From: Saccharothrix luteola
GTDB lineage: Bacteria > Actinomycetota > Actinomycetes > Mycobacteriales > Pseudonocardiaceae
NCBI RefSeq assembly: GCF_020859565.1
Contig: NZ_JAJHUO010000016.1
Location: 135,269 to 199,268 of the forward strand
Direction: 5' to 3'
Length of the DNA: 64,000 nt
This document shows positions 1 to 64,000 of the stretch, in pieces. The translations under genes were made by a program, and so were the position numbers. The stretch's first letter is position 1. Every line of letters starts with the position of its first letter. The notes below the pieces were generated by a model that was not told where the DNA came from, ran no database searches, and saw only the letters and a program-made list of their open reading frames with translations.

Positions 1-1
1 G

Positions 2-796
2 CTGGGCACCGGCTTGGTGCAACGGCTCGCGCCGCGCGAGTTCTACGCGCTGCACTGCAGTCCGTTCCCCTCCGGCACCATCGCGGTGTCCCCCGGATAC
101 GGCCTGCCCGGGCTCGACCACCTCCAGGTGGTGCTCCCGGGCGGTGACGACGCGGCCCTCGCCGCCGTCGCGGCCGAGGTGGCGGAGCTCGGCACCGTCG
201 AGTTCCCGCGGAGCGTCGCCGCCTACCACGCCCACTTCACCGCGTTGCTGGAACCCGGCGCCGCCGCGTCGATCCAGGAGTCCGTGTCCGTCTCCCAGTG
301 GACCGGGCAGACGCCCGACGCGCGGCCCGCCGTCACCGTGCTGCTGCGGGTCTGGCCGCAGGAGCGCAACCGGGAGCTGCGCGCCCGGGTCGAGCGGATC
401 GCGACGGCCGCGGGCGGGCACGTCGAGTTCGCGGGCGACCCGTTCCCCGCCCTGGTGAACTCGGCGGAGCTCAGCACGGCCGCCGGTCGGTACCTGGGCG
501 CGGCGCTGGGGCCGGAGTCCGTCCTGTGGGGCCGGGCGTCCTGGCCGTTCAACTGCGAGGACTTCGCGCTGTTCCTCGACGAGGCGCCGGGCGCGCAGTT
601 CTACCTCGGCGTCGCGGACGAGGAGTCGGGGATCAACGGCGCGCCGCACGCGCCCGACTTCGCCGCCGACGAACGGGCGATCGGCCATGGCGTGCGCGCC
701 ATGTCCGGCCTGCTGACCCACCGGCTGGCCGCCCTGTCGGACGACCCGGGCCCTAGGGGAGGTTCTTCTCCAAGGCGGCCACGTACGCCTTCATGA
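2..796 (+). CDS. M20-family metallopeptidase/amidohydrolase, 3' part
   Basis: The reading frame is open from the window edge, so the N-terminal part with most metal ligands lies outside. What remains contains the small dimerisation domain (about residues 100-160) and the C-terminal return to the catalytic domain. The stretch NCEDFALFLDEAPGAQFYLG and the closing INGAPHAPDFAADERAI are typical of M20D amidohydrolases that cut N-acyl or peptide bonds with a di-metal site; the His in APHAPDF is the last conserved metal-site segment. The stop lies 44 bases inside the 3' end of the convergent lipase gene, so the last residues (rich in Pro, Arg and Ser) are probably just tail. The substrate cannot be told. 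Confidence 0.8.
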   Translation: MGTGLVQRLAPREFYALHCSPFPSGTIAVSPGYGLPGLDHLQVVLPGGDDAALAAVAAEVAELGTVEFPRSVAAYHAHFTALLEPGAAASIQESVSVSQWTGQTPDARPAVTVLLRVWPQERNRELRARVERIATAAGGHVEFAGDPFPALVNSAELSTAAGRYLGAALGPESVLWGRASWPFNCEDFALFLDEAPGAQFYLGVADEESGINGAPHAPDFAADERAIGHGVRAMSGLLTHRLAALSDDPGPRGGSSPRRPRTPS

Positions 797-1577
797 GGTG
801 GTCCCGCATCCCGTCACTGGCCGGCGCGAACGGGTCGGCGGCGAGACCCTTGCCGCGGTCGAGCAGGTTGGACACCACGGGCATGGACTCGCGGACCCGG
901 CCGGAGGAGTCGATGTAGCGCAGGGCCGCGACGTGGTGGAACACCGGCTCCGGCGGGACCTGCGCGACCACGTCGTTGTTGTTGACCACCCGGAACGTGC
1001 GTCCGGCCAAGGCCTTGTCGTAGGCGTCGGCCAGGGCCCGGTCGCAGGTGCGGGGCTGGCCGAAGGTGTAGACGCCCTGGGCCGAGAGCCGCGGGTCCTC
1101 GAAGTGCAGCCAGGCCGCGGCCAGCATGGCCAGGCCACCGCCGAGGCTGTGCCCGGTGAACCACACCGTCTGCTCGTCGTCGCGCAGCTCCTCCACCGCC
1201 GCGAGCACGGACGGCATCACCGCGCGCAGCGCCTCGGCGAATCCGTAGTGGACCAGACCGGTGCGCGCCGGACCGGGCCACGGTGGCGTGGTCGTGTCCG
1301 ACAGCCAGTCGCGCAGCTGCGCGGGCTCCGTGCCGCGGAACGCGGTCACGATCATCGTCGGACCGGCCATCGTGTACGCCTGGGTGTCGCTGATCGCGAA
1401 CGGCGGGGAGAACGTCGAGTGGTGGTGGCGGACCCGGTCGAACCCCCACTCCGCGGCCGTGGCCTCGATCTGTTCGCGGTCCTGGTAGGCCAGCTGGGCG
1501 GCCTCGGCCATGCAGTACGCCTGGCGGGCGTCGTACCCGGTGGCCCGGTGGTTCAGCGTCGGCGCGGACATCGTCAC
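753..1577 (-). CDS. Class 3 lipase family protein
   Basis: A 274-residue alpha/beta hydrolase. The nucleophile elbow GHSLGGGLAML sits near residue 143, preceded by AFRGTE (oxyanion region) and followed by FGQPRTCDRA and RVVNNNDVVAQVPP, the usual Asp-containing block of fungal-type class 3 lipases. HHVAALRYID is a family feature, and a C-terminal His (MRDHLMKAYV) could complete the triad. No signal peptide is visible, so a cytoplasmic or non-classically exported ester hydrolase is likely. ATG start; the gene is monocistronic and convergent with the M20 peptidase, overlapping it by 44 bases. Natural substrate unknown. Confidence 0.82.
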   Translation of the reverse strand: MTMSAPTLNHRATGYDARQAYCMAEAAQLAYQDREQIEATAAEWGFDRVRHHHSTFSPPFAISDTQAYTMAGPTMIVTAFRGTEPAQLRDWLSDTTTPPWPGPARTGLVHYGFAEALRAVMPSVLAAVEELRDDEQTVWFTGHSLGGGLAMLAAAWLHFEDPRLSAQGVYTFGQPRTCDRALADAYDKALAGRTFRVVNNNDVVAQVPPEPVFHHVAALRYIDSSGRVRESMPVVSNLLDRGKGLAADPFAPASDGMRDHLMKAYVAALEKNLP

Positions 1578-1741
1578 TCCTCATGAAGACAAGCTGTCGC
1601 AAGGCGGCCATGACCCCGCCCGCGCTTCATGCCTACCCGCGCCGCCGCCGCTCCCACCACCGCACACCCCGCCCTTCACCCCACCGAGGCGCCCTCTCAC
1701 CCGTCCTGGCCACAACTCCCTCCGAGCAGGTCGGTCGGGCG

Positions 1742-2785
1742 CTAATCCTGTGCCTTGCCCCCGGTCACGCGGGACACCGCCAGGGCGATGAGGATGATGG
1801 CGCCGTTGAGGGCGCCGATCCACTGCGCCGGGACGCCGCCGAGGGTGAGCACGTTCTGGATCATGAACAGCAGGAGGATGCCGGTGAAGGCGCCGAACAC
1901 GGTGCCCTTGCCGCCGTTGAGGCTGATGCCGCCGATGACGGCGGCGGCGAAGACGGTGAAGATGTAGCCGTTGCCCTGCGCCGAGGCGACCGAGGCCAGT
2001 CGGCCGGACAGCAGCAGGCCGCCGAGGGCGGCGAGCAGGCTCGCGGTGACGATGACGATCCAGAGCACGCGGTCGGTGCGGATGCCGGCGGCCTTGGCCG
2101 CGTCGACGTTGCCGCCGATCGCGTAGAGGGACCGGCCGAAGCTGGTGAAGCCGAGGACCACGATGCCGATGGCGAACAGGACCAGGCACAGCCACACCGA
2201 CACGGGCACGCCGAACCACTGCGTGGTGCCGAGGTAGAGCATCGACTCCGGGAGGCGGAAGAAGGTCTGGCCGCCGGAGATGCCGGTGAGGATGCCGCGC
2301 AGCACGATCAGCATGCCGAGCGTCACGATGAAGCCGTTGAGCCCGAACCGGATGATGAACAGCGCGTTGACCACGCCGACCAGGACGCCGACGGCCAGCG
2401 TGACGGGCACCGACCAGCCGCCCGGCACCAGGCCCAGCCCGTGACCGGTGCCGACCGGCACCGTGAGCCACGCGGCGACCCCGGGCGCGAGGCCGACGGT
2501 GGACTCCAGCGAGAGGTCCATCTTCTTGACGATCAGGACCAGGGTCTGGGCCAGGACCAGGACGGCGATCTCCGACATCGTCTGCAGGATGTTGATCAGG
2601 TTGTCGGGTTGCAGGAACACCGGGCTGACCAGTTGGCCGACGACGGCGATCGCGATGATGGCGGGGATGAGCGCCAGGTCGCGCAGGCGGGCGAAGGCGA
2701 TCCGTCGCCTGCCCGCGGGCCGGACCGACGGGCCCCCGCCGGTCGAGCCCGTCCCGGTGACCGCGGCGGTCTTGCTCTCAGGCAT
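1742..2785 (-). CDS. Sugar ABC transporter permease, RbsC/BPD_transp_2 type
   Basis: A 347-residue polytopic membrane protein with about 8-10 hydrophobic helices after a polar N-terminus of about 30 residues. Family signatures of ribose/xylose/galactose permeases are present: DLSLESTVGLAPGVAAW, a GLNGFIVTLGMLIVLRGI segment and GGNVDAAKAAGI, the cytoplasmic EAA-like loop. It forms the channel of the importer with the upstream ATPase, whose 3' end it overlaps by 8 bases, which indicates translational coupling. Last gene of the three-gene leftward operon driven from about 5440. A single permease gene implies a homodimeric channel. Confidence 0.93.
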   Translation of the reverse strand: MPESKTAAVTGTGSTGGGPSVRPAGRRRIAFARLRDLALIPAIIAIAVVGQLVSPVFLQPDNLINILQTMSEIAVLVLAQTLVLIVKKMDLSLESTVGLAPGVAAWLTVPVGTGHGLGLVPGGWSVPVTLAVGVLVGVVNALFIIRFGLNGFIVTLGMLIVLRGILTGISGGQTFFRLPESMLYLGTTQWFGVPVSVWLCLVLFAIGIVVLGFTSFGRSLYAIGGNVDAAKAAGIRTDRVLWIVIVTASLLAALGGLLLSGRLASVASAQGNGYIFTVFAAAVIGGISLNGGKGTVFGAFTGILLLFMIQNVLTLGGVPAQWIGALNGAIILIALAVSRVTGGKAQD

Positions 2786-4283
2786 CGAGGTCCACTCCTT
2801 CCATCGCGGCCACGAGCTGGTGGTCGTGCCAGCCGCCGGGCATCTCGGCGACCACGCGGCCCTGGAACACCACCAGGACCCGGTCGCACAGGCGCAGGTC
2901 GTCGAGCTCGTCGGAGGCGATGAGCACGCCGGCGCCGGACTCGGCGATCTCCTCGACCTTGCCGAGGAGGAACTCCTTGGACCGCACGTCGACGCCGGCG
3001 GTCGGGTTGATCAGCACCAGCAGCTCCGGGTCGCCTGCCAGGGCGCGCGCCATGACGACCTTCTGCTGGTTGCCGCCGGACAGACCGGAGACCGGCAGCT
3101 CCGGCCCGGGTGTCTTGATCGCCAGGTTCTCGATCATGGCCGCGGCGAGGCCGTCACGGCGGCGACCGTCGATGAACCCGTTGCGCCCGAGCCGTTCCGG
3201 GATGGTCAGGGTCCCGTTGTCCGCCACGGACATCTGCGGCACGAGACCTTGGTGGTGCCGGTCCTGCGGGACGAACCCGGCCCCCGCCTTCAGGGCGGCG
3301 GGCACGCTGCCCGGCCGTGGCCGGGAGCCCGCGATCTCCACGGAGCCGCGGGCGGCCGCGCGCAACCCCACGACCGTTTCGGCGATCTCGATGCGGCCGC
3401 TGCTCGCCGCGCCGGCGAGACCGACGACCTCCCCGGCGCGGACGCGGAACGACACGTCCTCGTACGCGCCGGGCAGGGACACGCCGTCCGCCACGAGCAC
3501 GTCCGCGGCGTCCGGTGACGGGCCACGGCGCACGCCGCGCGCCTCACCCGCGGCCTCACCGGTCATGGCGGCGACCAGTTCCGCGCGGGGCAGCTCGTCG
3601 ACCGCCGCCGTGAGGATGTGCCTGGCGTCGCGGAACACCGTCACCACGTCGCAGATCTCGTAGACCTCCTGGAGGTGGTGGCTGATGAACAGGAAGGTGA
3701 CGCCCTGTCGCTGGAGGTCGGTGATCCGGGTGAACAGCCGGCTGATCGCGGCCCCGTCGAGCTGGGCGGTGGGCTCGTCGAGGATGATGAAGCGGGCCCC
3801 GAACGACAGCGCCCTCGCGATCTCCACGAACTGCCGCTGTTCGACGTCGAGCTCCCTCGCGGGGGTGCGCGCGTCGACGTCGACCGACCAGGTGTCCAGC
3901 AGCTCCCGTGCCCTGCCGTGCACCGTCTTCCAGCTGATCAGCCCGCCGCGGCCGTGGTCGTGCCGGTTGAGGAACAGGTTCTCCGCGACGGTCAGCTCGG
4001 GGATGATCGTGGACTTCTGGTAGACGCACGCCACCCGCTGCCGCCAGGCGTCGCGGTCGGCGAGCCGCGGTGCGGGTTCGCCGCCGAACCGCACCTCGCC
4101 CTCGTCGGGGGCCTGGAGTCCGGTGAGGATGGACACCAGCGTCGACTTGCCCGCCCCGTTGCGCCCGACCAGGGCGTGGGTCTGCCCGGCTTCGATCCTG
4201 ATGGCGGCCTCGTGCAGGGCCACCGTCGACCCGAATCGCTTCGTGATACCCGTCGCCTCGGCCACGGGTGCGGTCACAGCCAT
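2778..4283 (-). CDS. Sugar ABC transporter ATP-binding protein, RbsA/MglA type
   Basis: A 501-residue protein with two fused ABC domains, as in RbsA/MglA/XylG. The first domain has Walker A GRNGAGKST, a signature-like LDVEQRQFVEIARAL and Walker B FIILDEPTAQLD. The second keeps the signature LSGGNQQKVVMARAL but has a degenerate Walker A (GAASSGRIEI) and Walker B (LLVLINPTAGVD), as usual in this family. It energises uptake of a pentose- or hexose-like sugar. Placed 19 bases after the binding-protein gene and overlapping the permease gene. Confidence 0.94.
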   Translation of the reverse strand: MAVTAPVAEATGITKRFGSTVALHEAAIRIEAGQTHALVGRNGAGKSTLVSILTGLQAPDEGEVRFGGEPAPRLADRDAWRQRVACVYQKSTIIPELTVAENLFLNRHDHGRGGLISWKTVHGRARELLDTWSVDVDARTPARELDVEQRQFVEIARALSFGARFIILDEPTAQLDGAAISRLFTRITDLQRQGVTFLFISHHLQEVYEICDVVTVFRDARHILTAAVDELPRAELVAAMTGEAAGEARGVRRGPSPDAADVLVADGVSLPGAYEDVSFRVRAGEVVGLAGAASSGRIEIAETVVGLRAAARGSVEIAGSRPRPGSVPAALKAGAGFVPQDRHHQGLVPQMSVADNGTLTIPERLGRNGFIDGRRRDGLAAAMIENLAIKTPGPELPVSGLSGGNQQKVVMARALAGDPELLVLINPTAGVDVRSKEFLLGKVEEIAESGAGVLIASDELDDLRLCDRVLVVFQGRVVAEMPGGWHDHQLVAAMEGVDLDA

Positions 4284-4302
4284 CTCGCGTCTCGCCCTCC
4301 GC

Positions 4303-5358
4303 TCAGCCGAGCTTGTTGCCCCACAGCGACTGGTCGTCGCTCTTGAGGCTCGGAACGCCGTCGTAGGTGCCGCCGTCGGCGGTCACCAGGGGAGCGGAGA
4401 GCTGGTCCTCCAGCAGGCCTTCGCGGACCTGGATGATGGTGCTGTCGTGGTCGGTCTTGCCGGGCGCGAAGGTCTTGCCGTCGATCGCGGCCTTGAGGTA
4501 GTGCAGGGCGTACTTGGCGTAGAGGTCGGCCGGCTGGGAGACGGTGGCGTCGATCTTGCCCTCGGCGATGTTGCGGAGCTCCTCGGGGATGCCGTCGTTG
4601 GAGACGACGAACACGTGCTTGGGATCCTCCGGCCCCACCAGCAGGTCCTTCTGCGCGAGCACCTGGAGGGTGCCGGCGAGGGCGAAGCTGGACTGCATGT
4701 AGACGCCCTTGATGTCGGGGTGGGCGGTGAGGTCGGTCTGGAGCTTCTGCGCGGCGACCGCGCCGTCCCAGTTCGTGGCCTCGCCGAAGACCGTGATGCC
4801 GGGGTACTCGGCCTTCATGCAGTCGTTGAACGCCTCGGTCCGGTCGCGGCCGTTGATCGAGGCGAGATCGCCTTGCAGCATCACGACCTTGCCCGTGCCG
4901 CCGAGCTTGGCGCCGAGGAACCGGCAGGCCTTCTCGCCGTACGCGCGGTTGTCGGCCCGGACCACCATGAACACGTTGCCGGTGTCGGGGCGGGTGTCCA
5001 CGGTGACGACCGGGATCTTCTTCGCCTCCAACTGCTCCAGCGTGGGCGCGATGGCCGCGGTGTCCTGCGGCGCCATCGCGACGCCCTTGACGCCCTGGCT
5101 GATGAAGGTCTGGGCGTTGGCGGTGAGCTTGGCGACGTCGTTCTGGGAGTTGGTGGTCTTGAGGTCGAGCCCGAGTTCCTCGGCGAACTGGGGGCTGTAC
5201 TTGATGTAGGAGTTCCAGAAGTCGGTGTCGGAGCGGGGGTAGTCGACGCCCACCACGGGCCCGGTGGACCCCGCGTTCGTGTCGCCGCAGGCGGCGAGGG
5301 CGGCGGTCAGGGCGGCGACCGCCCCGAAAGAGGCGATCGTGCGGTTGGTGCTCTTCAC
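4303..5358 (-). CDS. Sugar ABC transporter substrate-binding lipoprotein (periplasmic-binding 4 fold)
   Basis: A 351-residue RbsB/XylF-like binding protein. The N-terminus has a positively charged stretch, a hydrophobic core and the lipobox ALAAC (Cys near residue 24), so it should be lipid-anchored outside. The mature part shows the two-lobed pattern VVGVDYPRSDTDFWNSYI, GVAMAPQDTAAIAP and FVVSNDGIPEELRNIAEGKI. GTG start with an AGGAG ribosome site 8 bases upstream. First gene of the importer operon and divergent from gntR. The ligand is unknown; the divergent sugar-acid operon suggests an aldose or sugar acid. Confidence 0.92.
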   Translation of the reverse strand: MKSTNRTIASFGAVAALTAALAACGDTNAGSTGPVVGVDYPRSDTDFWNSYIKYSPQFAEELGLDLKTTNSQNDVAKLTANAQTFISQGVKGVAMAPQDTAAIAPTLEQLEAKKIPVVTVDTRPDTGNVFMVVRADNRAYGEKACRFLGAKLGGTGKVVMLQGDLASINGRDRTEAFNDCMKAEYPGITVFGEATNWDGAVAAQKLQTDLTAHPDIKGVYMQSSFALAGTLQVLAQKDLLVGPEDPKHVFVVSNDGIPEELRNIAEGKIDATVSQPADLYAKYALHYLKAAIDGKTFAPGKTDHDSTIIQVREGLLEDQLSAPLVTADGGTYDGVPSLKSDDQSLWGNKLG

Positions 5359-5440
5359 GGGTTCTCCTAGCGGCGATGCTGTGGGAAACCTCGAGGGACC
5401 GTCAGGTGGGAGGGCGGACGACCACCGGACATGGGATCGA

Positions 5441-5470
5441 TTTATAGGTCGTCCGAGGTATTGGTGTCTA
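5441..5470 (-). promoter_or_regulatory. Promoter of the sugar ABC operon
   Basis: On the minus strand, TAGACA (5470-5465) and TATAAA (5446-5441) each match the sigma-70-type consensus at 5 of 6 bases and are separated by exactly 18 bases. Transcription would start near 5434, giving a 5' leader of about 75 bases before the binding-protein GTG. This is an unusually AT-rich patch for the genome. Confidence 0.6.
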
Positions 5471-5498
5471 GAGCTGACGGCCGACTCGGTCCGAAATT

Positions 5499-5518
5499 GT
5501 TGAATTCACCTGTTCAAC
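5499..5518. promoter_or_regulatory. Candidate GntR/FadR-type operator
   Basis: A perfect inverted repeat GTTGAA-N8-TTCAAC lies in the 269-base divergent region between the importer operon and the gntR-lar operon. Its position upstream of both promoters fits a site for the adjacent FCD-domain GntR regulator. FadR-subfamily sites usually have a shorter spacer, so the assignment is tentative. Confidence 0.4.
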
Positions 5519-5573
5519 GGCGGTGTCCGAAGTTCGGCCAGTTTTCCGAGACGTCCAATGTCTTTCGTAGAGA

Positions 5574-5579
5574 TAGGAT
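5574..5579 (+). promoter_or_regulatory. -10 element of the gntR-lar operon
   Basis: TAGGAT, a good actinobacterial -10 hexamer, lies 48 bases before the gntR ATG; transcription would start near 5586. No clear -35 is visible, as expected for a promoter helped by an activator or an extended element. Confidence 0.4.
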
Positions 5580-5627
5580 GTATTGCTAGCCTCCCAGCGC
5601 GCACGCCACGTCCGGGGAGAGCCACCG

Positions 5628-6332
5628 ATGTCACTGACCGACAAGGCCATCGACCGCATCAGGGACCTGATCCAGTCGGGTGACCTGTCACCGGGGTCGA
5701 AGCTCCCTCCCGAGCAGCAGTTGGCCGCCGAGCTGGGACTGTCCCGGAACCTGATGCGGGAGGCGGTCAAGGCGCTCGTGGTCGCACGCGTGCTGGAGAT
5801 CCGGCGGGGCGACGGCACCTACGTGACCAGCCTGGAGCCGGAGGTGCTGCTCGGGAGCATCGCGTCCGCGGTGGAGCTGCTCCACGGCGACACGTTGTTG
5901 GAGCTCACCGAGGTGCGGCGGCTGTTCGAACCGGTCGCCACCGGGCTCGCGGCCACCCGGATCAACGCCTCGGAGCTCGCCGTGGTCGAGGAGCACCTTC
6001 GCGCGATGCGCGCCGCCCGCGACGACGTGGAGCTGCTCAACCAGCACGACGCCGCCTTCCACCGGGCCGTCGTCGCCGCCACCGGCAACGCGACGCTGAC
6101 GACCCTGCTGGAAGGCATCTCCGGTCGCACGGTGCGGGCCAGGGTGTGGCGCGGACTGGTCGACGACAACGCGGCGAGCCGAACCCTCGCCGAGCACGAG
6201 GCCATCTACCACGCGCTGGTCGACCGCGACGCCGTGCTCGCCCAGGCCGCCGCCCTCGTGCACATCACCACCACCGAGCGGTGGTTGCGCGAGCACGTGG
6301 ACCGGGACGGCGACGCCCCGCCCGCCGGCTGA
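5628..6332 (+). CDS. GntR-family transcriptional regulator, FadR/FCD subfamily
   Basis: A 234-residue regulator. An N-terminal winged helix-turn-helix (about 1-70: LPPEQQLAAELGLSRNLMRE then the wing RRGDGTYVTS) is followed by an all-helical FCD ligand domain containing the ExRRLFEP motif and metal-site residues (His/Asp) in NQHDAAFHRAVV and HEAIYHALV. Start chosen at the ATG with GGGGAG 8 bases upstream; an upstream in-frame TTG lacks a ribosome site. It heads the operon with the LarA-like enzyme and is divergent from the sugar importer, so it probably represses both and responds to a sugar acid or hydroxyacid effector (inference). Confidence 0.9.
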   Translation: MSLTDKAIDRIRDLIQSGDLSPGSKLPPEQQLAAELGLSRNLMREAVKALVVARVLEIRRGDGTYVTSLEPEVLLGSIASAVELLHGDTLLELTEVRRLFEPVATGLAATRINASELAVVEEHLRAMRAARDDVELLNQHDAAFHRAVVAATGNATLTTLLEGISGRTVRARVWRGLVDDNAASRTLAEHEAIYHALVDRDAVLAQAAALVHITTTERWLREHVDRDGDAPPAG

Positions 6333-6361
6333 CGCCGACGCCGCACACCGAGGAGAACCCG

Positions 6362-6772
6362 ATGGAGTTCCTGCGCGTGGGCCCGACGGCTCACGAGCGG
6401 CCCGACGCCCGCGACCCGGCCCCGTCGACCGCCGACGTCGACGGCGCCTTCCCGGGCCAGGGGTGGCAGGTGGGCGCCTTCACCGGCGGCATCCTCGCCG
6501 GCCCGGCCACCGGCGCCTCCCACGACGACGCGCCCACCCCGGACGAGGTGCGCCGGCAGGCCCTCGTCCGGGCCGAGCGCCGCGCCGCGCACGGCGTACC
6601 CTTGGCCGCCGCCGCACCGCGCTTCCCGCTGCGGCACCCGGCAGTGACCGGCGTCGTCGTCGGCGCCCGGAACCCACGAGAAATCGCCGAGAACGCCGTG
6701 CACGCCGCCACCGGGATCACCGAGGCGCCGTGGTCGGAACTCGACGCGCTGGAGCAGGAGCGAGCGCAGTGA
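6362..6772 (+). pseudogene. Aldo/keto reductase with large internal deletion
   Basis: A 136-codon ORF with a sound ribosome site (GAGGAG) and ATG. From about residue 35 on it aligns with the C-terminal third of L-fucose-dehydrogenase-like aldo/keto reductases: GAFTGGILA corresponds to the strand-7 region and FPLRHPAVTGVVVGARNP to the NADPH-binding end, closely resembling the intact reductase at 31420 in this window. The TIM-barrel core with the Asp-Tyr-Lys-His active site is absent. The first residues (MEFLRVGPT) look like a reductase N-terminus, so about 170-190 codons seem to have been lost in frame. The stop overlaps the next start by 4 bases, so coupling is preserved. Probably non-catalytic. 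Confidence 0.7.
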
Positions 6773-7620
6773 TCCGGATCGATGCCCACCACCACTTGTG
6801 GGACCTCTCCGCCCGGCCGCAGGACTGGCTCGACGAGCCGACCCTGGCGCCGATCCGCCGTGACTTCGGGCCGGTGGACCTGCGTGCGGCCACCGAACGC
6901 GCCGGGGTGGACGCCACCGTCCTGGTCCAGGTGCTCCCCGACGTCGCCGAGACGGCGGAGTTCCTGGCCCTGGCCGAGCTCTCCGACCTCGTGGCGGGCG
7001 TCGTGGGGTGGGTCGACCTCACCGCGCCCGACGTGGCCGAGCAGCTGGACCGGCTGCGCCGCGGACCGGGCGGGGACCGGCTCGTGGGCGTTCGGCACCT
7101 GGTGCAGTCCGAGCCCGACCCGGACTGGCTGGTGCGCCCCGACGTGCTGGCCGGGTTGCGCGCGGTGCGCGACGCCGGGCTCGCCTACGACCTGCTGACC
7201 CGGCCGCACCAGCTGACGGCGGCGCTGGACGCCGTCCGGGCGGTGCCGGACCTGGTGTTCGTGCTGGACCACCTGTCGAAGCCGGACATCGCCGGTCGGG
7301 TGCTCCAGCCCTGGGCGACCCGGCTGTCGGCGCTGGCCGCCGAACCCAACGTGGTGGCCAAGGTGTCTGGCCTGGTCACCGAGGCGGACTGGTCGCGGTG
7401 GACGGCGGCGGACCTGCGGCCCTACGTCGACGTCGCGCTGGAGGCGTTCGGCCCCGACCGGCTCATGGTCGGCTCCGACTGGCCGGTCTGCCTGCTGGCC
7501 GCCGACTACGACCGGGTGTTCGCCACCGCCGCCGAACTCCTCGACTCCTGTTCCGCCGCGGAGCGGGACCAGCTCTTCGGCGGCACCGCCGTCCGCGCCT
7601 ACCGGTTGGGGGACAACTGA
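6769..7620 (+). CDS. Amidohydrolase_2 family, L-fuconolactonase-like sugar-lactone hydrolase
   Basis: A 283-residue TIM-barrel hydrolase. RIDAHHHLWDLSARPQDWL at the N-terminus carries the metal-binding HxH and the Trp-Leu signature of the fuconolactonase/2-pyrone-4,6-dicarboxylate lactonase group. Further motifs are GVRHLVQSEPDPDWL, FVLDHLSKPDI and the catalytic-type Asp in LMVGSDWPVC. Such enzymes open sugar 1,4- or 1,5-lactones to aldonates in oxidative sugar pathways, working after a sugar dehydrogenase, the role the damaged reductase gene just upstream would have had. GTG start overlaps the previous stop; its own stop overlaps larA. The exact lactone is unknown. Confidence 0.85.
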   Translation: MIRIDAHHHLWDLSARPQDWLDEPTLAPIRRDFGPVDLRAATERAGVDATVLVQVLPDVAETAEFLALAELSDLVAGVVGWVDLTAPDVAEQLDRLRRGPGGDRLVGVRHLVQSEPDPDWLVRPDVLAGLRAVRDAGLAYDLLTRPHQLTAALDAVRAVPDLVFVLDHLSKPDIAGRVLQPWATRLSALAAEPNVVAKVSGLVTEADWSRWTAADLRPYVDVALEAFGPDRLMVGSDWPVCLLAADYDRVFATAAELLDSCSAAERDQLFGGTAVRAYRLGDN

Positions 7621-8903
7621 TGCGCACCGTGCGACTGGCCTACGGCGAGACCGGGCTCGACCTGCGGGTCGACCCGGAGGTGACCACCGTGGTGACACCG
7701 AGGCACCGCCAGGCCACCGAAGCGCCGCGGGAGATCCTCCGCCGCGCGCTGCGGACGCCGGTCGCGGGCCCGCCGCTGCGGGAACGCGTGCGCCCCGGGC
7801 AGACCGTGGCGATCTCCGCCTGCGACGGGACGCGTCCGCAGCCCCGGGAGCTGATGATCCCGGCCATCCTGGAGGAGCTGGACGGCCTGGTCGACCTCGA
7901 CGACGTCGTGGTGCTGGTCGCCACGGGGACGCACCGGGGCAACACGGACGCCGAGCTGCGCCGGATGTTCGGCGACGAGGTGGTCGACTCGGTGCGGATC
8001 GTCAACCACGACGCCCGTGACCGCGGCGGCCTGACGTGGGTGGGCGAGTTCGGCGCGGACGTGCCCGTGTGGCTCAACAGCGAGTGGGTCGACGCCGACG
8101 TGCGCATCACCACCGGTTTCGTGGAGCCGCACTTCTTCGCCGGCTTCTCGGGTGGCCCGAAGCTCGTCGCGCCGGGCCTGGCGGCGCTGGAAACGGTGCT
8201 CGTGCTGCACGACGCCCGCCGGATCGGCGACCCGCGGGCGACGTGGGGGATCGTCGAGGGCAACCCGGTGCACGACGACGTGCGCGCCATCGCGGACGCC
8301 ACTGGCGTGACGTTCGGCTTCGACGTGGTCCTCAACCAGGACAAGGAGGTCGTCGCCGCGTTCGGCGGAGACCTCCTCGCCATGCACGCCGAGGCGGTGC
8401 GCACCGCCCGCGAGGTCGCCATGCGGCCCGTGCCGCGGCCGTTCGACGTCGTGGTGACCACCAACTCCGGCTATCCGCTCGACCAGAACCTCTACCAGTC
8501 GGTGAAGGGCATGTCGGCCGCCTACCAGGTGGTCAAGCCGGGCGGCACGATCGTGTGCGCCGCGGAGTGCCGGGACGGCTTCCCCGACCACGGCTCCTAC
8601 CGCGAGGTGCTGGCCTCGGCCGCGTCGCCCGAGGCGCTGCTCGCGGAGATCTCCGCGAGGCCGGTCACCGTGCCCGACCAGTGGCAGGTCCAGATCCAGG
8701 CGCGCATCCAGGCCGATTGCCGGGTCGTCATGCACACGTCCCACCTCAGCGACGCCGAGCTGGCCACCGCCCACCTGCGGCAGACCTCGGACATCTCCGC
8801 GACCGTCGCCGAAGCCCTGGCCGCCGCCGGACCCGACGCCCGGCTGTGCGTGCTGCCCGAAGGCCCGCAGACGATCCCCTACGTCGACGGGCCGCACCGG
8901 TGA
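7620..8903 (+). CDS. LarA-like nickel-dependent 2-hydroxyacid racemase/epimerase (DUF2088)
   Basis: A 427-residue LarA-superfamily enzyme. The N-terminal domain has SACDGTRPQPRE and ATGTHRGN (catalytic His region). The segment EPHFFAGFSGGPK places Lys at residue 181, matching the lysine that is covalently linked to the nickel-pincer (NPN) cofactor in lactate racemase. The C-terminal domain begins near NSGYPLDQNLYQSVKGM. The superfamily interconverts C2 epimers of 2-hydroxyacids by hydride abstraction; known members act on lactate, malate, aryl-lactates and gluconate. A lactonase and a glycerate kinase as flanking genes favour a sugar acid or glycerate over lactate (inference). larB, larC and larE are in the same operon. 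Confidence 0.88.
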   Translation: MRTVRLAYGETGLDLRVDPEVTTVVTPRHRQATEAPREILRRALRTPVAGPPLRERVRPGQTVAISACDGTRPQPRELMIPAILEELDGLVDLDDVVVLVATGTHRGNTDAELRRMFGDEVVDSVRIVNHDARDRGGLTWVGEFGADVPVWLNSEWVDADVRITTGFVEPHFFAGFSGGPKLVAPGLAALETVLVLHDARRIGDPRATWGIVEGNPVHDDVRAIADATGVTFGFDVVLNQDKEVVAAFGGDLLAMHAEAVRTAREVAMRPVPRPFDVVVTTNSGYPLDQNLYQSVKGMSAAYQVVKPGGTIVCAAECRDGFPDHGSYREVLASAASPEALLAEISARPVTVPDQWQVQIQARIQADCRVVMHTSHLSDAELATAHLRQTSDISATVAEALAAAGPDARLCVLPEGPQTIPYVDGPHR

Positions 8904-10042
8904 ACGGGACGGTCCTGGTCTGCCTGGACAAGTTCCGGGGTTCCCTCACCGCCGAGCAGGCCTGCGGGCACGTCGTCGACGGCGTGGCGGACGCGGGCGG
9001 CCGGGCGGTGGCGATGCCCGTCGCCGACGGCGGCGAGGGCACCGTGGCGGCGTTGGTGCGCGCCGGCTACGAGGAGGTGCGCGTCGAGGTCACCGGGCCC
9101 ACGGGCGAACCGGTGCGGGCCGCGTTCGCGGTGCGGGGTGAACGCGCGGTGGTCGAGCTGGCCCAGGCCAGCGGGTTGGACGTGCTGCCCGACGGCTGGC
9201 TCGCGCCGCTCACCGCGGACACCTGCGGCACCGGCGAGCTGATCCGCGCCGCGCTCGACCGCGGCTGTCGCGACATCGTGCTCGCCGTGGGCGGCAGTGC
9301 CACGACGGACGGGGGAGCGGGCCTGCTGCGCGCCCTGGGCGCACGCGTCACCGGCGCCTCGGGCGAGCCGATCGGCCCCGGCGGCGCGGCGTTGACCGGC
9401 GCGGCGCGCGTCGACCTGTCCGGGCTGGACCCGAGGCTGGCGCTCGCGCGGGTGACGTTGGCCTCCGACGTGGACAACCCGCTGACCGGGCCGAACGGCG
9501 CCGCCGCGGTGTTCGCGCCGCAGAAGGGCGCGACACCCCGGGACGTGGCGGTGCTGGAGCGAGGGCTCCGTCGGTTCGCCGCCGTCGTGGCGGAGGAGAT
9601 CGGGCGGGACCTGAGCGGGGAACCCGGCGCGGGCGCGGCCGGTGGCGCCGGGTTCGCGGCGCTGGCCGCCCTCGACGCCCGGCGCACGTCGGGTGCCGAC
9701 TTCGTGCTGCGCGCGATCGGCGTCGAGGACGCGTTGCGCGAGGCCTCGCTCGTCGTGGTCGGCGAAGGCCGGTTCGACGAGCAGAGCCTGCGGGGCAAGG
9801 CGCCTATCGGCGTGGCCGAGGCGGCACGGCGGCACGGCGTGCCGGTCGTGGTGGTCGCCGGCGAGGTGCGGCTCACCGCCGAACGGCTGCGCGAGGTCGG
9901 CGTGGTCGCCGCCTGGTCGCTGCTGGAGCGCGCGGGCGACGTGGACACGGCGATGCGACAGGCGCCCGCGCTGCTCAGGGCGATCGGGAGCGAGCTCCTC
10001 GCGCACGCGCCCTCCACCGTCACGCAGGGAGTGCGACCATGA
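8900..10042 (+). CDS. Glycerate 2-kinase, type I (GlxK/GarK family)
   Basis: A 380-residue kinase of the Gly_kinase family. Diagnostic motifs are the N-terminal DKFRGSLTAEQACGHV, VADGGEGTVAALV, LAVGGSATTDGGAGLLRALG and the C-terminal VGEGRFDEQSLRGKAP. It phosphorylates D-glycerate, usually at C2, feeding glycolysis. It sits between larA and larB in a run of 4-base overlaps, implying a stoichiometric link with the nickel enzyme. Either the epimerase converts L- to D-glycerate, or glycerate is the end product of the sugar-acid route. GTG start overlaps the larA stop. Confidence 0.9.
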   Translation: MNGTVLVCLDKFRGSLTAEQACGHVVDGVADAGGRAVAMPVADGGEGTVAALVRAGYEEVRVEVTGPTGEPVRAAFAVRGERAVVELAQASGLDVLPDGWLAPLTADTCGTGELIRAALDRGCRDIVLAVGGSATTDGGAGLLRALGARVTGASGEPIGPGGAALTGAARVDLSGLDPRLALARVTLASDVDNPLTGPNGAAAVFAPQKGATPRDVAVLERGLRRFAAVVAEEIGRDLSGEPGAGAAGGAGFAALAALDARRTSGADFVLRAIGVEDALREASLVVVGEGRFDEQSLRGKAPIGVAEAARRHGVPVVVVAGEVRLTAERLREVGVVAAWSLLERAGDVDTAMRQAPALLRAIGSELLAHAPSTVTQGVRP

Positions 10043-10722
10043 CCGGACCGGGTGCGGTCGACCTCGGCTTCGCCAGGGTCGACGTGGATCGCGAAGCACG
10101 CCAAGGGCTGCCCGAGGTGATCTACGGCAGCGGGAAGACGCCCGAGCAGATCAGCGGGATCGTGCGGACGTTGTTGCGGCACAACGACGGTCCGGTGCTG
10201 GCCACGCGGGTGGAACCCGACGCGGCGGCGTCCGTGCTGGCCGCCGTGCCCGACGGCGCCCACGACCGCGAGGCGCGCCTGCTGACCTGGCGCCCGGCCG
10301 CGCCGACCGGGTTCGACGTGGTCGTCGCCGCGGCGGGCACGGCCGACCTGCCGGTGGCGCGGGAGGCCGCCGCCGTCGCGACCGCCGTGGGCCTCGGCGT
10401 CACCACCGTCACCGATGTCGGTGTGGCCGGGCTGCACCGGCTGCTGGCCGAGCAGCACCGGCTGCGGGCCGCGGACACCGTCATCGTGGTCGCGGGCATG
10501 GAAGGCGCGTTGGCGAGCGCGATCGGCGGTCTGGTCGCGTGCCCGGTGGTGGCCGTGCCCACCTCGACCGGTTACGGCGCCGGGCTGGAGGGCATCACCG
10601 CGTTGCTGGCCATGCACGCGTCCTGCGCGGCGGGCATCACCGTGGTGAACATCGACTCGGGCTTCGGCGCCGCGATGGCCGCGTTCCGGCTCGCCCGCGT
10701 GGTGGGGCGGAGGACGACGTGA
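10039..10722 (+). CDS. larB: LarB, pyridinium-3,5-biscarboxylate mononucleotide synthase
   Basis: A 227-residue PurE/AIR-carboxylase-like protein. LarB carboxylates and hydrolyses nicotinic acid adenine dinucleotide to make the NPN precursor. The fold is recognisable from VVVAAAGTADLPVAREA, TDVGVAGLHRLL, VVAGMEGALASAIGGL, VPTSTGYGAGLEG and NIDSGFGAA; the N-terminal DVDREARQGLPEVIYGSGKT is the LarB signature. ATG overlaps the kinase stop (ATGA). Part of the complete larB-larC-larE set, so the cell can make the cofactor for the adjacent LarA-like enzyme. Confidence 0.93.
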   Translation: MTGPGAVDLGFARVDVDREARQGLPEVIYGSGKTPEQISGIVRTLLRHNDGPVLATRVEPDAAASVLAAVPDGAHDREARLLTWRPAAPTGFDVVVAAAGTADLPVAREAAAVATAVGLGVTTVTDVGVAGLHRLLAEQHRLRAADTVIVVAGMEGALASAIGGLVACPVVAVPTSTGYGAGLEGITALLAMHASCAAGITVVNIDSGFGAAMAAFRLARVVGRRTT

Positions 10723-11867
10723 GCAAGGTGTGCTTGATCTCGCCGTTCACCGGGCTGGCCGGTGACATGCTGCTGGCCGCGCTGGTGGACGCGGGCGCAC
10801 CGCCGGCCGCGATCCGGGCTGCCGTCGCCGACACCGGCCTGACCGGCTGGGACCTCACCGTCGACCCGGTGCTCACGCACGGGCTCACCGGTCGCCGGGC
10901 CGTCGTGTCGGTGTCCGACGACGCGACGAGCCGCAAGGCGGGCGAGCTGATCGCCATGGCGTCCAGGGTGCGCGAACGGGAGGTCGCCGACACCGCGGTC
11001 GCCGCGCTGCGGGCCATCGCCGAGGTCGAGGGACGCCTGCACGGCGAGGACCCCGACCAGGTGCACCTGCACGAGCTCGGCGGTCACGACACCCTCGTCG
11101 ACGTGGTCGGCGTGGCCGCCGCGCTGCACGCGTTGGACGTGCGGGCCGTGCACTGCGAGGCGTTGCCGATCGGCGCCGGGTCGGTCCGCACGGCGCACGG
11201 GGTGCTGCCGTGCCCGGCGCCGGCGACCTCGGCGCTGCTGCGGGGCGCGAAGGTCGTGGGCACGACCCTGTCCGGTGAGACCGTGACGCCGACCGCCGCG
11301 GCGCTGCTGCTCGCGATCGGCGCCGACTACGGTCCCGTGCCGGAGATGCGCCTGGCGGCCACCGGGTACGGCGTCGGCACCAGGACGCTGCCCGACCGGC
11401 CGAACGTGGCCGTGGTCCGGCTCGGTGACCGGGAGGCCGCGCAGGTGCGCGACCTGGTGGTGCTGGAGACCAACCTCGACGACGTCACCGGCGAGGTCCT
11501 CGGGCACGTCGTCGCCCTGCTGCTGGACTCGGGCGCGCTGGACAGCTGGATCACCCCGGCCACGATGAAGAAGGGCCGACCGGGTCACGTGCTGCACGCG
11601 TTGGCGACACCGGAGTCCGCGGACGGGATCGAACGGCGGATGCTGGTGGAGACGGGCAGCCTCGGCGTGCGGCGGACCGGCGTGCGGCGCACCGCGCTGC
11701 CCCGGACCACCGACACCGTCCACGTCCACGGGATGCCGGTGCGCCGCAAGCACGGACCACACCACGGCAAGCCGGAGTACGACGACGCCGTCGCCGTCGC
11801 CCGGCGGACGGGCCTGCCGCTGCGCACCGTGCTCGCCCTGGCCGCCGAAAGCCCAGAGGAGCACTGA
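10719..11867 (+). CDS. larC: LarC, nickel insertion enzyme for the NPN cofactor
   Basis: A 382-residue LarC. It inserts Ni(II) into the bis-thiocarboxylated pyridinium in a CTP-dependent reaction. Motifs: the start SPFTGLAGDMLLAALVDAG, the His-rich QVHLHELGGHDTLVDVVG, the middle VLETNLDDVTGEVLG, the C-terminal LetA-like block ending KHGPHHGKPEYDDAVAVAR. In Lactiplantibacillus larC is split in two ORFs joined by frameshifting; here it is one uninterrupted frame. GTG start overlaps the larB stop; its stop overlaps the larE ATG. Confidence 0.93.
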   Translation: MSKVCLISPFTGLAGDMLLAALVDAGAPPAAIRAAVADTGLTGWDLTVDPVLTHGLTGRRAVVSVSDDATSRKAGELIAMASRVREREVADTAVAALRAIAEVEGRLHGEDPDQVHLHELGGHDTLVDVVGVAAALHALDVRAVHCEALPIGAGSVRTAHGVLPCPAPATSALLRGAKVVGTTLSGETVTPTAAALLLAIGADYGPVPEMRLAATGYGVGTRTLPDRPNVAVVRLGDREAAQVRDLVVLETNLDDVTGEVLGHVVALLLDSGALDSWITPATMKKGRPGHVLHALATPESADGIERRMLVETGSLGVRRTGVRRTALPRTTDTVHVHGMPVRRKHGPHHGKPEYDDAVAVARRTGLPLRTVLALAAESPEEH

Positions 11868-12676
11868 TGGACACCGGCACCACCGCCGCCCGGCTCGTGG
11901 CGCACCTGACCGGCATCGGCCCGGTCGCCGTCGCCTTCTCCGGCGGCGTGGACTCCGCGCTCGTGCTCGCCGCCGCCGCGCGCGCCCTGGGACCCGACGC
12001 GGTGCTCGCCGTCACCGCCGACTCCGCGAGCCTGGCCGCCGTGGAGCTGGCGGCCGCGGTCGCGTTCGCCGAAGGCCTCGGCGTCCGCCACGTCACGCCG
12101 GGGACCGCGGAGCTGGACAACCCCGCGTACGCGGCGAACGGCCGGGACCGCTGCTACTTCTGCAAGTCCACCGTGCTCGACACCATCACCGCCGTCGCCC
12201 GCGAGCACGGCCTGGCCTCGGTGGCGACCGGGGTGAACGCCGACGACGCGCGCGATCCGTTCCGGCCGGGCATCCGCGCGGGCGACGAGATCGGCGTGCG
12301 CACCCCGTTGCGCGACCTCGGGATGACCAAGGCCGACGTCCGCGCGGTGAGCCGCCACTGGGCGCTGTCCACCTGGGACAAGCCGGCGATGCCGTGCCTG
12401 GCGAGCCGGGTGCGCTACGGCGTGGCGATCACCCCCTCGCGCCTGGCGCGGGTGGAACGCGCCGAGGCGGCGGTTCGGGCGTGGCTGGTGAGCGCGGGGA
12501 CACCGAGCTGGGACCTGCGCGTGCGCGACCTCGGTGACGTCGGGCGGGTCGAGCTCGACCCGGACCTGGTCGACCGGCCCGGCATCGGCCCCGCGCTCAC
12601 CGAGGTCGTGCGAGCGGCGGGGTTCGAGGGCGTCGAACTGGCGGTGTTCCGGTCGGGCGTGCTCAACCACGAGTGA
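11867..12676 (+). CDS. larE: LarE, sulfur transferase for the NPN cofactor (three-cysteine type)
   Basis: A 269-residue PP-loop protein. The ATP pyrophosphatase loop SGGVDS is at residues 25-30. Cysteines 96 and 99 form a CxxC (RCYFCKSTV) and Cys177 lies in MPCLASRVRYG, the position of the sulfur-donating cysteine in LarE. Enzymes with only the last cysteine sacrifice its sulfur, whereas three-cysteine LarEs are reported to hold an iron-sulfur cluster that can pass sulfur repeatedly. This protein has all three. Last gene of the operon; the convergent flavoprotein gene follows after 56 bases. Confidence 0.92.
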   Translation: MDTGTTAARLVAHLTGIGPVAVAFSGGVDSALVLAAAARALGPDAVLAVTADSASLAAVELAAAVAFAEGLGVRHVTPGTAELDNPAYAANGRDRCYFCKSTVLDTITAVAREHGLASVATGVNADDARDPFRPGIRAGDEIGVRTPLRDLGMTKADVRAVSRHWALSTWDKPAMPCLASRVRYGVAITPSRLARVERAEAAVRAWLVSAGTPSWDLRVRDLGDVGRVELDPDLVDRPGIGPALTEVVRAAGFEGVELAVFRSGVLNHE

Positions 12677-12732
12677 GCCCGCCGACCCCGGTCCGGGAGC
12701 TGACGTCGCCGGCGCGGGAGTCGGGGGAGGGC

Positions 12733-13878
12733 CTACTCGGGCTGGTCGCGCGGCGCGAGCATGGCGTCGGCTCCGATGTGGTTGAGGCAGAACTCCACCG
12801 AGTGGGCCATCAGCCAGCCGGCCTGCGCGTCGCGGAAGATCCGCTGGATCGGCGAGGTGGCGACGAAGCCGGACCCGCCACCGACCTGGAGGCACAGTTG
12901 CGCGACGTCGCGGGCGACCTGGTTCGCCGTGGGCTTCGCGCGCATCGCGGAGGGCAGGAAGAGTGGCGAGTCCTGGTCGGCGAGCCAGGCGGTGTGGTGG
13001 GCGACCAGCGCGGCGGCTTCGAGCCGGAGCACGGCGTCGGCGACCTCGAACTGGAGGCGCTGCTCGGCCGCCAGGGGTTGGCCGGTGGACGGCAGGGTCC
13101 GGGTGCGCGCGTAGCGGATGAGCGTGTCCAGCGCGGTGTCGGCGATGCCGAGTGAGAGCCACGCCAGCCCCGCGGCGATGTGGTTGGGCTTGGGCCGGGG
13201 GGACGGTGGGCACCGCCGGTCGGAGCGGAGCACGGTGCCGTTCAGCCCCACGAGCTGGCTGCGGGTGGCGCGCAGTCCCAGGGTGTCCTGTGGTTCGAAG
13301 GTCACGGTGTGGTCGGGTTCGAGCCCGAACAGCGTCGGTTGCCCGTCCACGAGCGCGTTGACGAGGAAGTGGTCGGCGATCTCGCAGCCGGACACGAACC
13401 GCTTCGCGCCCGTGAGCCGGTACCCGCCGTCGACGGGTTCGGCGACCTGCTGGGGTGTGAGGAACTGGTTGCCGCCCGAGGGTTCGGACAGGGCGTTGGC
13501 GAAGCGGCGTCCCGCGATGAGCTCGTCGGCGTAGTACCGGGCCACGTCGGGGGTGGAGTGGCGCACGAGGCCTTCGGCGGCGCCGATGTGCATGAGCCAC
13601 ACGCAGGCGGTGGACGGGTCCGCCGCGCTGAGGACCCGCAGGATCGCGCCGACCGTGCGGTAGCTGAGCGACTGCCCGCCCCACTCCCGCGGCAGGGTGG
13701 CCTGGTCGAGACCGGCGGCGTGCAGTGCCCGCAGGTTCGCGACCGGCAGGTGCGCGGTCCGGTCGAACTCGTCGGTGGTGGCGGCGAAACCGGTGGCCAG
13801 TTCGGTGGCGACCCGGACCCACGACTGCTCGTCCGGGGGCGGGCCGAGTGGGTGGTCGTCGGGCATCGGCATGGTCAT
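12733..13878 (-). CDS. Acyl-CoA dehydrogenase family flavoprotein
   Basis: A 381-residue protein with the acyl-CoA dehydrogenase layout: helical N-domain (LPREWGGQSLSYRTVGAIL), beta middle domain (ALSEPSGGNQF, GYRLTGAKRFVSGCEIADHF) and helical C-domain (GLAWLSLGIADTALD; LQVGGGSGFVATSPIQRIFRD). It should bind FAD. The usual catalytic glutamate is not obvious, and this subgroup also contains flavin-dependent hydroxylases and desulfurisation-type monooxygenases, so the reaction is open. Start set at the ATG at 13878; a second in-frame ATG follows 6 bases later. The gene stands alone, convergent with larE and divergent from the GH43 gene. Confidence 0.78.
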   Translation of the reverse strand: MTMPMPDDHPLGPPPDEQSWVRVATELATGFAATTDEFDRTAHLPVANLRALHAAGLDQATLPREWGGQSLSYRTVGAILRVLSAADPSTACVWLMHIGAAEGLVRHSTPDVARYYADELIAGRRFANALSEPSGGNQFLTPQQVAEPVDGGYRLTGAKRFVSGCEIADHFLVNALVDGQPTLFGLEPDHTVTFEPQDTLGLRATRSQLVGLNGTVLRSDRRCPPSPRPKPNHIAAGLAWLSLGIADTALDTLIRYARTRTLPSTGQPLAAEQRLQFEVADAVLRLEAAALVAHHTAWLADQDSPLFLPSAMRAKPTANQVARDVAQLCLQVGGGSGFVATSPIQRIFRDAQAGWLMAHSVEFCLNHIGADAMLAPRDQPE

Positions 13879-14001
13879 GGGTGCAGATCCTCCCGCATCG
13901 ACCCGGACTCGTCGGCCACTGTTGACGATGCGCCCCTTGGTTCCGTAGACCGGAGGACGACGGTGCCACGGGACCCGTCACCCCTCGACGGAGGACGGCA
14001 G

Positions 14002-15036
14002 ATGGCCTACACCTCGATCAGACCCGGTCAGGTCTGGTTGGACACCGACGGCAACCGGATCCAGGCCCACGGCGGCTCGGTCCTGCACCTCGACGGCACC
14101 TTCTACTGGTACGGCGAGAACAAGGAGAAGACCAAGCCGGGCAACGGCGTCTGGCACTGGGGCGTCCGGTGCTACTCGTCGACGGACCTCTACAACTGGA
14201 CCGACGAGGGCCTCGTCATCCCGCCGGTCGAGGACGACCCCGGCTCGCCGCTGCACCCCGCGCGGATGGTGGACCGGCCGCACATCGTCCGCGACGAGCG
14301 CACCGGCAAGTTCGTGTGCTGGCTGAAGATCATGGGCGCCGTCCAGACGTCGACGGTGCTCGTCGCCGACCACGTCCTGGGCCCTTACGAGATCGTGCGC
14401 ACCGGCCTGCGGCCGCTGGGGATGAGCGCGGGCGACTTCGACCTCGTCGTCGCGCCCGACGGCAAGGGCTACTACTACTTCGAGCGGGTGCACAGCGAGC
14501 TGATCTGCGCGGACCTCACCGAGGACCTCACCGACGTGACGGGGTACTACTCGACCCACTTCCCGCGCCGCCGGCCGCCCGAGGTCCGGGAAGCGCCGGC
14601 GCACTTCGAGCGCGACGGGCGGCACTACCTGTTCACCTCGGGGACCACCGGCTACTACCCGAACCGCTCGGAAGTGGCGGTGGCGGACACCTACCACGGG
14701 CCGTGGACCGTGCTCGGCGACCCGCACCCCGCGGACCCCGCGGCGACGTCGTTCCGGTCGCAGATCAGTTCGGTCTTCAAGCACCCGGCCAAGGAGGACC
14801 TGTACATCGCCCTCGCCGACCGGTGGTTGCCCGACGTCACCGCCGAGGTGGCCCAGCGGGCTCCCGACGTGTTCCGGCGGCTCTTCGCAGGCGAACCGGT
14901 CGAGTCCGACGCCGCCTTCAGCGGGACGGACTTCGACACGTCCGTCGCCGACTACGTCTGGCTGCCCGTCCGGTTCGACGGCGACCTGCCGGTCGTCGAC
15001 TGGTACGACGAGTGGCGGATCGAGGACCACCGCTGA
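14002..15036 (+). CDS. Glycoside hydrolase family 43-like five-bladed propeller protein
   Basis: A 344-residue protein with the five-bladed beta-propeller pattern of GH43/GH62-type enzymes: GGSVLHLDGTFYWYGENK opens blade 1, RPHIVRDERTGKFVCWLK (general base/pKa Asp region) follows, then GDFDLVVAPDGKGYYYFER, the glutamate-containing HYLFTSGTTGYYPNRSEV and SQISSVFKHP. No signal peptide, so it would act inside the cell on imported oligosaccharides such as arabino-, xylo- or galacto-oligomers. ATG with GGAGGA 6 bases upstream. The stop codon lies inside an inverted repeat shared with the convergent gene. Confidence 0.8.
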   Translation: MAYTSIRPGQVWLDTDGNRIQAHGGSVLHLDGTFYWYGENKEKTKPGNGVWHWGVRCYSSTDLYNWTDEGLVIPPVEDDPGSPLHPARMVDRPHIVRDERTGKFVCWLKIMGAVQTSTVLVADHVLGPYEIVRTGLRPLGMSAGDFDLVVAPDGKGYYYFERVHSELICADLTEDLTDVTGYYSTHFPRRRPPEVREAPAHFERDGRHYLFTSGTTGYYPNRSEVAVADTYHGPWTVLGDPHPADPAATSFRSQISSVFKHPAKEDLYIALADRWLPDVTAEVAQRAPDVFRRLFAGEPVESDAAFSGTDFDTSVADYVWLPVRFDGDLPVVDWYDEWRIEDHR

Positions 15037-15067
15037 CCCGGGCGCCTCGTCGGCGAGCGGTCAGCGG
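15030..15067. terminator. Bidirectional hairpin between convergent genes
   Basis: A perfect 9-bp inverted repeat CCGCTGACC / GGTCAGCGG (15030-15038 and 15059-15067) with a 20-base loop. The GH43 TGA lies in the left arm and the stop of the minus-strand small ORF in the right arm. No T-run is present, as is common for actinobacterial terminators. Confidence 0.5.
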
Positions 15068-15192
15068 GGCCGGGGTGGCGGGTGCGGTCCGCGCGGTGGG
15101 TTCAGGGCGGCGCACGTGATCACCAGTGAGACGAGGACGAGCACGGTGATCAGGGTGGTGATGAGCACGTCGAAGAGCCACTCGAAGAGCAT
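15061..15192 (-). CDS. Small single-span membrane protein downstream of terC
   Basis: A 43-residue ORF beginning 2 bases after the terC stop, with AGGA 6 bases before its ATG (within the terC stop region), so translation should be coupled. The protein starts MLFEWLFDVLI and has one strongly hydrophobic helix (about residues 4-30, full of Leu, Ile, Val, Thr) ending in Cys-Ala-Ala-Leu, then a short Pro/Arg-rich, positively charged tail suited to the cytoplasm. No family is recognised. Being in the TerC transcript, it may be a small partner of the metal exporter; this is inference. It could also be a chance ORF. Confidence 0.45.
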   Translation of the reverse strand: MLFEWLFDVLITTLITVLVLVSLVITCAALNPPRGPHPPPRPR

Positions 15193-15194
15193 GG

Positions 15195-16247
15195 TCAGTC
15201 CTGTGGTGTGGTGGCCTTCGCGCTCGGCTGGTGAGCGGAGGGCTTGGCGCGGTGGTGGCGCTCGGCACGGCGTCGGGAGCGCAGGCTGGTCAGGACGACG
15301 GTCCCGAGCACACCGATGATCACCGCCAGGGACACGGGGGTGGGGATCTCGGGCACGCCCGGCCAGATGCCGTGCGCCCAGTGCAGCACGAGCTTCGTCC
15401 CGATGAACGCGAGGATGACGGCCAGCCCGTGGTTGAGGTGGACGAGCTTGGCCAGGGCGGTGTGCAGCACGAAGTACAGGGCGCGCAGGCCGAGCAGGGC
15501 GAACGCGTTCGTGGCGAACACCAGGTAGGGGTCGTCGGTGATGCCGTAGACCGCGGGCACGGAGTCCACGGCGAAGACCATGTCGGTGGCGAAGACGGCG
15601 ACCACGACGACGGCCAGCGGCGTGAGCGCGCGTCGGCCGTGTTCGCGCACCGTGAGGCGGGTGCCGCGGTAGTCGTCGGTGACGGGCATCAGCCGCCGCA
15701 ACAGCCGGACCGACCGCATCCCGGAGACCTCGTGCACGACGACGCTACCGGTGAGCGCCTCGTGGAGGATCTTCACCGCCGAGGCGAACAGGATGAGCCC
15801 GAACACCAGGAACGCCCAAGTCCCGGCAGCCAGCATGGCCGCGCCGGCGGCGATGAACACGCCGCGCAGCACCAACGCGCCGACGATGCCGAAGAGCAGG
15901 ACGCGCTGCTGCACGTCGGAGGGGACGGCGAAGACGGCGAGCAGCAGCATGAACACGAACAGGTTGTCCACCGACAAGGATTTCTCGACCACGAACCCCG
16001 TCATGAACTCCAGGGCGCGGTCACTGCCGGCGGCGCTCCACAGCCAGGCCGCGAACACGACCGGCAGGGACAGGTAGAACGCCGACCAGCCGACGGCTTC
16101 CCGCATCGAGACCTCGTGCGGGCGGTGGGTGACCGCGAAGTCGGCGAGCAGCAGCGCCACCAGGACCGCGATGCTGACCAACCACAGGCCCGGTGAGCCG
16201 ACGACATCCGGCGCCGGGCTCGGCGGAACCGCTGCTGACAGGGGCAC
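15195..16247 (-). CDS. TerC/Alx-family manganese exporter
   Basis: A 350-residue integral membrane protein with 9 or so helices. The family signature EKSLSVDNLFVFMLLLAVF and the second repeat VFATDMVFAVDSVPAVYGI carry the conserved acidic residues that line the ion path. TerC/Alx proteins move Mn(II) out of the cytoplasm or to exported metalloproteins. GTG start with GGGGAGG 4 bases upstream. The leader is a yybP-ykoY riboswitch, which supports a manganese role. A 43-residue membrane ORF follows directly. Confidence 0.9.
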   Translation of the reverse strand: MPLSAAVPPSPAPDVVGSPGLWLVSIAVLVALLLADFAVTHRPHEVSMREAVGWSAFYLSLPVVFAAWLWSAAGSDRALEFMTGFVVEKSLSVDNLFVFMLLLAVFAVPSDVQQRVLLFGIVGALVLRGVFIAAGAAMLAAGTWAFLVFGLILFASAVKILHEALTGSVVVHEVSGMRSVRLLRRLMPVTDDYRGTRLTVREHGRRALTPLAVVVVAVFATDMVFAVDSVPAVYGITDDPYLVFATNAFALLGLRALYFVLHTALAKLVHLNHGLAVILAFIGTKLVLHWAHGIWPGVPEIPTPVSLAVIIGVLGTVVLTSLRSRRRAERHHRAKPSAHQPSAKATTPQD

Positions 16248-16251
16248 CGGA

Positions 16252-16369
16252 CCTCCCCGAACAGTCGGTGTTCGAGGTCTCCTTCACCCCGGCGGGGCGG
16301 CCTCCCGGGGACATCGACCGAGGTGTCCGTACTGACCGGGTAGGCGCTTGGGAAGTACTCCCCTCGACG
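16252..16369 (-). promoter_or_regulatory. yybP-ykoY manganese riboswitch with translational switch
   Basis: Reading the minus strand, GGGGAGTA (16363-16356) and GGAGACC (16282-16276) are the two conserved ends of the yybP-ykoY aptamer. They are closed by a P1 helix TCGAGG (16367-16362) with CCTCGA (16277-16272). Between them lie GTCAGTACGGAC-type internal-loop sequence and a GC hairpin. The 3' P1 strand can alternatively pair with the ribosome site: GACCTCGAAC with GTTC-(GGG)-GAGGTC, burying GGGGAGG before the terC GTG. Mn(II) would stabilise P1 and free the site. Confidence 0.78.
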
Positions 16370-16469
16370 CTCAGTATCAGCCCGTACGGTCAGCGAGTAA
16401 AGCCCCGGTAAAGGTGGACGGTATCGCTCGATCGGGTACGGCTGTCCGGGCCGGCCCGCCACCTCGGTC

Positions 16470-17648
16470 CTACGCCGCTCCAGGGCCGTCCGCGCCGTGC
16501 GTCAGCGCGTCGAGCCGGGCGCGGGCGCGGTGCACGGCGTACTCGTGGTCGAGGAGCTCGGCGCCGGCGCCGTGGCGGCCGTGGTACATGACCAGGCGCA
16601 CCTGCTCGCGTTGCAGTTCGCGCAGCGCCTTGGCGGCCCGGCGTCCCCGGGCCTTCTTCAGCTGCGTGCGGGCGTGGCGGCGGCGTCGCAGGGACGGCAG
16701 GTCGGCGCGCTCCTCGGGCGTGATGAGGTCGTCGGCGACGAAGTGGTCGGCCAGCACCTTCAGGTAGGAACCTTCCTCCTTGCCCGCGAGCCACCAGATC
16801 AGGTAGCCGACGACGGCGACCGGGACGGCCTTGACGATCATCGCGGGGACGAACCCGAGGTCGGTGAACGCCGGCGAGTTCCAGAAGAAGTGCAGCGACC
16901 ACGCCACCGCGAACGCCGCCGCGGCCACGGCCAGGCGTCGGGCGAACGGCCGGTGCCGCCGGGTCAGGAAGTAGCCGATGCCGAACGCCGAGATGGACGT
17001 GTACATCGCGTGGCTCCAGATCCCGCTGAGGATCCCTCGGGTGCCCAGCATGGCGCCGATGGGCGCGAACTGGTTGTCGATCGGGAACGCGATGGCGGTG
17101 TTGATCGAGTAGGACAGGTCCTCCAGGACCTGGAAGCCCAGGCCGACCATCGCGCCGGCGGCGACCACGGACAGCGCGGTGGGGAACTGGTTGCGGGCCA
17201 CCAGCACCAGCAGGACCACGCCGAAGTACTTGAGGGGCTCCTCGACGCTCGGACCGGCCAGGGCGGCTCACCAGTCGGCCCCGAACTGCGGCCCGCCCAG
17301 CTTGGCCGCCAGCGAGAAGACGGCGCCGTTGGCGGTGACGGCGAGGTAGGTCGCGGCGAAGCCGCCCCAGGCGAACGCCAGCACGTAGCCCAGCGGCGGA
17401 TGCTGCTCGAACAGGTCCAGCGACCGGAAGAACAGCAGCACCGGGATGGTGTAGAGGGTCCACACCACGACGCCGAACAGCACCGCGACGGGCACGATGC
17501 GGTAAGCGGTGAGCAGCTGGGTGGCTTCGAAGAACAGGCCGTTGGCGGTGAAGAACACCATCACCCAGAACGCCACGCGCCGGGGCTGGAAGAAGCTGTC
17601 GACACCGACCGGGGCCAGGACGCCCGGGGTGGGCCTGACGTGGGTCAC
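16470..17648 (-). pseudogene. PrsW-family intramembrane protease interrupted by in-frame TGA
   Basis: A 392-codon frame broken by TGA at codon 127 (17270-17268). Before it, helices such as VAFWVMVFFTANGLFF and an extracellular-type loop end in GGPQFGADW. Directly after it, in the same frame, AALAGPSVEEPLKYFGVVLL carries the EExxK catalytic motif, followed by the conserved WSHAMYTSISAFGIGY and WSLHFFWN histidine segments of PrsW peptidases. The gene starts with GTG at 17648, overlapping the upstream stop by 4 bases. As read it would yield a 126-residue fragment without active site. Causes could be a nonsense mutation, a base error or, less likely, readthrough. Everything else in the frame is intact. 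Confidence 0.75.
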
Positions 17649-18235
17649 GGGCGTGCTCCCGTCATCCGGACGCTGTCGAGCATCTCGTCGACCTGGCCGG
17701 CGGTCCGCTGGTAGGTCTCCACCGCGCTGGGACCGTAGGCGACCACCGACAGGTCGGCCCGCTCGTCCACCACGACCCACGCCCGACCCCGCAGGTGCGG
17801 ACCGGCGTAGGACAGCGCGACACCGGTCAGCCCGCCGGCGGAGTGGAACGAGCTCTCGTCGCCGGTCAGCCGGATCGAGCGGTCGGCGGTGATGCTCCGC
17901 TTGGTCCGCTCGACCTCCGCCGCGGCCGTCCCGTCCCACTCGCCCACGTTCACCGAGAACGTCGCGCCCTGCCCGGCCACCTGCGACCGGCTGCCCGGCG
18001 TGGTGCCCTCGCGGATGAGCGACCACCCGTCCGCGGGCACGTAGGTGACCCCCTGGCCGACCTCGATGGTCGTCCCCGGCGCGATCGGCTCGGCCCCCGA
18101 GGTGTGGTCGTCGACCAGCACCAGCGTGCCGACCAGCACCAGGATCGCCGCGACCACGATCAACGACCCCCACCACGTCCGGTACGGCTCGCGACGGGGC
18201 AAGTCGGGGAGTCCCGCTCCTCCGGTACCGATCAC
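17645..18235 (-). CDS. Single-pass membrane protein of unknown function
   Basis: A 196-residue protein with a short cytoplasmic tail, one transmembrane helix (SLIVVAAILVLVGTLVLV, about residues 24-41) and an extracytoplasmic domain of about 150 residues built of short beta strands (GVTYVPADGWSLI, ATFSVNVGEWDGTAAAEV). GTG start chosen because GGAGGT lies 5 bases upstream; a longer frame upstream is Arg-rich and lacks a ribosome site. It overlaps the PrsW-like gene by 4 bases. The pair recurs as a membrane protease with an anchored partner, so this may be its substrate or regulator (inference). No family name is assigned. Confidence 0.75.
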   Translation of the reverse strand: MIGTGGAGLPDLPRREPYRTWWGSLIVVAAILVLVGTLVLVDDHTSGAEPIAPGTTIEVGQGVTYVPADGWSLIREGTTPGSRSQVAGQGATFSVNVGEWDGTAAAEVERTKRSITADRSIRLTGDESSFHSAGGLTGVALSYAGPHLRGRAWVVVDERADLSVVAYGPSAVETYQRTAGQVDEMLDSVRMTGARP

Positions 18236-18362
18236 GCCGCCACCTCCGCGGTCGAGCCGATCCGAGCCCGGACGAGTATGTGCACGGGCGACTGCCACCC
18301 GCATGACGAGAGGCCGGAGCCCGATCCGAGGCCGGTCGCCGTCAACCCGAACGTCGTGGGGT

Positions 18363-19676
18363 TCAGGCGACGGCGCAGGCCGCCCCGTTGAGGGTGAACG
18401 AGGACGGTTCGCCGGTGTTGCCGGTGTGGTTGGCCTGGAAGCCCAGGGTCACCGACGTGCCGGGCGCGATGGCGGTGTTGTACGAGACGTTGCGGGCGGT
18501 CACCGCGCCGGTGGTCGGCGCGTAGGTGGCGCTCCAGCCGCTGGTGATGGTCTGCCCGCCGGGGAGGGTGAAGGCGAGGCTCCAGCCGTTGACCGCCGTG
18601 CTGCCGGTGTTGGTGACGGTGATCGACGCGGTCAGGCCGGTGTTCCAGGCGCTCACGGTGTAGGCGACCCGGCACCCGTCACCGGGCTGCGGCGTCGTGG
18701 TCGTGGTGGTCGTGGTGCTGGTCGTCGTAGTCGTAGTCGTGCTGGTGGGCGGGGTGCCGTCGAGACCGAAGAAGCGGATGACCTGGGCCGCGTCGACGGG
18801 GATGTTGTGGGTGACGCCCTGCATGCTGATGGCCTCGACCGGCGCCATGCCCCCGGTGCTGCCGTAGCGGGTGCGGGTGTAGCCGGACTGCGGTGTGTCG
18901 GTGAACGTCGGCGTCTGGCTCAGGCCGTGGACGTTGGTCCACTGCTTGACCTGTTCGCCGAAGTTGGGGTAGCGCAGGGTGTCGTCGTTGGTCCCGTGCC
19001 AGATCTGCATCCTCGGCCTGGGCCCGGTGTAGCCGGGGTAGGCGGCGCGCACCAGGTCGCCCCACTGCTGCGGTGTCTTGATCGACTGGCCGCTGGAGCA
19101 CTGGCTGTTCCACTCCGAGCCGTTGGTGGTGGCGAAGCACGCGAACGGCACGCCCGCGAACGAGGCGCCGGCGTTGAACACGTCGGGGTACACGCCGAGC
19201 AGCACGTTGGTCATCATCGCGCCGGAGGAGGTGCCGGTGGCGAAGATGCGGCCGGGGTCGGCGTTGTGGCGCTGCTTGACGTAGTCGACCATCGCCATCA
19301 GCCCGACCGGGTCGCTGCCACCGCCCCGGCGCAGCGCCGCCGCCGAGGACACGTCCCAGCACTTGCTGCTGCGGGTCACCGTCGGGTAGATCACGACGAA
19401 GCCGTACCGGTCGGCCAGGGACGCGTACTGGGTCTGGGAGTGGAACCCCGGCCCGGACCCGCCGCAGTAGTGGATCGCCAGCAGGATCCCGGGTTTGGCC
19501 GCCACCCGGTCCGGCACGTACAGGTGCATCTGCAGGTTGGTCGGGTTGGTGCCGAAGTTCGTCACCTGGGTCAGGCTCGCGGCCGACGCCTGCGGTGCGG
19601 CGAACGCCACCAACGCCGCGACCATCGCCCCCGCGACCGCCAGGATGGCGCCGGGTACCCACTTCTTCAGGTTCAT
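18363..19676 (-). CDS. Secreted CE1-type esterase with C-terminal CBM2
   Basis: A 437-residue exported enzyme. Signal peptide of about 33 residues ends at AAPQASA; the catalytic domain is PHB-depolymerase/feruloyl-acetylxylan-esterase type (CE1), with nucleophile motif GTSSGAMMTN near residue 150, oxyanion region HYCGGSG and a C-terminal His in GVTHNIPV. A threonine-only linker of about 18 residues leads to a roughly 100-residue CBM2 (starting CRVAYTVSAWNTGL, ending NGAACAVA) with its paired cysteines and exposed Trp residues. It would remove acetyl or feruloyl groups from xylan while bound to cellulose. ATG with GAGGAA 9 bases upstream. Confidence 0.88.
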   Translation of the reverse strand: MNLKKWVPGAILAVAGAMVAALVAFAAPQASAASLTQVTNFGTNPTNLQMHLYVPDRVAAKPGILLAIHYCGGSGPGFHSQTQYASLADRYGFVVIYPTVTRSSKCWDVSSAAALRRGGGSDPVGLMAMVDYVKQRHNADPGRIFATGTSSGAMMTNVLLGVYPDVFNAGASFAGVPFACFATTNGSEWNSQCSSGQSIKTPQQWGDLVRAAYPGYTGPRPRMQIWHGTNDDTLRYPNFGEQVKQWTNVHGLSQTPTFTDTPQSGYTRTRYGSTGGMAPVEAISMQGVTHNIPVDAAQVIRFFGLDGTPPTSTTTTTTTSTTTTTTTTPQPGDGCRVAYTVSAWNTGLTASITVTNTGSTAVNGWSLAFTLPGGQTITSGWSATYAPTTGAVTARNVSYNTAIAPGTSVTLGFQANHTGNTGEPSSFTLNGAACAVA

Positions 19677-20193
19677 CGGACCGTTTCCTCGCAGGTGAGC
19701 AGGAGACGGGGTCCGCTGCGCGCTGCCCGCCTCCCGACGTCGGTGTCGGGGGTGGTGAAATGTTACGCAGTATCGAGCGAAACAGTTCGAACCGGCAAGA
19801 CCCGGAACGTTCTGCCCGTCTCATTAGCGTCGGTTGCGAGCGGGTTCACCCCTGTGGAGCAGCGTGGGGCGGCCGATTCGCGTAACGAGGAGAGTCGGTT
19901 GTGGACAGTCCATTTCGGATTCGAGGTGGTCCCGCGGCCCGCGCGGGTCGTCTCCCACGTCCTCGACCCGGGCAGACCTGCCCGACGCGCTACCCCGACG
20001 GCTGCTCAAGCCCATCTTCGTCCGGGAAACGCGATGAACCCACCCGTGACCAGCCCATTCCCGACAACCACCGACCAGGGCCGCACCGACGTCCCCGCCG
20101 GACATCGCGCACCAAGGGTCGCCCGGCTACGGGCACGGCGGCATGAGCGCCATGCTGCTGGACGAGCTCACGGGCTAAGCCTGCGCCGCCGTC
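19677..20193. other. Intergenic region with gene debris
   Basis: This 517-base stretch holds the ribosome site and presumably the promoter of the CE1 esterase at its left, a DnaA-box-like word TTGTGGACAGTC at 19899-19910, and a thioesterase remnant at 20101-20178. The rest shows no ORF with protein-like composition. Confidence 0.5.
20101..20178 (+). pseudogene. Remnant of a PaaI-type hotdog thioesterase
   Basis: A 25-codon stretch reads SPGYGHGGMSAMLLDELTG and then stops. This is the central helix signature of hotdog-fold thioesterases (GxxHGGxxxxxxDE), including the His-Gly-Gly turn and the catalytic acid. There is no start codon, no ribosome site, and the frame upstream is stopped at 20047. 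Only the core helix survives, so it is a decayed fragment. Confidence 0.45.
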
Positions 20194-20388
20194 TCACGCT
20201 TCGCCCTTCACGTGGCGCACGACGGCGTCGGGACTGGGCAGGATGACGGTTTCGTGCCCGTCCTCGAACCGCACCCGGTAGGGCGGCTCGCCGTCCTTGC
20301 CCAGCACTTCGAGGATCTCGGCGGTGCGGTCGTGCTGCCCGACGACCTTGCCGTGCACCACCAGCTCGTCACCGACGCCTGCCCGCAT
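20194..20388 (-). CDS. DUF1918 small protein
   Basis: A 64-residue protein matching the DUF1918 pattern: an N-terminal MRAGVGDELVVHGKVVGQHD, then RTAEILEVLGKDGEPPYRVR and a closing FEDGHETVILPSPDAVV. The family is predicted to fold as a small beta barrel (SH3-like) and is widespread in actinobacteria as single genes; the function is unknown. ATG with GAGGAGG 7 bases upstream. Confidence 0.88.
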   Translation of the reverse strand: MRAGVGDELVVHGKVVGQHDRTAEILEVLGKDGEPPYRVRFEDGHETVILPSPDAVVRHVKGEA

Positions 20389-20518
20389 GGCACATCCTCC
20401 TCAGCCCGCTTCCAGCATGGGACACCCCTGAACGGACCGTCTCGAGCCTCCGGGGGAATGTGCGACACGAACGGGGATCACTTGCCGTGACGCGACTGGT
20501 GGGCAGGCGTGCGCCGCC

Positions 20519-20896
20519 TCAGGGCGGTCGGACTTCGTGCACTTCGAGGGGAACGCCCTGCTGGCAGGTCGTGGGTATGCCCGGCTTGGGCGTTCCGCGC
20601 ACCTGGACCGTGAGGCCGGGCCGCAGCAGGGCGCGGTCGCCGCCGAGGAGCAGGTAGTCCTCGGTGTCGGCGTCCAGCACCAGGCAGCCGGCCTCCACAC
20701 CGGTCCGGACGACGCCGGTCACCGTCACGTCGGCGCGGTCACGGGTCGGAGTCCGGGTCGGCGTGGAGGTCGGTGCGGTGGTGGGTGCGGAAGGTGGCAC
20801 GGGTGGTCGGACGTCTTCCGCAGGAGGCGCCCCGCAGGCCGTCGCGGTGAGGACCGCGGCCGTCGCCGCGAGGGCGAACCGATGATGTCGTCGCAT
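20519..20896 (-). CDS. Small secreted (lipo)protein with Pro/Thr linker
   Basis: A 125-residue exported protein. The signal peptide (MRRHHRFALAATAAVLTATAC) ends in a lipobox-like ATAC whose -3 residue is not Leu, so lipidation is possible but not certain. A Pro/Thr-rich linker (about residues 24-52) follows. The C-terminal domain of about 70 residues (VTVTGVVRTGVEAGCLVLDA, YLLLGGDRALLRPG) looks like an OB-type beta barrel with two cysteines. Start at the ATG preceded by GGAGGTGATC. Divergent from capA. Function unknown. Confidence 0.72.
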   Translation of the reverse strand: MRRHHRFALAATAAVLTATACGAPPAEDVRPPVPPSAPTTAPTSTPTRTPTRDRADVTVTGVVRTGVEAGCLVLDADTEDYLLLGGDRALLRPGLTVQVRGTPKPGIPTTCQQGVPLEVHEVRPP

Positions 20897-21040
20897 GGCC
20901 GGATCACCTCCGTTCGGCCGGCTGACGCCCGGCCTTCTCCGGCACGCTTGGTCGGCTACCCGTTTCCGGGGCCGTGCACACGGGTGCCGAGCGGGCGTCG
21001 GAAGTGGTGATCTCCCGGATCCGGGCGGACCATCGACCCG

Positions 21041-22171
21041 GTGGTGACGGTGTTCCTGTGCGGTGACGTGATGACCGGCCGCGGGGTCGACCAGATCCTG
21101 CCGCACCCGGGCGACCCACGGCTGCACGAGCCGTACGTCCGGGACGCGCGGACCTACGTGGCGTTGGCGGAGCAGGAGAACGGTCCGATCCCCCGCCCGG
21201 TCGACTTCGCGTGGCCGTGGGGAGACGCCCTGCACGTGCTGGACCGGGAGGCGCCGGACGTCCGGTTGATCAACCTGGAGACCAGCGTCACGGGTGACGG
21301 CGAGAGGGACGTCGCCAAGCAGTTGCACTACCGGATGAGTCCGGGGAACGTGCCGTGCCTGACCGCGGCCCGACCCGACGCCTGCGCGCTGGCCAACAAC
21401 CACGTGCTCGACTTCGGTCGGCGCGGACTGGTCGACACGCTCGACGCGCTGACCGGCGCCGGGATCGCGGTGGCGGGCGCGGGACGCACCGCGAGCGAGG
21501 CGGAGCACCCGGCAGTCCTGCCCGCCGGTCGCGGGAGCCGGGTCGTCTTCTTCTCGCTCGGGGCGGGATCCAGCGGAATCCCGCACAGTTGGGCTGCCAC
21601 CCGGAACCGGGCCGGGGTCAACCTGCTACCGGACGTGTCCGAGGACGTGGCCCTCGACGTCACCACGCGCGTGTGCCTGATCAAGCGTCCCGGTGACGTC
21701 GTCGTGGCCTCGCTGCACTGGGGATCCAACTGGGGCTACGACGTTCCCGACTCGGACGTCGACTTCGCGCACGCTCTCGTCGACGGCGGGGTGGACATCG
21801 TGCACGGCCACTCCTCTCACCACCCGCGCCCGATCGAGGTCTACCACGGCAAGCTGATCCTGTACGGCTGCGGCGACCTCATCAACGACTACGAAGGCAT
21901 CACGGGCCACGAGGAGTACCGCGACGACCTGCGCCTGCTGTACTTCGCCGCGGTCCGGCCGGACACGGGCCACCTGGTCGGGCTGCGGATGGCCCCGATG
22001 CGCGTCCACCGGATGCGCCTCCACCACACCGACCGTGCCGGCACCGACCACCTGCGTTCGGTCCTCGACCGAATCAGCCACCCGTTCGGGTCACGGGTCG
22101 ACCTGCGAGAGGGCATGCTCGACCTGCGCATGGAAATCAGCGAGCAGAAACCGCCAGGCCGACGTTCCTGA
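21041..22171 (+). CDS. CapA-family metallophosphatase-like protein
   Basis: A 376-residue PGA_cap/CapA-type protein with a calcineurin-like fold. Motifs in order: FLCGDVMTGRGVDQIL at the N-terminus, INLETSVT, ACALANNHVLDFGRRGLVDT, SLHWGSNWGYD, GVDIVHGHSSHHPRPIEVY and LILYGCGDLINDYEG. No signal peptide is apparent, unlike capsule-type CapA, so an intracellular or detached role is possible. GTG start at 21041; a second GTG directly follows and either may be used. Family members act in poly-gamma-glutamate assembly or as phosphatases; the actual role here is unknown. Confidence 0.85.
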   Translation: MVTVFLCGDVMTGRGVDQILPHPGDPRLHEPYVRDARTYVALAEQENGPIPRPVDFAWPWGDALHVLDREAPDVRLINLETSVTGDGERDVAKQLHYRMSPGNVPCLTAARPDACALANNHVLDFGRRGLVDTLDALTGAGIAVAGAGRTASEAEHPAVLPAGRGSRVVFFSLGAGSSGIPHSWAATRNRAGVNLLPDVSEDVALDVTTRVCLIKRPGDVVVASLHWGSNWGYDVPDSDVDFAHALVDGGVDIVHGHSSHHPRPIEVYHGKLILYGCGDLINDYEGITGHEEYRDDLRLLYFAAVRPDTGHLVGLRMAPMRVHRMRLHHTDRAGTDHLRSVLDRISHPFGSRVDLREGMLDLRMEISEQKPPGRRS

Positions 22172-22233
22172 CCGAGTCGGCGACTGTCCACAATAGAGAG
22201 TGTTGCACCGGATCTGTCGCGACGTTCACGCGC

Positions 22234-22704
22234 TCAGCGCGGTGGGCCGAGGACGACTTGGCCGAACTCGTCGGCCGCCTTGGCCATCAGCTCGGGTGAC
22301 AGCTCGAAGCCTGCCGGCCTCGGGGTGGACAGGTCCCGCCCGGCCATGCGGAACATGCCTTCGAGGCCACCGGGGGTGGCGATCATCAGCAGGTCGGCGT
22401 GGTCGGAGGTGATGCGGTAGCCGTGGGGCACGTTGCGGGGCAGGTAGATGATGCCGCCCTCCTCCAGTTCGACCGCGTCCTCGTCGCCCGACCACACCAG
22501 CGCGGTGCCGGAGATCAGCATGAAGATCTCGTCTTCCCTGGTGTGCAGGTGGAACGGTGGCGCTTCGCCCTTCTCGGCGGCGAACCGGCCGACCGTGAGC
22601 TGTCCGCCGGTGGCCGCGCTGTCGAGCAGGACGGAGAACGTGCTGCCGCCGATCCACTCCAGTTGCTGCTGTTCCCCGGGCTGTGCCAGGTGCACCATGC
22701 TCAT
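22234..22704 (-). CDS. Cupin-domain protein
   Basis: A 156-residue single-domain cupin. Motif 1 is PPFHLHTREDEIFMLISG (two His, one Glu) and motif 2 is YLPRNVPHGYRITSD, giving the usual 3-His/1-Glu metal site of quercetinase-like cupins. Such proteins are dioxygenases, isomerases or simple ligand binders; substrate unknown. ATG with GAGGAG 9 bases upstream. Convergent with capA; no operon partner. Confidence 0.85.
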   Translation of the reverse strand: MSMVHLAQPGEQQQLEWIGGSTFSVLLDSAATGGQLTVGRFAAEKGEAPPFHLHTREDEIFMLISGTALVWSGDEDAVELEEGGIIYLPRNVPHGYRITSDHADLLMIATPGGLEGMFRMAGRDLSTPRPAGFELSPELMAKAADEFGQVVLGPPR

Positions 22705-22824
22705 CGAACCGCTCCTCCTCCGACCGCACGTCAGCCAGTTACCTGTTCGAACAGGAAAGTTCGCGTGCCTGTTCCGGGTCGGACTGCGAAGTGGTCCACG
22801 ACACCACTGGCGCGAGGTCGGTCG

Positions 22825-23649
22825 TCAGCGCACGGCGAGCACGAGACGCCGCAGGCCGGCCAACGCGTCGTCCACGACCGTCGAGGGCAGGCGCTTGGTC
22901 ACGTCCAGCATCTCCTGCGTGATCGTCTGGGGCGGCAGGTGCTTGTTGGTCAGCTCGTCGACGTCCTTGACGAAGCCGGTGCAGGCGGTGCCGGCCTGAG
23001 CGGTGGTGATGAGGAACAGGTGGATCGCGGTCCGCGGCTGTCCTTGCGCCTCGTTCCGCGTCCACGTCGACTCGACCGCTTGTGCGCAGGACTTGAGGGA
23101 CTCGCGCAGTTTCACCCCGTGCCAGGTGAGCTTGTCCTGCACCCACTCGGCCAGCAGATCGGTCGCGTACGCCTGGAAGGTGTCCCTCGTGGCGTGGTCC
23201 AGGAAGATCTCGACCCCCGTCGAGGGGCTCGCGGGCGTGGTGCTCACCTCGGCCTTCGCCAGTGAGGGCAGCAGCGTCCAGCCCGGCGCGGGCAACGACG
23301 TGCGGGCCAGGTCCGCTCTCACCGCTCCGGCCAGGTCGTCGTGCACCGGTTGCGTGACGGTGACCCGGGCGGTCGGTGCGGAGACGAGCAGGACCACTTT
23401 GGAGCCGTTGGTGACCTCGACGTCGCCGTTCAGGCGCCGACACGCCGTGACGAACAACGACCAGGGGGCCTGGACCGGGATCGGGGCGCAATAGCGGCCC
23501 GCGGTGGACGCCGTCGGCACGGTCACGGTCGCCGGGAAGGTCGTGGGAGGGGCGTCGCCGGTAGTGGTCGGCCCTGGATCCGAATGTCGGCAACCGGAAG
23601 CGATCAGCACGACGGCCAGTGCGGTGGCAGTGCGGCGCGAGAACGGCAT
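22825..23649 (-). CDS. Putative lipoprotein, unknown function
   Basis: A 274-residue exported protein with a good lipobox (VLIASGC, Cys at residue 20) and a Thr/Pro spacer. The mature domain contains four further cysteines (YCAPIP, FVTACRRL, LKSCAQAV, GTACTGF) that could form two disulfides, and alternating beta (KVVLLVSAPTARVTVTQP) and helical segments (DLLAEWVQDKLTWHG). No family recognised. ATG preceded by GAGGTGG. Next to the orphan ACP but on the opposite strand. Confidence 0.72.
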   Translation of the reverse strand: MPFSRRTATALAVVLIASGCRHSDPGPTTTGDAPPTTFPATVTVPTASTAGRYCAPIPVQAPWSLFVTACRRLNGDVEVTNGSKVVLLVSAPTARVTVTQPVHDDLAGAVRADLARTSLPAPGWTLLPSLAKAEVSTTPASPSTGVEIFLDHATRDTFQAYATDLLAEWVQDKLTWHGVKLRESLKSCAQAVESTWTRNEAQGQPRTAIHLFLITTAQAGTACTGFVKDVDELTNKHLPPQTITQEMLDVTKRLPSTVVDDALAGLRRLVLAVR

Positions 23650-23810
23650 CGCGCCACCTCCTCGATGAGATGAACCCCTGCACAAGGGGTGTCGCAGCGG
23701 AGGGCAGGGCGTTACGGCGCGGGCGCGGCACCGCGTACCGGCATCGGGGCGACGGGGTCCGCCCGCCCTCGGCTCCGACGCCGCCGGGGTGGTGCTCGCG
23801 GTCGGAGGCC

Positions 23811-24023
23811 GTGGTGCACGCGCTCGCCGCACTGCTCGGCACCCAGCCCTCGGCCGTCACGGCGCACGCGAAGTTCACCGATCTCGGGCTGGACTCGCTG
23901 CTCGCCGTCGCCCTCACCCGCAGACTCCACGTGGACCTGGACATCTCCCTGACCCCCGCGGAGGTATGGGCGCACCCGTCGCCCGCCGAACTGGCCGGGC
24001 ACATCGACTCGTCGTTGGGGTAG
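23811..24023 (+). CDS. Orphan acyl carrier protein-like ORF (possible PKS remnant)
   Basis: About 70 residues with an ACP fold: helix 1 VHALAALLGTQPSAV, then the phosphopantetheine site DLGLDSLLAVALTRRL with the serine in the correct GxDSL context, and the end helix PSPAELAGHIDSSLG. The DSLxAVxLxxRL pattern is closer to polyketide-synthase carrier domains than to fatty-acid AcpP. Two adjacent GTG codons (23811, 23814) lie just after GGAGG, so a free-standing protein is possible; the open frame continues upstream but is not protein-like. No ketosynthase or acyltransferase lies nearby, so it may be the surviving 3' end of a PKS. Confidence 0.5.
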   Translation: MVHALAALLGTQPSAVTAHAKFTDLGLDSLLAVALTRRLHVDLDISLTPAEVWAHPSPAELAGHIDSSLG

Positions 24024-24121
24024 CACTCGCGCACCGGGACCAGCGGTGGCCGCACCCGCGCCGGCCGCCGCCGGTACTCGCGGCACCGAGCAGGTCTCCT
24101 GTGCGTTTCGGGGTGGGTCGG

Positions 24122-25075
24122 TTATGCGCGGCCTTGGCTCGCTGCCGCGCTCAGCATGTCCAAGTCGATGGAGTACCAGGTCGATCCGAGGAAGGCGTGC
24201 AGCACATCGCCTCTGCCGGTGTAACGCAGTCCGCGGGCCTCCAAGCCGTCGGGCAGGACCAGACGGCAACGCCCGCCTTGCTGACGTACCCCGTCCTGGC
24301 AGATCCGCAGCAGCGTCGCGACGTCGTACTCGGGACCCGAGCCGCGGAGGAGGGCGAGGTCCGGACCGCGTCGCAGCAGCTGGTGGGCCGACCTGTACGG
24401 GGAGGGTCCCCAATCGGTCACCGCGGTGCCGACGGCGGACAGGATGTGGAACTTGTTGTAGGGGCAGAAGTAGGCGGTCTCACCGTCGACGTTGAGCGAG
24501 TAGCAGTCGGAGATGTAGGGCAGACCGGCATCGAACGGGTAGAGCCACTCGGTGGTCAGATCGTCCCTGAAGCGGGCGAGCCCGTGCCCTTCCGGACCAC
24601 TCCCGCCCATCGCTTCGTCGAAGTACCCGACCCAAACCTTGCCCGCGGGCGTGGTCAGCAGCTCCTCGATGGCGTCACCGATGTATCCGCTGTGCTCAAG
24701 CTCGCCGCCGCTGGTCCACACCTCCGCGTTGACCGCGCCGGGCTTGGCCCGTGCAGCCGCCAGGAGAACGCGCTCGTCGGGCAGCGGCTGCACGAAACTC
24801 ACCCGCAGGTCCGTCTCCACCTCGATCGCGCCGACGACCCTCCGCCGGCCGCCGACGTGCCAGGTCACCTGCTTCCGCTTGCCGCCGTCGCGGTACGGCC
24901 ACACGGCGAAGGCCGTGCCGTCGGGACCCACGCTCACCGCCTCGGGCTCCCACGTCGTCGCGGTGGGGTCCGCCGGCCTCACGAAGCCGTGCCGTCGAAG
25001 CGGCACGACCGGCAGCGTCAACACCTCCACCCGCCGCCGAAGGCTCGCCCGGTCGCGTTCCGCGTTGGTGCTCAT
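24122..25075 (-). CDS. Conserved hypothetical protein, likely beta-propeller
   Basis: A 317-residue soluble protein with repeated short beta-rich units: WEPEAVSVGPDGTAFAVWPY, TTPAGKVWVGYFDEAMGG, YSLNVDGETAYFCPYNKFHI and HAFLGSTWYSID. The spacing of Gly-Trp/Tyr motifs suggests a propeller, as in many streptomycete hypothetical proteins. No catalytic motif or signal peptide. The start is the ATG at 25075; an upstream in-frame ATG adds only a few residues. Divergent from the damaged polyprenyl synthase gene. Confidence 0.65.
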   Translation of the reverse strand: MSTNAERDRASLRRRVEVLTLPVVPLRRHGFVRPADPTATTWEPEAVSVGPDGTAFAVWPYRDGGKRKQVTWHVGGRRRVVGAIEVETDLRVSFVQPLPDERVLLAAARAKPGAVNAEVWTSGGELEHSGYIGDAIEELLTTPAGKVWVGYFDEAMGGSGPEGHGLARFRDDLTTEWLYPFDAGLPYISDCYSLNVDGETAYFCPYNKFHILSAVGTAVTDWGPSPYRSAHQLLRRGPDLALLRGSGPEYDVATLLRICQDGVRQQGGRCRLVLPDGLEARGLRYTGRGDVLHAFLGSTWYSIDLDMLSAAASQGRA

Positions 25076-25156
25076 GACCGAGATCATCCCAGGTGGGAAG
25101 GGCCCGGTTGGGTCCCGCGCGCCGAACGGTCCCGGCGGATGCAGGTTCGACCGGTG

Positions 25157-25162
25157 TACCTT
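25157..25162 (+). promoter_or_regulatory. -10 element for leaderless transcription
   Basis: TACCTT ends 6 bases before the GTG of the prenyl synthase gene; no ribosome site is present. This spacing is that of a leaderless mRNA starting at the start codon. Confidence 0.45.
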
Positions 25163-25168
25163 CGCCCC

Positions 25169-25964
25169 GTGGGACTGGTCGAGTCTTTGTACGCTCGACG
25201 GCTGCGCCGTCAGGTGGCGAGCGGTCTGCTTCCCCGCCACGTCGCGCTCATCATGGACGGGAATCGTCGCTGGGCCCGCGAACGGGGTTACGCGAACCCC
25301 AGCATCGGTCACCTGCACGGCGGTGAGCACCTGGAGACCGTCCTGGGGTGGTGCGCCGACCTCGGCATCCGGTATGTGACCGTGTTCGTCGCGTCGAGCG
25401 ACAACCTGCGCAAGCGCGGTTCGGAGGAGACGGCCTTCCTGATGGAGGTCGTCGAACGGGTCGTGGTCGACCGGGTGGTGGCGCGGTCGGAGAGGTGGCG
25501 CCTGAACGTGACCGGGCGGCTCAACCTCCTCCCCGACTCGACCGCGCACGCGCTCAAGAGGGCGCGGGACATGACGTTGGAGCGTGCGACCGACTCGGAG
25601 TTTGACGGTCGCGGTCGGCTACGACGGCCGCGAGGAGATCGTCGACGCGGTCCGCTCGCTGCTCGACCAGGCCGCCGAACGCCGTGTCACCGTTGAGGAA
25701 CTGGCCGCCACGCTCACCGTCGAGGACATCACCGCCCACCTCGACCCCGCCGGCAGGCCGGACCCCGACCTCGTCATCCGGACCAGCGGCGAACGCCGGC
25801 TCTCCGGTTTCCTGTTGTGGCAGGCCGCCGATTCCCGGTTGCACTTCTGCGACGTCTACTGGCCCGCTTTCCGGCAAGTGGACTTCCTGCGCGCATTGCG
25901 CTCTTACGCGGTGCGGCGGGGTTCCCAGCCACGCCCCTCACGATGTGCGAAACCTCGTCCGTGA
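25169..25964 (+). pseudogene. cis-Polyprenyl diphosphate synthase (UppS family), frameshifted
   Basis: Codons 1-144 from GTG 25169 encode the N-terminal half with the catalytic HVALIMDGNRRWARERG (Asp30), the GGEHLETVLGWCADLGI helix and ASSDNLRKR. The match then continues in the +1 frame: LTVAVGYDGREEIVDAVRSL, PDLVIRTSGERRLSGFLLWQ (diphosphate-binding RTSGE) and the C-terminal WPAFRQVDFLRALRSY. Removing one T from the TTT near 25603 restores a normal 264-residue protein reading TDSELTVAVGYDG. All key motifs survive, so this is a recent frameshift or a base-calling error. The full protein would condense isopentenyl diphosphate to a Z-prenyl diphosphate. Confidence 0.8.
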
Positions 25965-25997
25965 GCTGCCGGCGAGGGGTGGGCCACGCGCCCTCGG

Positions 25998-27899
25998 TCA
26001 GGGCCGGAGCCAGCGGCCGAACCACGTGCGGGTCCGGTGCAGGACGTCCAGTTGGTGGTGGCGTTCCCGGATCGAGTGCCCCTCCCTCGGGTAGATCACG
26101 AACTCGTGCTCGACGCCGAAGTGGCGCAGCGCCCGGTGGAGGTACACGGACTGGCCGAGGGGCACGTTGGTGTCCTCCGCGCCGTGCAGGATGAGCACCG
26201 GCGTGCGAATGCGACCGGCGAAGGAGATCGGACTGACGGCGTCGTGCGGATGCGGACCGATGCCGGACCACCCCGTGCTGCCGCCGAGCGCCGCTTCGAA
26301 CTGGCCGTGCTCGCCGGTCGCGGCGAGCATGCCCCAGTCGACGACCCCGGCGAGGACCAGCGCGGCGCGGAACCGGTCGGTCTGGCCCACGGCCCAGGCG
26401 GACATGAACCCGCCGTGGCTCCCGCCGGCGATGCCCAGCCGATCCGGGTCGGCGACGCCCTCGGTGACGAGCAGGTCGATGCCGGTCAGGATGTCGGTCC
26501 ACTCCTCCTGCCCGACCCGGCCCGCCACGCTGAGGGCGAACCGGTGGCCGTGACCCTGGCCCCCGCGCGGGTTGGGCAGGAACACCGCGTAGCCGGCGGT
26601 GGCCAGCCACTGCGCGCTGGGGAACCAGAACAGCTGGAGACGATCGGCGTAGCGGTCGTACGGGCCTCCGTGCACGATCGTGACGAGCGGGAACGGGCCG
26701 TCCGAGGCGGTTCTCCCGACTGGCAGCACGAGCAGGCCGTCGAGGTCGAGGCCGTCGGCGGCGCGGTAGGCCAGCGGTCGTTGGGTCCCCAGAGCGGTGC
26801 CGTTCAGTTCCGGACGGGTGTCGGTGATCTTTCGCAGCGGCCCGGTCGGTGGCCCGACGTGGACGTTGGCGGGCTCGTACCGGGTGCCGGTCAGAGCCCC
26901 GATCTGCTCGCCGGCGGGTGTGGTGGTGAGGTCGTCGAGGCGGCCGGGGTGCTGCGACAAGGTCGTGGGACCGGTCGGCTCGAGCCGGGCCAGGGTCGTG
27001 TTCAGGCCGTCGGCGAACACGACCAGTGGAGCGGTATCGGTCTGGTGCAGTTCGGTGGGGCACATCGGGAGGCCGGACGTCCGGTTGCGCAGGACGCGGC
27101 TGTCCACGGCCAGGTCGAACACGGCGGTGCCGGCTTGCAGCGACGGCGGGGTGAGGGCGAGGTAGCCCAGGTGCCAGCCGTCCTCGCCAGGCCACCAGGC
27201 CAGCGACCGTGCGTCCGCCCCGACCGCGCCGAGGTCCACGGTGGCCCCGGTCGTGGGGTCGAACAGGTGCAGGCGGCCGGTGCGAGGGCCGTAGTCGTGG
27301 TCGCTGCCGGCCTGGGTGAGCACGGCGAGCGGGCCGCCGTCGGGTCGTTGCCGCAGTTCCACGACGTGCCGGTCGCCGAACACAGCCGGCGTCGTGACCT
27401 GGCCGGTGTGCAGGTCGAGCAGGCGCAGTCGGGCCCGCGGTTCGCGTTCGCCGACCACAACGGCGTCGTCGCGGTCCCGGGCGCGGCGCATGTCCTGTTC
27501 GGTGGGTTCGTCCTGGGCGAGCAGGGCGACCAGGTCGGGGTCCGCGAGCGGCAGGTGGTCGATGATGCCGGCGCGCCAGTGGGTCACCGCGGTCACCGCG
27601 CCGGAGGCGAGGGTGAGCCGGTGCACCTGCGAGGTGCCGCGGTCCGCGCGGTCGGACCGGAAGAACACCGTGCCCGAGTCCGCGGACCAGCGTGGTCGGG
27701 ACTCCGTTGCGGTGTCGGTGGTCGCCCGGCGCGACGCGGCGGCGCCGTCGGTGTCGACGAGCCGGAGTTCGGTGTCGAGGTGGTCACCGGTCCGGCTGGT
27801 GGGAGCGAGGACGTAGCAGAGCAGCTTCCCGTTCGGGGCAAGGGCTGGGGTCTGCGGTGCGCGACCATCAACCACGTGTTCGGCGGTCAGATCCGTCAT
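25998..27899 (-). CDS. S9-family prolyl oligopeptidase-like peptidase
   Basis: A 633-residue cytosolic serine peptidase. The N-terminal two thirds form a WD40-like beta propeller (SADSGTVFFRSD, GYLALTPPSLQ). The C-terminal alpha/beta hydrolase domain has TIVHGGPYDRY, PNPRGGQGHG, the nucleophile GGSHGGFMSAW, the Asp in LILHGAEDTNVP and the His in YPREGHSIRERH, as in acylaminoacyl/dipeptidyl peptidases. ATG start at 27899. It ends 33 bases before the end of the damaged prenyl synthase gene on the other strand. Confidence 0.9.
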   Translation of the reverse strand: MTDLTAEHVVDGRAPQTPALAPNGKLLCYVLAPTSRTGDHLDTELRLVDTDGAAASRRATTDTATESRPRWSADSGTVFFRSDRADRGTSQVHRLTLASGAVTAVTHWRAGIIDHLPLADPDLVALLAQDEPTEQDMRRARDRDDAVVVGEREPRARLRLLDLHTGQVTTPAVFGDRHVVELRQRPDGGPLAVLTQAGSDHDYGPRTGRLHLFDPTTGATVDLGAVGADARSLAWWPGEDGWHLGYLALTPPSLQAGTAVFDLAVDSRVLRNRTSGLPMCPTELHQTDTAPLVVFADGLNTTLARLEPTGPTTLSQHPGRLDDLTTTPAGEQIGALTGTRYEPANVHVGPPTGPLRKITDTRPELNGTALGTQRPLAYRAADGLDLDGLLVLPVGRTASDGPFPLVTIVHGGPYDRYADRLQLFWFPSAQWLATAGYAVFLPNPRGGQGHGHRFALSVAGRVGQEEWTDILTGIDLLVTEGVADPDRLGIAGGSHGGFMSAWAVGQTDRFRAALVLAGVVDWGMLAATGEHGQFEAALGGSTGWSGIGPHPHDAVSPISFAGRIRTPVLILHGAEDTNVPLGQSVYLHRALRHFGVEHEFVIYPREGHSIRERHHQLDVLHRTRTWFGRWLRP

Positions 27900-27903
27900 G
27901 TGA

Positions 27904-28506
27904 TCAGTCTGCCGCCCTCTCGCGGACGCCGAGCCGGAGCGCTTTCCGGGATCGCAGCGACCCGACAAGGCAGCGGTCGGCGAAGGGGACGCCCAGGACC
28001 TGCTGCGCGAGCTGCGGCAGGACCCGGCGGTGGCCGAGGTTTCGCTCGACTACGAGCGGCGTACCACGGCCACGCCCGGAGACCCGTTCTTCGCGAGCCA
28101 CCAACTGTCCTGTTCGGACACGGTTCGGCTGGGACAGGCTTGGGACGTCAACAAAGGCTCGACCGGTCAGGTGGCCGCGGTGCTGGACACCGGCGTCAAC
28201 GGGCTGCACGACGATCTGCGAGGTGTGACGGTCACCGGCTACAACGCCCTGACCGGCGTGGAGATCGCGGCCGGCGCCGACTCGGACGACCACGGCCACG
28301 GCACGATGACGGCCGGGATCGCCGCGGCGAACACCGGCAACGGGATCGGTATCGCCGGTGCGGCCTGGACCGCCCGCGCGATGCCGGTCAAGGTGCTCGA
28401 CGCCGGTGGCCGCAGCGACTCCACCACCGAGTACCGGTGGGTCCACGCCGGGTCGACGGCGTTCATCGGGTGCGACTCCCCGATCACGACGGTCCGGGTC
28501 AGGTGA
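27904..28506 (+). pseudogene. Subtilisin-like (S8) peptidase fragment
   Basis: Open frame without signal peptide or plausible start, directly after a stop at 27901. It begins inside a propeptide-like segment (AQDLLRELRQDPAVAEVSLD), continues through VAAVLDTGVNGLHDDL (catalytic Asp) and DDHGHGTMTAGIAAANTGNG (catalytic His), and loses similarity after VLDAGGRSDSTTE. The oxyanion Asn and the catalytic Ser (GTSMA) region are missing. Both ends are truncated, so this is a dead remnant of a secreted protease, wedged between two intact genes. Confidence 0.75.
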
Positions 28507-28656
28507 GCGGGTTCGACCCGAACCGGTCGTGACCGGCCGGCTCGTGACCGGTCGCGGCCGGCGCTGTCGCCACCTGGGAGACGGCCTCCGCATGGTCTGC
28601 GCACCCGCGGAGGCCGTCGCCGGTGGGAGCCGTCTGGTGATCTCACCGCCTCGGCG

Positions 28657-29880
28657 TCACCGGAGGCAGTCGCGGACGGCCTTGGCCAGGTCGGCCGCGC
28701 GCGGGTCGTCGGGGCGGAAGTTCCACAGGTTGGTGACGTAGGCGAAGCCGACACCGGCGTCCGGGTCGGCGAAGCCGATCGACCCGCCGGAGCCGGGGTG
28801 GCCGAACGACCCCGGGCCGAGCATCGGCATCGGCGGGCAGGACCGCCAGAAACCGAGGGACATGTTGAAGGAGCGGTCGGCCGGGATCTCCAGGCCCGCG
28901 GGCAGGCCGTGCATGCGGGTCCCGCCGGTCTGGACCTCCGTCGCCCGCTCGACGGTCGCCGGGTCGAGCAGCCGCACGCCGTCGACGTCGCTGACCGTGG
29001 CCGCGTACATGCGGGCGATCGAGTGCGCGTCGGCGACCATGTTCGCGGCCGGGAACTCGGCGGCGCGCCAAGCACGGGTGGTGAAGTAGGCGGAGGTGTT
29101 GTCGAAGGCGCCGCCGACCTCGCCGGCGCGGGCCTGGACCGAGTCCGCGCCCCAGACGGCCTGGACCCAGGCGGTGACCGTGTCGGCGTCCAGCCCGGTC
29201 GTGGCGATCATCCCGGCGAGCAGTTCCTCCACGCTGAACGGTGCGGCGTAGTGGAGGGTGGCGACGCGGTCCTCGTGCTCCTCGGGCAGCCCGATCCAGG
29301 CGTCGAGGCCGAGCGGGGCGGCGACCTCGTCGGCGAAGTACGTGCCGAGTGACTTGCCGGTGACCCGGCGGACGACCTCGCCGACGAGGAACCCGTAGGT
29401 CATGCTGTGGTAGACGTGCTCGGTGCCCGGCTGCCACAGCGGCGCCTGCGCTTCGAGCGCGCGGATGACCGGGTCCCAGGCGCACGCCTGCTCGAACGTC
29501 AGCGGCCCGTCCACGATCGGCAGGCCGACCTGGTGCGAGAGCAGCCAGCGGACCGGGATGTCGGCCTTGCCGTTCGCGCCGAACTCCGGCCAGTACCTGG
29601 TCACCGGGGCGTCGAGGTCCAGCTCGCCGCGTTGGACCAGCATGTGGGCGCAGATGGCGGCGGCGCCCTTCGTGGTGGACGCGACCTGGACGATCGTGTC
29701 CCCGGTCCACGGGCGGTTGGTCTCGCGGTCGGCCAGGCCGTCGCGCAGGTCGACCACCGGTCGTCCGCCGACGTAGACGGTGCACGCCGCTCCGACCTCG
29801 CCGCCGTCCGCGAAGTTCGCGCGGAAGACGTCGGCGACCTTGCCCCAGCCCTGCTCGACCTGCTCGTAGGTGGTGTTCAT
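28657..29880 (-). CDS. Serine hydrolase of the beta-lactamase/EstB family
   Basis: A 407-residue class-C beta-lactamase-fold protein. The catalytic Ser-x-x-Lys is in VASTTKGAAAICAHML (about residues 68-71), the Tyr motif in EHVYHSMTYGFLVG, and the third motif in FGHPGSGGSIGFADPDAG, where HPG replaces the lactamase KTG as in esterases of the EstB/LACTB group. No signal peptide. ATG start. It follows the DUF4097-like gene by 30 bases and probably shares its transcript. Likely an esterase or peptidase rather than a resistance enzyme. Confidence 0.86.
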   Translation of the reverse strand: MNTTYEQVEQGWGKVADVFRANFADGGEVGAACTVYVGGRPVVDLRDGLADRETNRPWTGDTIVQVASTTKGAAAICAHMLVQRGELDLDAPVTRYWPEFGANGKADIPVRWLLSHQVGLPIVDGPLTFEQACAWDPVIRALEAQAPLWQPGTEHVYHSMTYGFLVGEVVRRVTGKSLGTYFADEVAAPLGLDAWIGLPEEHEDRVATLHYAAPFSVEELLAGMIATTGLDADTVTAWVQAVWGADSVQARAGEVGGAFDNTSAYFTTRAWRAAEFPAANMVADAHSIARMYAATVSDVDGVRLLDPATVERATEVQTGGTRMHGLPAGLEIPADRSFNMSLGFWRSCPPMPMLGPGSFGHPGSGGSIGFADPDAGVGFAYVTNLWNFRPDDPRAADLAKAVRDCLR

Positions 29881-29910
29881 GGTGATTGGTCCTTCCTGGT
29901 GGGTCGGGGT

Positions 29911-30738
29911 TCAGGCCGTGGCGCGGTGGATGACGATGTCGTCGAGCCGGGTGCGGGCGTGGATCTTGACGGTGTCGGTGGGGTTGGTCGGTGCGGGCAG
30001 GGTGTTGCGCACGACGCCCTTGGTGCTGTTGGCGTCCACTTCGGCGGTGGCGTCGTCGGGGACGCCGATCTCGATGCCGCCGGAGGCGTTGGCGAGTTCG
30101 ACCTGGCCGCGGGTGACGTGGCCGATGCGGATGGGGCAGTTGGCGGCGCGGGCGGTGACGCTGCCGTCCGCGTGGTCGACGGTGAAGGCGCCGTTGGAGC
30201 CGCCGAGGTCGATGTCGGAGCGGGCGTGGCCGATCCAGACCTCGCCGGTCGTGCCCTGGTAGCGGACGGTGCCGTCGACCTCGCCCAGCCGCAGGCCCGC
30301 CGTGCCGCCGTCGACGTCGACGGCGCCCGCGACGTGGTCGACCTGGACCGTGCCGCCGCCGAGGTTGCCGCGCAGCGCGGCGACCCGGTCGAGGAGGACG
30401 TGGCCGGAGGCGGTGTTGAGCTCGCAGGCGCCGAGTGGGCCGGTGGCGCGCACGTCGCTCCACGCGGTGTTCAGGACCAGTGCGGAGCCGGCGGGCAGCT
30501 CGACGGTGATGGCGACCGAGCCGGTCTTGTCGCCGGACTTGGTGGTCTTGATCGACAGCGTGCCGTCGGTGAAGTCGATCTTGGTGCGTTCCGCGACCTT
30601 GACGTCGGTCTTGTTCGCGCTGTCGAGCGGCTCGACGTGCACGACGGTGTCGGCGCGGTCGCCGGCGGTGACCCGGACGTGGGCGCCGGCGGTGGTCAGC
30701 GCGGCGGTGACGGGTGCCGGCGTGGTGAAGCTGGGCAT
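29911..30738 (-). CDS. DUF4097-like beta-helix protein
   Basis: A 275-residue protein of repeated short beta strands, typical of DUF4097/putative adhesin domains: GSVAITVELPAGSALVLNT, CELNTASGHVLLDRV, GEVWIGHARSDIDLGGSNG and GQVELANASGGIEIGVP. It should form a right-handed parallel beta helix. No signal peptide is seen, so a cytoplasmic scaffold is more likely than an adhesin in actinomycetes. ATG with GGGGAG 8 bases upstream; first gene of a pair with the EstB-like hydrolase. Function unknown. Confidence 0.82.
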   Translation of the reverse strand: MPSFTTPAPVTAALTTAGAHVRVTAGDRADTVVHVEPLDSANKTDVKVAERTKIDFTDGTLSIKTTKSGDKTGSVAITVELPAGSALVLNTAWSDVRATGPLGACELNTASGHVLLDRVAALRGNLGGGTVQVDHVAGAVDVDGGTAGLRLGEVDGTVRYQGTTGEVWIGHARSDIDLGGSNGAFTVDHADGSVTARAANCPIRIGHVTRGQVELANASGGIEIGVPDDATAEVDANSTKGVVRNTLPAPTNPTDTVKIHARTRLDDIVIHRATA

Positions 30739-31419
30739 GTCGCATCTCCCCTGGTGAGTGGCCCGTCCGGGGTGGTCGGGCCGTTCGATGGGGATACGAT
30801 CACCGGCCGCGCTGACACCGTGCAGCCACGGCGCTGACACTGTCCTGTCCGCGGCCCGGTGGCGATGACAGCGCCACCGCCCGGCACATCGCGCTCTGTC
30901 AGCTGTCGCCGACGTGGACGGTGCCGCCGAGGGCTACGACCTGTTGTTCCAGATCCCGGGTTCCGGCTTGGTGCCGGAACGGGGTCGAGGTCCAGCTTGC
31001 GCCGGAACGCCGCCGGCGGACCAGACCTTGGAGGTATTCCCGTCGAACGGGGGTGGACGCCTGTGAGGTCGACCGCCCGGCCTGGTCGTCGGTGTGAGAT
31101 CAACAAGACGCTGACTAGTCCTCTGGGGTAACGAGATGCGTGTCGGCCGGTATGCGGCAGGGTGTCTTGTGCGTTGCAGCGCGGATGCGTATACATACCG
31201 ACCATAGATCGGATGTATGAGCGGGGGGTGCGCGCGGTCGCCGAAGTTGTCCGGCTCTGCGATCGATGTCAACAGTCGAAACCGAGGAGCGCAGTTGCAG
31301 CGAACGAGTTGTCCGACCACCGCCGCGCTCGACCGCACAGGTCGAGTTGCCGGCGCCGGGCGTGCCGCCGGCTCGGCCGCGGACGAGATGCGCACCCTCC
31401 GCCGTGCGGGGGTGCGGCG
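30739..31419. other. Intergenic region with palindromic operator-like site
   Basis: This 681-base divergent region holds promoters for both neighbours. No ORF with convincing protein composition is present; a short frame around 30905-31065 is not recognisable. A 10-bp interrupted palindrome lies at 31191-31218, described separately. Confidence 0.45.
31191..31218. promoter_or_regulatory. Inverted repeat upstream of aldo/keto reductase
   Basis: ATACAT(A)CCGA pairs with TCGGATGTAT with one bulged base and an 7-base centre. It is AT-rich relative to its surroundings and lies about 200 bases before the reductase ATG, so it may be an operator for an unidentified regulator. Confidence 0.35.
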
Positions 31420-32391
31420 ATGAGCGGTGACACCCGGGAACTGCCGCGACGTCCACTCGGGACCACCGGCGTCACCGTGACCGAGTTGGGGTTCGGCGCC
31501 GCGCCGATCGGCAACCTCTACCGGGCTCGACCGGACGACGTGGCCCACGCCGTCATCGAGGCGGCCTGGGCGGAAGGGGTGCGGTACTTCGACACCGCGC
31601 CCCACTACGGGCTCGGCCTGTCCGAACGGCGGCTCGGCGCCGCGTTGGCCGGCCGGCCGCGCGACGACTACGTCATCTCCACGAAGGTCGGACGGCTGCT
31701 GGAGCCGAATCCCGCGCCCACGGGCTCGGACCTGGCGCACGGTGGGTTCGACGTGCCGGACGACCAGGTCCGCGTCCGCGACTACAGCGCCGACGGGGTG
31801 CTGCGCAGCATCGACGCCAGCCTGCGGCGCCTGGGTGTCGACCGGATCGACATCGTGCTCGTCCACGATCCCGACGACCACGTCGACCAAGCGCTGACCG
31901 AAGCCGTTCCCGCCCTGGTCGCGCTGCGCGAGCAAGGGGTCGTGCGGGCGGTCGGCTTGGGGATGAACCAGTGGCAGGCGCCGCTGCGGGCGGTCCGGGA
32001 GACCGACGTCGACGTCATCATGGTGGCCGGCCGTTGGACCCTCGTGGATCGAACGGCGGCGCCCCTGCTCGACGCGTGTGCGGAACGCGGGGTGTCGGTC
32101 CTGGCCGCCGCTCCCTACAACTCCGGTCTCCTGGCTCGGCCCTGGCCGCCGGACGACGCCTACTTCGACTACGGGCCGGCGCCGGCCGACGTGCTCGCGG
32201 TGGCCCGGTCGTGGGCCGGGACGTGCGAGCGGCACGGGACCACGCTGCCGCACGCGGCCATGGCGTTCCCGTTGCGACACCCTGCCGTCGCGTCCGTGGT
32301 CACCGGGCTCGGCGCGGTCGACCACGTCCGTGCCGCCGCGGACCGGATCCGGGAACCGGTGCCGGAAGGCCTGTGGGCCGCCGGCCGGTGA
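31420..32391 (+). CDS. Aldo/keto reductase (L-fucose dehydrogenase-like)
   Basis: A 323-residue TIM-barrel NAD(P)H oxidoreductase. The catalytic tetrad is visible: Asp and Tyr in VRYFDTAPHYGLGLSERRLG, Lys in VISTKVGRLL and His in IDIVLVHDPDDH. Nicotinamide-binding features occur in LAAAPYNSGLL and FPLRHPAVASVVTGLG. The subgroup oxidises aldoses such as L-fucose or D-arabinose to lactones, or pyridoxal. Coding starts at the ATG at 31420; the ribosome site is weak. It is the intact relative of the deleted reductase at 6362. A GH13 remnant and a ROK regulator lie downstream on the opposite strand. Confidence 0.9.
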   Translation: MSGDTRELPRRPLGTTGVTVTELGFGAAPIGNLYRARPDDVAHAVIEAAWAEGVRYFDTAPHYGLGLSERRLGAALAGRPRDDYVISTKVGRLLEPNPAPTGSDLAHGGFDVPDDQVRVRDYSADGVLRSIDASLRRLGVDRIDIVLVHDPDDHVDQALTEAVPALVALREQGVVRAVGLGMNQWQAPLRAVRETDVDVIMVAGRWTLVDRTAAPLLDACAERGVSVLAAAPYNSGLLARPWPPDDAYFDYGPAPADVLAVARSWAGTCERHGTTLPHAAMAFPLRHPAVASVVTGLGAVDHVRAAADRIREPVPEGLWAAGR

Positions 32392-32402
32392 ACCGCCGGG
32401 GC

Positions 32403-32942
32403 TTAGGTGGCGTCGAGCCAGTCGCAGCTCTCGCGCCACAGCCGGCCCGTCTCCACGAGGCCGGGGTCGTCCTTGACGAGCGACGCCGCCATGTCGACGC
32501 GGAACCCGGCGACCCCCAGGTCGAACCAGTGCGCCATGATCTCCCGCAGCGCGGCGCGGTTGGCCCGCGGCCCGTCGGCTTCGACCGGGGCGCGCCACGG
32601 CTCGTCGGGGTCGGTGCGCGCGTAGCCGAAGTTGAGCGCGGGCCGCACGGGGAAGAAGTTCGGCAGGTAGGAGCCGCCGCGCCGCCCCGAGCCGGGCACG
32701 AAGCCCTCGACGGGGACGTCGCTCCACACGTACCGGTCGTCGTCCGGGTCGTCGGCGGACGCCCGGAACCAGGGGTGCTGGTCGGAGGTGTGCCCGGCGA
32801 CGACGTCGAGCCACACGGCGCCGACGCCCAGCCACCGCAGGTAGTCGAGCCGGGCGGTGATCTCGGCGAGGTCGCCGATCCCGTCGGCGCCGGCACGGCC
32901 GGAGTCCGCGAAGCTCTGCGGGTACAGGTGGGTAGTGCCGCT
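32403..32942 (-). pseudogene. GH13 alpha-glucosidase/amylase remnant with internal deletion
   Basis: In one frame, and directly after the ROK gene stop, the segment LYPQSFADSGRAGADGIGDL and ITARLDYLRWLGVGAVWL (start of a GH13 barrel) is joined to DVVAGHTSDQHPWFRA, which normally lies some 55 residues later after the YDV and loop regions. It continues through LGVAGFRVDMAASLVKDD (catalytic nucleophile Asp) and stops at WLDAT, before the acid/base Glu. There is no start codon. The gene has therefore lost both ends and an internal block. It would have belonged to the ROK transcription unit. Confidence 0.75.
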
Positions 32943-32957
32943 GCCCGATCTCGGACG

Positions 32958-34151
32958 TCAGACCGTGCCGGTGATCGTCGCCTTGATGGCCAGAGCGGCG
33001 CCGGACCTGGCCCACTCGCTGTGGTCGAACGGCTGCACGTCCAGCTCCACCAACGCCGGGTCGTCGTCGAAGGTGTCCTCGATGCCGTCGTGCACCAGTT
33101 GCGTCGAGACCTCGTACAGCGGCAGGCCCTCGCCGGTGAGCAGGACCTTCTGCGGGTCGACGGCGTTGGCGACGGTGCCGATGAGCACGCCGAGCGCGTA
33201 GCCGGCCTCGTCGAACACCTGCCGCGCCTGCGGGTCTCCCGCGCGGGCCCGGTCGAGTGCCTCTTCGTAGGTGGGGCGACCGGTCAGGCGTCGCAGTATC
33301 ACGTGCGTCAGCAGGTAGGCGGAGACGCACCCGCGCCGGCCGCAGCCGCACAGCGGTCCGCGTGCGTCGACGAGGGTGTGGCTGAAGCAGGGCGGCAGGC
33401 CGTGCGCGCCTTCGACGAGGCCGCCGTTGAGGATCAGCCCGGTGCCGACGCCCGCGCCGACGGTGATGACCGCCATGGACCGCAGTCCGGCGCCGGGACC
33501 GAACCAGTGCTGCGCCGCGGTGAGCGCCTGCACGTCGTTGCCGACCGCGGTGGGGACGCCGGTGGCCCGGGTTACCGCGGCCTTGAGCGGCACGTCGGTC
33601 CAGCCGAGGTGCTCGTCGCGCACCACCACACCGTCGAGGGCGATCCCGCCCAGCGTCACCCCCACGCCGGTCGCGAGGGGGAAGCGCGTGGCCACGTCGG
33701 CGATCTGGGCGACCACGTCGTCGGGGTCGGGGGAGCGCAGCGGCTCGTGGGTGGCGGCGACCGCAGTCGTGGTCAGGTCGGTCATCGTGGCGTAGAGCCG
33801 TTCGGCGGTCAGCTTCACGCCGAGGAAGTGGTGTGCCCCGCCCCGCACGTGGAGCATCTCGGAGGGCCGACCGGCCGAGGGGTGCGGCCGGTTGTCGCCC
33901 TGCACCAGAAGCCCTTCGAGCATCAATGACCTGGTCACGCGGGTGAGGGTCGGCCGGGACAGGTGCAGCCGGTCGGCGATCTCGGCCCGGGACAGCGGCC
34001 CGTGGACCAGCACCTCCAGCAGGACGTCCCGGGCGACGGAGGACAGGTCCGGCCACGAGGGAGTGGTGCGGGTGCCGGCTTCCGAGGTCACCGGCCGACG
34101 ATACCGGGGCTCCCGGAGCGCGGTGCTCGCCGTCGCGTGGGGTGTTGTCAC
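32958..34151 (-). CDS. ROK-family transcriptional regulator
   Basis: A 397-residue NagC/XylR-type regulator. The N-terminal winged helix (about residues 25-80: GPLSRAEIADRLHLSRPTLT) precedes a sugar-kinase-like ROK domain with GVGVTLGGIALDG, ITVGAGVGTGLILNGGLVEG, the zinc motif CGCGRRGCVSAY and the ATP-site-like ANAVDPQKVLLTGEG. GTG start selected for GAGGAG 8 bases upstream; longer frames lack a ribosome site. A LacI-type operator-like box lies 20 bases before the start, and the gene diverges from the mannanase, suggesting carbohydrate-responsive control. Effector unknown. Confidence 0.88.
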   Translation of the reverse strand: MTTPHATASTALREPRYRRPVTSEAGTRTTPSWPDLSSVARDVLLEVLVHGPLSRAEIADRLHLSRPTLTRVTRSLMLEGLLVQGDNRPHPSAGRPSEMLHVRGGAHHFLGVKLTAERLYATMTDLTTTAVAATHEPLRSPDPDDVVAQIADVATRFPLATGVGVTLGGIALDGVVVRDEHLGWTDVPLKAAVTRATGVPTAVGNDVQALTAAQHWFGPGAGLRSMAVITVGAGVGTGLILNGGLVEGAHGLPPCFSHTLVDARGPLCGCGRRGCVSAYLLTHVILRRLTGRPTYEEALDRARAGDPQARQVFDEAGYALGVLIGTVANAVDPQKVLLTGEGLPLYEVSTQLVHDGIEDTFDDDPALVELDVQPFDHSEWARSGAALAIKATITGTV

Positions 34152-34171
34152 GAAACCACTCCTCGTGCGTG

Positions 34172-34198
34172 TGGGAGCGTTACCAGAGTTCATTACTA
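34172..34198 (-). promoter_or_regulatory. ROK gene promoter with CebR-like box
   Basis: On the minus strand TAGTAA (34198-34193) is a plausible -10. Just downstream, TGGGAGCGTTACCA (plus strand 34172-34185) matches the CebR/CelR operator TGGGAGCGCTCCCA at 12 of 14 positions and would cover the transcription start. Confidence 0.45.
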
Positions 34199-34398
34199 AG
34201 CGTGATATTCGGTGAACCGACCACCTGCGTAGTGGGAGTGACTTGAGCGGGCGTCCTCGCGTCGATCGGTTCACCTGTTCACCTCCGGTTCGGCGGGGAG
34301 GGGTGTGGGTTCATCGGCCCCGCGTGGCACGCCCGCCTGGGTGTGGCTGGTGGTGAGTGCGATCAAAACTACTGGTCAGGGACCTATACGGGCAGGCG

Positions 34399-34428
34399 TT
34401 GACTTCTCGGCGATGGCGGACGTACCGT
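34399..34428 (+). promoter_or_regulatory. Promoter upstream of the mannanase gene
   Basis: TTGACT (34399-34404) and TACCGT (34423-34428) are separated by 18 bases, a good sigma-70-type arrangement. Transcription would start near 34435 and give a 240-base leader that contains the CebR-type operator. Confidence 0.5.
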
Positions 34429-34571
34429 GTGGGAGCACAAGTTCCAGCTAGAAACTAATACGGTTCGCAGTCAGGCGCCACCCCGTTCCGCGACCGGGCC
34501 GCGACGGCTCGGGTCGAGCTGGTGGACCTCCGGGCTGCGGCCATGCAATGACGTACTGTCAACAGCTCTTC

Positions 34572-34585
34572 TGGGAGCGCTCCCA
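34572..34585. promoter_or_regulatory. CebR/CelR-type operator
   Basis: TGGGAGCGCTCCCA is a perfect 14-base palindrome identical to the site bound by the cellobiose-responsive LacI repressors CebR (Streptomyces) and CelR (Thermobifida). It lies 90 bases before the mannanase start, just after a possible -10 TACTGT at 34554-34559. The mannanase should therefore be induced by cello- or manno-oligosaccharides; the repressor gene itself is not in the window. Confidence 0.82.
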
Positions 34586-34675
34586 GGACCGTGGAGCAGT
34601 CGAACCCTGTACGAGGCTTGAGCTGGGCAGACAAACCGGACAAGTGTCATCGACTCAACGAGGTGTCGAAAGACC

Positions 34676-36028
34676 ATGAGAACAAGGATCGCTGCGGCCG
34701 TCGCCGCGCTGCTCGTCGCCGCCGGCTTAGGGACGACCGCCCTGTCACAGGCCCAGGAAGCCGCCCCGGAGGCAGTGGGCCTGCACGTCAGCGGGACCAA
34801 GGTCGTGGAGGCCGGCGGGCAGCCGTTCGTGATGCGGGGTGTCAACCACCCGCACGTCTGGTTCACCGGCGAGACCGACTCGTTCGCCGACATCAAGGCG
34901 CTGGGCGCGAACACCGTGCGCGTGGTGCTGGGCACCGGGAAGCGGTGGGGGCCGTCCACCGACGTGCCCGCCGTGATCGACCTGTGCAAGCGCAACCGGA
35001 TGATCTGCGTGCTGGAGGTGCACGACACCACCGGGTACGGGGAGGAGGGCGCGGCGGCGTCGTTGGACGAGGCGGCGAACTACTGGATCGGCCAGAAGAG
35101 CGCTCTGGTGGGCCAGGAGGACTACGTCGTCATCAACATCGGCAACGAGCCGATCGGCAACGTCGACGCCGCGCAGTGGACCGATGCGACCGCGAACGCG
35201 GTGAAGAAGCTGCGGGCCAACGGTTTCGAGCACCTGCTGATGGTCGACGGGCCGAACTGGGGCCAGGACTGGCAGAACGTCATGCGGGACAACGCCCAGA
35301 CCATCTGGAACGCCGACTCCCGCCGCAACACCGTGTTCTCCATCCACATGTACAGCGTCTACAACACAGCCTCGAGCATCACTTCCTACTTCGACGCCTT
35401 CCAGAGCAAGGGCCTGCCGCTGGTCGTCGGCGAGTTCGGCTGGCAGTTCAAGAGCGGTGAGGTCGACCACGAGACGATCCTGAGCGAGGCGCAGAAGCGG
35501 GGCCTGGGCTACCTGGCCTGGTCGTGGAGCGGCAACTCCGACCCGATCCTGGACATGGCGACCGCCTTCGACCCCGCCCGGCTCACCACGTGGGGTCAGC
35601 GGATCTTCAACGGCGCCAACGGCATCAAGGCCACCGCCAAGGAAGCCGCGATCTTCGGCGGCACGACCACGACCACCACGACCACCACGACGACGACCAC
35701 CACCACGACCACCACGCCCGGCGGCGGACTCGCCTGCACCGCCGCCTACACGGTCACCAACCAGTGGCCGGGCGGCTTCCAGGGCGAGGTCCGGATCACG
35801 GCGGGGACGTCGGCGATCAAGGGCTGGACCGTCACCTGGACCTTCGCCGACGGCCAGGCCATCACCAACGCCTGGAACGCCACCGTCACCAGCAGCGGCT
35901 CGACCGTGACGGCCCGCAACGCCGGCTACAACGGCAGCCTCGGCGCGGGCGGCAGCACCTCGTTCGGGTTCACGGCCTCGTCGCGCGGCGCGAACAGCGC
36001 CCCGACCGCCTCCTGCACCGCGAGCTGA
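34676..36028 (+). CDS. Secreted GH5 endo-beta-mannanase with CBM2
   Basis: A 450-residue exported enzyme. Signal peptide about residues 1-27. The GH5 barrel (about 35-320) carries MRGVNHPHVWFTGETDSFA and ALGANTVRVVLGTGKRWG, wording typical of the bacterial mannanase subfamily GH5_8. The acid/base Glu is in VINIGNEPIGN and the nucleophile Glu in PLVVGEFGWQF. A linker of 18 consecutive threonines (codons alternating ACC/ACG) joins a CBM2 (LACTAAYTVTNQWPGGFQGE to the final CTAS). It would cut mannan in plant cell walls while bound to cellulose. A CebR-type box upstream supports cellulose-linked induction. Endoglucanase is the alternative activity. Confidence 0.9.
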   Translation: MRTRIAAAVAALLVAAGLGTTALSQAQEAAPEAVGLHVSGTKVVEAGGQPFVMRGVNHPHVWFTGETDSFADIKALGANTVRVVLGTGKRWGPSTDVPAVIDLCKRNRMICVLEVHDTTGYGEEGAAASLDEAANYWIGQKSALVGQEDYVVINIGNEPIGNVDAAQWTDATANAVKKLRANGFEHLLMVDGPNWGQDWQNVMRDNAQTIWNADSRRNTVFSIHMYSVYNTASSITSYFDAFQSKGLPLVVGEFGWQFKSGEVDHETILSEAQKRGLGYLAWSWSGNSDPILDMATAFDPARLTTWGQRIFNGANGIKATAKEAAIFGGTTTTTTTTTTTTTTTTTTPGGGLACTAAYTVTNQWPGGFQGEVRITAGTSAIKGWTVTWTFADGQAITNAWNATVTSSGSTVTARNAGYNGSLGAGGSTSFGFTASSRGANSAPTASCTAS

Positions 36029-36040
36029 CCCGGTCACACC

Positions 36041-36192
36041 CGTGGGGGGGGGGGGGGGGGGCCACCCCCCCCCCCCCCCCCCCCCCGCGCGGGGGGGGGG
36101 GGGGGGGCCCCCCCCCCCCCCCGCGGGGGGGGCGGGGGGGGGGGGCGGGCGCCCCCCCCCCCCCCCCGGGGGGGGGGGGCCCCCCGGCCGGT
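36041..36192. repeat. Extreme G/C homopolymer tract
   Basis: From 36044 to 36192 every base but one (A at 36064) is G or C, arranged in alternating runs: G18, C22, G17, C15 and so on, ending with G12 and C6. The runs are mutually complementary, so the tract could fold into long hairpins or G-quadruplexes. It lies 13 bases after the mannanase stop where a terminator is expected. Homopolymers of this size are atypical and most likely mark an assembly or base-calling artefact over a strong hairpin; a real low-complexity element cannot be excluded. Confidence 0.85.
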
Positions 36193-36406
36193 CTGGCAGG
36201 CTCGGCCGCGACCACGGGGCACGGCGGCCGACCGTTGGTGACCCAGCGTCGTCAGGCCATTGCGCGGGATCACACGAACCACCGCAAAGCCGAGTCGCGC
36301 TCGCACGGTCCGTCACCGGAAATCTCGCGGCGACCCGGACTGGTTGCGGGCGGAACTGCTTGCTTCAACCCCGCGAAACGTGCCTGTAACACCAGGGGCG
36401 GGACAG

Positions 36407-36444
36407 TTCACCTGTACGAAACCTGAGGCGCAACCGCGTGAAAC
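36407..36444 (+). promoter_or_regulatory. GlnR-like box upstream of amtB
   Basis: The half-sites TTCAC-n6-GAAAC-n6-CGCAA-n6-GAAAC fall at exact 11-base steps, matching the actinobacterial GlnR layout GTnAC-n6-GAAAC repeated. Both GAAAC b-sites (36418-36422, 36440-36444) are perfect, while the a-sites are degenerate. A further GAAAC-n6-GTAAC pair occurs at about 36375-36390. GlnR activates amtB-glnB-glnD under nitrogen limitation in related genera. Confidence 0.6.
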
Positions 36445-36490
36445 AGGACATACCGATGCTCCCTGCAACCGACGTGCAGTGGAGGTCGAC

Positions 36491-38169
<1,679 letters not shown>

Positions 38170-38199
38170 GGATCCGAAGTAGGAATGGGAGACGGCCGT

Positions 38200-40554
38200 A
38201 TGGATAACGCCGAGGCGGCCGTCGTCACGGCTGACGACCTGGTGCGAGCACGCGATCGGCTGCTCGCGCCAGGTCGGCGCCGTTTGACGGGGGAGTCGCT
38301 GCGCGAGGCGCTGGTGGACCTGCACGAGTTCTGGCTCACCGCGCACGCCTCGCTGTCGGGCGTCGGCGGACCGGGCAGTGGGGTCGCACTGGTCGCCGTG
38401 GGGGGTCTGGGCAGGCGGGAGCTGGTGCCCTATTCCGATCTCGACCTGCTCTTGGTGCACAACGGGCACAAGGGCGTGGACGGGATCGCCGAGAAGCTCT
38501 GGTACCCGCTGTGGAACTCCGGCATCGGCCTCGACCACTCGGTGCGCACGGTCGGCGAGGCGCTGCGCGTCGCCGCCGGTGACCTGCGCACCGCGTTGGG
38601 GCTGCTGGACATCCGCCACATCGCGGGCGACCAGGAGATCAGCAAGCGGCTGACCGACAGCGCCCGGCAGGCGTGGCGCACCGGGGTGCGCACGAGGCTG
38701 GACGAGATGGCCGAGTCGGCGTCGCGGCGGTGGGCCCGCAGCGGCGAGATCGCGCACCGCGTCGAGCCGGACCTCAAGCACGGCCGCGGTGGGCTGCGCG
38801 ACGTGACGCTGCTGGACGCGTTGAGCGCGGCGCAGCTGACCGACCGGCCGTCCGCCGAGGTCAACGAGGCCCGCAAGCTGCTGCTGGACGTGCGCACCGA
38901 GCTGCGCCGGGTGGCGGGCAAGCCGCGCGACGTGCTCCGCGCGCAGGACGGTGACGAGGTCGCCACCGCGTTGGGCCTGCAGGACCGCTTCACGCTGGCC
39001 CGGTCGATGTCGTCCGCCGCCCGCACGATCGTGTACGCCGTGGACGTGGCCATGCGCACAGCGCGCGCCGCGGTGCCCAAGCGCGGGCTGGGCGTGTTCG
39101 CCCGTTCCCCGCTCAGGCGTGCCCCGGCCAGGCGCCCGCTGGACGAGGGCGTGGTGCTGCACGGCTCCGAGGTGGCGTTGGCGCGTGACGCCGTGCCCAG
39201 CCGCGACCCGGCCCTGCTGCTCCGCGTCGCCACGGCCGCCGCGCGCAGCAAGCACCCGATCGCCCCGGGCACGTTGGCCAAGCTCGCCGACTCGGCACCG
39301 GAGCTGCGCCAACCGTGGCCGAGGGAGGCCCGCGAGGAACTGCTGGCCCTGCTCGGCACCGGCGTGGGCCTGATCGACGTGGTCGAGGCGCTGGACCGCA
39401 CCGGCCTGTGGGGCAGGCTCTTCCCCGAGTGGGGCGCGGTGCGCGACCTGCCGCCGCGCGACGCCGCGCACACGTGGACCGTCGACCGGCACCTGGTGCA
39501 GGCCACCGCGCACGCCGCACGCCTGGTGACCAGGGTCTCCCGGCCGGACCTGCTGCTGCTCGGCACGTTGGTGCACGACATCGGCAAGGGCAGGCAGGCC
39601 GACCACTCCGAGGTCGGCGCGGCGATCACCACCCAGATCGCCGAACGGCTCGGCCTGTGGCCGCAGGACGTGGCCACGCTCACCGCGCTGGTGCGCCACC
39701 ACCTCCTGCTGCCGCACACGGCCACCCGCCGTGACGTGGAGGACGAGGCCACCGTGCGCCGCGTGGTGGACACGCTCGGCGGCGACCCCGTGCTGCTGGA
39801 GCTGCTCTACGCGCTGGCCGAGGCCGACGCCGTGGCCACCGGGCCGGGCGTGTGGTCGGACTGGAAGGCCTCGCTGATCAGCGACCTGGTCGCGCGCTGC
39901 CGCACGGCGATGGCGGGCGACCCGCTGCCCGAGCCGGAGCCGTTGGACCAGCGCCAGCAGGACCTCGCGCGGGCCGTGCTGGCCAGCGGCAAACCGGACG
40001 TGCTCATCGACCCGGGCGACCACGCGGCCACCGTGACGGTGGTCGCGCCCGACCGGCCGGGGCTGCTGTCCCGGGCGGCCGGCGTGCTCGCGCTGAACTC
40101 CCTGGAAGTGCACGCCGCCACCCTGCGCTCCCACGAGGGCGCGGCCGTGGACGTGTTCACGGTGTCGCCCAGGTTCGGCTCCCTGCCGGACGTGACCCTG
40201 CTGCGCGAGCAGCTCACCAGGGCGCTGGACGGCTCCCTCGCGCTGGCCGACAAGCTCGCCGCGAAGGAACGCGACTACGGCGGCCCGCCGCAGGACCCGC
40301 CGCCGCCGAAGGTGCTCTGGTTCGACGACGAGTCGACCGGCGCGGTGGTGCTGGAACTGCGCGCGGCGGACCGGATCGGGCTGCTGCACCACGTCGCGGA
40401 CGCGTTGGAGCAGTCCGGAGTGGACATCGTCTGGGCGCGGGTGTCCACATTGGGCTCCACGGTGGTGGACTCGTTCGCCATCACCTCGCCCGAAGGCGGC
40501 AACGCCGACCAGCGGCGGCGGGTCGAGCGGGCCGTGCTGCTCGCCGCGCGCTGA
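38200..40554 (+). CDS. glnD: PII nucleotidyltransferase/uridylyl-removing enzyme GlnD
   Basis: A 784-residue four-domain protein. The nucleotidyltransferase site is VAVGGLGRRELVPYSDLDLLL (about residues 65-85), the HD hydrolase site LLGTLVHDIGKGRQADHSEVG (about 450-470), and two ACT domains close it (ATVTVVAPDRPGLLSRAAGV and AVVLELRAADRIGLLHHVAD). It adenylylates and de-adenylylates PII according to glutamine. ATG at 38200 preferred: GGGAG lies 8 bases upstream, while an ATG at 38185 also has AGGA close by. Last gene of the operon. Confidence 0.93.
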   Translation: MDNAEAAVVTADDLVRARDRLLAPGRRRLTGESLREALVDLHEFWLTAHASLSGVGGPGSGVALVAVGGLGRRELVPYSDLDLLLVHNGHKGVDGIAEKLWYPLWNSGIGLDHSVRTVGEALRVAAGDLRTALGLLDIRHIAGDQEISKRLTDSARQAWRTGVRTRLDEMAESASRRWARSGEIAHRVEPDLKHGRGGLRDVTLLDALSAAQLTDRPSAEVNEARKLLLDVRTELRRVAGKPRDVLRAQDGDEVATALGLQDRFTLARSMSSAARTIVYAVDVAMRTARAAVPKRGLGVFARSPLRRAPARRPLDEGVVLHGSEVALARDAVPSRDPALLLRVATAAARSKHPIAPGTLAKLADSAPELRQPWPREAREELLALLGTGVGLIDVVEALDRTGLWGRLFPEWGAVRDLPPRDAAHTWTVDRHLVQATAHAARLVTRVSRPDLLLLGTLVHDIGKGRQADHSEVGAAITTQIAERLGLWPQDVATLTALVRHHLLLPHTATRRDVEDEATVRRVVDTLGGDPVLLELLYALAEADAVATGPGVWSDWKASLISDLVARCRTAMAGDPLPEPEPLDQRQQDLARAVLASGKPDVLIDPGDHAATVTVVAPDRPGLLSRAAGVLALNSLEVHAATLRSHEGAAVDVFTVSPRFGSLPDVTLLREQLTRALDGSLALADKLAAKERDYGGPPQDPPPPKVLWFDDESTGAVVLELRAADRIGLLHHVADALEQSGVDIVWARVSTLGSTVVDSFAITSPEGGNADQRRRVERAVLLAAR

Positions 40555-40764
40555 GGTTGCGTAGGTCTACGCACAACCGACCGAGGGTGCTCACGCTGCC
40601 GGTGGACCCCCGTGCCGGGGGAGGCTTCTCCCCGTGGCACAGGGGACCGCGCGGCCGGGGGGCGCCGGCGGGGTCAGCGCCACCGCGTGGTCGGGAGCGG
40701 CCTGTCGAGGGGTTGGGCCGCTCTCGATCACGCCCGGAACTCGTGGTCGTCCGAAACGTCTCTT

Positions 40765-40770
40765 TAGTAT
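40765..40770 (+). promoter_or_regulatory. -10 element for a leaderless transcript
   Basis: TAGTAT ends 7 bases before ATG 40778 and no Shine-Dalgarno sequence is present, so the mRNA probably begins at that ATG. Confidence 0.5.
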
Positions 40771-40777
40771 GGATGCG

Positions 40778-41320
40778 ATGACCGCTGTCGCCGTGAGGCC
40801 GCGCTCGCTGGTCGTGCTGGCCGGACTGCCGGGAGCGGGCAAGTCGACGCTGCTCGCCGCCGCCGACACGGGCGGCGCGCCCACCGTCGTGCTGGATTCC
40901 GACCAGGTGCGGACCAGCCTCCGCGCCTTCTTCCCCAAGGCCCTGCCGTACCGGCTCTACCGCCCGTTGGTGCACTTCGTGCACCGGGCCCGGATCGTGT
41001 GGTTCGCGATCACCACGAACGGCCTGCTGCTCGTGCACGAGCCGTCCACCCGCCCGACCACCCGCGCCGGCCTCGTCGCCGTCGGCGCGCTGACCAACCG
41101 GCCACGGCACTTCCTGTGGCTGGACGCGAGCCCCGAGCAGGCCCTGTCCGGCCAGGTGGCGCGGGGCAGGCTGATCCGGTCGCGGTCGTTCACGCGGCAC
41201 GTGCGCCGCGCGGCCAGGCTCCGCGCCCGGTTCGCCGAGGGCGTGCCGCCGCGCGGCTGGCAGGGCCTGACCCTGCTGACCCGTCGTGACCACCTGCGCC
41301 TGTCGGTGACGCCGGCGTGA
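40778..41320 (+). CDS. P-loop ATPase/kinase-like protein
   Basis: A 180-residue AAA_33-type protein. Walker A GLPGAGKSTLL is near residue 19, followed by VVLDSDQVRTSLRAFF, an HRARIVWFAI helix and the lid arginines RGRLIRSRSFTRHVRR. Small predicted kinases of this type phosphorylate nucleosides, sugars or peptidoglycan precursors. Start at ATG 40778 from the leaderless promoter; ATG 40769, three codons earlier, is the alternative. It lies between glnD and ffh on the same strand with independent expression. Substrate unknown. Confidence 0.75.
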   Translation: MTAVAVRPRSLVVLAGLPGAGKSTLLAAADTGGAPTVVLDSDQVRTSLRAFFPKALPYRLYRPLVHFVHRARIVWFAITTNGLLLVHEPSTRPTTRAGLVAVGALTNRPRHFLWLDASPEQALSGQVARGRLIRSRSFTRHVRRAARLRARFAEGVPPRGWQGLTLLTRRDHLRLSVTPA

Positions 41321-41375
41321 ACGGCTACCCTGAGTACGAGGAACCCACCGACGACGTGCGAGGTCTGGCGGCATC

Positions 41376-42911
41376 GTGTTCAACACCCTTTCCGACCGGC
41401 TCACCTCGGTCCTGCAGAACCTGCGGGGCAAGGGGCGGCTGTCCGAGGCCGACATCGACGCCACCGCGCGCGAGATCCGGGTCGCGCTGCTGGAGGCCGA
41501 CGTCGCGCTGCCCGTGGTGCGCACGTTCATCGCGAAGGTCAAGGAGCGCGCCAAGGGCGCCGAGGTCAGCCAGGCCCTGAACCCGGCCCAGCAGGTCGTC
41601 AAGATCGTCAACGAGGAGCTGGTCGGCATCCTCGGCGGGGAGACCCGCAGGCTCAACCTGGCCAAGAACCCGCCGAGCGTGATCATGCTCGCGGGTCTGC
41701 AAGGTGCCGGTAAGACCACCCTGGCGGGCAAGCTCGCCAAGTGGCTCAAGGGCCAGGGCCACACCCCGATGCTGGTGGCGTGCGACCTCCAGCGCCCCAA
41801 CGCGGTGACCCAGCTGCAGGTGGTCGGCGAGCGCGCGGGCGTGCCCGTGTTCGCGCCCGAGCCCGGCAACGGCGTGGGCGACCCGGTCGACGTGGCCCGC
41901 AAGGGCATCGAGGAGGCCAAGCGGGCGCAGCACGACATCGTGCTGGTCGACACCGCGGGCCGCCTCGGCGTCGACGAGGAGATGATGCGCCAGGCCGTCG
42001 ACATCCGCGCCGCCGTGCAGCCCGACGAGGTGCTGTTCGTGGTCGACGCGATGATCGGCCAGGACGCGGTGAACACCGCCACGGCGTTCCAGGACGGCGT
42101 CGGCTTCACCGGCGTGGTGCTCACCAAGCTCGACGGCGACGCCCGCGGTGGCGCCGCGCTCAGCGTCCGCGAGGTCACCGGCCAGCCCATCCTGTTCGCC
42201 TCGAACGGCGAGAAGCTGGAGGACTTCGACGTCTTCCACCCGGACCGGATGGCGAGCCGGATCCTGGGCATGGGCGACATGCTCACCCTCATCGAGCAGG
42301 CCGAGCAGGCGTTCGACGCCGACCAGGCCGAGGCCGCCGCGGTCAAGATGGGCTCCGGCCAGCTCACGCTCGAGGACTTCCTGGAGCAGATGCTGGCCCT
42401 GCGCAAGATGGGCCCGATCGCGAACCTGCTCGGCATGCTGCCCGGCGCGGGCCAGATGAAGGACCAGCTGGCCAACCTGGACGAGCGGCACCTGGACCGG
42501 GTGCAGGCGATCATCCGCGGCATGACCCCGGCCGAGCGCGACGACCCGAAGATCATCAACGCGTCCCGCCGGCTGCGCATCGCCAACGGCTCCGGCGTCC
42601 GGGTCAGCGACGTGAACGACCTGGTCAACCGCTTCTTCGAAGCGCGCAAGATGATGAGCCAGATGGCCGGCCGCTTCGGCCTGCCCGGCGGTGGCGGCAA
42701 GAACAACCGCAAGGGCAAGGGCAAGAAGGGGAAGAAGGGCAAGGGCCGCGGCCCCACCCCGCCGAAGGTGCGCGGCGGGTTCCCCGGCATGCCCGGGATG
42801 ATGCCCGGCATGCCTCCGCAGGGCGGCGGTCCCGCGCTGCCACCCGGCCTCGGCGGCTTCGACCAGCTCCCGCCCGGCTTCGACCCGTCGAAGCTGAAGT
42901 TCGACAAGTGA
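41376..42911 (+). CDS. ffh: Signal recognition particle protein Ffh
   Basis: A 511-residue SRP54 GTPase that binds 4.5S RNA and signal peptides at the ribosome. The N domain (FNTLSDRLTSVLQNLRGKGR) is followed by the G domain with GLQGAGKTTLAGKLA, LVDTAGRLGVDEEMM and TKLDGDARGG. The methionine-rich M domain has SGVRVSDVNDLVNRFFEARKMM and ends in an extended Gly/Pro/Met tail (MPGMMPGMPPQGG) typical of actinobacterial Ffh. GTG start. Its stop overlaps the next start by 4 bases. Confidence 0.97.
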   Translation: MFNTLSDRLTSVLQNLRGKGRLSEADIDATAREIRVALLEADVALPVVRTFIAKVKERAKGAEVSQALNPAQQVVKIVNEELVGILGGETRRLNLAKNPPSVIMLAGLQGAGKTTLAGKLAKWLKGQGHTPMLVACDLQRPNAVTQLQVVGERAGVPVFAPEPGNGVGDPVDVARKGIEEAKRAQHDIVLVDTAGRLGVDEEMMRQAVDIRAAVQPDEVLFVVDAMIGQDAVNTATAFQDGVGFTGVVLTKLDGDARGGAALSVREVTGQPILFASNGEKLEDFDVFHPDRMASRILGMGDMLTLIEQAEQAFDADQAEAAAVKMGSGQLTLEDFLEQMLALRKMGPIANLLGMLPGAGQMKDQLANLDERHLDRVQAIIRGMTPAERDDPKIINASRRLRIANGSGVRVSDVNDLVNRFFEARKMMSQMAGRFGLPGGGGKNNRKGKGKKGKKGKGRGPTPPKVRGGFPGMPGMMPGMPPQGGGPALPPGLGGFDQLPPGFDPSKLKFDK

Positions 42912-43984
42912 GCGGCCTGCACCTGCGGGGCGTCGTCCTCCCCGAGGGTGGCGACCCGCGGGACGTCTGGGTGGTCAACGGGCGGATCCGCACCCGGCCG
43001 GTGCCCGGCGCGACCACCGTCAGCAGCGGCGGGTACCTGGTGCCCGGCCTGGTCGACGCGCACTGCCACGTCGGCCTGGGCGCCAGGGGCGCGGTCGACC
43101 TGCCCGAGGCGGTCGACCAGGCCCTCGCCGACCGGCGGACGGGCACCCTGCTCATCCGCGACTGCGGCTCGCCGCTGGACACGCGACCGCTGCAGGAGCG
43201 CCTCGACCTGCCCCGGATCATCCGCGCGGGCAGGCACCTGGCCAGGCCCAAGCGGTACATCAAGTACCTGGGCGTCGAGATCGAGGACCCGGCCGACCTG
43301 CCGTCCGCCGTGGCCGAGCAGGTCGCCGCCGGCGACGGCTGGGTGAAGCTGGTCGGCGACTGGATCGACCGCTCCACCGGCGACCTCGCGCCCCTGTGGA
43401 CCGAGGACGTGCTCACCGAGGCGATCAAGGTCGCGCACGAGAACAAGGCCAGGGTCACCGCGCACGTCTTCGGCGAGGACGCCCTGCCCGCCCTGCTCAA
43501 CGCGGGCATCGACTGCATCGAGCACGGCACGGGCCTGACCGACGACACGATCGCGCAGATGGCCCGCAACGGGACCGCGCTGGTGCCGACGTTGATCAAC
43601 ATCGAGAACTTCCCGGCCATCGCGGCGGGCGCCGACAAGTACCCGGTCTACCAGGGCCACATGCGGCACCTGTACGAGCGCAACACCGAGACCATCGCGA
43701 AGGCGGTCGAGGCGGGCGTGCCGGTGTTCGCGGGCACGGACGCGGGCGGCGGCATCGAGCACGGCCGGATCGTGGACGAGATCAAGGCGCTGCACGGGGT
43801 CGGCCTGAGCACCACCCAGGCCCTCGGCGCGGCGTCCTGGGCCGCCCGCGAGTGGCTCGGCTTCCCGTCGCTGACCGAGGGCGCCGCGGCCGACGTCGTG
43901 GTCTACGAGGACGACCCGCGTGAGGACCTCGACGCCCTGCGGCACCCGAAGCTGGTCATGCTGCGCGGCCGGATCCACGCCTGA
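42908..43984 (+). CDS. Amidohydrolase family protein (imidazolonepropionase/prolidase-like)
   Basis: A 358-residue metal-dependent hydrolase. Metal ligands lie in VPGLVDAHCHVGLG, the bridging Lys region in DGWVKLVGDWID, His in VTAHVFGEDAL and IDCIEHGTGLTDD, and the catalytic Asp in PVFAGTDAGGGIEHG. Small N- and C-terminal beta strands form the usual composite domain. GTG start overlaps the ffh stop, a pairing common in actinomycetes. It may act on dipeptides or organophosphate-like esters; the substrate is unknown. Confidence 0.87.
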   Translation: MSGLHLRGVVLPEGGDPRDVWVVNGRIRTRPVPGATTVSSGGYLVPGLVDAHCHVGLGARGAVDLPEAVDQALADRRTGTLLIRDCGSPLDTRPLQERLDLPRIIRAGRHLARPKRYIKYLGVEIEDPADLPSAVAEQVAAGDGWVKLVGDWIDRSTGDLAPLWTEDVLTEAIKVAHENKARVTAHVFGEDALPALLNAGIDCIEHGTGLTDDTIAQMARNGTALVPTLINIENFPAIAAGADKYPVYQGHMRHLYERNTETIAKAVEAGVPVFAGTDAGGGIEHGRIVDEIKALHGVGLSTTQALGAASWAAREWLGFPSLTEGAAADVVVYEDDPREDLDALRHPKLVMLRGRIHA

Positions 43985-44029
43985 CCTCGCGGCGCCCGGT
44001 CGGCTGCGGTAGGAAATCCGTGATGGGGG

Positions 44030-44110
44030 CGGGTGGCGAGGAGTTCTTCCGCCACCCGTGGTGAGTGCTGCCGCCGTCAGGGTGATCTTGAACGGCCTCG
44101 GGCAGCACTC
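44030..44110 (+). terminator. Two hairpins after the amidohydrolase gene
   Basis: CGGGTGGCG / CGCCACCCG (44030-44038 and 44050-44058) makes a 9-bp stem with an 11-base loop. A second inverted repeat GAGTGCTGCC / GGCAGCACTC spans 44063-44072 and 44101-44110. Neither has a T-run. Together they probably end the ffh transcript. Confidence 0.45.
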
Positions 44111-44126
44111 CGCCCCACCGGACCAC

Positions 44127-44132
44127 TACGTT
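44127..44132 (+). promoter_or_regulatory. -10 element for a leaderless transcript
   Basis: TACGTT ends 7 bases before the GTG of the first CPBP gene, which has no ribosome site. Confidence 0.45.
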
Positions 44133-44139
44133 CGGACGA

Positions 44140-44850
44140 GTGGAGGAACAGCAGGACCAGGACACCGGCCGCGCGCACTGGGGTTTCCTGGCGTTCTTCA
44201 CCGGGCTCGGCGGTTACCACCTCGCCATCCTCGCCTTCACCGCCGCGACGGCCGACCGCTTCGCCGAGGTGGACGTCACCAACCCGCCGGTGCTCGGCCC
44301 GCTCCTGCTGCTGGTCTTCCTGCCCAACGTCCTGCTCGGCCTCGGCCCCGTCGTCATCTCCTGGTACCGGGGCGACGGGCCCAACAAGGACTTCGGCCTG
44401 GTGCCCACCCTCCGCGACCTGAAGGTCGGCCTGGCCGCAGGCGGCGCGGCGCTGCTGGCCGCCTGGCTCATCGGCGCGCTGCTGCTGCGCATCAACCCGG
44501 ACCGGTCCAGCTCGCTGGACGAGATCGAAGCCCTCTCCGGCGGCCGGACGGTCTGGCTGGCCGCCGCGGCGCTGTTCGTCTTCCTCGGCGCGCCGCTGAC
44601 CGAGGAACTGCTCACCAGGGGAGCGCTGTGGCAGGCGCTGGCCCACTACCGGATACCCAGGATCGCGATCCTGGCGCTGACCGCCGTCGTCTTCGCGTTC
44701 CTGCACGAGGAGAGCTGGCGCGTGCTGAGCCTGTTCGCGCAGGGGCTGGCCATCGGCGCGGCCCGCATGATCACCGGCCGGGTGGCCTCCAGCGTGGTGG
44801 CCCACGCGACGAACAACCTGCTGCCCGCCGTCTACCTCTACACCGGCTGA
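44140..44850 (+). CDS. CPBP-family intramembrane metalloprotease
   Basis: A 236-residue membrane protein with about 6-7 helices. The Rce1/CPBP active-site motifs are present: EELLTRGALWQALA (EExxxR), FAFLHEESWR (FxxxH) and VVAHATNNLLPAVYLY (HxxxN). The family cleaves prenylated proteins in eukaryotes, and in bacteria often processes peptides or bacteriocins. GTG start, leaderless. Followed after 9 bases by a second CPBP gene on the same strand with its own -10 element, so this is a tandem duplicate pair. Confidence 0.9.
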   Translation: MEEQQDQDTGRAHWGFLAFFTGLGGYHLAILAFTAATADRFAEVDVTNPPVLGPLLLLVFLPNVLLGLGPVVISWYRGDGPNKDFGLVPTLRDLKVGLAAGGAALLAAWLIGALLLRINPDRSSSLDEIEALSGGRTVWLAAAALFVFLGAPLTEELLTRGALWQALAHYRIPRIAILALTAVVFAFLHEESWRVLSLFAQGLAIGAARMITGRVASSVVAHATNNLLPAVYLYTG

Positions 44851-44851
44851 C

Positions 44852-44857
44852 TAGGGT
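44852..44857 (+). promoter_or_regulatory. -10-like element before the second CPBP gene
   Basis: TAGGGT lies 2 bases before ATG 44860 and 8 bases before GTG 44866. If used, transcription would start at about 44864-44866 and GTG 44866 would be the leaderless start, removing two residues. Confidence 0.35.
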
Positions 44858-44859
44858 GG

Positions 44860-45642
44860 ATGGCTGTGACACGACCGGATGAACCGCCCCCGGGGCTGAT
44901 CGCCAGCGTCCGCGCGGTGGGACGGGAGCCCGAAGCGGTGCACGCGGGCCAGCGGTGGGGCTTCGGCGCGTTCCTGCTCGTCGAAGCGGTCTTCGTGCTC
45001 AGCGCGGTGTTCATCACGGCGGTGGCCAGGACCTCGGGCACGGACATCGGCTCGTCGGTGAGCTTCGTCCTGATCGGGTCCATCGTGCCGACGGTGCTGG
45101 CCGCGGCGGTCGCCGTCACCATCACCTACCTGCGCGGCAACGGCCCGTTCCAGGACCTCCGGCTCGCCTGGGACTGGGCGGACGTCAAGGTCGGGCTCAA
45201 GCTGGGCGCGCTCGGCCTGGTGCTCACCTACGTGGCCGCGGTGATCTGGTCGAGGGTGGTCGGCGACAAGAACGCCACCTCCGCGATCGGCGAGCTCGTG
45301 GACGGCGCGGGGCTGCCGCTGGCCGCCGCCGTGGCGATGTTCCTCTACGTGTGCTTCCTGGGCCCGGTGTGCGAGGAAGTGATCTACCGGGGACTGCTGT
45401 GGGGCGCGATCGAGCGGCAGCGCTGGAGCCGGTGGGCGGCGTTCGTGCTGACCACGCTGATCTTCGCGGCCAGCCACCTCGAACCGCTGCGGACGTCGTT
45501 GCTCATCGTCATCGCACTGCCCATCGGCATCGCCCGCCTCATCACCCGCAGGCTCACCGCGAGCGTGGTGGCGCACGTCATCAACAACTTCCTGCCCGGC
45601 CTGACCCTGCTCCTCGTCTCCATCGGGGTGATGCCCGCGTGA
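44860..45642 (+). CDS. CPBP-family intramembrane metalloprotease
   Basis: A 260-residue membrane protein, the second of a tandem pair. The catalytic motifs are CEEVIYRGLLWGAIE (EExxxR), FAASHLEPLR (FxxxH) and VVAHVINNFLPGLTLL (HxxxN). The N-terminus is a 35-residue polar extension before the first helix (FGAFLLVEAVFVLSAVF). The start is either ATG 44860 or GTG 44866. The stop overlaps pxpA (GTGA), so pxpA is translated from the same mRNA. Role unknown; membrane peptide processing is the family theme. Confidence 0.9.
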   Translation: MAVTRPDEPPPGLIASVRAVGREPEAVHAGQRWGFGAFLLVEAVFVLSAVFITAVARTSGTDIGSSVSFVLIGSIVPTVLAAAVAVTITYLRGNGPFQDLRLAWDWADVKVGLKLGALGLVLTYVAAVIWSRVVGDKNATSAIGELVDGAGLPLAAAVAMFLYVCFLGPVCEEVIYRGLLWGAIERQRWSRWAAFVLTTLIFAASHLEPLRTSLLIVIALPIGIARLITRRLTASVVAHVINNFLPGLTLLLVSIGVMPA

Positions 45643-46406
45643 GCACCCGCGCGATCGACCTCAACAGCGACCTCGGCGAGGGCTTCGGCATCTGGCGCCT
45701 CGGCGACGACGAAGCCCTGCTCGGCATCGTGACCAGCGCGAACGTGGCCTGCGGCTTCCACGCCGGCGACCCGTCGACCATGCGCCGGGTGTGCGGCCAG
45801 GCGGCGGACGCGGGCGTGGCGGTCGGCGCGCAGGTCTCCTACCGCGACCTGGCCGGCTTCGGCCGCCGGTTCATCGACGCGGACCCCTCCGAGCTGGCCG
45901 ACGAGGTGCTGTACCAGATCGGGGCGCTGGACGCGTGCGCCCGGGCGGCCGGGACGTCGGTCGAGTACGTCAAGCCGCACGGCGCGCTCTACAACGCCGC
46001 GGTGCACCACGACCGGCAGGCGCGGGCCGTGGTGGAGGGAGTGAAGGCGTTCGGCGACCTGCCCGTCCTCGGGTTGCCCGGCTCGCGCCTGCTCCACCAC
46101 GCCGAACGGACGGGCCTGCGCCCGGTGCGGGAGGCGTTCGCCGACCGCGCGTACACACCCGAGGCCACGCTGGTGCCCCGCACCGCGCCGAACGCCGTCC
46201 TGACCAGCACGGACGCCGTGCTGGCGCAGGTGCTCCGGCTCGCCGAGCGGGGTGAACTGGTCGCCGCGGACGGCGCCGTCCTCAAGGTGGAGGTCGACTC
46301 CATCTGCCTGCACGGCGACACTCCGGGCGCGGTGGAGCACGCGACGAAGATCCGCGGGGCGTTGGCGGACGCGGGCGTCCCCGTGGCCCGATTCGTCCTC
46401 CGGTAG
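45639..46406 (+). CDS. pxpA: 5-oxoprolinase subunit PxpA (LamB/YcsF family)
   Basis: A 255-residue LamB/YcsF protein. The N-terminal signature DLNSDLGEGFGIWRLGDD, the metal/substrate block NVACGFHAGDPSTMRR, and GTSVEYVKPHGALYNAAV are all conserved; the C-terminus has SICLHGDTPGAVEHA. PxpA works with PxpB and PxpC to convert 5-oxoproline to glutamate using ATP. Those partners are usually adjacent, but here the neighbours are a CPBP protease and rpsP, so they must be elsewhere. GTG start overlaps the protease stop. Confidence 0.92.
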   Translation: MSTRAIDLNSDLGEGFGIWRLGDDEALLGIVTSANVACGFHAGDPSTMRRVCGQAADAGVAVGAQVSYRDLAGFGRRFIDADPSELADEVLYQIGALDACARAAGTSVEYVKPHGALYNAAVHHDRQARAVVEGVKAFGDLPVLGLPGSRLLHHAERTGLRPVREAFADRAYTPEATLVPRTAPNAVLTSTDAVLAQVLRLAERGELVAADGAVLKVEVDSICLHGDTPGAVEHATKIRGALADAGVPVARFVLR

Positions 46407-46559
46407 AACCGTCTGGCAGAATGGTCGGTTGTTCGCCGAGGTCGGTCCCTCTCACCGTGCCATGGCGCCCCAGACACCTGGGCTTTCACCACCCGTGCCC
46501 CACTCGGGTGAGGACTGCCCGCACCTGAGCACACGAGAGCACGAGGAGCACCCACACCC

Positions 46560-47012
46560 GTGGCCGTCAAGATCAAGCTTCAGCGGCTTGGCAAGATCCG
46601 TCAGCCGTACTACCGGATCGTCGTCGCCGATGCCCGCACCCGCCGCAACGGCAAGGCCATCGAGACGATCGGCAAGTACCACCCGAAGGAAGAGCCGTCG
46701 TTCATCGCGGTGGACAGCGACCGCGCGCAGTACTGGCTGGGCGTCGGCGCGCAGCCGACCGAGTCGGTCCAGCGCCTGCTGGAGATCACCGGTGACTGGC
46801 AGAAGTTCAAGGGCCTGCCGGGTGCCGAGGGCACGCTGAAGGTCAAGGAGCCGAAGACGAGCAAGGCGGACCTGTTCGCCGCCGCGCTCGCCGCCGCCGG
46901 CGACGCGCCGTCCACCGAGGCGACGACCCCGAAGAAGAAGTCGGCCAAGAAGGACGACGCCAAGAAGGCTGACGCCGAGGCCGCTCCCGAGGCTGCCAAG
47001 GACGAGGCGTGA
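46560..47012 (+). CDS. rpsP: 30S ribosomal protein S16
   Basis: A 150-residue S16. The core (residues 1-85: [37 protein letters not shown]) is standard; an actinobacterial Ala/Lys-rich tail of about 60 residues follows. GTG start. It opens the rpsP-khpA-rimM-trmD unit; the 153-base gap upstream contains a possible -10 CAGAAT at 46417-46422. The stop overlaps khpA. Confidence 0.96.
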
Positions 47013-47248
47013 GCTTGTTGGCTGACGCCCTCGAACACCTCGTTCGGGGCATCGTCGACCACCCGGACGACGTCCGGGTGAACCTGGTCACGACCCGCCG
47101 CGGTCGCACGCTCGAGGTGCACGTCCACCCGGACGACCTCGGCAAGGTGATCGGCCGCAGCGGTCGCACCGCGACCGCCCTGCGCACCGTGATGGCCGGT
47201 ATCGGTGGTCGTGGCGTGCGCGTCGACGTGGTCGACACCGACCGCTGA
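47009..47248 (+). CDS. khpA: KH-domain RNA-binding protein KhpA
   Basis: A 79-residue single KH domain. The RNA-gripping loop [18 protein letters not shown] is the GxxG motif. KhpA (YlqC) binds RNA with KhpB and affects small-RNA and cell-envelope control; in actinobacteria the gene sits between rpsP and rimM, as here. GTG start overlaps the rpsP stop by 4 bases. Confidence 0.93.
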
Positions 47249-47256
47249 ACGCGCAC

Positions 47257-47775
47257 ATGGACGTCGTCGTCGGCCGAGTGGCCAAGGCGCACGGGATCAG
47301 CGGCGAGCTCGCGGTCGACGTGCGCACGGACTCACCCGAGACCCGGTTCGCGCCGGGCTCGGTGCTGACCGCCAAACTGCGCGACGGCACCTCCCGCAAC
47401 CTCACCGTCGCAGCCGCCCGGAACCACTCCGGGCGGCTGCTGGTGCGTTTCGAGGAAGTGCTGACCCGTGACGTCGCCGAGACGCTGCGCGGCACCTTGC
47501 TGCTCGCGAGCACCGAGGACCTGCCGCCGACCGGTGACCCGGACGAGTTCTACGACCACGAGCTCGAAGGGCTGACCGCCGAGCTCGCGGACGGCACGAG
47601 GATCGGCACCGTGCTGGAGGTCGTGCACGGACCGGGCGGCGAGCTGCTCGTGGTCAAGCGCGAGAACGGCGACGAGGCCCTGATCCCGTTCGTGCGCGAG
47701 ATCGTGCCCACCGTGGACCTCGCGGGCAAGCGCGTCCTGCTGGACCCGCCCGAGGGCCTCCTCGATGCGGATTGA
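47257..47775 (+). CDS. rimM: 16S rRNA processing protein RimM
   Basis: A 172-residue protein with the N-terminal RimM barrel ([20 protein letters not shown]) and the C-terminal PRC-barrel ([36 protein letters not shown]). It binds S19 and helps mature the 30S head. ATG start 8 bases after khpA; its last codons overlap trmD by 11 bases. Confidence 0.95.
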
Positions 47776-48511
47776 CGTCGTCACGATCTTCCCGGAGTAC
47801 CTGGACCCGCTCCGCGCCGCCCTGCTCGGCAAGGCGATCGACAAGGGTCTGATCAGCGTCGGCGTGCACGACCTGCGGAACTGGACGCACGACGTGCACA
47901 AGGCCGTCGACGACAGCCCGTACGGCGGCGGTCCGGGCATGGTGATGAAGCCCCAGGTGTGGGGCGAGGCGCTGGACGACGTCGTCACCCCGGCCACCCG
48001 CCTGATCGTGCCGACACCGGCCGGTCGGCCGTTCACCCAGCGGTTGGCGCACGACCTGGCCGCGGAGGAGCACCTGGTGTTCGCCTGCGGCCGGTACGAG
48101 GGCATCGACCAGCGGGTGGTGGACGACGCGTCGCGCCGGATGCGCGTGGACGAGGTCTCCATCGGCGACTACGTGCTCGTCGGCGGCGAGGTGGCGGTGC
48201 TGGTGGTGGTCGAGGCCGTCGTCCGCCTCCTGCCCGGTGTGCTCGGCAACCCGAAGTCGGCCGCCGAGGACTCGTTCTCCGACGGCCTGCTGGAGGGCCC
48301 CAGCTACACCCGGCCCGAGGTGTGGCGCGACCTCGCCGTGCCCGAGGTCCTGCGCTCGGGCAACCACAAGGCGATCGACCGCTGGCGGCGCGACCAGTCG
48401 CTGCGCCGCACCCGCGAACGCCGCCCCGAACTGCTCGAGGCCCTGCCCGAAGGGGCGCTCGACAAGCACGACCGCAAGCTGCTCGACGAGCTGGACCGAG
48501 GGCTGGACTAG
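47765..48511 (+). CDS. trmD: tRNA (guanine37-N1)-methyltransferase TrmD
   Basis: A 248-residue SPOUT methyltransferase. The N-terminus [16 protein letters not shown] and [15 protein letters not shown] are diagnostic; the trefoil knot that holds AdoMet is [13 protein letters not shown] and [19 protein letters not shown], and the catalytic Asp lies in the linker before the helical tRNA-binding tail. It makes m1G37, preventing +1 frameshifts. Overlaps rimM by 11 bases. Confidence 0.97.
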
Positions 48512-48676
48512 GGCCGATTTCTCCCCGCCGCCCCTCGTCTGGCACACTGGACAGGTTGCTGCACCCGGTTCAACTCATCCGGCGTGCGCTAGGCCCGCCC
48601 CCGCGCGTGTGTGACTTGAGTTCGGCCGCGCCTTGGGGGAGTACGCAATACACGTGAGGACGAGGACGGACCACCG

Positions 48677-49036
48677 ATGAACACCCTGGACGCTCTTGAC
48701 GCCCAGTCGCTGCGCTCCGACATCCCCAGCTTCCGGCCGGGCGACACGCTGAAGGTCCACGTCCGCGTCATCGAGGGCTCCCGTGAGCGGGTCCAGGTGT
48801 TCCAGGGCGTCGTGATCCGCCGGCAGAACGGCGGCATCCGCGAGACCTTCACCGTCCGCAAGGTCTCGTTCGGCGTCGGCGTCGAGCGCACCTTCCCGGT
48901 GCACTCCCCGAACATCGCGGAGATCGAGGTCGCCTCCCGCGGCGACGTCCGCCGGGCGAAGCTGTACTACCTGCGCGACCTGCGCGGCAAGGCCGCCAAG
49001 ATCAAGGAGAAGCGCGACGCCCGACCGGCCTCCTGA
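48677..49036 (+). CDS. rplS: 50S ribosomal protein L19
   Basis: A 119-residue L19, full length, with the typical [39 protein letters not shown] and [23 protein letters not shown] start with a GAGGACGAGGA leader. The 165-base gap after trmD and its own leader suggest an additional promoter. Confidence 0.96.
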
Positions 49037-49058
49037 CGCCGGACACACGCGGAAGCAG

Positions 49059-49064
49059 TAGCCT
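49059..49064 (+). promoter_or_regulatory. -10 element, leaderless lepB promoter
   Basis: TAGCCT ends exactly 6 bases before the GTG of the first signal peptidase gene; no ribosome site is present. A CTGACG at 49033-49038 could be the -35 with a 20-base spacer. Confidence 0.55.
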
Positions 49065-49070
49065 GCCCAC

Positions 49071-49973
49071 GTGGCAGATCCCGTGCACCGCTCCGCTGAC
49101 GAAGACGGTCAGGATCCCGCAGTCGAGTCCACTCCGGACTCGACTGCGGGCGGCAAGTCGAAGAAGGACAAGAAGAAGCCCCCGCTCTGGCGCGAGCTGC
49201 TCGTGCTCGGGGCCACGGCCCTGGTCCTCACCATCCTGATCCAGACGTTCCTGGCGCGGGTGTACGTGATCCCGTCGCAGTCGATGGAGGAGACCCTCCA
49301 CGGCTGCCCCGGGTGCAACAACGACCGGGTGCTGGTCGACAAGCTGGTCTACGACTTCACCGAGATCGAACCGGGTGAGGTCGTGGTCTTCCGCGGCCCC
49401 GAGACCTGGGGCAACAACGACTTCAACTCCGGCCGGTCGGACAACCCGATCGTGGCCGGCATCCAGTCGGTGGCCTCCCTGGTCGGCCTCGCGCCGCCGG
49501 ACGAGCGCGACTTCGTGAAGCGGGTCATCGCGGTCGGCGGGCAGACCGTCGAGTGCTGTGACGAGCAGCACCGCGTGAAGGTCGACGGCAAGCCGCTGGA
49601 CGAGCCGTACATCTACTGGCAGCCCGGCACGTCACCGGAGAACCACGACCCGTTCGAGCCGGTCAAGGTCCCCGAAGGCCACCTCTGGGTGATGGGTGAC
49701 AACCGCACGAACTCCACCGACTCCCGCAAGCAGGGCGGTGGCGGCGTGGCGGGCACCGTGCCGGAGGACAACGTCATCGGCAAGGCGCGGGTCATCGTGC
49801 TGCCGCCGTCGCGCTGGCAGGGCATCGGCGACCACAACCCCCAGTCCCTCGCGCTCGGCGCGCCCGCGTGGCAGGGCGCCATCCCGGCGGGTGCCGGCCT
49901 GGCCGCGGCGTGGCCGCTGGTGTTCTTCGGCCGCAAGGTCCGCAGGCGGTTGACCAGGGCCACACAGCCCTGA
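49071..49973 (+). CDS. lepB: Signal peptidase I (first copy)
   Basis: A 300-residue type I signal peptidase. A charged cytoplasmic N-tail of about 40 residues leads to the membrane anchor LLVLGATALVLTILIQTFLA. The catalytic Ser is in YVIPSQSMEETL and the Lys in DFVKRVIAVGGQTVECC; the box E motif is MGDNRTNSTDSR. A C-terminal hydrophobic segment gives a second membrane anchor, as in streptomycete Sip proteins. A CxxC (GCPGC) follows the active Ser and another Cys pair follows the Lys. It cleaves exported preproteins outside the membrane. Confidence 0.95.
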   Translation: MADPVHRSADEDGQDPAVESTPDSTAGGKSKKDKKKPPLWRELLVLGATALVLTILIQTFLARVYVIPSQSMEETLHGCPGCNNDRVLVDKLVYDFTEIEPGEVVVFRGPETWGNNDFNSGRSDNPIVAGIQSVASLVGLAPPDERDFVKRVIAVGGQTVECCDEQHRVKVDGKPLDEPYIYWQPGTSPENHDPFEPVKVPEGHLWVMGDNRTNSTDSRKQGGGGVAGTVPEDNVIGKARVIVLPPSRWQGIGDHNPQSLALGAPAWQGAIPAGAGLAAAWPLVFFGRKVRRRLTRATQP

Positions 49974-49977
49974 TCGG

Positions 49978-49983
49978 TAGGCT
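49978..49983 (+). promoter_or_regulatory. -10 element, leaderless second lepB promoter
   Basis: TAGGCT ends 6 bases before GTG 49990. A TTGACC at 49950-49955, inside the end of the first copy, is a possible -35 though the spacer (22) is long. Confidence 0.5.
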
Positions 49984-49989
49984 GACCGG

Positions 49990-50892
49990 GTGGTGGACGT
50001 CGCGTCGTCCCGGGGCTCTTCCGACGAGGGTGAACCGGAGCACGAGGAAAAGGTCGAGCAGTGGCGCGCCCGCGCGCGCAAAACGGCCAAGCGCAAGGGC
50101 TCGTTCTGGAAAGAGCTGCCGATCCTGATCGGCGTCGCGGTGGTGCTCGCGGTGCTGATCCAGTCGTTCCTGGCGAAGGTCTACATGATCCCGTCGGAGT
50201 CGATGGAGCAGACGCTGCACGGCTGCTCCGACGGCTGCTTCGGCGACCGGGTGCTGGTCGACAAGCTGGTCTACGACTTCTCGGAGATCGAACCGGGCGA
50301 GGTCGTGGTCTTCCACGGCCCCGACACCTGGATCAACCAGGACTTCATCGCGCCCGAGCCGACGAACCCGCTGGTCAAGGCGTTGCAAGGGCTCGGGTCG
50401 CTGATGGGGTTCCCGGCGGCGAACGAGGAGGACTTCGTCAAGCGGGTCATCGCGGTCGGCGGGCAGACGGTGCAGTGCTGCGACGACCGCAACCGGGTCG
50501 TGGTCGACGGCAAGCCGCTGGACGAGCCGTACGTGTACTGGGCGCCGGGCCGCAGCACGGTGCAGGAGTCGTTCGCCGAGCTGAAGATCCCCGAGGGCTA
50601 CCTGTTCGTGATGGGCGACAACCGCAACGACTCGTGCGACTCGCGGTGCCAGGGCGACGGCCGCGAGGGCGGTCTCGTGCCGGTGGACAACGTGGTGGGC
50701 AAGGCGCGGGTGATCGTGCTGCCGCCGTCGCGCTGGCAGGGCGTCGGTGACCACAACCCGCAGGTCGTGGCCATCGGGGCGCCCGCGTGGCAGGACGCGC
50801 TGCCCGCCGGGGTCGGCCTCGCGGCGGCGTGGCCGGTGCTGCTGCTGGGCAAGCGGGTGAGGTCGCGGTTGCGGGGTTCACGGCTGGGATAG
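49990..50892 (+). CDS. lepB: Signal peptidase I (second copy)
   Basis: A 300-residue paralogue of the preceding gene with the same layout: charged N-tail, anchor PILIGVAVVLAVLIQSFLA, catalytic Ser in YMIPSESMEQTL, Lys in DFVKRVIAVGGQTVQCC, MGDNRNDSCDSR and a C-terminal helix. It differs in the substrate-pocket loops (QGLGSLMGFPAANE instead of QSVASLVGLAPPD). Actinomycetes often keep two to four tandem copies with partly different substrates. Own leaderless promoter. Confidence 0.95.
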   Translation: MVDVASSRGSSDEGEPEHEEKVEQWRARARKTAKRKGSFWKELPILIGVAVVLAVLIQSFLAKVYMIPSESMEQTLHGCSDGCFGDRVLVDKLVYDFSEIEPGEVVVFHGPDTWINQDFIAPEPTNPLVKALQGLGSLMGFPAANEEDFVKRVIAVGGQTVQCCDDRNRVVVDGKPLDEPYVYWAPGRSTVQESFAELKIPEGYLFVMGDNRNDSCDSRCQGDGREGGLVPVDNVVGKARVIVLPPSRWQGVGDHNPQVVAIGAPAWQDALPAGVGLAAAWPVLLLGKRVRSRLRGSRLG

Positions 50893-50895
50893 GGT
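50890..50895 (+). promoter_or_regulatory. -10 element, leaderless rnhB promoter
   Basis: TAGGGT overlaps the lepB stop codon and ends 6 bases before GTG 50902. Confidence 0.5.
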
Positions 50896-50901
50896 CGAGG
50901 G

Positions 50902-51696
50902 GTGATCCGCAAGCCGCCTCGCGTCCAGGTCCGGCAGACCGCGGGGATCTGGGCCTTCGAGGCCGCGTTGGACCGGCGCGGGTTCGGCCCGGTGGCCGGC
51001 GTCGACGAGGCCGGCCGTGGCGCCTGCGCGGGCCCGCTCGTCGTGGCGTCGTGCGTGCTCAAGCCGGGTGACGCGGCGAAGTTCGAGGGGCTCACCGACT
51101 CGAAGTTGCTCACCGCCGCGGCGCGCGACCGGATGTACGACCTCGTGCTCAAGCGCGCGCTGGACTACGCGGTGATCGTGATCCCGGCCGCCGAGGTCGA
51201 CCTGATCGGCGTGCACGTGGCGAACATCGAGGGCATGCGGCGTGCGGTCGCGCGGTTGGAGGCACATCCCGGGTACGTCCTGACGGACGGCTTCCCGGTG
51301 CCCGGTCTCACGGCGCCGAACATGCCGGTGGTCAAGGGCGACCGGGTGGCGGCGTGCGTCGCGGCGGCGTCCGTGCTGGCCAAGGTCACGCGGGACCGGA
51401 TCATGACCGGTCTGCACGAGGAACTGCCCGTCTACGGGTTCGACGTGCACAAGGGCTACAGCACCCCCGAGCACTCGGCGGCGCTGGTGGAGCACGGCCC
51501 GAGTGCGCAACACCGCTGGTCGTATGCGAACGTGGCCGCCGCGGCGCTCCGGCACGGGATGGCGGCGCCGCACCGGGTGGCGCGCGGCGTGGTCGCGGCC
51601 GCCGTGGTCCAGAATGGGACAACCCCGCAGACCAGCGGTGGCAGGCTCGCGACGAGGAGGGGCGCGGATTCGATGATTACCCGCGCGGAGGCGTAA
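50902..51696 (+). CDS. rnhB: Ribonuclease HII
   Basis: A 264-residue RNase HII. The catalytic acids are in [19 protein letters not shown] (Asp-Glu) and [10 protein letters not shown] plus the later [20 protein letters not shown] (Asp, and the KVTRD helix). It removes RNA from RNA-DNA hybrids and single ribonucleotides. The C-terminus is about 50 residues longer than the family norm and polar. GTG start, apparently leaderless. Its TAA overlaps the next ATG by one base. Confidence 0.95.
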
Positions 51697-52019
51697 TGAG
51701 TGCAGAGGATCTCGAGAAGTACGAGACCGAGATGGAGTTGTCGCTGTACAAGGAGTACCGCGACATCGTCAGCCAGTTCTCGTTCGTCGTGGAGACCGAG
51801 CGGCGGTTCTACCTGGCCAACTCGGTGGACGTGCAGGTCCGCAACGCGGACGGCGAGGTCTACTTCGAGGTGCGGATGTCCGACGCGTGGGTGTGGGACA
51901 TGTACCGCCCCGCCCGGTTCGTGAAGAACGTCCGCGTCATCACCTTCAAGGACGTCAACGTCGAGGAGTTGGACAAACCCGACCTCAGGCTGCCCGAGGA
52001 CGGCCCGTTCAACTCCTGA
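51696..52019 (+). CDS. DUF2469 protein
   Basis: A 107-residue acidic protein: [38 protein letters not shown], and FEVRMSDAWVWDMYRPARFV are near-invariant in the family. It is found only in actinobacteria, always beside rnhB, and its function is unknown. The ATG overlaps the rnhB stop. A strong hairpin follows. Confidence 0.93.
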   Translation: MSAEDLEKYETEMELSLYKEYRDIVSQFSFVVETERRFYLANSVDVQVRNADGEVYFEVRMSDAWVWDMYRPARFVKNVRVITFKDVNVEELDKPDLRLPEDGPFNS

Positions 52020-52034
52020 TACCCGCAAAGTCGC

Positions 52035-52062
52035 AGGGGCCCGCCCGTGAGGGTGGGCCCCT
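52035..52062 (+). terminator. Intrinsic-type terminator
   Basis: AGGGGCCCGCCC / GGGTGGGCCCCT form a 12-bp stem (one G-U pair) with a GTGA loop, followed by TTGCG. It closes the lepB-rnhB-DUF2469 stretch. Confidence 0.7.
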
Positions 52063-52109
52063 TTGCGTGTGTGGGCCGTTACCACGCGCCACCGACATTT
52101 CCCCGGCGG

Positions 52110-52137
52110 CTGTCCACAGCCCTTGAAGTTGTCCACA
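52110..52137 (+). other. Pair of DnaA boxes
   Basis: CTGTCCACA (52110-52118) and TTGTCCACA (52129-52137) match the actinobacterial DnaA box at 8 and 9 of 9 bases, in the same orientation and 19 bases apart, between the terminator and yraN. No AT-rich unwinding element is present, so this is not an origin. Confidence 0.5.
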
Positions 52138-52213
52138 GCCGGCGAACTGCCCATCGCCACCCCTCCAGCACCCCGGCAAGGTCGAACCAAGACCGATTCC
52201 GGAGGAGGGGGAC

Positions 52214-52567
52214 ATGAACACGGCGACCGACCTGGGCAGGCGTGGCGAGGACGCGGCGTGCCGGTACCTGGAGCACCAGGGCCTGTCGATCCTGGCGCGC
52301 AACTGGCGGTGCGACGACGGTGAGCTGGACGTCATAGCCACCGACGGCGCCCGGCTGGTGGTGGTCGAGGTGAAGTGCCGTTCGGGCACCGGCAGGGGCA
52401 CGCCCCTGGAAGCCGTGACGCCGGACAAGCTGGAACGGGTCCGGAAGTCCGCCCTGCGCTGGCTGAGCGCCAACCGGATCGGGCGCGTGGAGGTCCGGTT
52501 CGACGTGATCGCGATCGAGTGGCCGCCCGAGGGCAAGGTCCGCCTGCACCACCTGCGAGGTGTGTGA
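52214..52567 (+). CDS. YraN-family (UPF0102) nuclease-fold protein
   Basis: A 117-residue protein with the endonuclease-like core: LGRRGEDAACRYLEHQGL, ILARNWRCDDGELDVIA and LVVVEVKCRSGTGRG, where Glu-Asp-ExK resemble a PD-(D/E)XK site. Activity is unproven in this family, which is often linked to competence or DNA repair genes. ATG with GGAGGAGGGGG upstream, a strong ribosome site. Its stop overlaps yifB. Confidence 0.9.
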   Translation: MNTATDLGRRGEDAACRYLEHQGLSILARNWRCDDGELDVIATDGARLVVVEVKCRSGTGRGTPLEAVTPDKLERVRKSALRWLSANRIGRVEVRFDVIAIEWPPEGKVRLHHLRGV

Positions 52568-54078
52568 TGGCGCTCGCGCGAACGTGGTCGGTGGCGTTGT
52601 TCGGCGTGGACGGCGTGCCGGTGGAGATCGAGGCCGACGTCGGTGTCGGCACCGTGAAGACCCAGCTCCTCGGCCTGCCGGACGCCGCCCTGCACGAGTC
52701 GAAGGACCGCGTGAAGGCGGCGGTGCGCAACAGCGGGCACGACTGGCCGTCCCAACGCGTGACGCTGGGCCTGTCCCCGGCCACGCTGCCCAAGAACGGC
52801 TCCGGCTACGACCTGGCCATCGCGTGCGTCGTCCTGGCCGCCGCGAAGGCGATCCCGGGCGAACGCCTGGCCGACACCGTGCTGCTGGGTGAGCTGGCCC
52901 TGGACGGCCGGGTCCGCACCGTCCGGGGTGTGCTGCCCGCGCTGCTGGCGGCCAAGCGGTCGGGCCTGACCGAGGCCGTGGTCCCGGTGGACGCGCTGCC
53001 CGAAGCCGCCCTGGTGGACGGCATGACCGTGCACGGCGCCACCACGTTGACCGACGTCCTGTCCTGGCTCGCCGGCGAGCACGCCCTCCACCACACCAAC
53101 CCGCCCGCCATCGCCCCACCGCCGGACGGCCCGGACCTGGCGGACGTGGTCGGCCAGCCGGAGGCGAGGTGGGCCCTCGAAGTGGCCGCCGCCGGCGGTC
53201 ACCACATCCTCCTGACCGGGCCGCCGGGCACCGGCAAGACCATGCTGGCCCAACGCCTGGCCGGCCTCCTGCCGCCGTTGTCGCCGGAGGAGGCCCTCGG
53301 CGTCACGGCGGTGCACTCCATCGCGGGCCTGCTCTCCCCGGAGACCCCGCTGGTCGCCACGCCGCCGTTCGTCTCGCTGCACCCGACCACGTCGGCGGTG
53401 GCGCTGATCGGCGGCGGCACCGGCATGGCGAAGCCGGGCGCGATGAGCCGGGCCCACCGGGGCGTGCTGTTCCTGGACGAGGCGAGGGAGTTCGGCGCGG
53501 CGAAGCTGGAGGTGCTGCGCACGGCGCTGGAGGAGGGCGAGGTGCGCCTGGCGAGGCGTGACGGCATCGCCCGCTACCCGGCCAGGTTCCAACTCGTGAT
53601 GGCCACCAACCCGTGCCCGTGCGCACCGCCGAAGGACATCGACTGCGTGTGCCTGCCGGCCGCGCGGAGGCGCTACCAGAGCAAGCTCTCCGGCCCACTG
53701 CTGGACAGAGTGGACCTGAGGGTGGTGATGCGCCCCCTGACCGCCATGAGCAACGCGGAGATCGCCCCACCGGAACCGACGGCCGCCGTCCGCGAGCGGG
53801 TCCAGAAGGCCAGGACCAGGGCGACGGAACGCTGGGCGGCCCACGGCTGGCTGACCAACGCCGAGGTCCCGGGCCCCGCCCTCAGGCGGGAGTACGCCCT
53901 GCCGAGACACGCGACCACCGTCCTGGACCGGGCACTGACCACCGGAGCCCTGACGGGCCGGGGCGCGGACAGGTGCCTACGGGTCGCCTGGACCCTCGCC
54001 GACCTGGCCGAGGTCGACCAACCGACAGCAGACCACGTGGCCGTCGCCCTGGAGTTCCGAGAGCGCAGGAAGTCATGA
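52567..54078 (+). CDS. YifB/ComM-family Mg-chelatase-like AAA ATPase
   Basis: A 503-residue protein. An N-terminal Lon-like domain (about 1-170: GVPVEIEADVGVGTVKTQLL, SGYDLAIACVVLAA) precedes the AAA domain with Walker A LTGPPGTGKTMLAQRLAG and Walker B GVLFLDEAREFG (usually LDELPEF). Four cysteines in NPCPCAPPKDIDCVCLP form the family zinc site. ComM is a branch-migration helicase in natural transformation. Start ATG overlaps yraN, and the stop overlaps the proline-rich ORF. Confidence 0.93.
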   Translation: MALARTWSVALFGVDGVPVEIEADVGVGTVKTQLLGLPDAALHESKDRVKAAVRNSGHDWPSQRVTLGLSPATLPKNGSGYDLAIACVVLAAAKAIPGERLADTVLLGELALDGRVRTVRGVLPALLAAKRSGLTEAVVPVDALPEAALVDGMTVHGATTLTDVLSWLAGEHALHHTNPPAIAPPPDGPDLADVVGQPEARWALEVAAAGGHHILLTGPPGTGKTMLAQRLAGLLPPLSPEEALGVTAVHSIAGLLSPETPLVATPPFVSLHPTTSAVALIGGGTGMAKPGAMSRAHRGVLFLDEAREFGAAKLEVLRTALEEGEVRLARRDGIARYPARFQLVMATNPCPCAPPKDIDCVCLPAARRRYQSKLSGPLLDRVDLRVVMRPLTAMSNAEIAPPEPTAAVRERVQKARTRATERWAAHGWLTNAEVPGPALRREYALPRHATTVLDRALTTGALTGRGADRCLRVAWTLADLAEVDQPTADHVAVALEFRERRKS

Positions 54079-54641
54079 CCCAACCAACCCCGACCGCCCC
54101 GACCGCCACCGCCTCAACCCCCATTCAACCGACCACCGCCCCAACCCCAGCCCCGCCGCCCTCACCTGCACAAGGCCCTCAATCCACACCGCCGCCCTCC
54201 GCGCCCCAGACCCCGGCCATGCCCTCCCCTCCTCCCTCGAACACGGCCCCGAATCCCAACTCACCCCCAAGCCCCGAGCCGGCAGTGCAGGAGTCGACGT
54301 CGTCCCAAGCCACGCTCGTCGACCCCGTGAGGTCAGTGCTCATGCCGGGCATGGCCGTGCCGTCCGATGCCACCCCCACTGCAGCGGCGCGGACCGTGGT
54401 CGCGTCCAGCCGGGTCGAGGGCGGCCACCTTGCGGGCAGTCGGCTCGCCGGCCGGTCGGTCGAGTCGGGCCCGCCCTTCGAGCCGGGCTCCGGAATGCGG
54501 AGCGGGAGCGAACCGGTGCCGGCCGGGTCGAAGGCGGCTCGGGTGGCGGGGTCGGCGGACATGGGGCATGGCCCTGAGCCCGGCGAGGTGGTCGCGCCGG
54601 TCACGCGCCCCGGCCCCGACGAGTGGTGGCGGTCGCCGTGA
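54075..54641 (+). CDS. Proline-rich low-complexity protein between yifB and dprA
   Basis: A 188-residue ORF that overlaps yifB (ATGA) and dprA (GTGA) by 4 bases each, so it is coupled to both. The first 75 residues are mostly Pro, Thr, Ser and Ala (PTTAPTPAPPPSPAQGPQST, PSPPPSNTAPNPNSPPSPEP), clearly disordered. The second half is Gly/Ser-rich with no recognisable domain (LMPGMAVPSDATPTAAART). No signal peptide or membrane helix. In most actinomycetes yifB and dprA adjoin directly, so this looks like a lineage insertion or a young gene. Function unknown. Confidence 0.6.
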   Translation: MTQPTPTAPTATASTPIQPTTAPTPAPPPSPAQGPQSTPPPSAPQTPAMPSPPPSNTAPNPNSPPSPEPAVQESTSSQATLVDPVRSVLMPGMAVPSDATPTAAARTVVASSRVEGGHLAGSRLAGRSVESGPPFEPGSGMRSGSEPVPAGSKAARVAGSADMGHGPEPGEVVAPVTRPGPDEWWRSP

Positions 54642-55786
54642 GCACCGATGAGATCCGGCTGGCCCGGGCCTACCTGTCACGGGTGGCCGAGCCGCCCGCC
54701 ACGGCGCTGGTCCGGTTCGTCGCCGAAGTCGGGCCGGTGCGGGCCGCCGAGTTGGTCAAGAGCGGGGAGGTGCCGTCCGGGGTCGACAGCCAGACGTCGG
54801 CCCGGCGGGCGTTGGACCAGGCCGAGCAGGACCTGGAGGCCGCCGCGAAGGTCGGCGGGCGGCTCCTGGTCCCCGAGGACGACGAGTGGCCCCGCTGGCC
54901 CTTCAACGCCCTCGCCATCGCCGCCGCCAACGGCCTGCGGTGCGGTGTCGAGCCGTTGGCGTTGTGGGTCCGAGGCGAGGCCGACCTCTCCTCGATCACC
55001 GAGCGGGCCGTCGCGGTGGTCGGCAGTCGGGCCGCCTCCGGCTACGGGCAGCACGTCGCGGGCGAGTTCGGCTTCGGGTTGGCCGAGGCCGGCGTCACCG
55101 TGGTGTCCGGCGCGGCCTACGGCATCGACGGCGCGGCGCACCGGGGCGCGATCACGGCGGGCGGGCCGACGATCGCCGTGCTGGCCTGCGGGATCGACGT
55201 CGCCTATCCGTCAGGCCACCGGGCCTTGCTGGAACGCATTCCGGGCCAAGGGCTGCTCGTGAGCGAATACCCGCCGACCCACACGCCCGCGCGCCACCGA
55301 TTCCTGACGCGAAACCGGCTCATAGCGGCGCTGGCCGAAGGCACCGTCGTAGTCGAAGCGGGACAGCGCAGCGGCGCCAAGAACACCGCCGCGTCGACGG
55401 CGGCGCTCGGCCGGGTGCTCATGGCGGTTCCCGGGCCGATCACGTCGGTCAGCTCGTCGGGCTGCCACGAGCTGCTGCGTTCGGGGATCGCGCTGCCGGT
55501 GACCAGCGTCGCCGAGATCATCGAGTCGACCGGGCGGCTCGGCGTCGACCTCGTCGAAGCCACCAGGAACACCGACACCGGACCACCGCAGGGCGAGGCG
55601 ATGCGGGTCTTCGAAGCACTGGGTCTGACCTTCGGGCACAGCCCGGAGGCGATCTCCGTCGAATCCGGTGTCGAGTTGGCCAGGGTGCGCGCATTGTTGC
55701 CGCAATTGGAACTGGCCAGTCTCGCCGAACGCGTGGAAAGCGGTTGGAAGCGCTCCCAGGACGGGAGTTGGCGTGGCGATACTTGA
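54638..55786 (+). CDS. dprA: DNA-processing protein DprA
   Basis: A 382-residue DprA/Smf. The Rossmann-like core has AVVGSRAASGYGQHVAGEFG and SGAAYGIDGAAHRGAITAGG, the family signature, and ends with a winged-helix-like C-domain (GEAMRVFEALGLTFGHSPEA). It loads RecA on incoming single-stranded DNA; in actinomycetes it is kept without full competence systems. GTG start overlaps the proline-rich ORF. Confidence 0.94.
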   Translation: MSTDEIRLARAYLSRVAEPPATALVRFVAEVGPVRAAELVKSGEVPSGVDSQTSARRALDQAEQDLEAAAKVGGRLLVPEDDEWPRWPFNALAIAAANGLRCGVEPLALWVRGEADLSSITERAVAVVGSRAASGYGQHVAGEFGFGLAEAGVTVVSGAAYGIDGAAHRGAITAGGPTIAVLACGIDVAYPSGHRALLERIPGQGLLVSEYPPTHTPARHRFLTRNRLIAALAEGTVVVEAGQRSGAKNTAASTAALGRVLMAVPGPITSVSSSGCHELLRSGIALPVTSVAEIIESTGRLGVDLVEATRNTDTGPPQGEAMRVFEALGLTFGHSPEAISVESGVELARVRALLPQLELASLAERVESGWKRSQDGSWRGDT

Positions 55787-55819
55787 CCAAGAGCGCTTGA
55801 GGGCGGAGCGTCAGGGGCT

Positions 55820-56797
55820 ATGTCCCCGCCGCCGCCCGCTCGGACACGTCGTGTCGACCTGGTTCGCCTGCGTCGCGCGCTGCCCGCGGACGTCGCGGCG
55901 GCCCTGGACCGCTACGAACGCCACCTCGCGATGGAACGCGGTCTGTCACCGCACACGGTGCGCGCGTACCTCGGCGACGTGGTCGCCCTGCTGGTCCACT
56001 TAGCCGAGGGCACACCCGACAACGCCACCGTGGAAGCGATCGACCTGCCGGGCCTGCGGTCGTGGTTGGCTTCCCAGCACTCCGCCGGCGCGAGCCGGAC
56101 GACGATGGCCCGACGCGCCGCCTCCGCCCGGACGTTCACCGCTTGGGCCTCCCGCAACGACCTGCTCGCCGCTGACCCCGGCCCGCGGCTCAGCGCGCCC
56201 CGCCCCCACCGGACCCTCCCCGCCGTGCTGCGGCCGGACCAGGCCGACGCCGCCATGGCAGTTGCCGAAGTAGGCGCGGAACACGGCGATCCGGTTGCGC
56301 TGCGTGACCAAGCCGTGGTGGAGTTGCTGTACGCAACAGGTGTCCGGGTCGCCGAGTTGTGCGGTCTCGACCTCGACGACGTGGACTACTCCCAAAGGGT
56401 GATTCGGGTTCTGGGCAAGGGTAGTCGCGAACGCACCGTGCCGTTCGGCGTTCCGGCCGAACGGGCTGTACGGCGCTGGGTGGAACATGGCCGATCCGCC
56501 CTGGTCAGCGACCGTTCACACCGTGCGCTGCTGCTCGGCGCGCGAGGTGGGCGGCTCGACCCGCGTACCGCCAGGAGGGTTGTCCACGATGTAGTGGGTG
56601 CGGTACCTGAGACGGCCGACACCGGGCCCCACGGCCTGCGCCACTCCGCGGCCACGCACCTGTTGGAAGGGGGAGCGGACCTGCGCACCGTCCAAGAGCT
56701 TCTTGGTCACGCTACGCTCGCAACGACTCAGCTCTACACACACGTCACCGTCGAACGGCTGAAGGCGATCCATGACCGAACCCACCCCCGCTCCTGA
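55820..56797 (+). CDS. xerC: Tyrosine recombinase XerC
   Basis: A 325-residue site-specific recombinase. The SAM-like N-domain (about 25-110: [20 protein letters not shown]) is followed by the catalytic domain with Arg in [18 protein letters not shown], Lys in [13 protein letters not shown], His-x-x-Arg in [14 protein letters not shown], and the nucleophile Tyr in [14 protein letters not shown]. It resolves chromosome dimers at dif. ATG at 55820; overlaps whiG by 26 bases, as in streptomycetes. Confidence 0.93.
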
Positions 56798-57773
56798 CGT
56801 CGCAGGGGGAGGTTCGCGGACCGCAACCGTGACCTCTCCCTCCGCCGCGCACGTCGGGACCTCGTCGGCGGCGCGCACCCCGGCTGGGACGTACGGTCAC
56901 CACGTCGACGCCGAGCCGCCGCGCACGAACGGGCACGCCGGTCCCGCGGCGGTCCCCGGCAGGCCCGCGCACGCGGCGTCTGAGTCGCGCACCGCGGATG
57001 ACGTGGAAGCCGGGATCATCGCGCTGTGGCACACCTACGGCGAGTCACGTCGGCAGGCCCTGCGGGACCGCCTGGTGCTGCACTACGCGCCCCTGGTGAA
57101 GTACGTCGCCGGCCGGGTGGGCACCGGTCTGCCCGCGCACGTCGACGTGGCGGACCTGATCCAGTCCGGCATCTTCGGCCTGGTCGACGCGATCGAGAAG
57201 TTCGAGCCCGAGCGCGGTCTGAAGTTCGAGACGTACGCGATGCAGCGCATCAGAGGCGCGATCCTCGACGACCTGCGCTCACAGGACTGGGTGCCCCGCT
57301 CGGTGCGCAGCAGGGCACGTGACGTCGAACGCGCCCTGGAACGCCTGGGTGGCCGCCTGCAACGCACCCCGACCGACCGCGAGCTCGCCGCCGAGCTGAA
57401 GATCGGCCTCGGTGAGCTGCGCGAGCTCTACGCCCAGCTCCAGCTCACCAGCGTGGTCGCCCTGGACGAGCTGATCGCCGCCGGCCGCAGCAGCGGTGGC
57501 GCGGGCTCGTCACTGGCCGAGTCCCTGCCCGACGAGGGCGCCGAGGACCCGATCGCCACGCTGGTCGACCAGGACAGCCGCCGCCAACTCGCCGACGCGA
57601 TCGCCCAGCTCGCCGAACGGGACCGCGTCGTGGTCACCCTGTACTACTTCGAGAACCTGACGCTGGCCGAGATCGGCAAGGTCCTGGGCGTCACGGAGTC
57701 CCGCGTGTGCCAACTGCACACCCGGGCGGTGCTGCGCCTGCGCACCAAGCTGAACGAGCAGCTGGAGGCCTAG
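56772..57773 (+). CDS. whiG: Sporulation sigma factor WhiG (FliA family)
   Basis: A 333-residue sigma factor. A 75-residue Pro/Ala-rich N-extension precedes region 2 ([39 protein letters not shown]), region 3 ([19 protein letters not shown]) and region 4 ([20 protein letters not shown] ending in the HTH). WhiG directs early sporulation genes in aerial hyphae and is held by the c-di-GMP-dependent anti-sigma RsiG in Streptomyces. The alternative in non-sporulating relatives is a flagellar FliA. ATG within xerC. Confidence 0.9.
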
Positions 57774-58428
57774 CCCGGCTCCGCCGACGCTGGGTCGGCA
57801 GCAGCTGCCAACCGCCGAACGCCCCGCCACAGGCCATCGGCGAATCCCACACGCACATGCACCGCTCGCGGATCGGAATACGCGGTCTCGCGAAATCAAG
57901 GCCGCAAATCAAGGCTGCGCACTCAAGGCTGCGCAATCCGGGTCGTCCGCCCGGAGGCCACTCGCCCGCCGCGACCTCGCCCGGAGAAATCCCCGAATCG
58001 GGGACATCCGGACCGCGCCCGGGATCGCGCTGCACAGCGGCCGTGCGAGGGGAGGCGGCTGGGCGCGGCGGGGAGGTGGTGCGGCGGGGGCCGCGAGGAA
58101 GTGATGCGGTGGGTGCGGCGCTGGCTTGGGCGTGGTGACGGGAAGGGCGTGGTGACGGGAAGGGCGTGGTGACGGGAAGGGCGCGGTGACGGGAAGGGCG
58201 CGGTGACGGGAAGGGCGCGGTGACGGGAAGGGCGCGGCGGCTATGGGCGAGGTGGCGAAAGGGCGCGGTTTGCAGGGCGTCCGGCCGGCGCGGCGGCAGC
58301 CGGTTGAGGCGGTGGGGTGGATCGAGGGAGGGGTTGGGCGGCTGGGTGGCTGGGCTGAAGGCTCGTCATGCGGTGGGGAGTCCAGGCTGTCCGTGAGGTT
58401 GTGCGGTTGGTGGTGGCGGTTGATGAGG
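57774..58428. other. Gene-free region with repeats
   Basis: This 655-base stretch after whiG has no convincing gene. It contains three imperfect copies of TCAAGGCTGCGCA at about 57895-57940, the 17-bp tandem array at 58130-58231, and then Gly/Arg-type GC-rich sequence up to the M23 gene. Frames here have no recognisable domain. Confidence 0.6.
58130..58231 (+). repeat. 17-bp tandem repeat, six copies
   Basis: Six perfect head-to-tail copies of GCGYGGTGACGGGAAGG, with Y = T in copies 1-3 and C in copies 4-6, then a partial copy. The block change of one base shows two rounds of expansion. It is not translated in an obvious gene and could serve as a variable-number marker. Confidence 0.95.
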
Positions 58429-58980
58429 TCAGCGGGGGTTGGGGTGGGCGCGTTGGGAACCGCTGTTGTCCGGCCTCGGTAGGAGGCGGACTCGGCCGTT
58501 GGACACCAGGTGCAGTGGGTTCAGGTAGGTGCGGGATCGGGGTGGGGTGGTTCGGAGCGCGCCCCAGTGCAGGCAGGCGTCCGTCGGGCAGCCCTCGTGG
58601 CCCGGGTTCAGGGTGCCTATCCGCTCGCCTCGCCGTACCGGTTGACCTCGGCGGACGGTGGGGGTGACCGGTTCGTAGGTGGTCCGCAGGCCGCCGGTGT
58701 GCAGCAGTGAGACGACGGTCCGGTCGGCTACCGGGCCCGCGTGCACGACCACGGCGTCGCCGGCGGCCAGGACGGCGGCGCCCGCGGCAGCGGCCAGGTC
58801 CACGCCGCGGTGACCGGGCCCGTACTCCGTCACCGGGGCCTCGAAGGCGCGGACGACCTGGTGCGGTGGTGCGAGCGGCCAGGCGAAGCGCGGCGTGCGG
58901 TGGGCCCTCGCGGGCGACGGCGGCGCGATCAGAGGTAGCGTCACCACCGTTGTCAAGGTCAGGACCAGCAGTGTTCGCAT
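58429..58980 (-). CDS. Secreted M23-family peptidase
   Basis: A 183-residue exported protein. Signal peptide about residues 1-27 (TLLVLTLTTVVTLPLIAPPS). The LytM/M23 domain has FEAPVTEYGPGHRGVDLAAA (His and Asp zinc ligands) and CLHWGALRTTPP (the HxG ligand and catalytic His region). These enzymes cut peptidoglycan cross-links or act as amidase activators. It is short for the family. Start at ATG 58980, which has only a weak ribosome site; GTG 58992 is an alternative. Convergent with the repeat region. Confidence 0.85.
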   Translation of the reverse strand: MRTLLVLTLTTVVTLPLIAPPSPARAHRTPRFAWPLAPPHQVVRAFEAPVTEYGPGHRGVDLAAAAGAAVLAAGDAVVVHAGPVADRTVVSLLHTGGLRTTYEPVTPTVRRGQPVRRGERIGTLNPGHEGCPTDACLHWGALRTTPPRSRTYLNPLHLVSNGRVRLLPRPDNSGSQRAHPNPR

Positions 58981-59043
58981 GGTGGGAGTCACGGGTCCAG
59001 CGTTCCGGCGGGGACCGGGGGCTACCAGTGGCTTCGGCTCACC

Positions 59044-59071
59044 TGTGGACAACTCGTGGGGCTGTGGACAA
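59044..59071 (-). other. Pair of perfect DnaA boxes upstream of rpsB
   Basis: TGTGGACAA occurs at 59044-59052 and 59063-59071, both perfect (minus strand TTGTCCACA) and 10 bases apart. They lie in the 363-base divergent gap between the M23 gene and rpsB, which also must hold the rpsB promoter. Confidence 0.5.
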
Positions 59072-59343
59072 CTTCAGGCCCGGTTCGTGGTTCTCCGGCT
59101 CACCGGCGTACACTCGCCAGCGCGGCCCGTGTGAGTGCGGGACGACTTCGCGTGCCAATGCAGATCCGACCAGTTTCGGCGTGGTCGAGTCACGGCGTCC
59201 AGCGGTCCTGAGGCGAGACGTCCTCCGGTTCGGACGGCGGCAGGGGCACCAGGGCGGCGGTCCGACCCGGCCCGCCGCGACCAACCGGAACGCGCGCCGG
59301 CCCCACGCCAGGCGCGCCTGAACGAAGAGGTGCGAACCCGGCC

Positions 59344-60195
59344 ATGGCCGTCGTCACCATGAAGCAGCTGCTCGACAGCGGCGTGCACTTCGGGCACCAG
59401 ACCCGTCGCTGGAACCCGAAGATGAAGCGCTACATCTTCACCGAGCGCAACGGCATCTACATCATCGACCTGCAGCAGACGCTGACCTACATCGACCGGG
59501 CTTACGAGTTCGTTCGGGAAACGGTCGCGCACGGCGGTTCGATCCTGTTCATCGGCACGAAGAAGCAGGCGCAGGAGGCCATCGCCAACGAGGCCCTCCG
59601 CGTCGGCATGCCCTTCGTGAACCAGCGCTGGCTGGGCGGCATGCTCACCAACTTCTCCACGGTCCACAAGCGCCTCCAGCGGCTCAAGGAGCTGGAGTCG
59701 ATGGAGCAGACCGGCGGTTTCCAGGGTTTCACCAAGAAGGAAATCCTGATGATGAACCGCGAGAAGGACAAGCTGGAGCGCACGCTCGGCGGTATCCGCG
59801 ACATGTCCAAGGTGCCCAGCGCCGTGTGGATCGTGGACACCAAGAAGGAGCACATCGCCGTCGGCGAGGCGCGCAAGCTGAACATCCCGATCGTGGCGAT
59901 CCTCGACACGAACTGCGACCCGGACGAGGTCGACTACCCGATCCCGGGCAACGACGACGCGATCCGGTCCGCCGCGCTGCTGACCAAGGTGGTGGCCGAG
60001 GCCGCCGCCGCCGGTCTGATGGCGCGCTCCGGCGCCCGCACCAAGGCCGCCGACGGCGCGGACAAGCCCGAGCCGGGTGTCGACGAGCCGCTGGCCGAGT
60101 GGGAGCAGGAGCTGCTGGTCGGCGCCGACGCGCCGGCCGCACCGGCTGCCGCCGAGGCGCCCGCCGCCGACGGCACGGAGCCCGTCCAGTCCTGA
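59344..60195 (+). CDS. rpsB: 30S ribosomal protein S2
   Basis: A 283-residue S2. [40 protein letters not shown] and [20 protein letters not shown] are textbook; a 60-residue acidic/alanine tail extends the C-terminus as in other actinobacteria. ATG start. First gene of the rpsB-tsf pair. Confidence 0.97.
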
Positions 60196-60201
60196 TCCGT
60201 C

Positions 60202-60243
60202 CGCACGCCGCGCCTGCCCTGATCACGGTGGGCGCGGCGTGCG
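60202..60243 (+). terminator. Hairpin between rpsB and tsf
   Basis: CGCACGCCGCGCC (60202-60214) and GGCGCGGCGTGCG (60231-60243) are perfect 13-bp complements around a 16-base loop. There is no T-run, so it may act as an attenuator or mRNA stabiliser that sets the ratio of S2 to EF-Ts. Confidence 0.6.
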
Positions 60244-60348
60244 CACAGGACCCAGCGCTGAACAGCTGGTACCGCACCACCCCCAAGCGCGTAAACGCGT
60301 CGGCGAGCGAGCCGACGACCAGACCGCAGAAGGAACGGAAATCGCACG

Positions 60349-61164
60349 ATGGCGAACTACACCGCCGCTGACGTGAAGCGCCTCCGCGAGCTGACCGCCG
60401 CAGGCATGATGGCCTGCAAGAAGGCGCTCGAGGAGACCGACGGCGACTTCGACAAGGCGGTCGAGCTCCTGCGCATCAAGGGCGCCAAGGACGTCGACAA
60501 GCGCGCCGAGCGCACGACCGCGAACGGCCTGGTCATGGCCGAGGACGGCGTGATGATCGAGCTGCGCTGCGAGACGGACTTCGTCGCCAAGAACGCCGAC
60601 TTCCAGGAGCTGGCGGCGCGGATCGTCGCGGTCGCCAAGGCCACCCGCCCGGCCGACGTCGAGGTGCTCAAGGCCACCGACCTCGACGGCAAGGCCGTCG
60701 ACGCCGTCGTCCAGGAGTTCTCGGCCAAGATCGGCGAGAAGCTGGAGCTGGCCAAGGTCGCCATCTTCGACGGCACCGTGACCACCTACCTGCACCGCCG
60801 TGCCGCCGACCTGCCGCCCGCCGTCGGCGTGGTGGTCGAGTACACCGGCGACGACACCGACGCCGCCCGCGGCGCCGCGATGCAGATCGCCGCGATGCGT
60901 CCCCGCTACCTCACCCGCGACGAGGTGCCCGCGGACGTGGTGGCCAACGAGCGCCGCATCGCCGAGGAGACCGCTCGCGAGGAGGGCAAGCCGGAAGCGG
61001 CGCTGTCCAAGATCGTCGAGGGTCGCGTGAACGGCTTCTTCAAGGACGTCGTGCTCCTGGAGCAGTCGTCCGTGACGGAGTCCAAGAAGACCGTCAAGGC
61101 CGTGCTGGACGAGGCCGGTGTCACCGTGACCCGCTTCGCCCGGTTCGAGGTCGGCCAGGCCTGA
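60349..61164 (+). CDS. tsf: Elongation factor Ts
   Basis: A 271-residue EF-Ts. The N-terminal UBA-like module ([20 protein letters not shown]) and the core [20 protein letters not shown] are diagnostic; the later [20 protein letters not shown] and the C-terminal [14 protein letters not shown] complete it. It exchanges GDP on EF-Tu. ATG with GAAGGA 9 bases upstream. Confidence 0.97.
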
Positions 61165-61172
61165 TTCGCGTG

Positions 61173-61209
61173 AGGGCGGGGTTGCGCGCAGACGTCGCGA
61201 CCCCGCCCT
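61173..61209 (+). terminator. Terminator between tsf and pyrH
   Basis: AGGGCGGGGTTGCG / CGCGACCCCGCCCT form a 14-bp stem with one G-U pair and a 9-base loop, followed by TGCCG. It probably ends most rpsB-tsf mRNA. Confidence 0.65.
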
Positions 61210-61231
61210 TGCCGTGTCCAGAGGAGTACCT

Positions 61232-62014
61232 GTGAGCGCAGAGGTAGACCACGCGAAAGCGGAGCACGCCGACGACGAGCCGATCCAGGGCTACCGCCGG
61301 GTGATGCTCAAGCTCGGCGGCGAGATGTTCGGCGGTGGCGGTGTCGGCGTCGACCCCGACGTCGTGCAGACCGTCTCACGCCAGATCGCCGCGGTGGTCC
61401 GAACAGGGGTCCAGGTCGCGGTCGTCATCGGCGGCGGCAACTTCTTCCGCGGCGCCGAGCTGCAGCAGCGCGGCATGGACCGCAGCCGCGCCGACTACAT
61501 GGGCATGCTCGGCACCGTGATGAACTGCCTCGCCCTGCAGGACTTCCTGGAACGCGAGCACGGCATCGAGACCCGCGTGCAGACGGCCATCACGATGGGC
61601 CAGATCGCCGAGTCCTACATCCCCCGCCGGGCCATGCGGCACCTCGACAAGGGGCGCGTGGTGATCTTCGGCGGCGGCGCGGGCATGCCGTACTTCTCCA
61701 CCGACACCACCGCCGCGCAGCGCGCGCTGGAGATCGGGTGCGAGGTCGTGCTGATGGCCAAGGCCGTGGACGGCGTCTACACGGCGGATCCCAAGACCGA
61801 CCCGGACGCGTTGATGTTCGACAACATCACCCACCGCGAAGTGCTCGAACGCGGCCTGAACGTCGCCGACGCGACCGCGTTCAGCCTGTGCATGGACAAC
61901 AACATGCCGATCATGGTCTTCAACCTGCTCACCGAGGGCAACATCGCGCGAGCCGTGCGCGGTGAGAAGATCGGCACACTGGTGAGCACCCCCGGTGGTC
62001 GCCCGTCCTTCTAG
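61232..62014 (+). CDS. pyrH: UMP kinase PyrH
   Basis: A 260-residue UMP kinase of the amino-acid-kinase fold. [20 protein letters not shown] (actinobacterial GGE version of KLSGE), [20 protein letters not shown] and [20 protein letters not shown] form the active site. It makes UDP and is allosterically set by GTP/UTP. GTG at 61232 with GAGGAG 6 bases upstream; a frame further upstream overlaps the terminator. Confidence 0.96.
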
Positions 62015-62060
62015 ACCTGCTGGGATTCGAGCCGAACTGCGCACACCAAGGGAGTCAGCC

Positions 62061-62618
62061 GTGATTGACGAGACCCTCCTCGACGCCGAGGAGAAGATGG
62101 AAAAAGCGGTGTCCGTGGCGAAGGAGGACCTGGCCGCGGTGCGCACCGGCCGCGCCAACCCCTCGATGTTCTCCCGCATCGTGGTCGAGTACTACGGTTC
62201 GCCCACCCCCCTGAACCAGCTCGCCAGCGTCGCCATCCCGGAGGCGCGCATGGCGGTGATCAAGCCCTACGACGCCACCCAGCTCAACGCGGTCGAGAAG
62301 GCCATCCGCGACTCCGACCTGGGCGTGAACCCCAGCAACGACGGCTCGATCATCCGCGTGGTGATCCCGCAGCTGTCCGAGGAACGCCGCCGCGAGATGG
62401 TCAAGGTCGCCAAGGGCAAGGGCGAGGACGCCAAGGTGTCCATCCGCAACATCCGCCGCAAGGCCAAGGAAGAGCTGGACCGCCTGGTCAAGGACGGCGA
62501 GGTCGGCGAGGACGAGGGCACCAGGGCCGAGAAGGAACTGGAGAACGTCACCCACCGCTACGTCGCCCAGATCGACGAGCTGGTCAAGCACAAGGAAGCC
62601 GAGCTGCTCGAGGTCTAG
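62061..62618 (+). CDS. frr: Ribosome recycling factor
   Basis: A 185-residue [23 protein letters not shown], the RxxR-rich [20 protein letters not shown] and the C-terminal [18 protein letters not shown] match full-length family members. It splits post-termination ribosomes with EF-G. GTG with AAGGGAG 8 bases upstream. Confidence 0.97.
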
Positions 62619-62701
62619 TCGGTCACGTCGGTTCGGCGGGTCGGGCCACGGGCCCGCGCGCTTTCCTCGGCCGGTCTGCGGCCGTGATAGGAGCACAACA
62701 G

Positions 62702-63547
62702 GTGTCAGGCGGCGGTGACCAGGGCGCGCCGGAGAAGAGCGCGTCACGCGCGGGGCGCAACCTGCCCGCGGCCATCGCCGTGGGCGTCGGCTTGGGCGCC
62801 GTCATCCTCGTCGCGCTGCTCACGGTGCGCGAGCTGTTCGTCGGCGTCGTCGCCGTGGCCGTCGCCGTGTCGACGTACGAGCTGGCGGGTGCGCTCAAGC
62901 GCGGCGCGGGCATCCGGGTGGCCCTGCTGCCCGTGCTGGTCGGCGGGCAGGCCGTGGTGTGGCTCGCCTGGCCTCAGGAGCGCGCCGGCGTGCTGAGCGC
63001 GTTCGTGGTGACGATCCTGGTGTGCCTGCTCTGGCGGCTCAAGGACGGCGCGGACGGCTACCTGCGCGACGTCACCGCGTCCATCTTCACGGTCGCCTAC
63101 GTGGCCGTGTTCGCGTCGTTCGCGGTCATGCTGGTCGTGCCGGACGACGGCGTGTTCCGCGTCCTGGCGTTCCTGATCGGCGTCGTGCTGTCCGACACCG
63201 GCGGCTACGTGGCCGGCGTGCTGTTCGGCAAGCACCCGATGGCCCCCACCATCAGCCCGAAGAAGTCCTGGGAGGGTTTCGCGGGCTCGATGGTGGCGGG
63301 CATGGTCGGCGGCGCGCTCACCGTCGGCCTGATGCTGGACGGCCAGTGGTGGCAGGGCGTGCTGTTCGGCGCGGCCCTGGTCGTCACCGCGACGGCGGGT
63401 GACCTGGTCGAGTCGCTGATCAAGCGCGACCTCGGGATCAAGGACATGGGCACGCTGCTGCCCGGCCACGGCGGCCTGATGGACCGGATGGACTCGCTGC
63501 TGCCGTCCGCCGTAGTGGCGTGGCTGCTGCTGCACGTGTTCGTGTAG
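62702..63547 (+). CDS. cdsA: Phosphatidate cytidylyltransferase CdsA
   Basis: A 281-residue integral membrane protein with about 7-8 helices. The family signature SxxKRxxxxKDxGxxxPGHGGxxDRxD is seen as SLIKRDLGIKDMGTLLPGHG followed by GLMDRMDSLL near residue 255. It makes CDP-diacylglycerol for all phospholipids. GTG at 62702 preferred, with AGGAG 8 bases upstream; GTG 62684 would give six extra residues. In the usual actinobacterial order after frr. Confidence 0.93.
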   Translation: MSGGGDQGAPEKSASRAGRNLPAAIAVGVGLGAVILVALLTVRELFVGVVAVAVAVSTYELAGALKRGAGIRVALLPVLVGGQAVVWLAWPQERAGVLSAFVVTILVCLLWRLKDGADGYLRDVTASIFTVAYVAVFASFAVMLVVPDDGVFRVLAFLIGVVLSDTGGYVAGVLFGKHPMAPTISPKKSWEGFAGSMVAGMVGGALTVGLMLDGQWWQGVLFGAALVVTATAGDLVESLIKRDLGIKDMGTLLPGHGGLMDRMDSLLPSAVVAWLLLHVFV

Positions 63548-63579
63548 CCCTCGACCGCCATCTGCGAAGCAGGGGCAGA

Positions 63580-64000
63580 CTAATCGTCGTAGGGGTCGTC
63601 CACCCGCGTCTCGGTGGCCTCCTCTTCCGACAGCGGTGTGGTGCGGGACGGGTCGATCACCGAGAACACCGCGCCCGTGTGGTCGGCGACGACCGTGATC
63701 CGGCCGAACGGCGTGTCGTACGGCTCCACGGTGACGCGTCCGCCCAGCTCGAGCACCCGGGACGCGGCCGAGTCCGTCCCGATCTCCGGCGCGGCCGTGA
63801 AGTACACCATCCAGTGCGCGGGGGTGTCCGGCGCGAACGCCCGGCCCATCCGCTGACGCCCGAGCACGGTGTGCCCCTGGACGGCCCAGATCGTGTAGTC
63901 GACCGCCTGGCCGTCACCGATCTGGGTGATTTCGTACCCGCACAGCTCGTGGAAGAACTCGTCCGCCGCGTGCCCGTCGCGCGTGTTCAGCTCGGCCCAC
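63580..64000 (-). CDS. VOC-family (glyoxalase/bleomycin resistance-like) protein, partial
   Basis: Open frame continuing beyond the window end; about 140 C-terminal residues are seen. The paired beta-alpha-beta-beta-beta modules appear as WAELNTRDGHAADEFFHELC and HWMVYFTAAPEIGTDSAASR, ending in GRITVVADHTGAVFSVIDPS. The conserved Trp-Glu-Leu and Trp-Met-Val-Tyr strands mark the dioxygenase-like VOC fold with two modules. A Ser/Glu/Asp-rich acidic tail (EEEATETRVDDPYDD) closes it. Ligand unknown. Convergent with cdsA. Confidence 0.82.
   Translation of the reverse strand, partial: WAELNTRDGHAADEFFHELCGYEITQIGDGQAVDYTIWAVQGHTVLGRQRMGRAFAPDTPAHWMVYFTAAPEIGTDSAASRVLELGGRVTVEPYDTPFGRITVVADHTGAVFSVIDPSRTTPLSEEEATETRVDDPYDD

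Follow-up and report, generated by a model that had tools for sequence, protein, structure and literature searches.

The two pieces of the 64,000-nucleotide stretch of Saccharothrix luteola DNA analysed here (the window, whose position 1 is C8:135269) do not belong together. Our comparisons show that the tract of G and C runs between them marks the seam in a chimeric scaffold: the 107 kb to its left are identical to sequence on contig C26, and the 62.6 kb to its right to the first part of contig C2. It does not represent a biological feature and is almost certainly not bacterial DNA. We conclude with high confidence that it is artefactual, a false-join seam most likely filled by G-tailed reads, and that it is absent from the organism. 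Because the window consists of two unrelated pieces joined at about 36044-36181, any inference drawn from the neighbourhood of its cellulase and ammonium transporter genes is wrong, and the window cannot be read as one continuous locus.

Composition and position of the tract

The tract begins 15 bases past the stop codon of the cellulase gene and lies upstream of the ammonium transporter gene (Table 1), which bears out the preliminary description in placing it where a terminator would be expected. Its sequence, from 36044 to 36185, is G18 CC A C22 GCGC G17 C15 GC G8 C G12 C GGG C G C16 G12 C6, which confirms the first description, with runs of G and C that reach 22 bases and a single A, located at 36064. 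The same description had called the composition far outside the normal range, and we agree: since all runs of at least 8 G or C in the 64 kb window fall inside the tract and none outside it, such a composition cannot have arisen by chance.

Table 1. Features of the window on both sides of the false join
Feature	Position in window	Strand	Evidence
Left window piece, a stretch also held as C26	1..36043	.	C8:63974-171354 = C26:9755-117139
GH5 cellulase with CBM2 domain, left flank, duplicate on C26	34676..36028	+	Pfam PF00150 (E 9.9e-36), PF00553 (E 9.4e-28)
Artefactual G/C tract, seam of false contig join	36044..36185	.	Composition; differences between C8 and C26/C2
Right window piece, a stretch also held as the start of C2	36182..64000	.	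C8:171412-234034 = C2:1-62619
Open frame with ammonium transporter, right flank, duplicate on C2	36260..37834	+	Pfam PF00909 (E 1.1e-126)

Among named matches, the best for the cellulase protein comes from Saccharothrix sp. NRRL B-16348. A run of threonine codons at window positions 35660-35720 makes up the linker that connects the cellulase with the cellulose-binding domain. The true start of the transporter lies further inside the open frame, near 36480.

Both flanks are present elsewhere in the assembly

When positions 35200-37200 of the window were compared by BLAST with the genome from which they come, each side of the tract returned, besides itself, a 99% copy on another contig: the cellulase side on C26 and the transporter side on C2. 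These copies match window positions 25845-36086 and 36144-46767, respectively, limits that were set by the stretches compared. Alignment of the whole contigs extended the left block to 107,385 columns with 1 mismatch and 4 gap positions, and the right block to 62,623 columns with 7 mismatches and 4 gap positions (coordinates in Table 1). The differences between C8 and C26/C2 are at 36063-36068 and 36147-36181, all of them within the tract. As the differences itemised near the seam (5 and 11) equal the totals for the whole blocks, 170 kb are free of differences outside the tract.

Past the tract, C26 and C2 each run on into sequence unlike that of C8. C26 likewise has a G/C tract after the cellulase gene, and its first 9,740 bases gave no match in the 13 other stretches compared and have no second copy in the assembly. 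The sequence that truly follows the cellulase gene in this Saccharothrix luteola strain is lost in the tract. On C2, a hairpin and another gene stand beside the transporter flank, in an order common to relatives; the 9.3 kb upstream of the transporter there have a full-length match to G015 at 94% and partial matches in G006, G020, G022 and others.

Gene order in related genomes

Eleven relatives had, among the matches listed, a cellulase-side match of at least 79%, and in none of these, all of which have both sides, are the cellulase side and the transporter adjacent (0 of 11, among the matches listed). In six they are on the same contig at a spacing of at least 1.66 Mb, and in five they are on separate contigs, again among the matches listed. 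The two flanks are also present elsewhere in the assembly (on C26 and C2) with other neighbours. Because they are not adjacent in relatives and the duplicates on C26 and C2 diverge beyond the tract, the left and right sequences are not neighbours on the chromosome.

In place of the tract, ordinary sequence follows the cellulase gene in all six relatives compared (G002, G006, G015, G019, G020 and G022) and precedes the transporter on C2. A GC-rich hairpin is found 3' of the cellulase gene in each of these six, with stems of 13-18 bp and scores of 12-18. For comparison, 300 random 160-base stretches of the window, which may include the tract, scored 6.1 on average, with the 95th percentile at 8.05 and the highest value at 29, and about 5% of random 320-base stretches of the relatives score at least 12. 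Upstream of the transporter, a score of 10 is reached in five of seven sequences (C2 and six relatives); the other two, scoring 5 and 6, have no strong hairpin. When G015 and G022 are aligned to the cellulase side, the alignment stops at window position 36044, inside the hairpin's rising arm and on the first base of the G run. With a hairpin after the cellulase gene in six of six relatives, and one also in the C2 copy of the right flank, the earlier suggestion of an assembly artefact over an unreadable hairpin is supported.

Similar tracts throughout the assembly

Spread over 59 contigs, the assembly totals 10.3 Mb; its contamination is estimated at 8.84%. It contains 276 G runs of at least 12 bases (137 + 139) and 234 of at least 13 (116 + 118); those of at least 12 are present on every one of at least contigs C1-C19. 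In the 24 other genomes of the genus, the number of runs of at least 13 ranges from 0 to 15 per genome.

We examined 51 tracts, drawn from 49 loci of C1-C19 together with the window and kept if they held a run of at least 12; the sample covers 19 of the 59 contigs. A gap of N is present beside or inside the tract, at most 60 bases away, in 21 of the 51, with none nearby in the other 30. Of the 102 tract edges, 73 have the form that fits G-tailed reads, with G on the left and C on the right (binomial p 8e-6). The 29 misfits include the right edge of the window's own tract, where the final C run (6 bases) is below the edge cut-off of 7 and was scored as a miss; its left edge fits. In four tracts (L070, L095, L097 and L029), the same sequence of 40-102 bp stands on either side, as would result from a join of overlapping contig ends without merging.

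Six other tract sites were compared with relatives, and all six have ordinary sequence there. Three of them, L094, L108 and the first tract of L250, have in the relatives a hairpin whose stem measures 14-15 bp in place of the G/C run; for L108, both flanks are side by side in G015 only, a draft, while G022 matched at the left flank alone and G020 matched weakly. At the second and third tracts of L250 and at L251:5255, the last only loosely aligned to G006, the relatives compared have no strong hairpin (scores 6-8). The idea that a hairpin underlies every tract was accordingly rejected, a strong one being found at only three of the six sites. At the second L250 tract, G022 and G006 show a 16-base overlap of the flanks, and in G020 and G023 the flanks are separated by 11-14 bases; at the third, the overlap is 61-77 bases in all four of these genomes. 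This third tract ruins the end of an open frame, presumably that of a solute-binding protein, which is clean in G022. No matching neighbourhood for L250 was found in G013, and the L251 tracts at 1453 and 19322 had no matches that settle their neighbourhood.

Occurrence in other genomes

A sample of 396 genomes from the phylum includes 12 with the word G9C9. The Saccharothrix luteola assembly has 33 such sites, followed by G132 with 11 and G362 with 9. Among the five sites listed for each of these two genomes, which belong to other families, all five in G362 and three in G132 are at most 80 bases from a contig start, and these sites are likely the same artefact.

Within the genus, G/C tracts similar to that of the window are also found at contig ends, namely the start of C2 in G021 (L052, L063), the end of C10 in G018 (L050, L062) and ends of contigs in G017 (L049, L061, L067). 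In G012, pure runs of 87 C (L046:1427-1513) and 72 G (L058:1502-1573) are located inside contigs. G019, which has two contigs, contains a run of 142 G (L051:1502-1643, near 5231161 of C1) in the middle of an open frame that we take, from its motif, to be of the cystathionine gamma-synthase type; this run is probably another assembly error.

A probable origin of the seams

If the tract is an artefact, the dark cycles of a two-colour sequencing chemistry are its probable source. Reads entering GC-rich hairpins from either side would lose signal, and a two-colour instrument would call the dark cycles as G, leaving a G tail on one side and, as seen from the opposite strand, a C tail on the other. 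Left untrimmed, such tails would provide unrelated read ends with common G and C words, which the assembler may take as an overlap and walk through. Joins of this kind would sometimes connect true neighbours, with junk replacing the hairpin, and sometimes distant places, as at the seam in the window. In the passages of PMC8002175 on which we draw, G is described as unlabelled in two-colour imaging and polyG stretches are reported, although the effect is not clearly visible in the plots shown there; a passage of PMC12527978 has polyG trimming on offer for NovaSeq/NextSeq data, and one of PMC4719071 states that Illumina errors increase around inverted repeats and in GC-rich motifs. A literature search, mainly of titles, returned no title on bacterial contigs joined via poly-G, from which we do not claim that such reports are absent.

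An artefact of other origin, such as gap filling, or error-prone polishing over hairpins on another platform, is favoured by the extended runs of pure G or C that other relatives contain, among them a genome of only two contigs, and by those edges and sites that misfit the dark-cycle model. However, the polarity of the edges, with G outward and C inward, and the restriction to G and C are best fitted by dark cycles, and we consider an origin other than dark cycles unlikely.

A real duplication is far less probable still. The chromosome would then truly have second copies of both blocks (107 kb and 62.6 kb), brought together here by a rearrangement, and noise would be confined to the G/C filling. 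Both blocks are indeed present twice in the assembly, but over 170 kb there is not one substitution outside the tract, and the ends of the duplicated blocks coincide with the end of C26, the start of C2 and the end of C8. The seam, moreover, lies exactly at a G/C tract of the kind that is widespread in this assembly, and each relative has one strong transporter-side match among the matches listed. We reject a large duplication on the exact identity of the copies and on the block ends being contig ends. A mixture of strains as the source of the duplicates was likewise rejected, because the copies are identical outside the tract.

Least probable of all, to the point of being negligible, is a real element of alternating G and C runs that folds into long hairpins or quadruplexes and serves as a terminator or other structure: its position, its self-complementarity and the many such tracts in the assembly speak for it, but we reject it on the duplicate contigs, where the same flanks have different continuations, and on the relatives, in which (among the matches listed) cellulase and transporter are not adjacent and of which the 11 single-contig genomes among the 24 have only 0-2 G runs of at least 13 each as against 234 here, with gaps of N beside or inside 21 of the 51 tracts as a further point against it. 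Of the two alternatives left by the preliminary description, the artefact over a hairpin has been sustained, the remarkable structure able to form long duplexes or quadruplexes has found no support, and the false join itself had been missed.

Implications and comparison with known systems

As biology, the false join is ordinary, and it matters as a warning: the assembly has many more such tracts, one of them spoiling an open frame, and holds some 170 kb twice. We would tentatively raise the possibility, which we think more doubtful than not, that poly-G seams mark the places of DNA hairpins whose stability halted the sequencing reaction. If this were true, some GC-rich actinomycete assemblies would systematically lose their strongest terminator hairpins, and the seams could help both to locate these hairpins and to spot false joins in public genomes.

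The tract resembles three known phenomena and differs from each. The first are the poly-G tails of two-colour Illumina instruments (MiniSeq, NextSeq, NovaSeq), in which, according to passages of PMC8002175 and PMC12527978, lost signal is likewise turned into G, or into C on the opposite strand, and which trimming tools remove; here, in contrast, the tails of a presumably two-colour platform have apparently entered a public assembly and acted as a false overlap. With the chimeric scaffolds (misjoins) of short-read assembly it shares the joining of two distant pieces that are both also present in other contigs, but the word through which they are joined has the look of sequencing noise rather than of a genomic repeat. 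Finally, a GC-rich hairpin of the kind that forms intrinsic terminators follows the cellulase gene in all six relatives compared and its place is occupied by the tract, which is itself no terminator.
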